Notes under the pieces: generated by a model
Seen by the model: the letters and a program-made list of their open reading frames with translations, nothing else
Databases searched by the model: none
What the model was told of the DNA's origin: nothing
Translations under genes and position numbers: made by a program
Virus record (IMG/VR): IMGVR_UViG_3300035698_009562
Location: 1-35,433 of that record
Direction: 5' to 3' (one strand)
Origin: a virus
Length of the DNA: 35,433 bases
In this document: one piece after another, positions 1 to 35,433 of the stretch
Layout of the letters: the number at the start of each line of letters is the position of its first letter
Position numbering within the stretch: position 1 is the first letter of the stretch

Positions 1-33
1 GGTAATATTATAATGTCTGACGATCAAATATGA
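1..33 (+). CDS. 3' end of an upstream gene (partial)
   Basis: An open frame enters from the left edge and stops at the TGA at 31-33; its last residues are GNIIMSDDQI. The stop overlaps the ATG of the next gene in an ATGA arrangement, the pattern used throughout this plus-strand operon, which is the main reason to think it is real. Too little is visible to assign a function. Confidence 0.45.
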   Translation, partial: GNIIMSDDQI

Positions 34-881
34 AAATTATCGGAATTGGGCCATATGTTGGTGACTTTAAACAAGAATTATTAACCTTTAGGCCATATGT
101 TAAATGGTTATCTGAAGTCGTTGAGTATGATAATCTATATCTGAATACACATATAAACAGGCGATTTCTTTATGATTTCGTACCAGATGAGAATATAATA
201 CCTGTATATGAAATGTTTTCCAGAAACGAACTCGGTCAAAATGGTTATATGCATGGTGATTTATCTAAGAAAGATTTTATGTTATTGGTTAAGAAGTTCA
301 AAGAAAAGATCATTGAGATCGAGAACTGTAACAAGAATGAAGTCGATATATATTATTTGAACTATAGTAAGAACATTACTAATCATCCTTATTACAATAA
401 AATATTCGATGAGATACAAAAGCCTGATGATATAAGTATTCCAATAGAACATAAAAACAAAATAGTCTTTATACCCGATAGGAACGAAAATGTTAATAGA
501 TTAGGTGTATTGCTGGGATACTTACAATCCAAGTATGGTGATGAAGTTGTTACCGTTGGGAACATGGAATCATGGTTCTCTAGTGATAATGTGATATTGA
601 GGTTTCCAGATTACTTTGCTAATGGTTGGAAATACATTTTGAGCTATATATTAGAGTCCAAGTGTGTCATTTGTCCATTGAGTTACTGGACATCACTATG
701 TAATCTACAAAAAATACCTGTGTTCAGTTGGGGTGAGAATCCAAGCCAACATAGAATAGATGGTATGCTCAATTTTGATAATAATGGATGTGTAGTTGTT
801 CCATCTGATGATGATACAGATATACATGTTCTAATAGAATCTATGGATTATTTTTTAGATAGGAGTTTGATAGATGATTAA
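30..881 (+). CDS. Glycosyltransferase-like protein (possibly GT-B, GT9-like)
   Basis: This 283-residue protein has no signal peptide or membrane segment. The N-terminal half is poorly conserved to my eye. The second half, from about residue 150, resembles the nucleotide-binding half of a GT-B fold: a strand reading KIVFIPDR, a helix, then near residues 207-235 a segment with CVICPLSYWTSLCNLQKIPV. That segment recalls the place in heptosyltransferase-type (GT9) enzymes where a Pro-x-Ser-rich loop precedes a strand ending in Pro-Val. The start ATG overlaps the upstream stop. It sits apart from the main sugar cassette but could serve the same pathway. The family call is tentative, and an unrelated Rossmann-like phage protein remains possible. 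Confidence 0.5.
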   Translation: MKIIGIGPYVGDFKQELLTFRPYVKWLSEVVEYDNLYLNTHINRRFLYDFVPDENIIPVYEMFSRNELGQNGYMHGDLSKKDFMLLVKKFKEKIIEIENCNKNEVDIYYLNYSKNITNHPYYNKIFDEIQKPDDISIPIEHKNKIVFIPDRNENVNRLGVLLGYLQSKYGDEVVTVGNMESWFSSDNVILRFPDYFANGWKYILSYILESKCVICPLSYWTSLCNLQKIPVFSWGENPSQHRIDGMLNFDNNGCVVVPSDDDTDIHVLIESMDYFLDRSLIDD

Positions 882-1092
882 ATCAAAATTAGTAAAAAGC
901 GTATATGGAAAGGTTAGAGTAATAGAAGGATATAAAGAATATGATAAATTGTATGTGTTCAAAAAGAAAGGTGCATATATGATATCATCTAATAGACGAG
1001 TATCATTAGATGATATGATTTTAGTTGATGGTGAGTATTGGTTTTCAACTTTGAAAGAGTTACACAAAGCATTAAATAAAGGGGGGATATGA
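874..1092 (+). CDS. Hypothetical small protein
   Basis: This 72-residue lysine- and tyrosine-rich protein has no recognised domain. It appears to be mostly beta strands (GKVRVIEGY, KLYVFKKKGAYMIS, MILVDGEYWF) followed by a short helix, so it is probably a small folded soluble protein. Its ATG lies inside the end of the preceding gene with an 8-base overlap, and its stop overlaps the next gene's upstream ATG at 1089. Both overlaps suggest translational coupling in one operon. I do not recognise a family. Confidence 0.6.
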   Translation: MIKSKLVKSVYGKVRVIEGYKEYDKLYVFKKKGAYMISSNRRVSLDDMILVDGEYWFSTLKELHKALNKGGI

Positions 1093-1094
1093 TT

Positions 1095-1322
1095 ATGAGT
1101 AAGGTAGAAAAATATTTAGACGAAGGGAAGAAAATCGATCTTTGGAGTGATGATTATTTAAGTCCAAAAGCTGCTAAGTTAGTATCTACGGTAGCTAAAG
1201 CAGTAGATTGGGGTATTGAAGATACATATTCTTTTATTTTGAGATTACTTGAAGATGTAAATGCTCATACATCAGCAAGTCAAGTAGAAAAAATATTTAT
1301 GAAAGACTTGTCGAGACATTAA
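1095..1322 (+). CDS. Hypothetical small helical protein
   Basis: A 75-residue, mainly helical acidic protein without cysteines or membrane segments. Two in-frame ATGs exist, at 1089 and 1095. The run of six G at 1081-1086 is only 2 bases from the first but 8 bases from the second, so the second is the better start; the 1089 start would add two residues and give an ATGA overlap with the upstream stop. The helical segments run roughly 15-35 and 40-75. It ends in a TAATG overlap with the next microprotein. No family is recognised. Confidence 0.6.
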   Translation: MSKVEKYLDEGKKIDLWSDDYLSPKAAKLVSTVAKAVDWGIEDTYSFILRLLEDVNAHTSASQVEKIFMKDLSRH

Positions 1323-1441
1323 TGGAATTGGTTCAATGTATTAAATGTAGTAGTAATACAACAAACCTGCGTACCAAAACTTGTGATGTATGTAAGTTGA
1401 AAAAAATGATGAGTTTATTAAAAGAGAAGAGTAAAGAATAA
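1322..1441 (+). CDS. Zinc-ribbon microprotein with two CxxC knuckles
   Basis: A 39-residue open frame, embedded between two others by 1-base overlaps at both ends (TAATG at 1320-1324 and again at 1439-1443). Cysteines at 6, 9, 21 and 24 form two CxxC pairs 11 residues apart, the usual geometry of a small treble-clef or zinc-ribbon knuckle, followed by a basic helix (KLKKMMSLLKEK). The paired cysteines and the exact overlaps support a real gene despite its length. Binding to nucleic acid or protein is plausible for such a fold but cannot be shown here. Confidence 0.6.
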   Translation: MELVQCIKCSSNTTNLRTKTCDVCKLKKMMSLLKEKSKE

Positions 1442-1599
1442 TGCCGATCTATGAATATAAATGTGATAAATGTAATAGTATTATTGAGAAGTGGAGTGGT
1501 GTATCAAATGATACTATCATCTGTTCTAAGTGCAATAATTCAATGAAGAAAATAATATCCTCATCTACCTTTATATTAAAAAGGCGGTGGGTGGTATAG
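1441..1599 (+). CDS. FmdB-type zinc-ribbon protein, frame-interrupted at an A run
   Basis: The start MPIYEYKCDKC with a second CSKC pair (residues 28-31) matches the FmdB/regulatory zinc-ribbon family (four Cys, one zinc). In frame the protein ends after 52 residues with an atypical tail (LKRRWVV). Skipping one A in the run of five at 1578-1582 gives LKGGGWYSDGYNKK and a stop at 1628-1630, which matches the usual FmdB ending (LKGGGWY). The intact product would be about 62 residues and would end exactly before the next ATG at 1631. The run may be a sequencing error, a mutation or a slippage site. The family's biological role is not firmly known; phages often carry copies. Confidence 0.7.
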   Translation: MPIYEYKCDKCNSIIEKWSGVSNDTIICSKCNNSMKKIISSSTFILKRRWVV

Positions 1600-1630
1600 T
1601 GATGGGTATAACAAAAAGGAGAAGGAATAG

Positions 1631-1717
1631 ATGGAGACTTATAAAAAATATATATCAGAATCAATAGATAAAAAATTTATGAAATTTGGTAAACTAAAGT
1701 TTAATTTGGTAAACTAA
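1631..1717 (+). CDS. Short basic peptide with a T4-like capsid-targeting N-terminus
   Basis: A 28-residue peptide beginning METYKKYISES. T4 internal head proteins begin with a capsid-targeting sequence of the form MKTYQEFIAE, cut by prohead protease gp21 after (I/L)-x-E. Here ISE|S fits both the position and the cleavage rule. The remainder is basic (DKKFMKFGKLKF). AGGAG at 1617-1621 lies 9 bases before the ATG. It could be a minimal internal peptide or the remnant of a larger internal protein cut short by the tandem duplication that contains its stop codon. The function is inferred from the N-terminus only. Confidence 0.5.
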   Translation: METYKKYISESIDKKFMKFGKLKFNLVN

Positions 1718-1719
1718 AG
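1683..1719 (+). repeat. Short tandem direct repeat, 17 bp, period 20
   Basis: The 17 bases AATTTGGTAAACTAAAG occur at 1683-1699 and again at 1703-1719, separated by three bases. The second copy provides the stop codon of the preceding 28-residue peptide and leads into the Shine-Dalgarno region of the next gene. It looks like a slippage duplication. Confidence 0.85.
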
Positions 1720-1730
1720 GGAGAAGAAAG

Positions 1731-1970
1731 ATGATATTTTCTAAAAAAGAAAAAAGATTTCGTAAAATTGAAGAAAGATTGGGAGACGTTGAAAACCTGA
1801 AACAAAGGCTAATTATCGATGGTATTTTATCGGAGTCTATGTTTGGCCATGACTCTGTAGACATTAAAAAATTAAAGAACAAGGTAGACTTACTGTATAA
1901 ATATTTAAAATTAGTGGAAAGAATAAGACCAGCTAAAACATATATCAGCAAGAAAAAGGAGAAGGAATAA
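1731..1970 (+). CDS. Hypothetical lysine-rich coiled-coil protein
   Basis: A 79-residue, strongly basic, mostly helical protein. Residues 1-27 and 45-65 carry regularly spaced hydrophobics among Lys/Glu/Arg (for example VDLLYKYLKLVERI), consistent with a short coiled coil or helical hairpin. A GGGAGAAG Shine-Dalgarno region lies just upstream of the ATG. It is one base from the next gene. No family is recognised. A small structural or DNA-associated accessory protein is possible but nothing in the sequence decides it. Confidence 0.6.
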   Translation: MIFSKKEKRFRKIEERLGDVENLKQRLIIDGILSESMFGHDSVDIKKLKNKVDLLYKYLKLVERIRPAKTYISKKKEKE

Positions 1971-1971
1971 T

Positions 1972-2205
1972 ATGTTAGAGAAATTAGCAGATGTTCAGCA
2001 TAATATATTGTCACATTGGATGAGTTATATGTTTTCAGTATGTCAGGAACAGAGTGATGGTAGTATGGTAATCACACAGGATAAAGTTGAGAGATGGCAA
2101 AAACAAATGAAAACACCATACTCTAAACTATCCGAGTCTGAAAAAAATAGTAATAGAGATCAAGCCTTTAATGTTTTAAAAGTTGTACAAAAGGAGATGA
2201 TGTAA
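1972..2205 (+). CDS. Small protein resembling the RyR-domain motif
   Basis: This 77-residue protein reads HWMSYMFSVC, then a short turn, then RWQKQMKTPYSKLSESEK and a C-terminal helix. The stretch Trp, about seven residues, PYs-x-L-s-E-x-E-K followed by Asn-Arg resembles the core of the RyR domain (PYxxLxExEKxxDR), which appears in small phage proteins as well as in ryanodine receptors. The resemblance is from memory of the motif and is short. The role in phages is unknown. The gene overlaps the next by one base (TAATG). Confidence 0.55.
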   Translation: MLEKLADVQHNILSHWMSYMFSVCQEQSDGSMVITQDKVERWQKQMKTPYSKLSESEKNSNRDQAFNVLKVVQKEMM

Positions 2206-2486
2206 TGCCTGTTTTAGATTTTATTTGTAATGAATGTGATAATGAATTTGAATATATTGTGTTTGCTAACACAGAGAGTGAAAATAAAATGATTGTCTGT
2301 AGTAAATGTGGGCATCCAAATATAAGTCAATTATGCCCACAAGAATCTCCAAATTTCAAATTGAAATATGATAACAAAAAAGATTCTGTGGATTGGAATG
2401 GAAACACATCTAGATATTGGGACAAATATAAAGATATGAAAAAGAATGGCGAGGATCCTCGTATTCCAGAATTAGATGGAGAGTAA
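2205..2486 (+). CDS. FmdB-like zinc-ribbon protein
   Basis: A 93-residue protein starting MPVLDFICNEC with a second pair CSKC at residues 32-35, giving four cysteines in the order and spacing of the FmdB zinc ribbon. After the ribbon comes a basic/acidic tail (residues 48-93) with RYWDKYKDMKK and DPRIPEL, which is longer than in typical family members. It is the second FmdB-type protein within 1 kb, beside the interrupted copy at 1441. A structural zinc site and a role in binding a partner protein or nucleic acid are plausible; the actual function is unknown. Confidence 0.7.
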   Translation: MPVLDFICNECDNEFEYIVFANTESENKMIVCSKCGHPNISQLCPQESPNFKLKYDNKKDSVDWNGNTSRYWDKYKDMKKNGEDPRIPELDGE

Positions 2487-2490
2487 TAAC

Positions 2491-2784
2491 ATGAACAAGC
2501 ATGAAAAATACATGGAAAAATCTATACTTGATGAAGGCAAGTATGCTAAGTATCTTGAGTCTGGTAAGAAGAAAAAGACCATGCGAAAAGATATGATTGT
2601 TGATTACAATAAACAAGTAAAGCAAGTAAAGGGCCAACTTACTGAAATCAATAAGCTTATGGACAAACATATTGTCAAGCAAAAGAAAGATCCTATGAAC
2701 AATCAATATATAGTTGAGGTTCATAGCTATGTGGGGTTGTTAGAAAAAGCATTGACTGAAATGGATATTAGGAGAAGATTTTAA
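2491..2784 (+). CDS. Hypothetical basic coiled-coil protein
   Basis: A 97-residue lysine-rich helical protein beginning MNKHEKYMEKSILDEGKY. An ATG five codons upstream (2476) is in frame, but GGAGAG at 2478-2483 is 7 bases before the 2491 ATG, so 2491 is preferred. Residues 40-65 (NKQVKQVKGQLTEINKLMDK) show heptad-like spacing. The N-terminal KSILDEG carries an L-D-E-G string that would also fit the T4 gp21 cleavage rule, though this may be chance. It overlaps the next gene by one base. No family is recognised. Confidence 0.6.
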   Translation: MNKHEKYMEKSILDEGKYAKYLESGKKKKTMRKDMIVDYNKQVKQVKGQLTEINKLMDKHIVKQKKDPMNNQYIVEVHSYVGLLEKALTEMDIRRRF

Positions 2785-3332
2785 TGAGCGGTGGGGTGTG
2801 GGGCGTGTATGATAATTTTGATTTAGACGATTGTAGAACTTCTACAATCAAGGGATTACCTAATGAGTCCACATTTTATCACGGAGAGATTATCAAATGG
2901 TCAATCGATGTAAACCCAAAAGAAGTACTGGTTACAGGTGAGAGCAAAGAAGTTGCTGAGATCTTGAGGAAAAGTATAGGTGCTGATAAGATATATACTA
3001 CTGGATTGGTGTCTGAGTATGTATGGAATTTTGAAGAAGAATTGCCTTCTTCCTTGGTAGTAAAAGAATTTGATCTTATTATTAGTCAAGCAATGATAGA
3101 ACACTTGATGAATCCATTCCAGCATTTGAAAGATTTGAGTTCATTGCTCAAGAACAATGGTTATCTTTTGGTTCATACTGTACTACCTGGATACAAATAC
3201 CATAGATATCCAATTGATACAATGAGGTTCTTTCCAGATTGGTTTGAGGAGATTGCTAAAAGATTTGATTTGAAAGTGGTTAGAAAGAGAATAAACAGAA
3301 AGCATATATTTTATATGTATAATAAAACGTGA
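2784..3332 (+). CDS. Class I SAM-dependent methyltransferase-like protein
   Basis: This 182-residue protein has the second half of a Methyltransf_11/23-type Rossmann fold. The motif FDLIISQAMIEHL (about residues 94-106) is the post-motif II strand and helix, followed by a conserved helix and LLKNNGYLLVHT (about 122-133). The glycine-rich motif I is degraded to VLVTGES near residue 50, so SAM binding is uncertain. The substrate is unknown; similar small enzymes in phages occur beside sugar genes or modify small molecules. A TAATG overlap couples it to the gene before, and the DNA methylase follows after a 16-base gap. Confidence 0.65.
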   Translation: MSGGVWGVYDNFDLDDCRTSTIKGLPNESTFYHGEIIKWSIDVNPKEVLVTGESKEVAEILRKSIGADKIYTTGLVSEYVWNFEEELPSSLVVKEFDLIISQAMIEHLMNPFQHLKDLSSLLKNNGYLLVHTVLPGYKYHRYPIDTMRFFPDWFEEIAKRFDLKVVRKRINRKHIFYMYNKT

Positions 3333-3348
3333 AAGGTAGGTACAATAA

Positions 3349-4191
3349 GTGATCTCGTATATAGGCGGTAAGTCAAGGATAGGTAAATGGATAAGAAATT
3401 ATATTCCAAAGAATATAAAAACGTATGTAGAGCCCTTTGGTGGGATGTTTTGGGTGTACTTCAATATAGATTTATCACCATATATTCATCTTGAGAATGT
3501 TGTATATAATGATTTCAACAGATTAAACACCAATCTCTTTAAATGCACAAGAGAGTATGATAAGTTATGGGATATATTAGATAGTGAACCATGTCAACAA
3601 CGAGACATTGCTAACACTCCCAAAGAGCTAAGAGCTAAGTTCTTTGTGTATCAAAAAGAAGTATTCTCTCCAGACCTCATCATAACTGAAGAAAATAGAT
3701 TTGATATAGCCAAGAAGTATGTATATGTTTTAACTCAGATATTCTCTGGCTCAAAGCCTGAGAAAGCAAAGTATATGGATTACAAGGGTAAGTATAAATG
3801 TAAGATGATAACATTTATGGATAAGCTCAAAAAACCCGCTTATAGATATCATTATGACAGAATAACACACACTGAGAACATGGACTTTGAGGATCTTATC
3901 AAGAAATATGATTCACCAACAACATACTTTTACTTAGATCCGCCATACTGGAAGACAGAGAATTATTATTCCAATCATGATTTTGATAGAAGTGATCATG
4001 AAAGGTTGGCAAAGGCTTTACAAAACATGCAAGGTAGATTTAGTTTGAGTTATTATAACTTTGATTTGCTTGAAAATTGGTTTCCAAAAGATAAATATAT
4101 ATGGGTGACAAAAGGTTTTACTAAAGCTGCCGCCGCGAGGAAAGGTGTCAAACAAAACAAGAGCGAAGAGCTTTTAATAATGAACTATTAG
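3349..4191 (+). CDS. dam: DNA adenine N6-methyltransferase, D12 class (Dam-like)
   Basis: A 280-residue D12-class adenine methyltransferase. SAM-binding motif I is MISYIGGKSRIGKWI at the N-terminus (F/Y-x-G-G-K), followed by TYVEPFGGMFWVYFN at about residues 25-39, and the catalytic motif IV is DPPY at residues 197-200. The length fits the family. It transfers methyl from SAM to adenine N6 in a short DNA site, which cannot be predicted here; in phages this often blocks host restriction. The start is GTG at 3349, with GGTAGG 8 bases upstream. There is no cognate restriction endonuclease nearby, so it looks like an orphan methylase. Confidence 0.9.
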   Translation: MISYIGGKSRIGKWIRNYIPKNIKTYVEPFGGMFWVYFNIDLSPYIHLENVVYNDFNRLNTNLFKCTREYDKLWDILDSEPCQQRDIANTPKELRAKFFVYQKEVFSPDLIITEENRFDIAKKYVYVLTQIFSGSKPEKAKYMDYKGKYKCKMITFMDKLKKPAYRYHYDRITHTENMDFEDLIKKYDSPTTYFYLDPPYWKTENYYSNHDFDRSDHERLAKALQNMQGRFSLSYYNFDLLENWFPKDKYIWVTKGFTKAAAARKGVKQNKSEELLIMNY

Positions 4192-4202
4192 GAGTAACAA
4201 TT

Positions 4203-5702
4203 ATGAGATTAGAAGATTTTTTAATAAACGAAGATGCTAAAACCGATTTTTATGAAACCGCCGCAGTAATAGGTGTTGTTTGTAATAATTCTCTAATTAA
4301 AGATATTGATAAGGTATTAAATGATACTAAAAATGTTGATGAAAAACATTTAAAGGGAACTTTAGAAAAAACCAAATCTTCTATAAAAAGTGGGTATGAT
4401 TGGAATTCTAGAGGAGTTGATTTAATTAAAAAACTTACAGTAAAAGATTTGAATAAAATAATTGATTTATTTTCACTTATCAAAGGCATGCATACTTTTA
4501 TGAAGAAAGAAGGTAAAAGTATGGTTGGTTCTAATCCATATTTTATTCATAATCAAATTGATGCATATTATAAGGTAGAAAAAGAAGTATTAGGTAAAAT
4601 TCAAGGAGCGAAAGCTAACACAGCAGATACAATTATCTGTAATGTAAAACCAGACTCTTTATTTACTGCTATGAAAGAACAAAATATAGAACCAGATGAA
4701 TCACTTAGATATATAAAAGTCGGTAAAAAAATAAAATATATACAAGTATCTTTGAAAAAATCTGAAAGCGGTGCTCAACTTGGCAAAATAACTACATTTT
4801 TAAAGAAAAATCTTGGTTTTGGTAGTGATACAAAAACGGCTGTATCTGCTCTTACAGATTCAGTAAATTATTCAAAATTGTTGAATGAATGTGGTTTTAT
4901 TGATGAAGGAATATGGGATAAGGTAAAATCATTTGCAAAAGAAGTATGGAATAAAGTAACAACGGCTGTAAAAAAAGTTGTCAGTCCTTTTCTTAAAAAA
5001 TGGATAGGTGTTTTTAAATCTAAACCAAACAAAGGATATATAAATGATTTCTTTATAGATTCTGGTACTAACATTACAGAAGGAACGATTAATATAAAAC
5101 AACAAAAAATAATTGATAATATTTCTTCAAATGCATTGAATGCATATAAATCTGTAAGTAATCAAATACATAAATTGATATCTGAATCTAGTACAGATGA
5201 TACAGTATATTGTAATTTAGTTGGATTGATAAAACCAAAGAAAAAATTTAAAGGTAGTCCAAGCACCGCTGTGTTTACACTTATAAGTAATTACTTAACT
5301 TTGAAAACTCTTATTGATATGGTAAAGGATAATAGAAGCACTGCTGTTGTTGTAAATAGATTAATTGCTGAAATGATGTTTGGTGGAACTAAACTTCCAT
5401 TATGGAAGGTATATGGTGATTATGGTGATGGACATGCTTATGTATATTTGGGAACAATAGATACATTTGTAAAAGAAAAGAAAACTAGAAAGAAGATAGA
5501 ATTAATTGGTATAAATATAAAACCACAAAATGATTACTATACTATAACAGTTATGATGTTAGAAGGTGTGTATAAAGAAGGCAAAAAATATGTTCAATTA
5601 AGAACTGGTACAAATAGTTCTAGTAATATAACATTTATTTTTGAAGGAACATCAGTAAAGGGCCCATTTGATTTGAAAACTAATATGTCAGAAATTATAT
5701 GA
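4203..5702 (+). CDS. Unknown 499-residue protein, possible capsid-internal protein
   Basis: No named family is recognised. The N-terminus MRLEDFLINE|D resembles a T4-type capsid-targeting peptide ending at an (I/L)-x-E site; further sites of that form occur at IDE235|G and ITE293|G. Between them lies a Lys/Trp-rich amphipathic stretch (KVKSFAKEVWNKV, VVSPFLKKWIGVFKSK, about 240-275). Residues 140-200 hold a strand-rich segment with CNVKPDSL and KKIKYIQVSLKKS, where the Q-V-S-L-K string loosely recalls a PD-(D/E)xK nuclease core. The C-terminal 200 residues appear strand-rich. AGGAG precedes the ATG. An internal head protein is my inference; a cytoplasmic protein is equally possible. Confidence 0.6.
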   Translation: MRLEDFLINEDAKTDFYETAAVIGVVCNNSLIKDIDKVLNDTKNVDEKHLKGTLEKTKSSIKSGYDWNSRGVDLIKKLTVKDLNKIIDLFSLIKGMHTFMKKEGKSMVGSNPYFIHNQIDAYYKVEKEVLGKIQGAKANTADTIICNVKPDSLFTAMKEQNIEPDESLRYIKVGKKIKYIQVSLKKSESGAQLGKITTFLKKNLGFGSDTKTAVSALTDSVNYSKLLNECGFIDEGIWDKVKSFAKEVWNKVTTAVKKVVSPFLKKWIGVFKSKPNKGYINDFFIDSGTNITEGTINIKQQKIIDNISSNALNAYKSVSNQIHKLISESSTDDTVYCNLVGLIKPKKKFKGSPSTAVFTLISNYLTLKTLIDMVKDNRSTAVVVNRLIAEMMFGGTKLPLWKVYGDYGDGHAYVYLGTIDTFVKEKKTRKKIELIGINIKPQNDYYTITVMMLEGVYKEGKKYVQLRTGTNSSSNITFIFEGTSVKGPFDLKTNMSEII

Positions 5703-5720
5703 TAAAGGAGAGTATGTATT

Positions 5721-5927
5721 ATGTTTATTGTACATGAGAATTTTAGAAAGTTCGATGAAAATGATAATTTTGCAACAGATACAAAATGTGAGAGTTGTAA
5801 AAAGGCGGCGGAACAATACATATACATTACTAATGGTGTTTACTGCAAAGGTTGTTTAACAAGAGCAATTGAAACACTAGACAAAAACTTCATGAAACAT
5901 TGTGAAGATGATTGGAAGAAAAGGTAG
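5721..5927 (+). CDS. Zinc-finger microprotein
   Basis: A 68-residue protein with paired cysteines C23-x2-C26 and C42-x2-C45, sixteen residues apart. Between them is a beta hairpin (QYIYITNGVY), the usual arrangement of a treble-clef or LIM-like zinc knuckle; a helical acidic/basic tail follows (AIETLDKNFMKHCEDDWKKR). AAGGAG at 5704-5709 serves the ATG. It lies between the unknown 499-residue gene and the endolysin. Phage zinc microproteins of this kind can act as protein adaptors or anti-host factors, but nothing here identifies a partner. Confidence 0.6.
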   Translation: MFIVHENFRKFDENDNFATDTKCESCKKAAEQYIYITNGVYCKGCLTRAIETLDKNFMKHCEDDWKKR

Positions 5928-5942
5928 GAGGGGGTAGATAAA

Positions 5943-6536
5943 ATGGTTGACTTTGAAAAGTCGTATGAATTTGTTCTTGATTATGAAGGTGGGTATACTA
6001 ATGACCCTATTGATAGAGGCGGAGAAACCTATAAAGGTGTAGCTAAAAGATACTCAAAAACATGGGCCGGATGGTTACTAATAGATAATATGAAAAACGA
6101 CCCAACGTATGGTTTCCCAGGATGCCTCAAAAATAACATAATACTTGATCAGTTAGTAAAGAAACATTATAAAGAAAAATACTGGGACCCATTGTCATTA
6201 GATGATATATCAAGCCAAACTCTGGCAAATGAAATGTTTGATATTTCTGTAAACATGGGTTGCCATAGAGCCGCAAAATTTCTACAGATTGCTCTAAATG
6301 CTTTAAATAGAAATCAATCACTATATGATGATGTAGTTGTTGATGGTAAGATTGGTAACAAAACAATTGAATCTTTAAAAATATATTTTCTCAAAGATAC
6401 CTCAGAATACTTGGTAAAAATTATAAATATATTACAAGGGAATCATTATATTAAATATATGAGAAAATCCCCAGAACAAGAAAGATTTGCCAGAGGGTGG
6501 TTAAATAGAGTTGTTTTAATAAAAAGTAAAATGTAA
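5943..6536 (+). CDS. Endolysin, GH108-type N-acetylmuramidase
   Basis: A 197-residue peptidoglycan hydrolase. The N-terminal motif YEGGYTNDPIDRGGETYKG (residues 14-32) is the signature of glycoside hydrolase family 108, with the probable catalytic Glu at position 15 in EGGY. The C-terminal part carries DGKIGNKTIESL (about 133-144), the PG_binding_3 domain that normally follows. It would cleave the glycan backbone of the host wall at lysis. No signal peptide or membrane anchor is visible, so a holin should exist elsewhere; none is seen in this window. A strong GGAGGGGG lies just upstream of the ATG. Confidence 0.92.
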   Translation: MVDFEKSYEFVLDYEGGYTNDPIDRGGETYKGVAKRYSKTWAGWLLIDNMKNDPTYGFPGCLKNNIILDQLVKKHYKEKYWDPLSLDDISSQTLANEMFDISVNMGCHRAAKFLQIALNALNRNQSLYDDVVVDGKIGNKTIESLKIYFLKDTSEYLVKIINILQGNHYIKYMRKSPEQERFARGWLNRVVLIKSKM

Positions 6537-6547
6537 AGAGGTGAGCA

Positions 6548-7714
6548 ATGGAACAAAAAAGTGTAATATTGTTGGGTTATGATGGATATATCGGAAATGC
6601 CCTTATACAAAGATTACTAAATTCCGGATACAAAGTTTTCGCAGTTGATAGTTATATGAGATCGAAATGGATCAGAGAGGACATGCACTCAATGTCCGCT
6701 ACAAGAATCGATCCACACAGAAGACATTTTTTAAGACCAATGGGTAATGTATCATTTTATGAATTTGATATAGTTAAGAATATAAAAGCCCTAGAATATA
6801 TGATAGAGAAAAGCAATGCTAGCATTGTAATAAATCTCGCACATATACCTTCCGCAGCATATAGTCAAAAATCCCACGAACATGCTAACATAACATTAAT
6901 AAATAATATAATAGGAACCAATAACGTTCTATGGTTAATGAAAGAGCATTTACCAGATGCTCATTATATAACTATTGGAACCACAGGCGAGTATGATCAT
7001 TATTCTAACATAACAATACCAGAAGGATATTGTAAGGTTAGATCAGATGGACGTACATCAAATGAGATGATTTATCCTCGCCGTCCTGGTTCTATATATC
7101 ATGTAAGTAAAACAGCATCAACATATCTAATTGATTTCTTGGATAGAGCATGGAATTTAAAATGTACTGATATAATGCAATCTATTGTCTTTGGTATGTA
7201 TACTGATGATATAGATAAATCTAAACTATGGAGTAGACTTGATAGCGATGAGGCCGGTGGTACAGTTATACATAGGTTTATTATACAATCTATTCTTGGA
7301 GAACCACTTACTATATATGGTGAAGGCAATCATCAAAGAGGATTTTTATCACTAAATGATAGTATTCAAGCATTAATGATTGCTGTAAATAATAAACCCA
7401 ATGTTGATAATAGAGTTCAAGTATGGAACCAATTATCAGAATGGCACTCAATGAATGATATTGCTGATATGGTAGTTGAAGTTGGTGACAAATTTGAGTT
7501 GGATGTTAAAAAACAGCATATAGACTCACCAAGAAATGAGTATACAGGTGATCATTTTTATAACTACAAAACAGACATATTAAAAAATTTCGGATACAAA
7601 CCAACTAGAACAATAAAACAAGAAATAGAATATATGTTTGAAAATCTTCTACCAGATAAGAAAAGATTAGAGCCTTTAAGAAGTGTTATTATGCCAAAAA
7701 TAAAATGGAGCTAA
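6548..7714 (+). CDS. UDP-sulfoquinovose synthase-like SDR epimerase (SQD1 family)
   Basis: A 388-residue extended short-chain dehydrogenase. The NAD site is LLGYDGYIGNALI (residues 8-20); GTTGEY (144-149) and YHVSK (184-188) supply the catalytic Thr and Tyr/Lys. Features typical of SQD1 rather than of ordinary epimerases are the region around PSAAYSQ (101-107), the EGYCKVRSDGRT segment, LTIYGEGNHQRGFLSLNDS (254-272), and the late SPRNEY followed by DHFYNYKTDIL. SQD1 converts UDP-glucose and sulfite to UDP-sulfoquinovose. If that activity is kept, the phage supplies a sulfonated sugar donor; a related dehydratase or epimerase is the alternative. It opens the sugar cassette, 12 bases after the endolysin. 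Confidence 0.8.
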   Translation: MEQKSVILLGYDGYIGNALIQRLLNSGYKVFAVDSYMRSKWIREDMHSMSATRIDPHRRHFLRPMGNVSFYEFDIVKNIKALEYMIEKSNASIVINLAHIPSAAYSQKSHEHANITLINNIIGTNNVLWLMKEHLPDAHYITIGTTGEYDHYSNITIPEGYCKVRSDGRTSNEMIYPRRPGSIYHVSKTASTYLIDFLDRAWNLKCTDIMQSIVFGMYTDDIDKSKLWSRLDSDEAGGTVIHRFIIQSILGEPLTIYGEGNHQRGFLSLNDSIQALMIAVNNKPNVDNRVQVWNQLSEWHSMNDIADMVVEVGDKFELDVKKQHIDSPRNEYTGDHFYNYKTDILKNFGYKPTRTIKQEIEYMFENLLPDKKRLEPLRSVIMPKIKWS

Positions 7715-7721
7715 TAAATTT

Positions 7722-8618
7722 GTGAATAAACCAAAGATTCTAATAATATCCGATGTATATGGATGGGCTTGGTATATAAAATCTTTACAAATAAAAAAAC
7801 ATTTGTTAAATGTTTTTGAAATAGATATAATATGGACAATAGGAAAAGATAAGACTTCCAAAATTCCTCTTAACTATGATGCGTATTTAACATATGGTTA
7901 CTCATATATTGATTTATTAAAATCGATTCCTAAGAATAAAAACTCAACAGGAGTAACCGCTCATAGAGATAAAAATCAAATGCCCAAAGTTATTTCAAAA
8001 ATAAAACAAGCTAAATACATTCATGCTAATTCAATGTTATTATATAATGAATTAGAACGATATAGTATTGAAAATATATATTACCTACCGAATGGTGTAA
8101 ACGAAGAACTATTCAAAGAAACAATTCCAATCCCAGTTAGTAATGATATTGTTATTGGTCATGTTGGAAAGAAATCCAATCGCAAAGGTCAACAAGAATT
8201 TATAATCCCTTCAATAAAAAAATCCCAAGCAGATAGTGTCATTCATTTTAATAAATATAGTAATGCTATACCACATAATAAAATGAATGATGTACATAAT
8301 TCTTATGATATTTTCATTTGTGCATCTTTGGAAGATGGCACGCCAAATGGAGCATTGGAAGCAGCAGCTTGTGGTAGACCAATTTTATCTAATAGAATCG
8401 GTAACATGCCAGAGTTTATAGAAGATGGATATAATGGATTTCTTGTAGAAAAGGAAATTAAAAATTATGTGAAAAAGATTAAATGGTTTAGATCACATAA
8501 AAATAAAATGATTGTAATGGGCATGAATGCTAGAAAGACAATAGAAGAAGGGTGGACTTGGAAAATTCAATCAGAAAAATATAAAAAAATGTTTTGGGAT
8601 ATGGTAAATGATAACTAA
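7722..8618 (+). CDS. Glycosyltransferase, GT4 family
   Basis: This 298-residue GT-B enzyme has a compact N-terminal half and a clear C-terminal donor-binding domain: YLPNGVNEELF (about 121-131), VIGHVGKKSNRKG (144-156) and the GT4 motif ASLEDGTPNGALEAAACG (201-218), where the acidic pair E204/D205 and E213 form the E-x7-E element, followed by GNMPEFIEDGYNGFLV. The start is GTG at 7722 with GGAG 11 bases upstream. It would transfer a sugar from a nucleotide donor with retention; donor and acceptor are not predictable. It overlaps the next gene by 11 bases. Confidence 0.88.
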   Translation: MNKPKILIISDVYGWAWYIKSLQIKKHLLNVFEIDIIWTIGKDKTSKIPLNYDAYLTYGYSYIDLLKSIPKNKNSTGVTAHRDKNQMPKVISKIKQAKYIHANSMLLYNELERYSIENIYYLPNGVNEELFKETIPIPVSNDIVIGHVGKKSNRKGQQEFIIPSIKKSQADSVIHFNKYSNAIPHNKMNDVHNSYDIFICASLEDGTPNGALEAAACGRPILSNRIGNMPEFIEDGYNGFLVEKEIKNYVKKIKWFRSHKNKMIVMGMNARKTIEEGWTWKIQSEKYKKMFWDMVNDN

Positions 8619-9582
8619 ATCACAATTTAAATCAAAAAGAAAAAAAGGTCTAAAAATATGTATTCTAGGTAACACAGGTAAAGATCCCATAAATGCATAT
8701 AGTTGGTTTGTCAGAACAACAACAGATGGTATGAGAAGAAATGGTCATGAAGTAGTTGGTATTGATTGGAAGTCATATTCTACAAATGAAATATCAGCAA
8801 GTCTAAATTTATATAAACCAGATATTTTATTTACACATATGACGTTTCATTTTCAACATCCCGTAGGTAACATATTAGAATTGTTTGAAGATTTAAGAAA
8901 AAAGTATAATACTATAATTGTGCATACATTACAGGATGCTATAAAAAATCCTCGTTATAGGTATGATATATCAGAATCTTTTGATTTAGCTCTTGTGAGT
9001 CAAACAACAAATCTAGAGAAATTTTCTAAAATATGGAAAATAAAAACATTCTATTGGCCTTATTCTTCTATGTATCAAGAAAAAATGGCAGAACCAGATC
9101 AAGAATATTATTTCAATGCTCCACTTTTTACTGGAAACCCTGGCATACATATAGATAGAAAAGCATTTATTAGAGCACTTCAAAGTATAATGCCTATATA
9201 TATGATAAAAACAAAAGGAGAAAAAGATTTAAGAAATAAAACACCAGAAGTGTCAGCATCGACATCCTGTATTCTTGGTTTATGTACAGGATATGATATT
9301 GATGGATATATAGATGTAAGACCATTTCAATACTTAGGCGCCGGTGCGTTTATGATAAACAGAAAATTTAAGAATCAAGAGAAATTTATTCCAGATGATT
9401 TATATATTCCATTTTATAATTATGATAATCCAGAATTAGTAAAAGAACTCTACATGGAATGGGAAAGCAAACCTGTGGAAAAACAAAAGATACAAAGAAA
9501 AGCATTTAAATATATGCAAAAACACAATAATAACATAATAAGATGTAAACAAGCATTAGATTATATAACGGAGGCGATTTAA
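8608..9582 (+). CDS. Glycosyltransferase, CgeB-like (GT-B)
   Basis: A 324-residue protein. The N-terminal Rossmann half begins KKGLKICILGNTG and includes YKPDILFTHMTFHF; the C-terminal half carries YIDVRPFQYLGAGAFMINRKF (about 240-260), which matches the R-x-F-E-x-x-A-x-G-x element of CgeB-type and Glyco_trans_1_2 enzymes, followed by EKFIPDDLYIPFYNYDNPELV. This motif normally contacts the nucleotide sugar. Substrates are unknown. The ATG lies inside the end of the preceding GT4 gene, and the stop overlaps the ATG of the sulfotransferase that follows, so the three are likely translated together. Confidence 0.8.
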   Translation: MITKSQFKSKRKKGLKICILGNTGKDPINAYSWFVRTTTDGMRRNGHEVVGIDWKSYSTNEISASLNLYKPDILFTHMTFHFQHPVGNILELFEDLRKKYNTIIVHTLQDAIKNPRYRYDISESFDLALVSQTTNLEKFSKIWKIKTFYWPYSSMYQEKMAEPDQEYYFNAPLFTGNPGIHIDRKAFIRALQSIMPIYMIKTKGEKDLRNKTPEVSASTSCILGLCTGYDIDGYIDVRPFQYLGAGAFMINRKFKNQEKFIPDDLYIPFYNYDNPELVKELYMEWESKPVEKQKIQRKAFKYMQKHNNNIIRCKQALDYITEAI

Positions 9583-10328
9583 TGAAAGCCGTTCTATTAA
9601 GTGATAAAAAGACAGGATCAACATTTACACAACACGCTATAAGTTCTCACCCAGATATAGAATGTTATGATGAAATGTTTATGAAAAAACATGGTAATAG
9701 AAAAAGAAGAGGACAAATTCTTTATAAAACTATGAGAAAAGAAAAGAAAATGAGTGTAAATCAATATCTTCAATGGATATATGAACAATCTTCAAATGCT
9801 TGTTTTAGATTGATGTATCCACATGATATTTATTATAATGTATTACCAGAAATTATGAGAATGAATATTCCTATAATACATCTTGTTAGAGAAAATCATT
9901 TTAAAAAAGTTATATCAAATTATACCTTAGGCAAAGTAATGAATGAGAAGATAGATATAAAACCCAATGCTCTTATTTCTGGTATAAAGGTATCAATAAA
10001 TAGTTTGAATAAGTATGAGAAAAAACTTAAAGGATACCCACATGTCTTTAAGATAAAGTATGAAGATATGATAGAATCTGTGGACGGCGAGATAAATATG
10101 AAGAAAATAAAAAGACTTGGTGGTTCAAATATAAAATCTAATGTTGTATCATATATGAATAAAGACTATTCAAAAATGATATGTGATTTATTTGGTGTTG
10201 AATATAATGATCTATATTCCAATGTCACAAAGAAAAATAAAGAAGATGTATTTGATTGCTTGATTCATAAGAAAAAAATAAGAAGAGCTATGAAAAGTCA
10301 TAAGCTTGATTATTTTCTGGAGATATAA
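9582..10328 (+). CDS. Sulfotransferase (PAPS-dependent)
   Basis: A 248-residue protein of the sulfotransferase superfamily. The 5'-phosphosulfate-binding loop is KKTGSTFTQ (residues 9-17); the 3'-phosphate-binding element is IIHLVRENHFKKVISNY (98-114) with Arg103 and Ser112 at the expected places; YEDMIES follows further on. The overall form (SHPDIECYDEMF after the loop) recalls Stf0-like and carbohydrate sulfotransferases. It would move sulfate from PAPS to a hydroxyl, probably of a sugar made by neighbouring enzymes. The APS-kinase-like gene at 21177 in the same operon could supply PAPS. Confidence 0.82.
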   Translation: MKAVLLSDKKTGSTFTQHAISSHPDIECYDEMFMKKHGNRKRRGQILYKTMRKEKKMSVNQYLQWIYEQSSNACFRLMYPHDIYYNVLPEIMRMNIPIIHLVRENHFKKVISNYTLGKVMNEKIDIKPNALISGIKVSINSLNKYEKKLKGYPHVFKIKYEDMIESVDGEINMKKIKRLGGSNIKSNVVSYMNKDYSKMICDLFGVEYNDLYSNVTKKNKEDVFDCLIHKKKIRRAMKSHKLDYFLEI

Positions 10329-11002
10329 TGAATATAATAAACACATACTTTACAGATGGATTTATAGGATGGGGGAAAGTTTTTATTAAATCATATACAC
10401 ACCATCATGGTAATAAAGATAAAATGGTTGTTTTTACTTGTGATTTAAATAATAAACAAATAAAAAGTTTATATAAAATTCGTGATAATATAGAGATAAG
10501 GAATGAGTATATTGATTTTGAAAAAATATCTAAAGAAATTAATATAAGTAAAAGTTTGTTATTGAATTATAAAGAACAAACAGAAAAAAATAAAGCTAAT
10601 ATGGCAAACAAAATATGGAAAAATTTAATAGCTGATGATATGAGAATAAAATCTATATTCGGTTTATTAAATGAAATGAAAGATAATGATGTTTTGTTTC
10701 ATGCAGATGCTGATACATGTGCTATTAATAAATTTGATGGATTATTAGAAGAATCAGAAAATAATGATTTTTCTACAATATTTAGAATTAATAAACAAAT
10801 AAGAAGGAAAGGTAAAGTATTCCGTCCAAATAGAGCTGTTTTAATGTGTGTTATGGGGTTTACAGTAAACGATTATTCTAAAGAATTTATGAAAAAATGG
10901 ATTTATTATATTGACAAAACTCCTTTAGTTGATAGAGGAAAAGCACATGGACAGAAAGCCTGTTATTATGCTCACAATGATATGAAAAAAAAAATATCCT
11001 AA
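10328..11002 (+). CDS. GT-A-type glycosyltransferase-like protein, frame-interrupted at a poly-A run
   Basis: The open frame gives 224 residues. The N-terminus (NIINTYFTDGFIGWGKVFIKSY) and DVLFHADADTC with D127-A-D129 resemble a GT-A nucleotide-sugar fold with its metal-binding DxD. The frame ends just after ten A at 10985-10994. Skipping one A continues the protein as YPNFKWGQFRDKKQKLW and on to a stop at 11121-11123, just before the next ATG, giving about 264 residues in all. This suggests an intact ancestral gene with a 1-base slip: sequencing error, mutation, or transcriptional slippage, for which long A runs are known. Donor and acceptor are unknown. Confidence 0.65.
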   Translation: MNIINTYFTDGFIGWGKVFIKSYTHHHGNKDKMVVFTCDLNNKQIKSLYKIRDNIEIRNEYIDFEKISKEINISKSLLLNYKEQTEKNKANMANKIWKNLIADDMRIKSIFGLLNEMKDNDVLFHADADTCAINKFDGLLEESENNDFSTIFRINKQIRRKGKVFRPNRAVLMCVMGFTVNDYSKEFMKKWIYYIDKTPLVDRGKAHGQKACYYAHNDMKKKIS

Positions 11003-11124
11003 TTTTAAATGGGGTCAGTTTAGAGATAAGAAACAAAAATTATGGATAAATGCTAATAAAGGCTCGAAATCTGTTAGTTTAAAAAAAGGTCAAGATTATT
11101 TAAAGAAATTGGGTATTGATTAAT

Positions 11125-11847
11125 ATGAAATATTTTTGTCTATTTATAGGGCCAGGGAGAAGTGGTCATAGTTTAATAACAGCTATATTAAATGCACATC
11201 CAAATGTTTATATTTCTAATGAACTTGGTTTATTTAAAGATGGTGGTTTTTATGCAAGTAATAAAAATACAATAGTAAATAGAGTATTAAATAAATATGA
11301 AAAAAAGAAAAATACATTGACTATGGGTAAATATAAATACGATATTAAAAAAAAACGGAAAGATGGTGATATTATTGTTATAGGAGACAAACATGGTAAT
11401 AATACATCAATGAATTTAAGTAGAAATTTTAATAGGTTGAATGAATTTAAAAAAAACATAAAGATTCCAATAAAATATATACATTCAGTAAGAAACCCAT
11501 TTGATCAAATAACAACAGAATCAATAAGAAGAAGTTTATCAATAAATGTGCTTATAAAAAGATATGGTATTATAATGAATGTTGTTAAAAAAATAAAAGA
11601 TAGTAGTGATCTATTAGAAATTAGTCATGAGGATATTATAAAATATAAAGATCGTGAAATAAAAAGACTTTGCACTTTTTTAGAAGTAGAACCTTTTGAT
11701 GATTATATTAAATCATGTACCGATGTTATATATGATAAACCACATCTTAGTAGATTTAAAAGGAAATGGAGTAATGAACAAAAAAATAGAGTAAACAGTA
11801 TAATACAAAAGTATGATTTTTTGAGCAAATACAAATTTGAGGAGTAA
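11125..11847 (+). CDS. Second sulfotransferase (PAPS-dependent)
   Basis: A 240-residue sulfotransferase-superfamily protein starting MKYFCLFIGPGRSGHSLI. GPGRSGHS (residues 9-16) is the 5'-phosphosulfate loop and IHSVRNPFDQI (119-129) the 3'-phosphate element. The typical partner strand before NELGLF is present, and the late ISHEDII resembles the family's 'YEDL' segment. It differs clearly from the sulfotransferase at 9582, so the two probably act on different positions or sugars. The ATG at 11125 is chosen over an in-frame TTG at 11116, because the ATG abuts the stop of the restored frame of the gene before. Confidence 0.82.
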   Translation: MKYFCLFIGPGRSGHSLITAILNAHPNVYISNELGLFKDGGFYASNKNTIVNRVLNKYEKKKNTLTMGKYKYDIKKKRKDGDIIVIGDKHGNNTSMNLSRNFNRLNEFKKNIKIPIKYIHSVRNPFDQITTESIRRSLSINVLIKRYGIIMNVVKKIKDSSDLLEISHEDIIKYKDREIKRLCTFLEVEPFDDYIKSCTDVIYDKPHLSRFKRKWSNEQKNRVNSIIQKYDFLSKYKFEE

Positions 11848-11848
11848 A

Positions 11849-12748
11849 ATGAAACAATATATTTCAAATACTAATATATGTACATCTGAATGGATAAAAC
11901 AGGATATAATAAAACATTTGGAGAATAAGAAACCATTTTCTTTGGTTAGATTTGGTGATGGTGATTTAAAATTTTTAAGTTGTTATATTAATTTAGTTAA
12001 ATCTGGTACAGATTATGTAAATCTAAATAAATCTAAATTACCTAGATGTGTTTGGAAGGGGTTTCATCAAGGTGTAACTATAGATAAATTTGAATATGTA
12101 TGGAATATGTATAGAGATGTATCAAATAGAGCTAATTATATATCTTCGTTTGATTTGTATAAAAATAGAAAACAAGGTGAAGGTAGAAAATTATTACAAA
12201 AATGGAAAAATTATTATTATAAAGAACTTGGTATAGTTAATAATAGTTATTGTGATACAGATGTCGGTTTCTTTTTATTTAATGATATGAAACTTTTTGA
12301 TTTTATAAAGAAAAATAAATTAAGAATTTGTTTGGTTACTTCTTTAGATGATACATTTGAACAATTCAAAAAGTATAAATTAAATTTTGGTATTTTTAAA
12401 ATACCTCAAGCAAATAAAATTAGAAATAAAGCCGGTATAAGAGGATTTATTAGAAATGTACCAAAAGAACAATGGCATATTGGACAACATGAGAATGTAA
12501 AAGAAAGACTAATACAGGAAACAAAAAACTTTGATATATTTTTTGTAGGTGGTGGTATGTTGGGTAGATCATATACTGATTTAGTAAAAGAACATGGAAA
12601 AGTGGGGCTGGATGTTGGTAAAATGATGAATTATTGGGGGCATGGTCGTATACCTAGTAGACTCAATAAAAATCAAAGTAAAGTATATGCTAAAGATGAG
12701 TTTTTAATAAAGATATCAGAAGGAAGAAATAGAGAGGCTATCGGATAA
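11849..12748 (+). CDS. GT-D-fold glycosyltransferase (DUF1792-like)
   Basis: A 299-residue protein. FSLVRFGDGDLKFL (residues 30-43) is the signature of the GT-D fold (PF08759, DUF1792), here with D-G-D where the family usually shows D-x-E. The C-terminal part, DIFFVGGGMLGRSY then HGKVGLDVGKMMNYWGHGR, fits the family's second conserved block. The founding member adds the third sugar on the serine-rich adhesin Fap1 of Streptococcus parasanguinis. GGAG at 11841-11844 supports the ATG at 11849 over a TTG at 11837. Remains of a paralogue lie immediately downstream. Confidence 0.78.
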   Translation: MKQYISNTNICTSEWIKQDIIKHLENKKPFSLVRFGDGDLKFLSCYINLVKSGTDYVNLNKSKLPRCVWKGFHQGVTIDKFEYVWNMYRDVSNRANYISSFDLYKNRKQGEGRKLLQKWKNYYYKELGIVNNSYCDTDVGFFLFNDMKLFDFIKKNKLRICLVTSLDDTFEQFKKYKLNFGIFKIPQANKIRNKAGIRGFIRNVPKEQWHIGQHENVKERLIQETKNFDIFFVGGGMLGRSYTDLVKEHGKVGLDVGKMMNYWGHGRIPSRLNKNQSKVYAKDEFLIKISEGRNREAIG

Positions 12749-12750
12749 GT

Positions 12751-13003
12751 ATGTTAGAAAATAAAAAAATCTTAATAATGGCATCTCATACTGATGATGG
12801 CGAACTTGGTTGTGGTGGTACTATTAAAAAAATGACAAGAGCTGATATAAGATACTATAATAAAACAAAATGGAAAAGTTGCTGTTGATTTAGGAAAAAT
12901 GGTTAATTATTGGATTACTGGTAGAATTAATAAAGGTGATATTATTCCAAAAGATAAATTATTTATAAAAGTAAATAATAGAGTTGGTGAGGTGTATGGA
13001 TAA
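12751..13003 (+). pseudogene. Chimeric scar: PIG-L deacetylase start joined to a GT-D paralogue end
   Basis: The ATG at 12751 opens 45 codons (stop at 12886-12888) whose start, KKILIMASHTDDGELGCGGT, is the N-terminus of a PIG-L/LmbE-type sugar deacetylase (family form HPDDEELGCGGT). About 33 residues in, similarity stops. In another frame, from about 12854 to the stop at 13001-13003, the sequence reads KQNGKVAVDLGKMVNYWITGR, closely matching the end of the GT-D gene just upstream (KEHGKVGLDVGKMMNYWGHGR). Both genes are therefore fragments joined near 12850, probably by deletion. Neither half can be functional. The next gene starts inside its last codons. Confidence 0.8.
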
Positions 13004-13997
13004 TATAGATGTATTGATGTTAACATTTAAAGATTTATCTAATACAGGATGGAGAATTAGTAAGTGTCTTGAATTATTGGGATTGAATATTAGATTTTTT
13101 AAAGGAAATAGTCATATAAAATATGTGGAAGAAGGGGAAATCTGTCAAATGAAAAGAAATAAAAATTCCTCCTTTCCACTTGCCTTTAAGTGTAAAGAAT
13201 TAAAAGACTTAGCTGAACAAGCAAAAGTAATACATTTTATAGCGGGTAGTTTTGTTGATACAGGTGTGGATTTATCTAAAAAGAAAGTTATTATACAATA
13301 TGGTGGTCGGCCATATATGACTGGTAATCAAAGAAGAAGATGTAATAGATTTTTTAACAATATTGTTGATGCAACTATTATACAATATCCAATGTTACTT
13401 GGTCATGGTGCAAAAAATGAGCATTTAATATATTATCCTGTAGATACAGATCTCCTACAACCAGAATATAATAGAAGTAGTGAAAAAATTATTATTGGTC
13501 ACTTTCCATCAAATCCAAGGGTCAAAGGAACTGTGACTATTCTAAAAGTTATAAATGAATTAGAAAACGATGAGAAATATAAAGATAAATTTGAATATAT
13601 TGGTAAGAGAGATTTGAACAAAAAAATGGTTGGATGGTCAGATCATCTTGAAAAATTTAAAGCTTGTGATATAGTAATAGAAACCGTGAAATCTACTTTC
13701 AAAAAAAACAAGTTTGGTGAATGGGGCAACACTGCTTTGGAGGCCGCATCATTGGGTAAAATAGTAGTGACGAATTCTATACGAGATAATATATATCAAA
13801 AAGAGTATGGTAGCAATGCATTGCACATATCTAATGATGAAAATCAATTAAAAAAACAACTAATAAAGCTTATAAATATGAATGCTGATGAGATTAGAGA
13901 AGAAAAAATAAAGTCTAGACAATGGGTAGAAGAAAAACATAGTTTCAAATCAACATCTAAAAGACTATGGAATAAAGTATATAAAGGATTAATATGA
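12996..13997 (+). CDS. Glycosyltransferase, GT4-like (GT-B)
   Basis: This 333-residue protein starts MDNIDVLMLTFKDLSNTGWRI, a first Rossmann strand of a GT-B enzyme. The second half has IIIGHFPSNPRVKGT (about 165-179), KFEYIGKRDL, CDIVIETV and then KFGEWGNTALEAASLGKIVVTNSI, corresponding to the GT4 donor-binding helix with its conserved Glu in LEAASLG. Substrates are unknown. An in-frame upstream GTG (12984) exists; the ATG at 12996 has GGTGAGG close before it. The stop overlaps the next ATG, so it is coupled to the epimerase that follows. Confidence 0.82.
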   Translation: MDNIDVLMLTFKDLSNTGWRISKCLELLGLNIRFFKGNSHIKYVEEGEICQMKRNKNSSFPLAFKCKELKDLAEQAKVIHFIAGSFVDTGVDLSKKKVIIQYGGRPYMTGNQRRRCNRFFNNIVDATIIQYPMLLGHGAKNEHLIYYPVDTDLLQPEYNRSSEKIIIGHFPSNPRVKGTVTILKVINELENDEKYKDKFEYIGKRDLNKKMVGWSDHLEKFKACDIVIETVKSTFKKNKFGEWGNTALEAASLGKIVVTNSIRDNIYQKEYGSNALHISNDENQLKKQLIKLINMNADEIREEKIKSRQWVEEKHSFKSTSKRLWNKVYKGLI

Positions 13998-14887
13998 AAT
14001 ATTTAGTAACTGGTGGAGCTGGATTTATAGGAAGTCATTTATGTGAAGAGTTATCTAAAGATGGTCATGAGGTTGTTAGTATTGATAATCTTGTAGAAGG
14101 AAATACAGGAAATTTTGAAGGTTGGTGGAACCCAAATACATGTACATTTGTTGAAGAGAGTGTTTATAACTTAGATAGTATATTACCTTATTTTGAAGGA
14201 GTTGATGTGGTTTTTCACAATGCCGCATCAAAATGCTTGGTGTGCAGAGATGATCCATTTAAAGATTTGATGAGCAATGCAAGAGGTGCATGGTGTGTAT
14301 TTGAGGCGTCAAGACTTGCTGGGGTAAAGAGAGTTGTGTATGCATCTACTGGTTCCGTATGTGATGGAAAACCTAAGTCATATTATGGCGCAACTAAATA
14401 TGCTGCTGAATCTTATCTAAATGCTTTTAAGTGTTACTATCCAGAATTTAATTATACTATTTTGAGATATTTTCATGTATATGGTTCAAGACAAACACTC
14501 TTGGGTGTCATTCCATCATTCATTACTAATGTTTTAAACAAAGAACCCATAATAATCCAAGGCACAGGGGATCAAGAAAGAAGATTTACAAGCGTTAAAG
14601 ATATTGTTAAAGTTAATAGATTAGTTACTATGAAACCATATACTTCTAATAAAGTATTCAATGCTGTGTCTGATTATAATATAAGTATTAAGAATTTAGC
14701 TTTGAAAATATATGATTTTATGGGAGTAAAACCAAATATAATATATGATAACCCAAGACCAGATGATGTTATGAATTTTGATAATATATCAAATAATGAA
14801 ACAAAAGAACTTGGTATAGAATTTATGAATGATTTTGATAAAGGTCTTAAAGATACTATAGATTGGTATATAGGATATAAAAAATGA
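13994..14887 (+). CDS. NAD-dependent sugar epimerase/dehydratase (GalE-like)
   Basis: A 297-residue extended SDR enzyme. GGAGFIG (residues 7-13) binds NAD(P), IDNLVEG follows the second strand, NAASK is the third-strand motif, and ASTGSV with YGATK (Y131, K135) provides the Ser/Thr-Tyr-Lys catalytic set. LRYFHVYG and QERRFTSVKDIV (about 190-205) are the usual nucleotide-sugar contacts of UDP-glucose-4-epimerase-type members. It interconverts a UDP- or dTDP-sugar; which one cannot be told. It is one of three SDR enzymes in the cassette and overlaps neighbours on both sides by 4 bases. Confidence 0.9.
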   Translation: MKYLVTGGAGFIGSHLCEELSKDGHEVVSIDNLVEGNTGNFEGWWNPNTCTFVEESVYNLDSILPYFEGVDVVFHNAASKCLVCRDDPFKDLMSNARGAWCVFEASRLAGVKRVVYASTGSVCDGKPKSYYGATKYAAESYLNAFKCYYPEFNYTILRYFHVYGSRQTLLGVIPSFITNVLNKEPIIIQGTGDQERRFTSVKDIVKVNRLVTMKPYTSNKVFNAVSDYNISIKNLALKIYDFMGVKPNIIYDNPRPDDVMNFDNISNNETKELGIEFMNDFDKGLKDTIDWYIGYKK

Positions 14888-15489
14888 AAAAACATAAAAA
14901 TTATAAACTTTGGAATAGTCTTCTCAAGAAAGAATGGAATAAGTTTTTAAAAAAAGGCCCGAAAGGTAGATTTTCACATAATGGGCATAAAGTGGCTGAA
15001 TGGTTTGGTAAAACAATAATGTCAAGGTTTAGAGGTAAGATACTTGATATTGGATGTGGTGTTCTTCCATTACCAGTTTATATGAACTATTCAAAAAAAT
15101 CAACTTGGTATGGTATTGATCCATTGGGTAAGGATATTAAACGAGATTTTAATTTTATTCATGGCACTTCTGAGATCTTACCATATGATGATGAATTTTT
15201 TAATGTAGTTATTTATGCCACTTCTATAGATCATTTATTAGACGTATCATCATCCATAGAAGAATCATATAGAGTTTTAAAACAGTCAGGTCATATAATT
15301 ATATGGACTGGATTAATATCAGAAGAAAGACATCAAAAGTGGGAAGAAAATGGCGAAGCTGTAGATAAAAGTCATATTCGTGGATTTACAAAAGAATCAT
15401 TAGTTCAGTTATTTAATAAATGTGATCTTGTAGATTATCTTATAAATGGTGTAAGTCATGTATTAATATTTAAAAAGGAGAATAAATAA
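14884..15489 (+). CDS. SAM-dependent methyltransferase (Methyltransf_11-like)
   Basis: A 201-residue class I methyltransferase with a full motif I, KILDIGCGVLPLP (residues 52-64), the acidic residue after strand 2 in YGIDPLG, SEILPYDDEFFNVVIYATSIDHL (strand 4 and its helix), and ESYRVLKQSGHIIIWTG. About 45 basic, helical residues precede the fold. Its place between two sugar epimerases suggests it methylates a sugar or nucleotide sugar, but that is inferred from context only. ATGA overlap upstream; it ends one base before the next ATG, preceded by AAAGGAG. Confidence 0.82.
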   Translation: MKKHKNYKLWNSLLKKEWNKFLKKGPKGRFSHNGHKVAEWFGKTIMSRFRGKILDIGCGVLPLPVYMNYSKKSTWYGIDPLGKDIKRDFNFIHGTSEILPYDDEFFNVVIYATSIDHLLDVSSSIEESYRVLKQSGHIIIWTGLISEERHQKWEENGEAVDKSHIRGFTKESLVQLFNKCDLVDYLINGVSHVLIFKKENK

Positions 15490-16425
15490 ATGATAGGAAT
15501 TACTGGTGGATGTGGATATATAGGAATGGCGTTAGCTGAAAGAGCTATAAAAGAAGGATATAAAGTTAGAATAATTGATAAGAATATCAAAGGACTAATG
15601 GATGATCGTATAGAAATTGTTGAGGGTGATATAACAAATAAAAAGGATATAGATATATTCTTAGATAAAATAGATTTTGTTTTCCATTTGGCCGCTCAAT
15701 CTAATGCTAGAGAATGCAGTCATGATATAGAGCACAGTTTAAAGTTAAATACATTATCAACAAGATTATTGCTTGATGGTGTTAAAGATTCCAATATATC
15801 TGGATTTTTATTCTCATCATCTATTGTTGCCTTATATGGTGATCCGGAGTATATCCCACTAGATGAAAACCATCCTATAAAGCCTGTAAATGATTATGGT
15901 GTATTGAAGAGATCATCAGAATTATTTTGTCAATCATATTACAGATCATTTGGTGTACCGACAGTTATACTAAGACAATCAACTGTGTATGGCCCATCGC
16001 CTTCAATGAAGTATGATTCCGCTATTCATAATTTTATTCTCAAAGCAATAAATAATGATAAAATAATTGTGTTCGGAGATGGGAACCAAAAGAGAAATTT
16101 CTTATGGCTTGGTGATCTTGTAGATACATACATAGAGATTTACAAAACAATGAAAGAAAGTAGAAATATTGCTGGTGAGATATTCAATGTATGTGGGCCT
16201 GATGAGTTTACAATAAGAGAGATAACAAGAAAAATAAGTAATATAAGTGAATCGGATCTAAAGAAGAAACCAGATATAAACTTCACAGCACTATTGAATG
16301 AATCGATGTCAAGAGAGTTAAAAATATCTAATGATAAATTATTTGAAAATGTTGGTATAAGACCATCAACAAAAATAAGAGATGGTCTTGAAATATTGTT
16401 TGATTATATAAAGGAGAATAATTAA
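15490..16425 (+). CDS. NAD-dependent sugar epimerase/dehydratase
   Basis: A 311-residue extended SDR enzyme with GGCGYIG (residues 6-12), VEGDIT (44-49), FHLAAQSNARE (65-75), SSSIVALYG (109-117) and the catalytic YGVLK (Y136, K140). The segment VFGDGNQKRNFLWLGDLV (about 195-212) and NVCGPDEFTIREI are the standard nucleotide-sugar region. It resembles UDP-glucose/UDP-glucuronate epimerases in general; the specific sugar is not resolvable. As it directly precedes the aminotransferase, it may feed that enzyme or act in parallel. AAAGGAG precedes the ATG. Confidence 0.9.
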   Translation: MIGITGGCGYIGMALAERAIKEGYKVRIIDKNIKGLMDDRIEIVEGDITNKKDIDIFLDKIDFVFHLAAQSNARECSHDIEHSLKLNTLSTRLLLDGVKDSNISGFLFSSSIVALYGDPEYIPLDENHPIKPVNDYGVLKRSSELFCQSYYRSFGVPTVILRQSTVYGPSPSMKYDSAIHNFILKAINNDKIIVFGDGNQKRNFLWLGDLVDTYIEIYKTMKESRNIAGEIFNVCGPDEFTIREITRKISNISESDLKKKPDINFTALLNESMSRELKISNDKLFENVGIRPSTKIRDGLEILFDYIKENN

Positions 16426-17507
16426 TGAATAACGTAAAAGTATCATTCCCAATAGTTGATGATAATGAAATAAAAGCTGTAACGGATGTATTGATGTCTG
16501 GTATGTATACATCTGGTAAGAATGTAGATAAGTTTGAGAAAATGTTTGCCGAATATATTGGTACCGAATATGCTGTGGCTTGTAATTCTGGGACATCTGC
16601 TATTCATCTTGCCTTGATATATTTGGATATTGGATTTGGGGATGAGGTTATAGTCCCATCCATGTCATTCTTTGCTACGGTCTCGCCAATATTAATGGTC
16701 GGTGCTAAGCCTATATTTATTGACGTAGATAAGCAATGTAATATCAATGTAGAACAGATTGAAGAATGTATAACATCTAATACAAAGGCTATAATGCCTG
16801 TTCATTTCTATGGTATGCCCTGTAATATGGATGAGATTGTTCACATTGCTAACAAATATAATATACACATAATCGAAGATTGCGCTCAGGCACATGGTGC
16901 TAGTCTTAATGGTAAAGTGGTTGGGTCTTTTGGTGATGCTGGTTGTTTCTCATTCTTTGCCACAAAGAACATGACTACAATTGAAGGTGGAATGATAACA
17001 ACTAACAACAAAAGAATGTATGAGCTGTTGAAAAAGATCAGATCACATGGTATGACTGATCGACATACCCATACATATCTTGGTTATAATTATAGAATGA
17101 ATGAAGTATCAGCAGCTGTTGGGATCGAGCAATTCAAAAAGCTTGAATACTTTAATGAGAAAAGAACAGAGAATTCATTGTATATATATAAGAGCATAGA
17201 TAAGAGATATCAATTATATGATTTAAGTCAATGTGAAGAAAAACGATGTGTGTTCTTCTGGTGCCCTATAGTTACTACTAATAGAGAGGCGTTTTTAGAT
17301 CATTTGAAAGAAAAGAAAATTGGATTCAGACATCGATACAATTATCCATTATATAGACAGCCTATATTTAAGAACGAGTATAATGATTTGAATTTAATAT
17401 TATCTGAACTTTATAGTAAATCTGTTGTTGGTCTTCCAAATCATCCTGTCATGACTCAAGAAGAATTAGATAGAGTTGTTGATGCTGTCAATACATTTAA
17501 AATATGA
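16425..17507 (+). CDS. PLP-dependent sugar aminotransferase, DegT/DnrJ/EryC1 (WlbC/WbpE-like)
   Basis: A 360-residue aminotransferase with the DegT/DnrJ/EryC1/StrS pattern: NSGTSAIHLAL (54-64), DEVIVPSMSFFAT (73-85), PVHFYG (125-130), IIEDCAQAHGAS (149-160) with the PLP-contacting Asp, and the Schiff-base lysine in FFATKNMTTIEGG (K181). It transfers an amino group, normally from glutamate, to a keto nucleotide sugar. With the WlbA-like dehydrogenase and WlbB-like acetyltransferase downstream it would fit the WlbC/WbpE step (3-amino sugar); with the PglD-like acyltransferase next to it a 4-amino sugar is equally possible. The stop overlaps the acyltransferase start by 4 bases. Confidence 0.9.
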   Translation: MNNVKVSFPIVDDNEIKAVTDVLMSGMYTSGKNVDKFEKMFAEYIGTEYAVACNSGTSAIHLALIYLDIGFGDEVIVPSMSFFATVSPILMVGAKPIFIDVDKQCNINVEQIEECITSNTKAIMPVHFYGMPCNMDEIVHIANKYNIHIIEDCAQAHGASLNGKVVGSFGDAGCFSFFATKNMTTIEGGMITTNNKRMYELLKKIRSHGMTDRHTHTYLGYNYRMNEVSAAVGIEQFKKLEYFNEKRTENSLYIYKSIDKRYQLYDLSQCEEKRCVFFWCPIVTTNREAFLDHLKEKKIGFRHRYNYPLYRQPIFKNEYNDLNLILSELYSKSVVGLPNHPVMTQEELDRVVDAVNTFKI

Positions 17508-18127
17508 ATGACTTGACCATTATAGGGTCCGGCGCTCAGGCAAAATATGTCCTGGAGATATTATCACCCAATACTTCTTCTATATCAATACTGGGCAATA
17601 ACAAAGATCATATAGGTAAGTTTTTATATGGTTGTAAGATATTGGAGTACAATGAAGATCATATAAAGAAAGCGAAACGTGTTTTTATAGCTCATGGTAA
17701 TAATTCTGTAAAGAGGGAAATATACAATTCTGTAATTTCTTTGAACTCAAATGCTGTCTTCATAAACATTATACATGAAAAGGCGTATATTTCTTCAACA
17801 TCCAATATATCAAATGGAGTTCTCATAAATCCATTTGCTGTTATACAGCCATATGCTAAAATAGGGTTTGGCTGTATGATACATGCTGGTGTTATAATAG
17901 AACACAATGTTGAGATAGGTGATTTTGTAAATATTAGTCCAGGTGTTAAGATTGCTGGTGGTGTAACTGTGGGTGATGAATCATATATATTCACAGGAAG
18001 TAATATTATACCAAATATAAAAATAGGTAAGAAATCTATAGTTGCAGCTGGATCAGTAGTAACCAGAGATGTTTTTGATAACACAATGGTTGCTGGGTGT
18101 CCTGCTAAAATAAGAAAGGTATTATGA
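17504..18127 (+). CDS. PglD/NeuD-family sugar N- or O-acyltransferase
   Basis: A 207-residue protein with a small N-terminal Rossmann-like domain (NDLTIIGSGAQAKYVLEIL) and a C-terminal left-handed parallel beta helix of hexapeptide repeats from about residue 95: VLINPFAVIQPYAKIGFGC, IIEHNVEIGDFVNISPG and so on, closing with GSVVTRDVFDNTMVAGCPAK. The His in IIEHN matches the catalytic base position of PglD. PglD acetylates the 4-amino group of UDP-4-amino sugars using acetyl-CoA. Adjacent to a DegT aminotransferase, this is the usual genomic pairing, so an acylated amino sugar is the likely product. Confidence 0.88.
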   Translation: MNDLTIIGSGAQAKYVLEILSPNTSSISILGNNKDHIGKFLYGCKILEYNEDHIKKAKRVFIAHGNNSVKREIYNSVISLNSNAVFINIIHEKAYISSTSNISNGVLINPFAVIQPYAKIGFGCMIHAGVIIEHNVEIGDFVNISPGVKIAGGVTVGDESYIFTGSNIIPNIKIGKKSIVAAGSVVTRDVFDNTMVAGCPAKIRKVL

Positions 18128-18972
18128 TAAAATATCCTATAGAAAATATACAACAAAGTATATCATCTTTTAAATATCCAATAATAGATAAAAGTACAAA
18201 GATATCTTCTATGGGTAGTTGTTTTGCTAGAAATATAAAGGATTATTTTATAAGCAATCATTATAATTATATAAAGACGGAGAAAAGTAGTCAAGGATTT
18301 TCTGCAGCATGGGGTAGAGTATACAATACAGCATGTATAAGACAAATATTTGAATATAGTTTTGAAAATTTTGAACCGTGGCAGAGATGGTGGATTAAAA
18401 ATGAAAAGCCTTTTGATCCATATAGAGATGATACAGAAAGTAGAGATATTAATAACGTGAGAGTTGGGTGGGAAAGTCATGTAAAACAATCCCATAAAGC
18501 TCTTACTTCTTGTGATGTTATCATCATCACTCTTGGTTTAACAGAAACATTAATGGATACAAGAGATCGTTATGTATTCTCAAAGAATGGTATACCAAAT
18601 CCACAAGATGCTGATATAAATAATTTTAAATATCATAATAGAACACATAAAGAATGTTTATCAGATTTAGAAAATGTTGTAAGAATATTAGCCAATCATA
18701 ACTTTAATTGTAAAATTATCTTATCTATATCACCAGTTGCTTTAGGATATAGCTTTAGAGAAGATATTGATGTATATAGTGCAAATATTGCCTCGAAATC
18801 AACACTACGATCTGTTGCAAATGAGTTAACAATGAAATATAGTCATGTGTTTTACTTCCCATCTTATGAGATATTTAACTACTCTGGAAAACTAAAAAAA
18901 GATATGAGGCATCCAACTCCCAATTCTATAAAACAAATAATGAATTCGTTTGATAAAATGTTTGTGATATGA
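18124..18972 (+). CDS. GSCFA domain protein (SGNH-hydrolase-like)
   Basis: A 282-residue protein with the family name motif: SSMGSCFARNIKDYF (residues 28-42). The GSCFA family is a GDSL/SGNH-like esterase-fold group, common in bacterial polysaccharide clusters. VIIITLGLTET (about 127-137) corresponds to the block carrying the conserved Asn/Gly region, and RHPTPNSIKQ near the C-terminus supplies the late His. Its substrate is unknown; de-acylation or acyl transfer on a glycan is plausible by fold and neighbourhood. It is unusual cargo for a phage. ATGA overlaps join it to both neighbours. Confidence 0.82.
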   Translation: MIKYPIENIQQSISSFKYPIIDKSTKISSMGSCFARNIKDYFISNHYNYIKTEKSSQGFSAAWGRVYNTACIRQIFEYSFENFEPWQRWWIKNEKPFDPYRDDTESRDINNVRVGWESHVKQSHKALTSCDVIIITLGLTETLMDTRDRYVFSKNGIPNPQDADINNFKYHNRTHKECLSDLENVVRILANHNFNCKIILSISPVALGYSFREDIDVYSANIASKSTLRSVANELTMKYSHVFYFPSYEIFNYSGKLKKDMRHPTPNSIKQIMNSFDKMFVI

Positions 18973-19889
18973 AAATAGTCTTAATAACAAAATCAAATAA
19001 AAATATCTATAATAGTAGGATCAATATAGATTTCCTCAAAAAACTTGCCCCGCTGTGTGATGAATTTCATGTAGTCAAATCATTTAACAAAAAAACAAAA
19101 AAACTAATTGTCAATCCAGAAGAAGTATATAATAAATATAGACCAGATGTTATAATGTGTCATGCACAAGCAAATTTACTTGATGGATTTTTCAAGAATA
19201 TACCATGTGCCAAGGTTATAATATCTGTTGACTTTTGGAAAATTATAAAGAACAACAGATCAAGCTTTTATAAGAACAATAAATTTGATCTAGTTATTAA
19301 CAGAGGTCATATAGAGGAGAAAAATAAAAAGTTTTTATACTCTCCTTCTGTTTGGCTGCCTTGGTCTGTGGATGAAAGTGATTTCTTTCCAGTAAAGAAA
19401 TTCGATTCAAAGAAAAGAATAATAGGATTTGTGGGCACTAATACAAACACATATAAGATAAGAAATGCAGCTGTAAAAAAATTATCAGCTAAAAATCTTC
19501 TTGAAATTTATGGCAAAACTGTAGAAAAATATCCAAGGATTTTGAAGAAACATATTGGAATACTTACTTCATCTGAGATTGGTTTATTACATGCTAAATT
19601 GTTTGAAATCATGGCTAGTGGAACGGTGGCTTTAACAAATTCATTCAGAGATGAAGACAATATATTTAAGAATAAAATATGTTATGCAAAATTTGATAGT
19701 AATATGAGTGATATAGTTGATGTTTCAAGAGAAGTGATTAATAATATTGATATGAATAAAGAGATGTCTTTAAATGCTAGAGAAGAAGTCCTCAATTATC
19801 ATACAGATGATATGAGAATAAAAGAACTATACAATCACTTAGACAATCTTTTAAGTGGTAAGTCTATTGAAAAGAAATGGGGATCATGA
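18969..19889 (+). CDS. Glycosyltransferase, CgeB-like (GT-B)
   Basis: A 306-residue protein with MKIVLITKSNKNIYNSRINID at the start of the first Rossmann domain and RPDVIMCHAQANLLDG in it. The donor domain shows KKRIIGFVGTNTNTYKIRN, then SSEIGLLHAKLFEIMASGTVALTNSF (about 198-223), where KLFEIMASG is the CgeB/Glyco_trans_1_2 element with its conserved Glu. It is related in type, but not closely, to the gene at 8608. Substrates are unknown. The final TGA overlaps the ATG of the acetyltransferase that follows. Confidence 0.82.
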   Translation: MKIVLITKSNKNIYNSRINIDFLKKLAPLCDEFHVVKSFNKKTKKLIVNPEEVYNKYRPDVIMCHAQANLLDGFFKNIPCAKVIISVDFWKIIKNNRSSFYKNNKFDLVINRGHIEEKNKKFLYSPSVWLPWSVDESDFFPVKKFDSKKRIIGFVGTNTNTYKIRNAAVKKLSAKNLLEIYGKTVEKYPRILKKHIGILTSSEIGLLHAKLFEIMASGTVALTNSFRDEDNIFKNKICYAKFDSNMSDIVDVSREVINNIDMNKEMSLNAREEVLNYHTDDMRIKELYNHLDNLLSGKSIEKKWGS

Positions 19890-20314
19890 TAAAAGACGAT
19901 GTTATAATAGGTGAAAATTTTATTGTTTATGATGAAAGCCTTGTTAATATATATGGATGTGAGATAGGTGATAATGTCTCTGTGGGTAATTTTACAGAGA
20001 TATGTAAGGATGTTAAAATAGGTAGTGGATGTAAAATACAGAGTCATTGTTTTATTTCTTCTGGTACCGAAATAGGCAATGATGTTTTTATTGGCCCGAA
20101 GACTATAATATTGAATGACAAATACCCACCATCAAGGGGTAAACATTGGATGAAAGTAGTTATAAAAGATCATGTTACAATAGGCGGTGGTGTTACTATT
20201 TTACCTGGTGTTATATTGAATAATTATTGTTTTGTGGGTGCTGGATCTGTGGTAACTAAAGACGTTGGTTATGATAAGACTGTTATTGGAAATCCAGCGA
20301 GGATAATGGAATGA
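19886..20314 (+). CDS. Left-handed beta-helix acetyltransferase (WlbB/WbpD-like)
   Basis: A 142-residue protein almost wholly of hexapeptide repeats: IYGCEIGDNVSVGNF, VKIGSGCKIQSHCFISSG, EIGNDVFIGPKTIILNDKYPP, then HVTIGGGVTILPGVILN and GAGSVVTKDVGYDKTVIGNPAR. The loop after FIGPKTIILND is the active-site insertion of WbpD/WlbB, which N-acetylates the 3-amino group of UDP-2-acetamido-3-amino-uronic acid. The next gene is the WlbA-like dehydrogenase of the same pathway. The ATG at 19886 gives the ATGA overlap seen elsewhere; an in-frame ATG at 19877 would add three residues. Confidence 0.85.
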   Translation: MIKDDVIIGENFIVYDESLVNIYGCEIGDNVSVGNFTEICKDVKIGSGCKIQSHCFISSGTEIGNDVFIGPKTIILNDKYPPSRGKHWMKVVIKDHVTIGGGVTILPGVILNNYCFVGAGSVVTKDVGYDKTVIGNPARIME

Positions 20315-21180
20315 AAAGATATGCTTTAATTGGTGCCGCTGGATACATCGCACCAAGACATATGATGGCAATAAAAGAAACTGGTGGTGAACTCGTTGCC
20401 GCTTTGGATATAAATGATTCGGTAGGTATTCTTGATAAATACTTCCCTCATTGTATCTTCTTTCTTGAGTTTGAGAAGTTTGATAAGTATTTGGAGAGAC
20501 TAAAGAAAAGTGGAAAGGGTGTTGATTATATTGTTATATGTTCACCAAATTATTTTCACGATGCACATTGTAGACTGGGTATGAAAGCTGGTGCCAATAT
20601 TATATGTGAAAAACCAACTGTCTTATGTCCTTGGAATCTCGATGAACTAAAGGATATAGAGCTAGAAACTGGTAAGAAAGTATATAATATTCTACAACTT
20701 AGACTACATCCCTCTATGATAGAATTAAAGAAGAAGATTAACAAGGATCAGAAGTATGTTGTAAACCTAGAGTATATAACACCAAGGGGGCCATGGTATG
20801 ATATTTCGTGGAAGGGTGACGAAGATAAATCTGGTGGTATTTTAATGAACATAGGTATCCACTTTTTTGATTTACTGTCATGTATATTTAATAACAAGCT
20901 TGAAAAATATGAAATTGATATAGATACAAAATATACAAAATCTGGAAAAATATACATGAAAAATGCCAAGATAGATTGGTTCCTATCAACTAGTACAAAA
21001 TATGATTCGAAATATAGGAACCTTACTATAAACGATGAAGAGATAAGATTTGATGATGTGTTTGAAGATTTACATACATCTGTATATAAAGATATACTTA
21101 ATGGTGATGGATTTGTGATAGATGATTGTAGACCTTCTATTGACTTAATTTATAAAATGAGAAGTAATATAAAAATATGA
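20311..21180 (+). CDS. UDP-GlcNAcA 3-dehydrogenase, Gfo/Idh/MocA family (WlbA/WbpB-like)
   Basis: A 289-residue NAD-dependent oxidoreductase. ALIGAAGYIAPRHMMAIKETG (from residue 5) and LDINDSVGILD (32-42) are nearly the WlbA/WbpB sequence; CSPNYFH (77-83) and CEKP with K101 are the Gfo/Idh/MocA motifs; NIGIHFFDLL (180-189) supplies His184. WlbA oxidises C3 of UDP-N-acetylglucosaminuronic acid before transamination and acetylation. With the DegT aminotransferase (16425) and WlbB-like enzyme (19886) the core of the UDP-diacetamido-glucuronate route is present. The UDP-GlcNAc 6-dehydrogenase that feeds it is not in the window. Confidence 0.9.
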   Translation: MKRYALIGAAGYIAPRHMMAIKETGGELVAALDINDSVGILDKYFPHCIFFLEFEKFDKYLERLKKSGKGVDYIVICSPNYFHDAHCRLGMKAGANIICEKPTVLCPWNLDELKDIELETGKKVYNILQLRLHPSMIELKKKINKDQKYVVNLEYITPRGPWYDISWKGDEDKSGGILMNIGIHFFDLLSCIFNNKLEKYEIDIDTKYTKSGKIYMKNAKIDWFLSTSTKYDSKYRNLTINDEEIRFDDVFEDLHTSVYKDILNGDGFVIDDCRPSIDLIYKMRSNIKI

Positions 21181-21572
21181 GTAATACAATAATAACCGGC
21201 AGAGCTGGATCCGGAAAGACCACACTTGCAAAGGAAATAAAAAGTAGTTGTTTATATTATGGTACAATATGTGTTATACTTGATGGTGATGATGTTAGAA
21301 TAGATTTCGATAATGGATATTCTGATGATGGAAGATTAGAACATATTATCAGAATGGGTAAGTTTACTAACATCTTAAACAGGCAGGGGTATAGTGTTAT
21401 AATCGCCGCTATATTACCAACAGTTGAGTGGCGAAATAAACTTCGTGAAGTTATAGAAAAAGAAAGTGATTTGATATACATTCCAGGTGGTGGTTTATGG
21501 GAAGGAACTACTTATGAAGAACCAATAGATGAAGAGAATTATGAGATACGTGATTGGAGAAAGTATAAATGA
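21177..21572 (+). CDS. Compact adenylylsulfate (APS) kinase-like P-loop kinase
   Basis: A 131-residue kinase. Walker A is GRAGSGKTT (residues 8-16); ILDGDDVRIDF (34-44), SDDGRLEHIIRMGKF (49-63) and QGYSVIIAAILPTVEWRNKLR (70-90) match APS kinase (CysC) motifs in order. The usual protein is 170-200 residues. Here the segment that would carry the PLEVCExRDxKGLY region is missing, and the end (GLWEGTTYEEP) matches the final family block. APS kinase makes PAPS, the sulfate donor needed by the two sulfotransferases of this operon. The deletion raises the chance of another specificity or lost activity. ATGA overlaps on both sides. Confidence 0.75.
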   Translation: MSNTIITGRAGSGKTTLAKEIKSSCLYYGTICVILDGDDVRIDFDNGYSDDGRLEHIIRMGKFTNILNRQGYSVIIAAILPTVEWRNKLREVIEKESDLIYIPGGGLWEGTTYEEPIDEENYEIRDWRKYK

Positions 21573-22261
21573 AATGTGAAATAAAAATTGTGAAGAAGTG
21601 TAAGAGTCCTAAGATATTGGTATCAACTCCTTTATTACCAGGCCATAAAATAAGTAAAGTTACTAAAAAGACATTAAAGAGAAATGATATTGATTATGAT
21701 TGGTTATCTTGTAGTGGTGATAATAACATACCAACTAATCATAAACTTTGTATGGAGTGGTACAAAAAGAATATAGGAGAGTTGCCACACTATACATTCT
21801 TTCTTGATAGAGACATTGATCTAGGTAGACATGCTCTTGATAGATTACATAATACTTTAAAAACCAATTCTTTTAGAAGTGATAAGATTATTGGATATGC
21901 TTATGCTTCTTTTAAATATACAGGATATGTGAATCATGATTTTCCCGCCATTCCATTCGATCCAAAGAAACTTCTTCAATCTAATTATATAAGCTCTAAT
22001 TCATTGTATTGGACAGAAATTATAGAAAAAGTTGGGTTGGTTACTGATGATAAGTATAAAAGATTACTTGATTATTGTTTCTTTTTAAAATTAATATTAT
22101 ATAAATGCATTATAGGGGTGCCATGCCCAGAAGCTAAGTTTAAAGTTATTTCTACACCAGATGATATTTCATCTGGTGATAATAATGATTATATGATAAA
22201 AATGAAAAGAGTACAGGAGGATTTTATTATACCAATAATTAAAAAATATGGAAATTTATAG
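21569..22261 (+). CDS. GT-A glycosyltransferase-like protein
   Basis: A 230-residue protein. SPKILVSTPLLPGH near the N-terminus is a first GT-A strand; HYTFFLDRDIDLG (residues 74-86) carries a D80-R-D82 metal-binding motif; SSNSLYWTEIIEKVGLVTDD (142-161) resembles the acceptor-side segment of GT2 enzymes, where an aromatic and a following Asp contact the acceptor. The N-terminal lysine-rich stretch is unusual. It is the last gene of the sugar cassette; its final 14 bases are overlapped by the GIY-YIG endonuclease gene. Donor and acceptor are unknown. Confidence 0.68.
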   Translation: MKCEIKIVKKCKSPKILVSTPLLPGHKISKVTKKTLKRNDIDYDWLSCSGDNNIPTNHKLCMEWYKKNIGELPHYTFFLDRDIDLGRHALDRLHNTLKTNSFRSDKIIGYAYASFKYTGYVNHDFPAIPFDPKKLLQSNYISSNSLYWTEIIEKVGLVTDDKYKRLLDYCFFLKLILYKCIIGVPCPEAKFKVISTPDDISSGDNNDYMIKMKRVQEDFIIPIIKKYGNL

Positions 22262-22925
22262 AATTATAAGTATAAAAAATAATAAATCATATATAGGTTT
22301 AACAACTAGAAATATGCGCATTAGAATAACAGAGCATTTTAAAAAATCTAATAAATCATTTCTATCAAAAGCTATAAGAAAATATGGTAAAGAAAATTTT
22401 GAATGGGAAATACTTGAAAAGTGTGAAAATATAGAAGATTTGCTTTTAGCCGAAGAATGGTATATTAGATATTTTAAAACTTTATCTCCTAATGGTTATA
22501 ATGTTGAAGAAGGTGGAAAATGTGGTTCTACAAGAAATATAGTAAAAGAAAAAATAAGAAAAACAGTTTTAAAAAATCATGGATTTAGAGGAAAGCATCA
22601 TACAGAAGAATCAAAAAGAAAAATAAGTGAATCTTCTAAAGATCTTTGGAAAAAAGAATACTATAGAAAAATAATGTATAAAATTAGAGGCAAAAATCAT
22701 CCTATGTATGGCAAATATCATACAGAAGAATCAAAAAGAAAAATAAGTGAATCTTTAAGATTGTATTATAAATTTCTCTCACCTAATAATATTATTGTGA
22801 ATGTTGATAGTAGTAATATTCAATATTTTTGTAAAGAAAATAATTTAAATTATTGTATGATGTTACGATTGTATAAGAATAAAATAGAACAGGGGCATCA
22901 TAAGGGATGGACGGTATTAAAATAA
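22248..22925 (+). CDS. GIY-YIG homing endonuclease with NUMOD3 repeats
   Basis: This 225-residue protein has YRIISIKNNKSYIG (residues 4-17) as a variant GIY-YIG core, RIRITEH with the catalytic Arg, LLAEEWYI with the catalytic Glu near 70, and GYNVEEGG closing the domain. Two copies of a NUMOD3 DNA-binding motif follow (KHHTEESKRKISES and KYHTEESKRKISES), then a C-terminal DNA-binding region ending GHHKGWTVL. It is a free-standing, Seg-type mobile gene that would cut a related genome lacking it. The ATG lies inside the preceding gene and no clear Shine-Dalgarno is visible, so translation may depend on coupling. Confidence 0.88.
   Translation: MEIYRIISIKNNKSYIGLTTRNMRIRITEHFKKSNKSFLSKAIRKYGKENFEWEILEKCENIEDLLLAEEWYIRYFKTLSPNGYNVEEGGKCGSTRNIVKEKIRKTVLKNHGFRGKHHTEESKRKISESSKDLWKKEYYRKIMYKIRGKNHPMYGKYHTEESKRKISESLRLYYKFLSPNNIIVNVDSSNIQYFCKENNLNYCMMLRLYKNKIEQGHHKGWTVLK
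22597..22755 (+). repeat. 39-bp direct repeat encoding the duplicated NUMOD3 motif
   Basis: A perfect 39-base stretch occurs at 22597-22635 and 22717-22755, a period of 120 bases, inside the GIY-YIG gene. It encodes HTEESKRKISES twice. Identity at the nucleotide level, including third positions, indicates a recent duplication or gene conversion rather than ancient domain repetition. Confidence 0.85.
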
Positions 22926-22934
22926 TTTTGTTAA

Positions 22935-24362
22935 TTATTTGGTAATATTCAACTTATATAACATATTACCACAATCAAATATTCTGTTCCACCCATTGTT
23001 TATCATATTTTGCACTTCGGTCTTATTCTCATCAAATAATTCTAGTTTTCTATTCAAATCACTCTTTTTAAAATTGAACCTATGATATCGTTTCTTATTA
23101 TTCTTAAAGTAAAAATAATTAGGTTTAGTAAATTTATCAAAATCAAAACCCAGAATATTATATAGATTTCCATAACTCCATCGTCTATCAGCAAAGCTAT
23201 AAATACTTTCCACTTTATAATTTCGATAAAAATGTTTTAATAATTTTCCAGCAATTCCCACTACTCGCGTACTGGAACAAAATCTATTTAGCTCATAAAT
23301 ACCTTCACTACATTGGTCTTTTCGACCTTTTGATATGGATGGTTTACTAAATGTCATTACAGCGACTATTTTATTATTATGAAAAGCACCCAGCTTAATA
23401 GAACTACCTGTATATCCTTGGATATGATAATTCTCTACAAATTCTTTTGCTTGTTTGGGTAATATTTCTCTTATAATACACTTTCTAGCATACAGTGATT
23501 TATTCCATACACCCAAAATATTTCTTAGCCTATTTTTTACTATATTTTGTTTTGATATCCATTCATCTTCAAATATAGTTATCAGTTTGTATCCAGCCTC
23601 ATTACATTTCTTTAACTTATTCAAATGATAGTTTTTAGACTTGCCATTTAGTTCACTATGCCAGTATAATCCACAATACTCTATTGCAATTTTTTTCGAA
23701 CGAACAACTATATCCAATTCTTGTGGTTTTATAATACTTCTATTATTCCTTATAATATCCAATCCTAGCGATTCTATAAAATCACCTATTTCACGTTCTC
23801 CATGTGATGAAAATTTTGAGCATTCACAGCATCCATAAAATCCAGCTCTAAATGAATCTAATCTTTTTTCTTGAATATGTCCCTTATCACATTCGAACTT
23901 TATTACAGAACCACCCCTTCTACCTAATATCCTGTCTATATAAATATAACCATATTTATCACAAATTGATTTTAACTCTTCTATACTTATTGCCTCGCCT
24001 TCGGCAACTTTTTTTCTCGTTGTTATGTTTTTCATAGGATTATTCTTTGATAGCCATTTTTTCCTATCATTGTTCCATGATCTTTTACATGATTCAGATA
24101 TTTTTACACTAACCTTTTCTTTAAATCCTTTTTGTGACCACATATTTTTAGCAGATTCAGATTGTTTCTTTTTTACAGTGGGTTTACTAGCTGTATTTTT
24201 GTTTCTACATGATCTACAAAATTTACTTTCATTCTGTTTTAAATAGTTTCTATACGTTTGTAGAATACCGATTTCACAATTCTCACAAGTAAACCAAATT
24301 TTCTTTTGTGATCCTTTTGTCAGTTTCTTTATATTACCAAAATCTTCTCTTCTTATTATCAT
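22935..24362 (-). CDS. Vsr-like (EDxHD-type) homing endonuclease with zinc-finger N-terminus
   Basis: A 475-residue protein. The N-terminus has zinc knuckles (C26-x2-C29, C49-x2-C52), then a basic NUMOD-like region (ESAKNMWSQKGFKEKVSVKISES), and a second Cys cluster CCEC near 178-181. The nuclease core is GEREIGDFIESLG (188-200), ELDIVV with D217, KIAIEYCGLYWHSE with E228 and H235, and LITIFEDEW. This pattern matches the phage Vsr-related homing endonucleases (I-Bth0305I type). The C-terminal 200 residues are probably for DNA recognition. It lies downstream of the capsid gene on the same strand and has its own late-type promoter box at 24394-24401. Confidence 0.82.
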   Translation of the reverse strand: MIIRREDFGNIKKLTKGSQKKIWFTCENCEIGILQTYRNYLKQNESKFCRSCRNKNTASKPTVKKKQSESAKNMWSQKGFKEKVSVKISESCKRSWNNDRKKWLSKNNPMKNITTRKKVAEGEAISIEELKSICDKYGYIYIDRILGRRGGSVIKFECDKGHIQEKRLDSFRAGFYGCCECSKFSSHGEREIGDFIESLGLDIIRNNRSIIKPQELDIVVRSKKIAIEYCGLYWHSELNGKSKNYHLNKLKKCNEAGYKLITIFEDEWISKQNIVKNRLRNILGVWNKSLYARKCIIREILPKQAKEFVENYHIQGYTGSSIKLGAFHNNKIVAVMTFSKPSISKGRKDQCSEGIYELNRFCSSTRVVGIAGKLLKHFYRNYKVESIYSFADRRWSYGNLYNILGFDFDKFTKPNYFYFKNNKKRYHRFNFKKSDLNRKLELFDENKTEVQNMINNGWNRIFDCGNMLYKLNITK

Positions 24363-24393
24363 TTATACCTCTAACATACCTACTCATTATACA

Positions 24394-24401
24394 TATTTAT
24401 A
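24394..24401 (-). promoter_or_regulatory. T4-like late promoter box TATAAATA
   Basis: The minus strand reads TATAAATA, exactly the T4 late promoter -10 sequence, about 32 bases before the start of the Vsr-like endonuclease gene. This would give the endonuclease its own late transcript, separated from the capsid transcript by the terminator at 24447-24481. Recognition would require a T4-type sigma (gp55-like), which is not in the window. Confidence 0.5.
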
Positions 24402-24446
24402 TAAAGTATAATATATTTATGAATAAATGTAAACACTTTTGCATAA

Positions 24447-24481
24447 AAAAAGAGTATGAGATTAAATCCCATACTCTTTTT
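24447..24481 (-). terminator. Rho-independent terminator after the capsid gene (possibly bidirectional)
   Basis: AAAAAGAGTATG at 24447-24458 and CATACTCTTTTT at 24470-24481 form a perfect 12-bp stem with an 11-base loop. On the minus strand the hairpin sits just after the major capsid stop and is followed by a T run, as expected of an intrinsic terminator. The other strand also has a T-rich flank, so it might stop rightward transcripts too. The 138-base gap between the endonuclease and the capsid gene holds this and the promoter box, nothing else seen. Confidence 0.85.
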
Positions 24482-24500
24482 AACTACTCAACTCAGTTTA

Positions 24501-25751
24501 TTAAGTTGGTAGGTTTGTTAATGTAACCTTTTGGTAATACTCACGTGCTCCAAATAGATGATTATGGATTGCATATCTACTCATCAAACCAATTGTTGGT
24601 TGGAATGAATTTTCAAAGACAGCTTTAGAAGCCATCAATTGAATATAAGGTAGATAAATTACACCAGTATCATACTCTGATGGTCCTTTATAACCAATTA
24701 GAAATTGGTCAGATGATTGGAATGTGTCACGATATACTGTAAGTCTTCCATCAAGAGAACCGATTCTTGATACTCCTGTTGGTGCTGTGTTAACATCACC
24801 AGCGACAGGTGCAATTGTGAAAGCCGAAAGGGATTCAAGTATTGCAACTGCTCTTGGATTACCAACAATCCAATTACCACTACCTCTACGAGTATTCACA
24901 GCGATGTCTTGACATCTACGAATAATGTAGTGGTATAGTTCACGATAACGTTCCATTTCCCAACGACCAGTTGCTAGGGCTGTTGTTGAAAACGACCATG
25001 TTCTATGATAACTTGATCCTTCCGATGTTACTGCAGTATCAATAGCTGTGATAAGTTCACGATCAATTTCTGCCGTAATTTCGTATGATAGAATATCCAT
25101 CATTTCTTCTTCAAGGTCAAGACCATGCATAGCCTTTAAGTCTTGCGCGACCTCTGTTGACCAACGACTTCTCAACTTACGAGATTTCGCCTCAACTTGT
25201 GTTTTTTCCACGGTCATATTTACTTCACGGATATGAGTACCCGTTCCTAAACCAAGACCGATATCACTACCAACTACTCCAGTTGTTCCCGCAGCTGAAC
25301 CAAGTGCTTCACCCGCCGATGTTACATAAGAACCAGAATAACTACTATCGAGAGTGTTATGTCCTAATTCTGTTGAGTTTTCTACATAATCACCTGCTGT
25401 ACTACCCGCACGGAATCTCAGTGCGAAAGCAAGTCCAACTGGGCCTGTTAGTGGTTGAACACCAACTAGTTGATGTGCTACTAATTCTGGAAAAGTTCTT
25501 CGAACCATTGGAACGGCGATCTTTTGGAACACACCTGATGTCCCATAATTTGCACTACCAATTCCATCATCTGTACCAAATGCATCAGAATGTGTACCTA
25601 CTGCTGTTTGGCCCCATCCAGTTGTTTCCATTAGCCAGTTATGTTGATTCTCCAACATAATAGCTGTTGCTTTTTTAACTTTTGGTGATGTGATGGGTGA
25701 TCCTTCATTCAGAACTCCTTCCCATTTTTTAATAAGGTCTTTTACGTCCAT
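24501..25751 (-). CDS. 23: Major capsid protein, T4 gp23-like
   Basis: A 416-residue protein with T4-type HK97-fold capsid features: NQHNWLMETTGW (near 35-46), VPMVRRTFPELVAHQLVGVQPLTGPVG (about 80-105), a variable insertion with GSAAGTTGVVGSD, ELITAIDTA, and the C-terminal IYLPYIQLMASKAVFENSFQPTIG and YAIHNHLFGAREYY. It is shorter than T4 gp23 (521 residues), mainly in the N-terminal propeptide. LNE16|G17 fits the gp21 cleavage rule (I/L)-x-E and would leave a 16-residue propeptide. GGAGG lies 8 bases before the ATG. It follows the protease and scaffold genes in T4 order (21-22-23). Confidence 0.95.
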   Translation of the reverse strand: MDVKDLIKKWEGVLNEGSPITSPKVKKATAIMLENQHNWLMETTGWGQTAVGTHSDAFGTDDGIGSANYGTSGVFQKIAVPMVRRTFPELVAHQLVGVQPLTGPVGLAFALRFRAGSTAGDYVENSTELGHNTLDSSYSGSYVTSAGEALGSAAGTTGVVGSDIGLGLGTGTHIREVNMTVEKTQVEAKSRKLRSRWSTEVAQDLKAMHGLDLEEEMMDILSYEITAEIDRELITAIDTAVTSEGSSYHRTWSFSTTALATGRWEMERYRELYHYIIRRCQDIAVNTRRGSGNWIVGNPRAVAILESLSAFTIAPVAGDVNTAPTGVSRIGSLDGRLTVYRDTFQSSDQFLIGYKGPSEYDTGVIYLPYIQLMASKAVFENSFQPTIGLMSRYAIHNHLFGAREYYQKVTLTNLPT

Positions 25752-25781
25752 ATTTGTTTCCTCCTACTTTATTGTGTTTCT

Positions 25782-26612
25782 TTAAATTTTATTTTCTTTT
25801 AATATTTTTACATATTGATCCATTACACTTTCATAAGGACTCTTTGATTCGTCTTTTTTCTCGTCATCTTCATCCTCATCTTCGTCGTCATCTTTTTTCT
25901 TTTTCTTTTTCTTATCGTCATCCTCGTCGTCGTCATCCTCTTCTTCGTCTACTTTACCCTTACCTTTTTTCTCATCTTCGTCATCTTCATCCTCGTCATC
26001 TTCTTTTTTCTCTTTTTCTTCATAAGCTTCAAGAATGATATCGAATTTTTTGTCAATCTCAGATCTATCTGTAACATTATCTAACATTTCCAAAACATAT
26101 GTTTTTTGTCCTTCTGTAAGGCCATCGCATTTTCTTCTTAGATAAACTTCTGAAGCCATTTCTGAAGCATCTTTACGAATCTCAAGATTTTCTTCAATAC
26201 TCTTATTCATCTTTTCGCGTAAACTAAGAATTTCTTCCTTTGCTTCTTTTAGAAGTCCTTTTGCTTCTTCATCCAGAAGACCCTCATCAACACTCAATCT
26301 AATTTTAAATTGTTCGATCAAGTCATGATAAAGCTCGCCTTTCTTTGCAAATTCAATAACTTTATCAGGAATAGTTAGTTCCTCATCAAGAACAGAATCT
26401 ACAAAGTTGGAAAATTTCCCTGTAATTTCTTCCTTATACTCTTCAAACTTACCCTCATAGGACTCGACCAGTTTGTCTTTTTCCTCTTTGAGAATAACAT
26501 TGACTTTTTCTTGTGCCTTTACTTCAATAAGTGTTTCGAGTTTTTCACTAATTTGTGTCTGTGTTGACTCATCCAACTTATTAGCACCTAACATTTCAAG
26601 AAGTTTATTCAT
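25782..26612 (-). CDS. 22: Prohead core scaffolding protein, T4 gp22-like
   Basis: A 276-residue, helical, highly charged protein starting MNKLLEMLGANKLDEST. Its position between protease gp21 and capsid gp23, the coiled-coil composition, and segments such as EFAKKGELYHDLIEQF and GLTEGQKTYVLEMLDNV support gp22, which forms the temporary core around which the head assembles and is then cut up by gp21. Residues about 198-255 form a low-complexity block of alternating Asp/Glu and Lys runs, a strong polyampholyte not typical of T4 gp22. The C-terminal SPYESVMDQYVKILKEN is more conserved-looking. The late promoter box at 26664-26671 lies upstream. Confidence 0.88.
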   Translation of the reverse strand: MNKLLEMLGANKLDESTQTQISEKLETLIEVKAQEKVNVILKEEKDKLVESYEGKFEEYKEEITGKFSNFVDSVLDEELTIPDKVIEFAKKGELYHDLIEQFKIRLSVDEGLLDEEAKGLLKEAKEEILSLREKMNKSIEENLEIRKDASEMASEVYLRRKCDGLTEGQKTYVLEMLDNVTDRSEIDKKFDIILEAYEEKEKKEDDEDEDDEDEKKGKGKVDEEEDDDDEDDDKKKKKKKDDDEDEDEDDEKKDESKSPYESVMDQYVKILKENKI

Positions 26613-26663
26613 ATTTTCATTCCTCCTAGTATTTTTTTAAGAATCATATTATCTTCTTTACAT

Positions 26664-26671
26664 TATTTATA
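26664..26671 (-). promoter_or_regulatory. 22: T4-like late promoter box TATAAATA
   Basis: The minus strand reads TATAAATA about 52 bases before the start of the scaffold gene, inside the 103-base gap between protease and scaffold. It would drive scaffold and capsid, the two proteins needed in greatest amount. A plus-strand TATAAATA at 26679-26686 in the same gap points the other way and is probably incidental. Confidence 0.6.
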
Positions 26672-26715
26672 TATGTATTATAAATATGATACAAATACTC
26701 TATAATATAGTAATA

Positions 26716-27309
26716 TTAAAGGTTTTGTTCTATTTTTTCTATCACTTGCCATATTTGCTTTGTATGATATTTTTTAGCATCTCTCATTGTTGGTTCTTTT
26801 TTAAAATACTCATCAAAAGATTTACCTTCATATATACCAGATACCCAACTCGGGCCATTTGAAGGATCTGTTACTAAATCCCATGTGATTAAATTAAAGT
26901 CTTCATTAACATAACCATCATCAGCAACAGTACCTAATCCTCTAGAACTAATACCCATATTACCTTCTTTTATCAATGTTTTTGCTATACCACCCATAGG
27001 CGTATCTAGTATCTTGGCTTTACCAAAAAGATTACCACCTTTCCACTCTAGTTCTGTGGTTAATATAGCTATTCTATCAGCATTGATTTCTGGTGTATTT
27101 GGATGACCGAGTTCGCCCCAAAGAGATTTTTTCTCTATCTTTTCATTGACTTTATCGACTTCTCTCTCAAGTATAGTCTTCTTATACTTACGATTGTTTG
27201 AATTAACTACTTCTGCACTAGAAAAGATTCCAGCTACATAAAAACTGTCATTCTTACTCTCGACTATATCAAAATCATATGATGTTTCTGTGATTAATTT
27301 AATACTCAT
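26716..27309 (-). CDS. 21: Prohead protease, T4 gp21-like (S77 family)
   Basis: A 197-residue serine protease of T4 type. FYVAGIFSSAEVVNSNNRKY (from residue 23) is the conserved entrance, WGELGHPN holds the catalytic His69, and NMGISSRGLG (117-126) holds the catalytic Ser (121 or 122). The C-terminal DLVTDPSNGPSWVSGIYE is typical. It cleaves scaffold, capsid and internal proteins after (I/L)-x-E during head maturation. GGGAG precedes the ATG. It comes directly after the sheath gene rather than after portal gp20 as in T4; the portal gene is not in this window. Confidence 0.94.
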   Translation of the reverse strand: MSIKLITETSYDFDIVESKNDSFYVAGIFSSAEVVNSNNRKYKKTILEREVDKVNEKIEKKSLWGELGHPNTPEINADRIAILTTELEWKGGNLFGKAKILDTPMGGIAKTLIKEGNMGISSRGLGTVADDGYVNEDFNLITWDLVTDPSNGPSWVSGIYEGKSFDEYFKKEPTMRDAKKYHTKQIWQVIEKIEQNL

Positions 27310-27328
27310 GTTTTAACTCCCTTTATAA

Positions 27329-29119
27329 TTATGCTGATGTAACGAGTTCTGTAAATGATGCACCAGTCTTTGTCGCGACTAGATTAAGTACAATAAATTC
27401 AGCGGCGATAGTAGGTTTAACATATATATCACACCACAGTTCGCCTCTTGATACACGTTCTGGTGTGTTGTTTCTATCATCACAAACAACTAGATAATCA
27501 TATATACCCCTTCTAGATTTTATATCCCTCAAGAATGGTTCAATAAGATTTATGATCTGAATTCTTGTAAAGCCATCATTGGGTTCAAACAAGAAGTATT
27601 TCAAAGCAGTTGAAATTGATTTAGCTAAAATAATGAACAACCTTCTCACATTAACTCTATTAAATGCCGAAGATTTATCTAGCATGTTCTTTTGACCCCA
27701 AATAACTTTTCCTTGACCAGCGAAAGAAACGATTGCATTCAAGCCACTCTTATACAATATATCTCTTTGACCCTTCGTTGGATTCCAAGCTAGTTTTCTT
27801 ATACTTGACAAGATAGCTCTGTTTAGGCCAGCGGGTGCAAACCAAGGATCTGAAACATTATCTGTATTCGCATAAATTCCAGCTACATGCCCCGAAGATG
27901 GTATCCATCTATACACGCCGTTCCATTTGTCATAAATATTAAGCCAATTGGCATATATAGCCGCATAACTTGAATTAATATTTAAGTTTAATGTAGCATG
28001 ATTGCCTAATCTGAAATCTCTACAATCAGTAGTTTCGCTTCCTCTGTTATTTACAACTAATGATCTTGGAACATCCAGGACCGCCATACAATCTTTTCTT
28101 GCCTCACATATAGTATTTAATTCGTCTTTAACTGTTGTTGATTTACCAGCATCAATAAACATATTCACATCTATTTCCTCTGGATTCTGGTATAGATTAT
28201 AACCAGCAATTATTTCATCATCAGTTATTGTTGTCCCTGCTGTTCCGCCTGCTAAAGTAACATAAGCATATGTGAAGAATGTTGAAAAATCAGTAGTTTC
28301 ATGTGTCGATGCCAATTGCATTCTAATATAATCAGATGCTCTATTTATTATTGATTCACAGAATCGACTTTGGCCTTCATCATCAATCTCTGATGGATCT
28401 GTTGATGCTAGATATGTTTCAACAACACTAAAAGTTGTCAAAAGTGATTGCTTTGCAGCTCTTACAAGTACAAGAAACTGATAATCTGAATCAAATAGTA
28501 CATCTGCTGCATCGATATCACTATATAGTTCTTCTGTTATTCCTATAGTAGCGGCATGTGCTGTTGTTGATAGTTCTGATCCCAATCCTGCTCTTACAGC
28601 ATCGTAAACATCTCTACCAACTATAGCAACCTTAGTATAATTACCCCATATTCCACTATTACTAGCTATAACTGATAATTTTTCTGTTTCATCATCTCTT
28701 CCAGTACCGAAGACAGCAGTTTCATCACCGAATTCATCTGGATCTTCTGAATCAAAATCCTCTAAAGTATATGCACCGGCGGATGTTGCTGAACTATATG
28801 CTGACAATGATGCGGATACCGCCATTGTTCCATAAGCGCCAGCAAATGTCGCATCTCCGGACATCACTCTTGTACAGTAAAGAACCGATCCATATCTTAG
28901 AAATCCTGTAGCTGACAAAATATCTTCATATTCTGTTAATGTTGGTTCACCAAAGGTTTCTGTTAATTCATCTACAGAAGTGATTAACGTTTGTTTTTTC
29001 TCTGGCCCCTTCCATGTATTTTTTAATACAATAGCAGCAATCGATGTCGCGACAGCTATTATTGTTGTGGTTAAATCTAATTCATTTATATCAACCAGTG
29101 GTGAGAGATATAATGCCAT
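27329..29119 (-). CDS. 18: Tail sheath protein, T4 gp18-like
   Basis: A 596-residue contractile sheath subunit. The N-terminus YLSPLVDINELDLTTTI with VATSIAAIVLKNTWKGP and QTLITSVDELTETFGEP is the standard start of gp18 (chain exchange strand and domain IV). The C-terminal half holds GHVAGIYANTDNVSDPWFAPAG, LAWNPTKGQRDILYKSGLNAI, RRLFIILAKSISTALKYFLFEPND and the closing CDIYVKPTIAAEFIVLN. A variable, Asp/Thr/Ser-rich surface region sits between about 95 and 350. It polymerises around the tail tube and contracts at infection. GGAGAA precedes the ATG; three late promoter boxes lie upstream. Confidence 0.95.
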   Translation of the reverse strand: MALYLSPLVDINELDLTTTIIAVATSIAAIVLKNTWKGPEKKQTLITSVDELTETFGEPTLTEYEDILSATGFLRYGSVLYCTRVMSGDATFAGAYGTMAVSASLSAYSSATSAGAYTLEDFDSEDPDEFGDETAVFGTGRDDETEKLSVIASNSGIWGNYTKVAIVGRDVYDAVRAGLGSELSTTAHAATIGITEELYSDIDAADVLFDSDYQFLVLVRAAKQSLLTTFSVVETYLASTDPSEIDDEGQSRFCESIINRASDYIRMQLASTHETTDFSTFFTYAYVTLAGGTAGTTITDDEIIAGYNLYQNPEEIDVNMFIDAGKSTTVKDELNTICEARKDCMAVLDVPRSLVVNNRGSETTDCRDFRLGNHATLNLNINSSYAAIYANWLNIYDKWNGVYRWIPSSGHVAGIYANTDNVSDPWFAPAGLNRAILSSIRKLAWNPTKGQRDILYKSGLNAIVSFAGQGKVIWGQKNMLDKSSAFNRVNVRRLFIILAKSISTALKYFLFEPNDGFTRIQIINLIEPFLRDIKSRRGIYDYLVVCDDRNNTPERVSRGELWCDIYVKPTIAAEFIVLNLVATKTGASFTELVTSA

Positions 29120-29151
29120 ATTCTATTCTCCTTTTTCTTATCTTCTTATAT

Positions 29152-29211
29152 TATTTATACAAGAAGAAGCTTATTTTTGTATTCTTATTTCTATTTATAT
29201 TCTTATTTATA
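29152..29211 (-). promoter_or_regulatory. 18: Three late promoter boxes TATAAATA before the sheath gene
   Basis: The minus strand reads TATAAATA three times in the 92-base gap upstream of the sheath gene, at 29204-29211, 29192-29199 and 29152-29159. Triplication of an eight-base promoter core in such a short gap suggests strong late transcription of sheath, or duplication of the promoter region, and matches the high copy number of this protein. The first box lies immediately after the stop codon of the tail tube gene. Confidence 0.6.
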
Positions 29212-29733
29212 TTATTCTAAAGATTCAACTTCAAAATAATCATAATTAAAGTTTACCATGCTTTCCAACGATACATCACCTTCTCTTTGATTCATAGAAA
29301 CTTCGCCCAAAGTAGTTGGCCATATCCCAACAAATTTAATCTTCATGATCTGTTCTCTAAAATTGTTCAATATAATCAATGATGCATCAACTTTAAAATT
29401 GATTTCTCTTTCGCCCATCTTATCTTTGTTATTACTTATATGCGCCATCCAATCAAAAAGAAGTTTCCAGTTATAAAAGTAATCATCAACCATGAAGTTA
29501 ACCAACCATTGATCAAATTCTAGTGGCGCACTGGCGCCCTTGACCTTTGTATTTTGCCACATTTTTTCTTCTGAATTTATACTAATAGAAGGAATCACAG
29601 CACTAAAAATATTCATTACTAAAGGATCGCCATCATGCAATGATGCTTGTGTTGGTAGTACTGGAAATGCCAACATAAAGTTCGTTGGTGAACCTTTATT
29701 AAGACTTATATTACTATCACCACAAAGAGACAT
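29212..29733 (-). CDS. 19: Tail tube protein, T4 gp19-like
   Basis: A 173-residue protein of the T4 tail-tube family. SPTNFMLAFPVLPT (residues 15-28), NIFSAVIPSISINSEEKMW, DQWLVNFMVDDYFYNWKLLFDWM (about 78-100) and the C-terminal KFVGIWPTTLGEVSMNQREGD match gp19/gp54-type proteins in order. It stacks as hexameric rings to form the inner tube. It lies upstream of the sheath gene in transcription order, the reverse of T4, where 18 precedes 19. GGAGGAAAT lies upstream of the ATG. The related tube-initiator gp54 is the alternative, but the context beside gp18 favours gp19. Confidence 0.88.
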   Translation of the reverse strand: MSLCGDSNISLNKGSPTNFMLAFPVLPTQASLHDGDPLVMNIFSAVIPSISINSEEKMWQNTKVKGASAPLEFDQWLVNFMVDDYFYNWKLLFDWMAHISNNKDKMGEREINFKVDASLIILNNFREQIMKIKFVGIWPTTLGEVSMNQREGDVSLESMVNFNYDYFEVESLE

Positions 29734-29791
29734 TATAATTAATTTCCTCCATTATTGTTTTAGTTTTATCATATGTTATCATTTAAATTCG

Positions 29792-31378
29792 TTATGCGTC
29801 ATTATTGTAGAGTGCTGTTACTTGGCCTGCTGTTAGGGCTGTGTTGTATATTCTAAGTTCATCTATATCTCCATCGAAATAGTTATAACGATAAGGAGGA
29901 TTAAACCAAGGATACACACCCACATGAAGTAGCTCTCGTTGGCCATCCGTGTACAACGACCCCCAGGTAGACATATCTAAAAGATATAACTTTCCATTAT
30001 TAGAATCATTAGCAGCAGATAGTTCTGTTCCATTAAGATAAACATGAATATAATCACCCTCAACAAAACTAACTACAATGTGATTCCATCCTGTAGAGCC
30101 ATTAGGGAGAGCATCTATATTATTAAATAATGTACCCGTAAGATAATTAACATAATTATAATGTCTTGTATTGTATCGAACATCAATACCACCAGCTGCA
30201 TTTACGCTTAATCCAAACCTTGCTCTGAGTGATCCTAAATAACTATAAGAAGTACCTAAAATCGTCTCTTCACTATCAGGCTGACCATCAGGCATATTGA
30301 TCCAAGTGGAAATACTAAAGCTACTCCTAAAGATAGTTTCCATCTCACTAAAAGTCATACCAACTTCAACATAATCATCAGATCCATCGAAATTTAAGGC
30401 ATTATTTGTTGTTCCTGTTGTCCAATTACCATCTGTTATGTTATAAGATGTACCATCATATGAATTGACACTACTATCTGAAACCGACATTCCTGTCGTC
30501 TCGTCAAACTTATAATGAAGCACCATATCTGAATCGGATGGCATATTAGTTGGTGGTGTAACTGGTGGTATAACTGGTTCTGGCATTACCAAATCATCAC
30601 CTCCTAACCCATCTCCAAATTCTTCCATTTTAGTTATAGTGTCACCATCTTCATCCTTCCATCCTATTATTAGATTTCTTTGACCACCGGCCGGTGCCGC
30701 TGATACCGTAGTCGATGAAAATGATCTCGATTCAAATACATCTTGATTGGTATAATAGCTAGTTACGATTCTGTCTATAACACCAGAATCTGAAATAGGC
30801 TTGAATAGATATGTCTCGACCAAAAAATCAAGAGTATAATTCAGAACTCTATAATCCTCATCAGCCATTTCGAGTGAAACTTCAGGCGTGCAGCTCTGAA
30901 ACATAACTTTGATATCATATGTACAACCAAGCTCTGGTATATTCATTTTTATATATATGAAGGGATCAAAGAATGGTAAAACTTGCTCAAGTATTTGATC
31001 TATATCACTCATATGAAGTGACCATACATTTAATGTAAATGTTAGATTATATGGGATCGGTAGCAAATATCTAGAAGTAGTAAGACCATCAGTATCGGTT
31101 GTATTAGACATCTGGAAAGTAGAATTGGTTTTTCTTTCTGTTGCATAGTCTATTGATGAAATCCAGCCTGTTATCATTGGCAACATTTGATCGTCTTTTC
31201 TTTCATTCAACCAATACCAAGTTTTCTCTTTAACAGCAAGCTTTACGGGCACATCTATATACTTATCAACAGTTGATCCATCTCTAAGATATCTAACAAC
31301 TTTAAGATCATTGAAAACATCCATGAATTGTATGATTGTCTTTCTAAATGCCTTATAGTAATAATAAGTTCTAGCCAT
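29792..31378 (-). CDS. 15: Tail sheath terminator gp15-like protein fused to a LamG-like domain
   Basis: Residues 1-260 follow T4 gp15: YKAFRKTIIQFMDVFNDLKV, YIDVPVKLAVKEKTWYWL, MITGWISSIDYAT, PIPYNLTFTLNVWS, IDQILEQVLPFFDPF and TLDFLVETYLFKPISDSGVIDRIV. gp15 caps the sheath and joins tail to head. A Pro-rich linker (262-282, PEPVIPPVTPPT) leads to about 245 further residues with the concanavalin-like LamG_3 pattern: VLHYKFDETTG, ALNFDGSDDYVEVG, SISTWINM, WNHIVVSFVEGDYIHVYLNG and FDGDIDELRIYNTALTAGQV. Such domains bind glycans. T4 gp15 has 272 residues and no such domain, so this is a fusion that may display a sugar-binding module at the neck. Confidence 0.87.
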   Translation of the reverse strand: MARTYYYYKAFRKTIIQFMDVFNDLKVVRYLRDGSTVDKYIDVPVKLAVKEKTWYWLNERKDDQMLPMITGWISSIDYATERKTNSTFQMSNTTDTDGLTTSRYLLPIPYNLTFTLNVWSLHMSDIDQILEQVLPFFDPFIYIKMNIPELGCTYDIKVMFQSCTPEVSLEMADEDYRVLNYTLDFLVETYLFKPISDSGVIDRIVTSYYTNQDVFESRSFSSTTVSAAPAGGQRNLIIGWKDEDGDTITKMEEFGDGLGGDDLVMPEPVIPPVTPPTNMPSDSDMVLHYKFDETTGMSVSDSSVNSYDGTSYNITDGNWTTGTTNNALNFDGSDDYVEVGMTFSEMETIFRSSFSISTWINMPDGQPDSEETILGTSYSYLGSLRARFGLSVNAAGGIDVRYNTRHYNYVNYLTGTLFNNIDALPNGSTGWNHIVVSFVEGDYIHVYLNGTELSAANDSNNGKLYLLDMSTWGSLYTDGQRELLHVGVYPWFNPPYRYNYFDGDIDELRIYNTALTAGQVTALYNNDA

Positions 31379-31390
31379 TTTATTCCTATT

Positions 31391-31669
31391 TTATTTCTTC
31401 ATATTAGCCATGAATTTCTTTATCAGCTTTTCTCTTTCTTCTGGCGAAAGTTTTTTACCGCTCTTTTTCTCCATAGCGGCTACCATTTTCTCAGCGCCTG
31501 CTTCACTTTCCATTACTTTCTTATATTCGTCATTGATACCATGTGTCCATTTAAATTGCTTATCTTTTTTTTCTACGATCACATCTATTTTATTCTTATC
31601 AACCTCAAGAACTTTTCTATAAGCCTCATTTACTTTTTCTTCTTGATCTTCGTTTCTATATACTGACAT
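31391..31669 (-). CDS. Hypothetical charged helical protein
   Basis: A 92-residue, lysine- and glutamate-rich, mostly helical protein, starting MSVYRNEDQEEKVNEAYRKVL and ending in a helix LSPEEREKLIKKFMANMKK. No cysteine, signal peptide or membrane segment. It lies between the neck gene and gp15 in the virion operon, 12 bases before gp15, with GGTGAT just upstream of the ATG. An AATAAATA at 31725-31732 on the minus strand, one base off the late box, could be its promoter. The context suggests a small virion or assembly factor; the family is not recognised. Confidence 0.6.
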   Translation of the reverse strand: MSVYRNEDQEEKVNEAYRKVLEVDKNKIDVIVEKKDKQFKWTHGINDEYKKVMESEAGAEKMVAAMEKKSGKKLSPEEREKLIKKFMANMKK

Positions 31670-31735
31670 TATATCACCTCTCTCTCCCCTTTATTTGATT
31701 ATAAAAAATTGTTAAAATGTTTAGTATTTATTTCC

Positions 31736-32377
31736 TCACATTCCATAGATTGATCCATCATAATCTAGTATTTCATCACTTTCGCTCTCTATGTATTCAT
31801 TATCGCCATATGCTGTTAATGGATCTGAATTAGTATCCGGATCTAATGTTGGTGATGGATCTCTATTGAATGTTGTTATATCATTCGCTCCTACTATATT
31901 ATCACCACTAGATTGTGATTGATCACTAAATCTAAATGGCTTCATAATGAATGACCATATTTGTTTATTCAAATGAAAAATATGTGCCTCTTCATCAACA
32001 TCTACCAACTCATATGCTCTATTATTCCATATTGTTTTAATTACATCACCTGGTTTTGGGTGATATCCTGCAGAAACATCCCTTGTGAATGTAAATTTTG
32101 GCATCAAGGCATATTGTATTGACTCTTCTGAATGTATACCGAATCCTGTAGTCATTGTTGGTTCTTCTGTTACTTCATATATAATTTTTGTTCCAAATGG
32201 TGCCAAATAACTTGTGTTTACAGATTCACCATATAGATCATCCATTACTATATTTTCATCTCTTATATAATAGTTTACTTTTATACCAGCAATGTCGGTA
32301 AACTCAGATATATATTGCTTAAATAAATCTTGTTCAACATTACTAGCTATATCATATAGTTCCCACGCATTACCCAT
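31736..32377 (-). CDS. 14: Neck protein, T4 gp14-like
   Basis: This 213-residue protein has an N-terminal helix (ASNVEQDLFKQYISEFTDIAGI), then YYIRD and DDLYGES (about 46-52), KFTFTRDVSAGYHPKPGDVI (about 93-112), and AYELVDVDEEAHIFHLNKQIWSFIMKPFRFSDQS. The order D-x-LYGE, 'Y-x-P-x-x-GD', then a V-x-x-E repeat and a closing 'FRFSDQ' is the arrangement of T4-like gp14 head-completion proteins. A Ser/Asp-rich acidic tail (165-213) is extra. It would close the head before tail joining. It sits close to the gp15 gene, as 13-14-15 do in T4. The assignment is by motif order, not by strong identity. Confidence 0.65.
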   Translation of the reverse strand: MGNAWELYDIASNVEQDLFKQYISEFTDIAGIKVNYYIRDENIVMDDLYGESVNTSYLAPFGTKIIYEVTEEPTMTTGFGIHSEESIQYALMPKFTFTRDVSAGYHPKPGDVIKTIWNNRAYELVDVDEEAHIFHLNKQIWSFIMKPFRFSDQSQSSGDNIVGANDITTFNRDPSPTLDPDTNSDPLTAYGDNEYIESESDEILDYDGSIYGM

Positions 32378-32702
32378 TTTTCAATATACTCATCTGTGCC
32401 TTCATTATTTTTTCTACTATACCTTCAAGTAACGCAACTCTTTGCTCAAGATCATTTTTTGAAGATTTTTTTTCATTGACCTTTGATTTTGTTGACTTTT
32501 TTCTTTGTACATATTCTTGCATTTGGGAATCAAATTCACTCCATGAATTATCTTCTTTTGATTCGCCTAGAGCTGTTTTTATTGAATCACCGCCGCCACC
32601 CATACCACCACCAGGATTATCTGGAGTTGGTTGTGATATTCTTATAGGTTTTGAAGCTGATCCACTTCTTAACATTTTATTATATGCTTCTGAGATTGCC
32701 AT
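32370..32702 (-). CDS. Hypothetical protein with C-terminal coiled coil
   Basis: A 110-residue protein. The N-terminal part (MAISEAYNKMLRSGSASKP) is followed by a Gly/Pro-rich flexible stretch (TPDNPGGGMGGGGDS, about 26-40), a charged region with QRKKSTKSKVNEKKSSKND, and a terminal heptad helix LEQRVALLEGIVEKIMKAQM (about 86-105) that should form a coiled coil. It overlaps the gp14-like gene by 8 bases, so the two are probably coupled. The TATAAATA at 32727-32734 lies 25 bases upstream and AGAGGAA provides ribosome binding. No family is recognised; a virion-assembly role is suggested only by position. Confidence 0.62.
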   Translation of the reverse strand: MAISEAYNKMLRSGSASKPIRISQPTPDNPGGGMGGGGDSIKTALGESKEDNSWSEFDSQMQEYVQRKKSTKSKVNEKKSSKNDLEQRVALLEGIVEKIMKAQMSILKNG

Positions 32703-32726
32703 AATGTTTTTGTATTCCTCTGTTAT

Positions 32727-32734
32727 TATTTATA
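32727..32734 (-). promoter_or_regulatory. T4-like late promoter box TATAAATA
   Basis: The minus strand reads TATAAATA immediately after the stop codon of the serine-rich gene and 25 bases before the start of the 110-residue protein. It would make the neck, gp15 and tail tube genes independent of transcription through the long upstream repeat region. Confidence 0.6.
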
Positions 32735-35433
32735 TTAAGTTAAATAAAAAATTAGATTTGTTGTTGTGTTTATATATTCTGGTTCTACTCTAACTGGGTT
32801 ATTTACTATAACAAGAACTTGATCCAGTATTGTCCAATTTGCCTCAAGTAGATCTAATTGAATGGTATTATCAAAGTAAGCCATAGAGCTTGATGAACTA
32901 GACTCGGATGAAGAACTTTGACTAGATGAACTCGATGATTCGGAACTCGAACTCGATGATTCGGAACTCGAACTCAAAGAGCTTTGTGAGCTTGATGAAC
33001 TCGATTCAGAACTCGATGAACTACTTGAACTTTCAGAACTCGATGATGACTCGGAACTTGAGCTAGATGACTCAGAACTCGAACTCGATGAGGACTCGCT
33101 TGATGAACTCGATGATTGTGAACTCGATGAACTCGAGCTTTGACTCGATGAACTCGATGATTGTGAACTTGACGAACTCGAGCTTTGACTCGATGAACTC
33201 GATGATTGTGATGATGATGATTGTGATGAACTTGACTCTGAACTCGATGAGGACTCACTCGATGAACTACTAGATTCTGAACTCGATGAACTCGAAGAGG
33301 ACTCGCTTGATGAACTCGATGATTGTGATGAACTAGATTGTGATGAACTGGATTCACTGCTCGATGAACTACTAGATTCTGAACTCGATGAACTACTAGA
33401 TTCTGAACTCGATGAGGACTCGGAACTCGATGATTGTGAACTTGAACTCGAACTTTGAGAACTTGAACTCGATGAGGACTGAGAACTCGATGATGAGCTT
33501 TGTGAACTCGATGATGAGCTTTGTGAACTCGATGAACTTAAACTCGATTGTGATGAAGAACTTGAACTTGAGGATTCACTGCTCGATGAGGATTCACTGC
33601 TCGATGAGGATTCACTACTTGAGCTAGATGAAGACTCGGAACTCGAGCTTGATGAAGACTCGGAACTTGACGAACTCGATGATTGTGAACTTGAACTCGA
33701 TGAACTTTGACTCGATGAACTCGATTCGCTGCTCGATGAAGATTCGGAACTTGAACTCGATTCGGAACTCGATGAACTAGAACTTTGACTCGAAGAACTC
33801 GATGAGGATTGTGAACTCGAAGAACTCGATTGTGAACTCGAAGAACTCGATTGTGAACTCGATGATGCCGAACTCGATGAGGACTTACTACTAGAACTTC
33901 TAGAGCTTGAAGATGTTGAGCTTGAGGACTCACTACTTGAGCTACTAGATTGTGAACTCGATGATGAACTCGAAGAAGATTCTGAACTTGAGCTACTAGA
34001 TGATTCTGAACTTGAGTTTGATGATGATTCTGAACTTGAGCTACTAGATGATTCTGAACTTGAGCTACTAGATTGCGAACTTGAACTTGATTCACTGCTC
34101 GATGAGGATTCTGAACTTGAGCTACTAGATGATTCTGAACTTGAGCTACTAGATGATTCTGAACTTGAGCTTGATGATGATTCTGAACTTGAGCTACTAG
34201 ATGATTCGCTTGATGAACTACTTGAACTTTCAGAACTCGATGATGACTCTGAACTCGAAGAACTTGATGTTGAAGAACTCGAAGAACTCGTACTACTTGA
34301 GCTTGATTCTGAACTTGAACTTGATGATGCAGAACTTTGACTCGAAGATTCACTACTCGATGAGGATTCGCTCGATGAACTTGATGAGGATTCACTGCTC
34401 GAACTTGAACTTGAACTCTCAGAACTTGAACTTGAAGATCCACTACTCGATGAGGATTCGCTCGATGAACTTGATGAGGATTCACTGCTCGAACTTGAAC
34501 TTGAACTCTCGGAACTTGAACTCGAAGATTCACTACTCGATGAAGATTCGCTCGATGAACTTGAACTCTCAGAACTTGAACTTGAAGATCCGCTACTCGA
34601 TGAGGATTCGCTCGATGAACTTGATGAGGATTCACTGCTCGAACTTGAACTTGAACTTGAACTTTCAGAACTTGAAGAACTCTCACTGCTCGATGAGGAC
34701 TCGCTCGATGAACTACTTGAACTTTCGGAACTCGATGAACTTGAACTCTTAGAACTCGACGAAGATTCGCTCGATGAACTCGATGAGGATTCACTGCTCG
34801 AACTTGAACTTGAACTTTCAGAACTTGAACTTGAACTCTCGGAACTTGAACTCGATGAGGACTCACTCGATGAACTACTAGATTCTGAACTCGATGAACT
34901 CGATGAGGACTCACTCGATGATGAACTCTCGGAACTTGAACTCGATGAGGATTCACTCGATGAACTACTAGATTGTGAACTCGATGAGGACTCGCTCGAT
35001 GATGAACTATCCGAACTCGATTCTGAACTCGATGAACTAGATTGTGAACTCGATGAACTATCCGAACTCGATTCTGAACTCGATGAACTATCCGAACTCG
35101 ATTCTGAACTCGATGAACTAGATTGCGAACTCGATGAACTAGATTGTGAACTTGATGAACTATCCGAACTCGATTCTGAACTCGATGAACTAGATTCTGA
35201 ACTCGATGATGAACTCTCACTCGATGATGAACTCTCACTCGATGAACTACTAGATTGTGAACTCGAGCTGGATGAGGACTCAGAACTCGAGCTAGACGAT
35301 TGTGAACTCGAACTTTTGGAACTCGAAGAACTCGAATTTGATGAGGACTCAGAACTCGAGCTAGACGATTGTGAACTTGAACTTTTGGAACTCGAAGAAC
35401 TCGATTGAGAACTCGAAGAACTCGATTGAGAAC
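32735..35433 (-). CDS. Giant serine-rich repeat protein (5' end beyond the window)
   Basis: One minus-strand frame is open from the right edge to the TAA at 32735-32737, giving at least 898 residues. About 849 of these (32885 upward) are almost wholly Ser, in blocks of four to six or so broken by single Glu or Gln, with rare Lys, Asn, Leu, Ala, Arg and Thr. All six Ser codons are used in near-repeats. A 49-residue ordinary domain closes the protein (MAYFDNTIQLDLLEANWTIL to NLIFYLT). A TTG at 32977 in the same frame is not needed as a start. Position in the late operon suggests a virion component, such as a fibre or decoration stalk. It could be O-glycosylated; see findings. Confidence 0.8.
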   Translation of the reverse strand, partial: SQSSSSSSQSSSSSSKSSSSQSSSSSSESSSNSSSSSSKSSSSQSSSSSSESSSSSSSQSSSSSSESSSSSESSSSSSESSSSSSESSSDSSSSSQSSSSSSQSSSSSSESSSDSSSSSESSSDSSSSSQSSSSSSESSSDSSSSSESSSSSQSSSSSSESSSSSSSESSSSSESSSSSSSSESSSSSSESSSSSSSESSSSSSESSSSSSSSESSSSSSSESSSSSKSSSSSSSESSSSSSSESSSSSESSSSSESSSSSSSSSSESSSSSSSESSSSSGSSSSSSESSSSSSESSSSSESSSSSSESSSSSSSSESSSSSSSESSSSSGSSSSSSESSSSSSSSESSSSSSSESSSSSESSSQSSASSSSSSESSSSSTSSSSSSTSSSSSSESSSSSESSSSSSSESSSSSSSESSSSSSSESSSSSSSESSSSSSSESSSSSESSSSSQSSSSSSESSSSSSSESSSNSSSESSSSSSSESSSSSSSSSQSSSSSSESSSSTSSSSRSSSSKSSSSSASSSSQSSSSSSQSSSSSSQSSSSSSSQSSSSSSSESSSSSESSSSSESSSSSQSSSSSSSQSSSSSSSESSSSSSSESSSSSSSESSSSSESSSSSESSSSSSSSQSSLSSSSSQSSSSSSQSSSSSSQSSSSSSSQSSSSSSQSSSSESSSSSESSSSSSSESSSSSSSESSSSQSSSSQSSSSSSESSSSSSSSESSSSSSESSSSSESSSSQSSSSQSSSSSSQSSSSSSSQSSSSSSQSSSSSSSQSSSSSSESSSSSSSESSSSSSESSSSSESSSSSSSSESSSSSSQSSLSSSSESSSSSSESSSSSSQSSSSESSSSSSMAYFDNTIQLDLLEANWTILDQVLVIVNNPVRVEPEYINTTTNLIFYLT
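32885..35433 (-). repeat. Degenerate tandem-repeat DNA encoding poly-serine
   Basis: About 2.5 kb built from short units such as GAACTCGATGA, GAACTTGAGCT and GATTCACTGCTC (plus-strand view), with larger repeats of roughly 50-100 bases in 34.3-34.7 kb and again near 35.0-35.4 kb. All unit changes keep the codon register of the serine frame. The array extends past the right edge, so its total length is unknown, and it is a likely site for recombination and assembly collapse. Confidence 0.85.

Follow-up and report, generated by a model that had tools for sequence, protein, structure and literature searches.

SQD1 is the plant enzyme behind the sulfolipid head group. Its NAD-binding G-XX-G-XX-G motif has been described, and in its homologue Agl3 of Sulfolobus acidocaldarius alanine replacement of His95, Arg101, Met145, Tyr182 or Lys186 gave inactive enzyme, replacement of Thr144 kept activity, and replacement of Glu147 or Tyr148, residues needed for the dehydration step, left 12-15% of it (PMC4388408). 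This mutant evidence comes from one archaeal enzyme only; Arg101 is essential for the overall activity of Agl3 (PMC4388408), and sulfite binding by this residue is shown neither in the accessible text of that paper nor in that of PMC8987622. By the fingerprints given in the accessible text of PMC8987622, [ST]MG marks UDP-sulfoquinovose synthases, 4,6-dehydratases are recognised by an acid/base pair that follows the catalytic Ser/Thr ([ST]DE, DK or SE), and GalE has no such pair; the acid/base residues of SQD1 are still listed there as unknown. Haloarchaeal homologues annotated as UDP-sulfoquinovose synthases form a distant 'cluster IV' (PMC4388408), a Mu-like virus from the Cariaco Basin has been noted to carry a putative synthase (PMC7785012), and in the accessible part of PMC11806900 sulfoquinovose appears only in a reference. 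The literature searched, which most subscription papers lie outside, yielded no description of a virus-dominated branch of this family without Arg101.

An SQD1-family gene on a phage contig

The window analysed here, a virus record of 35,433 bases, is the contig of a phage with T4-type virion genes: a major head protein, tail sheath, tail tube and head protease are encoded on its minus strand, and the first-pass annotation was thus right to call the gene at 6548..7714 (plus strand) phage-borne. That gene is a real, full-length open reading frame of 388 amino acids, from ATG to stop, and a whole-length SQD1 match at E 1e-60 rules out a chance frame. Sequence and fold matches to SQD1 assign its product to the SQD1 family of NDP-sugar short-chain dehydrogenases/reductases. 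Among PDB sequences the best phmmer match is SQD1 itself (1qrr, residues 4-387, E 1.4e-60; 32% identity to 1i24/1qrr), and UDP-glucuronate decarboxylase, the family next in line, aligns over some 90 residues only, at E 1.9e-10. An AlphaFold2 model was computed from 22 sequences (pLDDT 89.3, pTM 0.91); a fold search with it returned 1i24 as the best match (TM 0.92, rmsd 2.0, 390 columns), and the best TMq among the 47 non-SQD1 matches listed was 0.70, which rules out an ordinary epimerase misread as SQD1. The alignment includes the SQD1-specific segments and is accompanied by the G-XX-G-XX-G and T...YxxxK motifs of the SQD1-like superfamily, so that the earlier claim of a protein following SQD1 along its whole length is borne out.

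The NCBIfam model for UDP-sulfoquinovose synthase, NF041015, spans residues 5-387 with 342.1 bits (E 3.9e-102), short of the 575 bits set as its curated cut-off. Four further viral-clade members all fall short of it as well; the cut-off is strict, only one of 14 control genomes passing it. Pfam recognises general short-chain dehydrogenase/reductase families only (PF01370, E 1.5e-20), PHROGs assigns the protein to nucleotide-sugar epimerase, and NCBIfam galE gives 15.3 bits for a cut-off of 262.3, which leaves it outside the GalE family. GalE-type 4-epimerase chemistry is possible for this protein despite that score.

Active-site residues and phylogeny

The catalytic core is preserved around an altered pocket. 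The motif GYDGYIG (residues 10-16; 6575..6595, plus strand) has the invariant glycines of the SQD1 NAD-binding motif, and YHVSK (residues 184-188; 7097..7111, plus) supplies the catalytic Tyr184 and Lys188. Where sulfoquinovose synthases have H-x-x-E-Q-R, the alignment places NLAHIP (residues 96-101; 6833..6850, plus), in which, in Agl3 terms, His95 has become Asn and Arg101 Pro; in GTTGEYDH (residues 144-151; 6977..7000, plus) Thr145, Glu148 and Tyr149 are kept, and Met146 and Gly150 of SQD1 have become Thr and Asp. The Agl3 residues were located through the primer contexts H-F-A-E-Q-R-S-A-P and G-T-M-G-E-Y given in the accessible text of PMC4388408, so the comparison, in which the window reads N-L-A-H-I-P-S-A-A and G-T-T-G-E-Y, is one of motifs and not of the full Agl3 sequence. 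Two of the five Agl3-essential residues, Tyr and Lys, are kept. The Thr145, Tyr184 and Lys188 named in the first-pass annotation are accordingly all present, but its second catalytic threonine, 146, sits where SQD1 and Agl3 have Met. As to the sulfite-binding residues whose absence it named as a refutation, the counterparts of Agl3 His95, Arg101 and Met145 are absent; these are essential, though not shown to be sulfite ligands.

These changes characterise a clade. In its 24 sequences (the window, L004-L010, L017, L018, L020-L032 and L034, with L018 identical to L017), His has become Asn and Met has become Thr or Ala in all 24, Tyr and Lys are present in all 24, and at position 101 there are 22 Pro and two Ala (L006, L009) but no Arg. 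Relative to Arabidopsis SQD1, the window replaces His96 by Asn, Glu99 by His, Arg101 by Pro, Met146 by Thr, Gly150 by Asp and Gln261 by His, and these replacements are fixed or nearly so in the viral clade, except that of Met146 (Thr or Ala); Met146 also varies in Arg101-type viral sequences, eight of which have Thr or Ala. Comparison of 18 window-clade with 65 Arg101-type sequences gave 81 SQD1 positions each conserved to at least 90% in both groups, of which 22 differ between them, including Glu99 (His in the window clade), Gly150 (Asp), position 151 (His) and Gln261 (His); the NAD glycines, Asp32, Thr145, Tyr149, Ser180, Tyr182, His183, Lys186, Arg263 and Arg327 (SQD1 numbering) are kept in both. 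In place of the [ST]MG fingerprint the window has T-T-G and the clade T-T-G, T-A-G or S-T-G; the T-T-G of the window also lacks the acid/base pair of NDP-sugar 4,6-dehydratases of the RmlB/GMD type.

Close relatives of the window protein come from uncultured virus contigs (seven loci in one scan, 22 in another). A single weak match (E 4e-9) was found among 50,697 annotated phage records, and in cells the clade profile seldom matched at E 1e-40 or below in the three groups searched: it did so in one of 147 genomes from the G006 phylum, four of 294 from that of G007 and two of 379 from that of G005. A single-protein viral scan with L033 returned only L033 itself, and a scan of a genome collection with two short patterns returned three loci, of which L019 was dropped because it does not truly belong to the family. 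The SQD1-like gene of L017 and L018 lies in a 10.7-kb stretch that is identical in the two and that binning placed in both a Parcubacteria MAG and a WOR-3 MAG; since these MAGs are unrelated, at least one placement is wrong, and the stretch is probably a mis-binned phage contig.

For the wider family we used the best 80 of 134 and the best 80 of 95 relatives from viral scans with mixed and canonical alignments; both scans started from patterns biased towards the query's own type, and group sizes are thus not abundances. By their residues at the His, Arg, Met, Tyr and Lys positions, 166 distinct sequences divide into HPMYK (69), HRMYK (54, including four from plants or cells), NPTYK (11), NPAYK (9), NPMYK (6) and others (17); the frameshifted L009 and L056, which lies on the same contig as L010, were left out of these counts and of the trees. 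On a 130-row tree made with the trait columns blanked, and with sequences shorter than 345 aa or more than 85% identical to a kept one removed, the window lies within a clade of 72 (SH-aLRT 100), none of which has Arg101, and Arg against non-Arg at this position requires only two changes. On a 46-row tree a branch (93/95) separates the Arg101-type rows from the others, and the window clade is supported at 100/100. An AU test rejects a grouping of the window clade with Arg101-type synthases (p-AU 2.0e-12 on the 46-row tree; 0.009 with the intermediate NLAQQ group added), and the clade does not cluster with characterised synthases in these tests, which use a tree without Agl3 and cyanobacterial SqdB, with several unsettled inner forks and with a long Haladaptatus branch. 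Among the rows used, the window's branch has no characterised member. The protein does not fall among ordinary epimerases, the placement that the first-pass annotation named as a refutation, but it lies outside the Arg101-type synthase clade; this placement, with the loss of Agl3-essential residues, leaves the proposed synthesis of UDP-sulfoquinovose, and with it of a sulfonated sugar, unsupported.

Loss of three residues essential in the tested homologue might also be expected of a relic, a host SqdB that is in decay or has given up catalysis, and one relative, L009 (8001-9153), has its SQD1-like gene interrupted by a frameshift near the start, by sequencing error or in reality. Such a relic is nonetheless highly improbable: dN/dS is 0.145 between the window and its nearest relative, L007, and 0.07-0.16 over five pairs, and this purifying selection argues against decay, which in its simple form we reject; the replacements are, moreover, fixed across the clade, and the catalytic Tyr and Lys are invariant.

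Other viral members of the family look different. In the retained scan relatives (best 80 of 134 and best 80 of 95), 50 distinct viral SqdB-like sequences keep all of His, Arg, Met, Tyr and Lys, in genes on viral contigs L131-L133 and L140-L205; judged by these residues, they are better candidates than the window gene for viral UDP-sulfoquinovose synthesis. A family without a Pfam match, glycosyltransferase-like by eye, occurs in 47 of the 80 SqdB-like scan loci (best 80 of 95), often as the adjoining gene; the glycosyltransferase next to viral SqdB-like genes gave no convincing match to SqdD of Palleronia. SQD1-like genes without Arg101 in L052-L130 often lie among replication-like genes, and a dCMP-deaminase-like family (PF00383) is found in 35 of these 79 loci, directly upstream in 24 gene pairs (best 80 of 134).

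A predicted glycosyltransferase partner and the intervening cassette

A cassette of about 14 kb separates the SQD1-like gene from the gene at 21569..22261 (plus). It contains glycosyltransferases, two NAD epimerases, an aminotransferase of the DegT type (16425-17507), hexapeptide acyltransferase-like and methyltransferase genes, two sulfotransferase-like genes (9582..10328, plus, PF00685, E 1.1e-5; 11116..11847, plus, PF13469, E 6.8e-7) and an APS-kinase-like gene (131 aa; 21177..21572, plus, PF01583, E 3.9e-17), which would supply PAPS; a GT4-like glycosyltransferase (7722..8618, plus, PF13692, E 7.3e-14) lies directly 3' of the SQD1-like gene. Upstream, a neighbour with no assigned function (30..881, plus), for which a PDB profile search gave chance matches only, has homologues in 14 of the 23 window-clade loci, and a small protein with CxxC motifs (2205..2486, plus) is conserved in 13 of 23.

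The protein encoded at 21569..22261 has no match in Pfam or PHROGs and only chance matches in a PDB profile search; its predicted structure (pLDDT 83.8) matches the GT-A glycosyltransferases AvpGT, WrtF, TarP and SpsA (E ~1e-7 to 1e-6), and it contains a DRD motif. Homologues occur in 13 of the 23 window-clade loci. In nine compact loci (L004, L024-L031) this GT-A gene follows the SQD1-like gene at no more than 214 bp, with a gap within 15 bp in L004, L029, L030 and L031, and in L032 the two are about 1.1 kb apart. Among the genes listed, phage structural genes flank the pair in L004, L024 and L029, and no second sugar-modifying gene was recognised beside the SQD1-like gene there. One dehydrogenase/reductase together with one transferase seems to be the constant unit, and in the window the large cassette looks to have been inserted between the two; the pairing with a single GT-A transferase in the compact loci suggests that the SQD1-like enzyme makes its product in one step.

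We consider it improbable that the enzyme acts without sulfite as a dehydratase and releases a 5,6-ene or 4-keto-6-deoxy sugar, to be finished by cassette enzymes such as the DegT aminotransferase. Agl3 does form UDP-Glc-5,6-ene without sulfite (PMC4388408 and PMC8987622, accessible text), the retained Glu148 and Tyr149, counterparts of Agl3 Glu147 and Tyr148, lean towards SQD1-like chemistry, and the window cassette offers both an aminotransferase and hexapeptide acyltransferase-like genes. The absence of an acid/base pair speaks against a 4,6-dehydratase, and in L004, L024 and L029 a finishing enzyme would have to be supplied by the host.

Sulfation is a less constant feature. The two sulfotransferases with which the gene was first thought to share a pathway are indeed in the window cassette, as sulfotransferase-like genes, but the association is not general: a sulfotransferase was detected in the flanks of seven of 23 window-clade loci (the window, L008, L017, L020, L022, L023 and L034) and in none of the compact ones, in flanks that differ in length and with remote sulfotransferases liable to be missed. 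A tight tie of the SQD1-like gene to sulfation is rejected on this count. It is unlikely, though not far-fetched, that the protein is a true UDP-sulfoquinovose synthase with a rebuilt sulfite site, whose phage glycan would carry both sulfonate and sulfate, or that its product is a related sulfonated sugar, for instance a sulfo-aminosugar, as sulfoquinovosamine in Haloarcula would be. The SQD1 fold over the whole length, the retained Glu148/Tyr149 and the APS-kinase-like and sulfotransferase-like genes are consistent with a synthase, and because UDP-sulfoquinovose is itself the one-step product of a single enzyme, which fits a stand-alone enzyme paired with a transferase, the product may yet be sulfonated. 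On the other side stand the replacement of three of the five essential residues throughout the clade, its position outside the Arg101 clade, the 16 of 23 loci in which no sulfotransferase was seen, and the failure to recognise a sulfite-forming gene among the window proteins scanned. The strongest caution against a loss of sulfonation comes from the haloarchaeal cluster IV, annotated as synthases and also divergent, of which the Haladaptatus plasmid protein L036 is likely an example: this putative synthase has, like the window, Pro at 101 and Thr at 146 and lies outside the Arg101 clade, and differs from the window in keeping His96, in its long branch and in its placement apart from the window clade.

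Two further features lie on the minus strand of the window. An open frame on the minus strand (32735-35433), which runs past the window end and adjoins a head-closure gene, contains an 866-residue, mostly serine stretch of SSSSSSE/Q repeats, and a run of this kind also closes a relative on another contig (L218, 13349-13642; contig 3300028883_000508); the serine stretch could be an acceptor for phage glycans. The tail sheath stabiliser (29792-31378, minus; phrog_227) has a C-terminal extension that matches the virion family phrog_8510 (residues 294-525) and appears LamG-like by eye.

A remodelled active site on the SQD1 fold, compared with known enzymes

The window gene is a real, conserved, phage-borne variant within the known SQD1 family. 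As the best explanation, to which we give about an even chance, we propose that it codes for an NAD-dependent modifier of UDP-hexoses that no longer takes part in UDP-sulfoquinovose synthesis and passes a one-step product to the GT-A transferase. Retention of Tyr, Lys, Thr and the NAD site implies oxidation of an NDP-hexose at C4; with a UDP-hexose as substrate, bound NAD+ would carry out this step by means of Tyr184, Lys188 and Thr145, and the remodelled pocket (Asn96, His99, Pro101, Thr146, Asp150, His151 and His262) would complete a conversion that, with three of five essential residues gone, we judge more likely to be independent of sulfite. This conversion would most likely be an epimerisation, the epimer, arrived at by exclusion, being itself a guess, and the paired transferase would use the product in assembling a glycan carried by the virion or the host surface. 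Family, fold, retained and replaced residues, clade, selection and gene pairing are observed; substrate, chemistry, product, the role of each new residue and the location of the glycan are proposed. More tentatively, and with somewhat less confidence than an even chance would express, we suggest that a large, virus-dominated branch of the family, present in environmental phages, has used the sulfoquinovose-synthase scaffold to evolve a new sugar-nucleotide reaction, with the window clade the most remodelled, having new conserved histidines in the catalytic loop and a dedicated glycosyltransferase.

Automatic annotation can take viral SQD1-like genes for genes of sulfolipid or sulfonated-glycan synthesis. 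We suggest that viral copies with His, Arg and Met be regarded as plausible UDP-sulfoquinovose synthases and that those without Arg101 not be given this name until assayed. The clade also provides a natural set of SQD1 active-site variants with which to ask which residues add sulfite.

Against the known systems, the window protein resembles GalE-type UDP-glucose/galactose 4-epimerases in its extended short-chain dehydrogenase/reductase fold, its Tyr/Lys and its lack of an acid/base pair, and differs from them in fold similarity (TMq no higher than 0.70) and in having no whole-length sequence match. Viral SqdB-like proteins (for example L140-L164, on IMG/VR contigs) belong to the same family and, like the window, to contigs classed as viral, but they keep all five residues and group with SQD1 and SqdB in the tree. 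Agl3 is of the same family and shares the catalytic Tyr and Lys, whereas three residues essential to it are replaced in the window. With Arabidopsis SQD1 (PDB 1i24, 1qrr, 1i2b) the window protein has in common its fold, whole-length homology, the NAD motif, Thr145, the catalytic Tyr and Lys, and the Glu-Tyr that follows the catalytic Thr.

Follow-up and report, generated by a model that had tools for sequence, protein, structure and literature searches.

The Ser-rich gene lies at one end of the window (the whole 35,433-nt stretch of DNA analysed, IMG/VR record IMGVR_UViG_3300035698_009562), on the minus strand at 32735..35431, where the stop codon ends at 32735. Its frame is open for 898 codons and runs past the contig end at 35431, with no start in the window; the 5′ end of the gene falls beyond the contig end, and the N-terminal part of this copy, together with any lectin domain it has, lies outside the contig, leaving only the C-terminus side visible. 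An exact end-pattern search made to extend the gene past the contig end returned 0 matches. The visible part is the 3′ portion of a structural-region gene and comprises a polyserine tract of at least 849 residues (32885..35431, minus strand), recognised by its composition, run lengths and synonymous bias, and a unique C-terminus of 49 aa plus stop (32735..32884, minus strand; MAYFDNTIQLDLLEANW...EPEYINTTTNLIFYLT). The figure of 849 Ser-rich residues given in the initial annotation is exact, whilst its description of the protein as ‘serine-only’ is an overstatement: the tract contains 722 Ser, 73 Glu, 34 Gln and 20 other residues (85% Ser, 9% Glu and 4% Gln).

The gene forms the upstream end of a late structural block. 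Directly downstream is a 110-aa gene (32370..32702, minus strand), which is conserved beside the Ser gene in relatives and has no PHROG match, followed by a T4 gp14-like head-closure (neck) protein (31736..32377, minus strand; PHROG 679 head closure Hc2, 2.7e-9) that is 81% identical to its counterpart in the related locus L003. A T4 gp15-like tail sheath stabiliser (29792..31378, minus strand; PF16724, 1.3e-46) carries a C-terminal LamG/ConA-like domain (PF13385, 1.5e-11); the gp15 proteins of relatives are 255-256 aa long and are without the LamG fusion, such that the addition of a lectin to this tail-terminator protein is seen in this phage only, among those compared. PHROG matches identify a tail tube or gp3-like protein, the tail sheath, prohead protease, scaffold and major capsid protein at 24501..29733 (minus strand), the last being 33-38% identical to those of Kyanoviridae and other T4-like phages. 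Homologues of gp14, gp15, tube, sheath, protease, scaffold and gp23 occur in order, and on this gene content the window is a contig of an uncultured T4-like myovirus. Beside the major capsid gene lie a GIY-YIG/NUMOD3 homing endonuclease (22248-22925, plus strand) and an endonuclease-like ORF (22935-24362, minus strand). In the cultured Kyanoviridae phage C48C1, genes for a structural protein and a tail fibre are located upstream of the neck genes.

A reading frame of this length and composition is far outside chance. In a dinucleotide null built from the tract DNA (300 trials), the longest stop-free run averages 209 codons with a maximum of 439, and the Ser fraction is at most 0.30, compared with 849 codons at 0.85 Ser in the tract. 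The uninterrupted frame had initially been taken as a sign of selection; the frame is indeed open, but its weight as evidence is less than claimed, as the +1 frame of the tract is also poor in stops (2 in 849 codons; codon shuffling gives 0.8 on average). This near absence is mechanical, since the second base of TCN and AGY codons is C or G, and it accounts for the long overlapping ORFs in the program-made list. Frame openness was consequently dropped as proof of coding in favour of a synonymous test, in which in-frame 8-codon stretches differing by one base were compared pairwise. In the Ser frame, the third codon position accounts for 139 of 167 single-base differences, and the synonymous share is 83% versus 24% expected; in the other two frames the bias is reversed (3% and 8% synonymous versus 25% and 21% expected). 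As the stretch pairs are not independent, no P value is given for this bias; its direction is nonetheless alike in five genes including that of the window, with 86–99% of differences in the Ser frame synonymous in four relatives. Codons turn over whilst serine is kept: in the window TCG makes up 17% of serine codons, compared with 1% in L003, and only 2–10% of the window's 15-mers are shared with the four relatives, whose tracts are nonetheless more than 80% Ser. Purifying selection thus maintains serine at the protein level in the window and in these four relatives, which bears out the earlier suggestion of selection on the protein.

Frame-breaking length variants, whose presence in reads at high frequency was named at the outset as what would count against a selected protein, do occur between assemblies. 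Among the assemblies that several samples yielded for one related virus, point differences are almost absent but repeat indels are present, including non-triplet indels of 61 nt (L002 versus L003), 49 nt (L011 versus L012) and, elsewhere, 64 and 70 nt. At the 61-nt and 49-nt breaks, however, versions with an intact frame exist in another sample (L003 and L012, respectively) with nearly identical flanking DNA, making short-read assembly error the likelier cause.

The length of the Ser runs in the window is controlled. Runs average 5.6 residues with a maximum of 10, whereas in 1000 composition-matched shuffles the maximum run was never below 18; Glu or Gln interrupts the tract every 1-10 residues, mostly every 4-8. 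The interrupting residue differs by locus, being nearly always Glu or Gln in the window, Glu in L012, Glu or Val in L013 and Lys or Arg in L067, and L079 contains an unbroken run of 259 Ser encoded by thoroughly mixed codons. L067 and L079 rule out regular Glu/Gln as a universal rule; interruption of Ser runs is common, not universal.

The C-terminal 49 residues (MAYFDNTIQLDLLEANWTILDQVLVIVNNPVRVEPEYINTTTNLIFYLT) are 59-67% identical to the corresponding segments of L003, L005 and L009, with 22 of 49 positions invariant in the four phages. In all four the segment is joined in frame to the Ser tract. The possibility that it is an independent small gene beginning with MAYFDN was rejected: no ribosome-binding site precedes this internal Met, which is absent from the corresponding position in L003 and L005, and the relatives carry the segment as an in-frame fusion. 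The invariant positions suggest that this segment contacts a conserved part of the virion. A tblastn search with the C-terminus and the lectin domain described below against 50,697 phage records found no cultured relatives.

Using the C-terminus of the window, intact homologues were located in IMG/VR (L003, 1671 aa; L005, 1130 aa; L009, 1037 aa), each with a ribosome-binding site and, at the N-terminus, short repeats of the FxDTxxVxFxD type. The gene of L003 is complete, its start preceded by AGAGGA, and encodes, in order, MIDAWFKDTPDIDFRDTEDVSW motifs, two Ser tracts (49 and 153 aa), a globular domain of 211 aa (1666–2298), a 1193-aa Ser tract and the C-terminus; L005 has the same domain order. 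A ConA-like lectin/CBM domain flanked by Ser tracts is thus present in two of the three intact homologues (L003 and L005). L009 has the N-terminal motifs and retains ~970 Ser-tract residues and the C-terminus without a globular domain, which indicates that the lectin domain is not obligatory. All three end in the window-type C-terminus and sit upstream of the T4 gp14-like neck gene. A paralogue, L012, is at least 2122 aa long and 83% Ser, with repeated VVFKDTGAVEWTDTDDVVFED motifs; in the paralogue region of L023 (7166-7695), tandem repeats of the IIGDGLDKQGKTET type follow a Ser tract. The sizes of the intact relatives (1037-1671 aa) and of the paralogue (more than 2100 aa) agree with the initial proposal that the protein is longer than the window shows.

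A moderate structure model (pLDDT 71, pTM 0.73) gives the globular domain of L003 a beta jelly-roll fold. Foldseek ranks the CBM2 module of the evolved Dit of phage J-1 first among the PDB matches of this domain; other top matches are alginate lyases and the legume and ERGIC-53 lectins (ConA-like), although TM-scores to known lectins are only ~0.5. Its BFVD matches are domains of phage tail and esterase proteins. Of 28 loci that have this lectin domain, some of which represent the same virus, 9 carry polyserine tracts in the ORF that encodes it.

Polyserine tethers appear, from these searches, to be recurrent among uncultured phages. The Ser/Glu codon-class pattern occurs in 16 stretches of viral contigs and in none of 84,980 bacterial and archaeal species genomes; as the pattern is absent there, these genomes provide no evidence that the tract was captured from a host. 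A broader Ser pattern combined with a lectin search yielded at least 99 loci whose tracts are no shorter than 40 aa; among the matches listed are a siphovirus-like tail locus (L021) with LamG and a Ser tract in a tail gene, a 273-kb contig (L118) and a 1182-aa tract (L067). L013 (3878-10537) encodes a 2219-aa protein in which five polyserine tracts lie between two lectin-like and BNR/Asp-box-like modules. The protein at 504-3254 (minus strand) of L079 ends in ~411 residues that are 99% Ser with fully mixed codons. A small CxxCGxCCM protein, which has no Pfam match, directly follows the giant Ser gene in L023 (3441-3809) and L013 (10507-10851). An open-literature search returned no paper on polyserine stalks in phages, an absence that is itself weak evidence.

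The ORF probably, though by no means certainly, belongs to a virion adhesin or fibre encoded by a T4-like phage, of which it would make up at least the C-terminal half, with polyserine serving as a tether. This reading is favoured because full-length homologues combine the N-terminal motif, a Ser tract, a lectin, a further Ser tract and the same C-terminus at the same gene position; because the gene's position upstream of gp14 and gp15 recalls that of the structural and tail-fibre genes of C48C1; and because L013, L021 and the nine lectin loci with Ser tracts have a like architecture. The jelly-roll model of the lectin, the purifying selection on Ser and the controlled run length also count in its favour. 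An extended low-complexity stalk in the structural region, as envisaged from the start, is supported by the composition, the gene neighbours and the relatives. In the proposed mechanism, the tract would act as a long, disordered, hydrophilic stalk keeping small folded modules apart, namely the N-terminal FxDTxxVxFxD motifs and, as in two of the three intact relatives, the ConA-like carbohydrate-binding domain. The conserved 49-residue C-terminus would probably dock on the particle near the neck; this docking is a guess, the structure model of the segment being poor (pLDDT 62, pTM 0.29). The tether may allow the lectin to reach and hold surface glycans, of the host or the environment, at a particle-scale distance, with Glu or Gln every 4-8 residues presumably keeping the serine polymer soluble and unaggregated. 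An extended residue spans ~0.34 nm by general polymer geometry, and 849 fully extended residues would measure ~290 nm.

Several known systems resemble this arrangement in part. The polyserine linkers (PSL) of Saccharophagus/Microbulbifer and Cellvibrio carbohydrases (Howard et al. 2004, cited in PMC2386152) are likewise near-pure Ser tracts that link carbohydrate-binding and other folded modules. The tract of the window has the matching composition (85% Ser, under selection as judged by the synonymous bias), and Ser tracts part folded modules in L003, L005, L013, L021 and L052, the window itself showing the C-terminus side only. The PSL listed in the tables of PMC2386152 are, however, 25-58 aa long and belong to secreted enzymes, whereas the tract here is at least 849 aa, Glu/Gln-regular and encoded in a phage structural operon; with relatives reaching ~1,200 aa and a paralogue more than 1,600, the phage tracts are longer by at least an order of magnitude and lack the shortness of PSL, which are tens of residues in length. 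By analogy, the stalk of the window would be an extreme, phage-borne case of a polyserine linker. The T4 wac/fibritin and gp10-gp12 fibre region is similar in its position upstream of the neck genes gp13-gp14-gp15, but here polyserine replaces the coiled coil, and homology to the fibritin (wac) family was not detected, the 49-aa C-terminus having no PHROG match, the Ser tract not lending itself to sequence comparison and the N-terminus lying outside the window. The CBM2 module of the phage J-1 evolved Dit, alongside other ConA-like domains of phage tails, is the best structural match of the lectin domain in the relatives and is likewise a carbohydrate-binding tail accessory; the J-1 module differs in that the TM-score is ~0.5 with 13% identity, and the domain of the relatives is linked through polyserine, not by insertion into Dit.

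The serine-rich repeat glycoproteins (SRRP) GspB, Fap1 and SraP, which use accessory Sec (PMC6973325), also combine a very long Ser-rich stalk bearing a ligand-binding module with glycosyltransferases encoded nearby. They raise the alternative that the stalk is mucin-like, its serines being O-glycosylated and perhaps sulfated in the infected cell by the phage's own enzymes to form a rigid brush that would extend reach or provide shielding, as in SRR adhesins. The same contig carries a glycan cluster of ~16 kb (6548..22261, plus strand; Pfam and NCBIfam matches) encoding NDP-sugar epimerases, an aminotransferase closest to PseC/LegC types, a NeuD-family acetyltransferase and several glycosyltransferases, as well as two sulfotransferase-like proteins and an APS-kinase-like protein. 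The latter represent a possible PAPS supply, and a cluster with these members is unusual for a phage; no APS kinase was found in the fragmentary contigs of the relatives L002 and L004. Glycosyltransferase and methyltransferase genes lie directly upstream of a second Ser gene in two related phages, L024 and the virus represented by L010 and L011, and virion glycosylation has been reported for mycobacteriophages in work cited in PMC12619734. However, unlike SRRP, the stalk here is phage-encoded and near-pure Ser, and a GtfA/GtfB-type priming pair is not seen: a TIGR02918 (GtfA) scan of five glycosyltransferase-type proteins from the incomplete contig gave 24.7 bits at best (a GT4 protein) against a cut-off of 574.6, with no other match, and this result does not support glycosylation of the GtfA/GtfB SRRP type with DUF1975. 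Moreover, large and T4-like phages commonly carry glycan clusters for different purposes, on DNA or the host surface (other uses are documented in PMC12619734), and the contig fragments of L009, L005, L013 and L021 contain no epimerase or PF13524 glycosyltransferase. The connection between cluster and stalk is one of guilt by association; the cluster is a possible modifier of the stalk, and we regard the mucin-like reading as doubtful. A phage-encoded mucin in the full sense, with the 16-kb pathway decorating the giant polyserine stalk to produce a heavily O-glycosylated, possibly sulfated virion fibre, seems unlikely.

Polyserine could also act alone, as a phosphorylated or anionic entropic brush, a decoy, or a polymer for retention in biofilm or mucus, with the lectin incidental. 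The lectin-free L009, which keeps its long Ser tract and C-terminus, is consistent with this, as is the net negative charge conferred by regular Glu. In most multi-domain cases, however, Ser tracts lie between folded modules (L003, L005, L013 and L052), and the tract of L067 is basic, so the sign of the charge is not general; this explanation is improbable. Least probable is DNA-level tandem repeat expansion under little selection, with the frame a by-product of triplet-multiple units and the low stop density of Ser codons, since a weak 24-nt periodicity, the mechanically stop-poor +1 frame and the frame-breaking indels are outweighed by the synonymous bias in the Ser frame and its reversal elsewhere, by codon use that varies between relatives whilst Ser is kept, and by the thoroughly mixed codons of the L079 tract.

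Stalks of this kind are easily lost from view, being discarded as low-complexity noise, broken by short-read assembly and masked by the BLAST low-complexity filter. If they are adhesin tethers, they would give access to host or environmental glycans in a way that differs from that of trimeric beta-helical or coiled-coil fibres. They also offer natural test cases for the maintenance of composition in a disordered polymer, the interruption of Ser runs being a measurable constraint.
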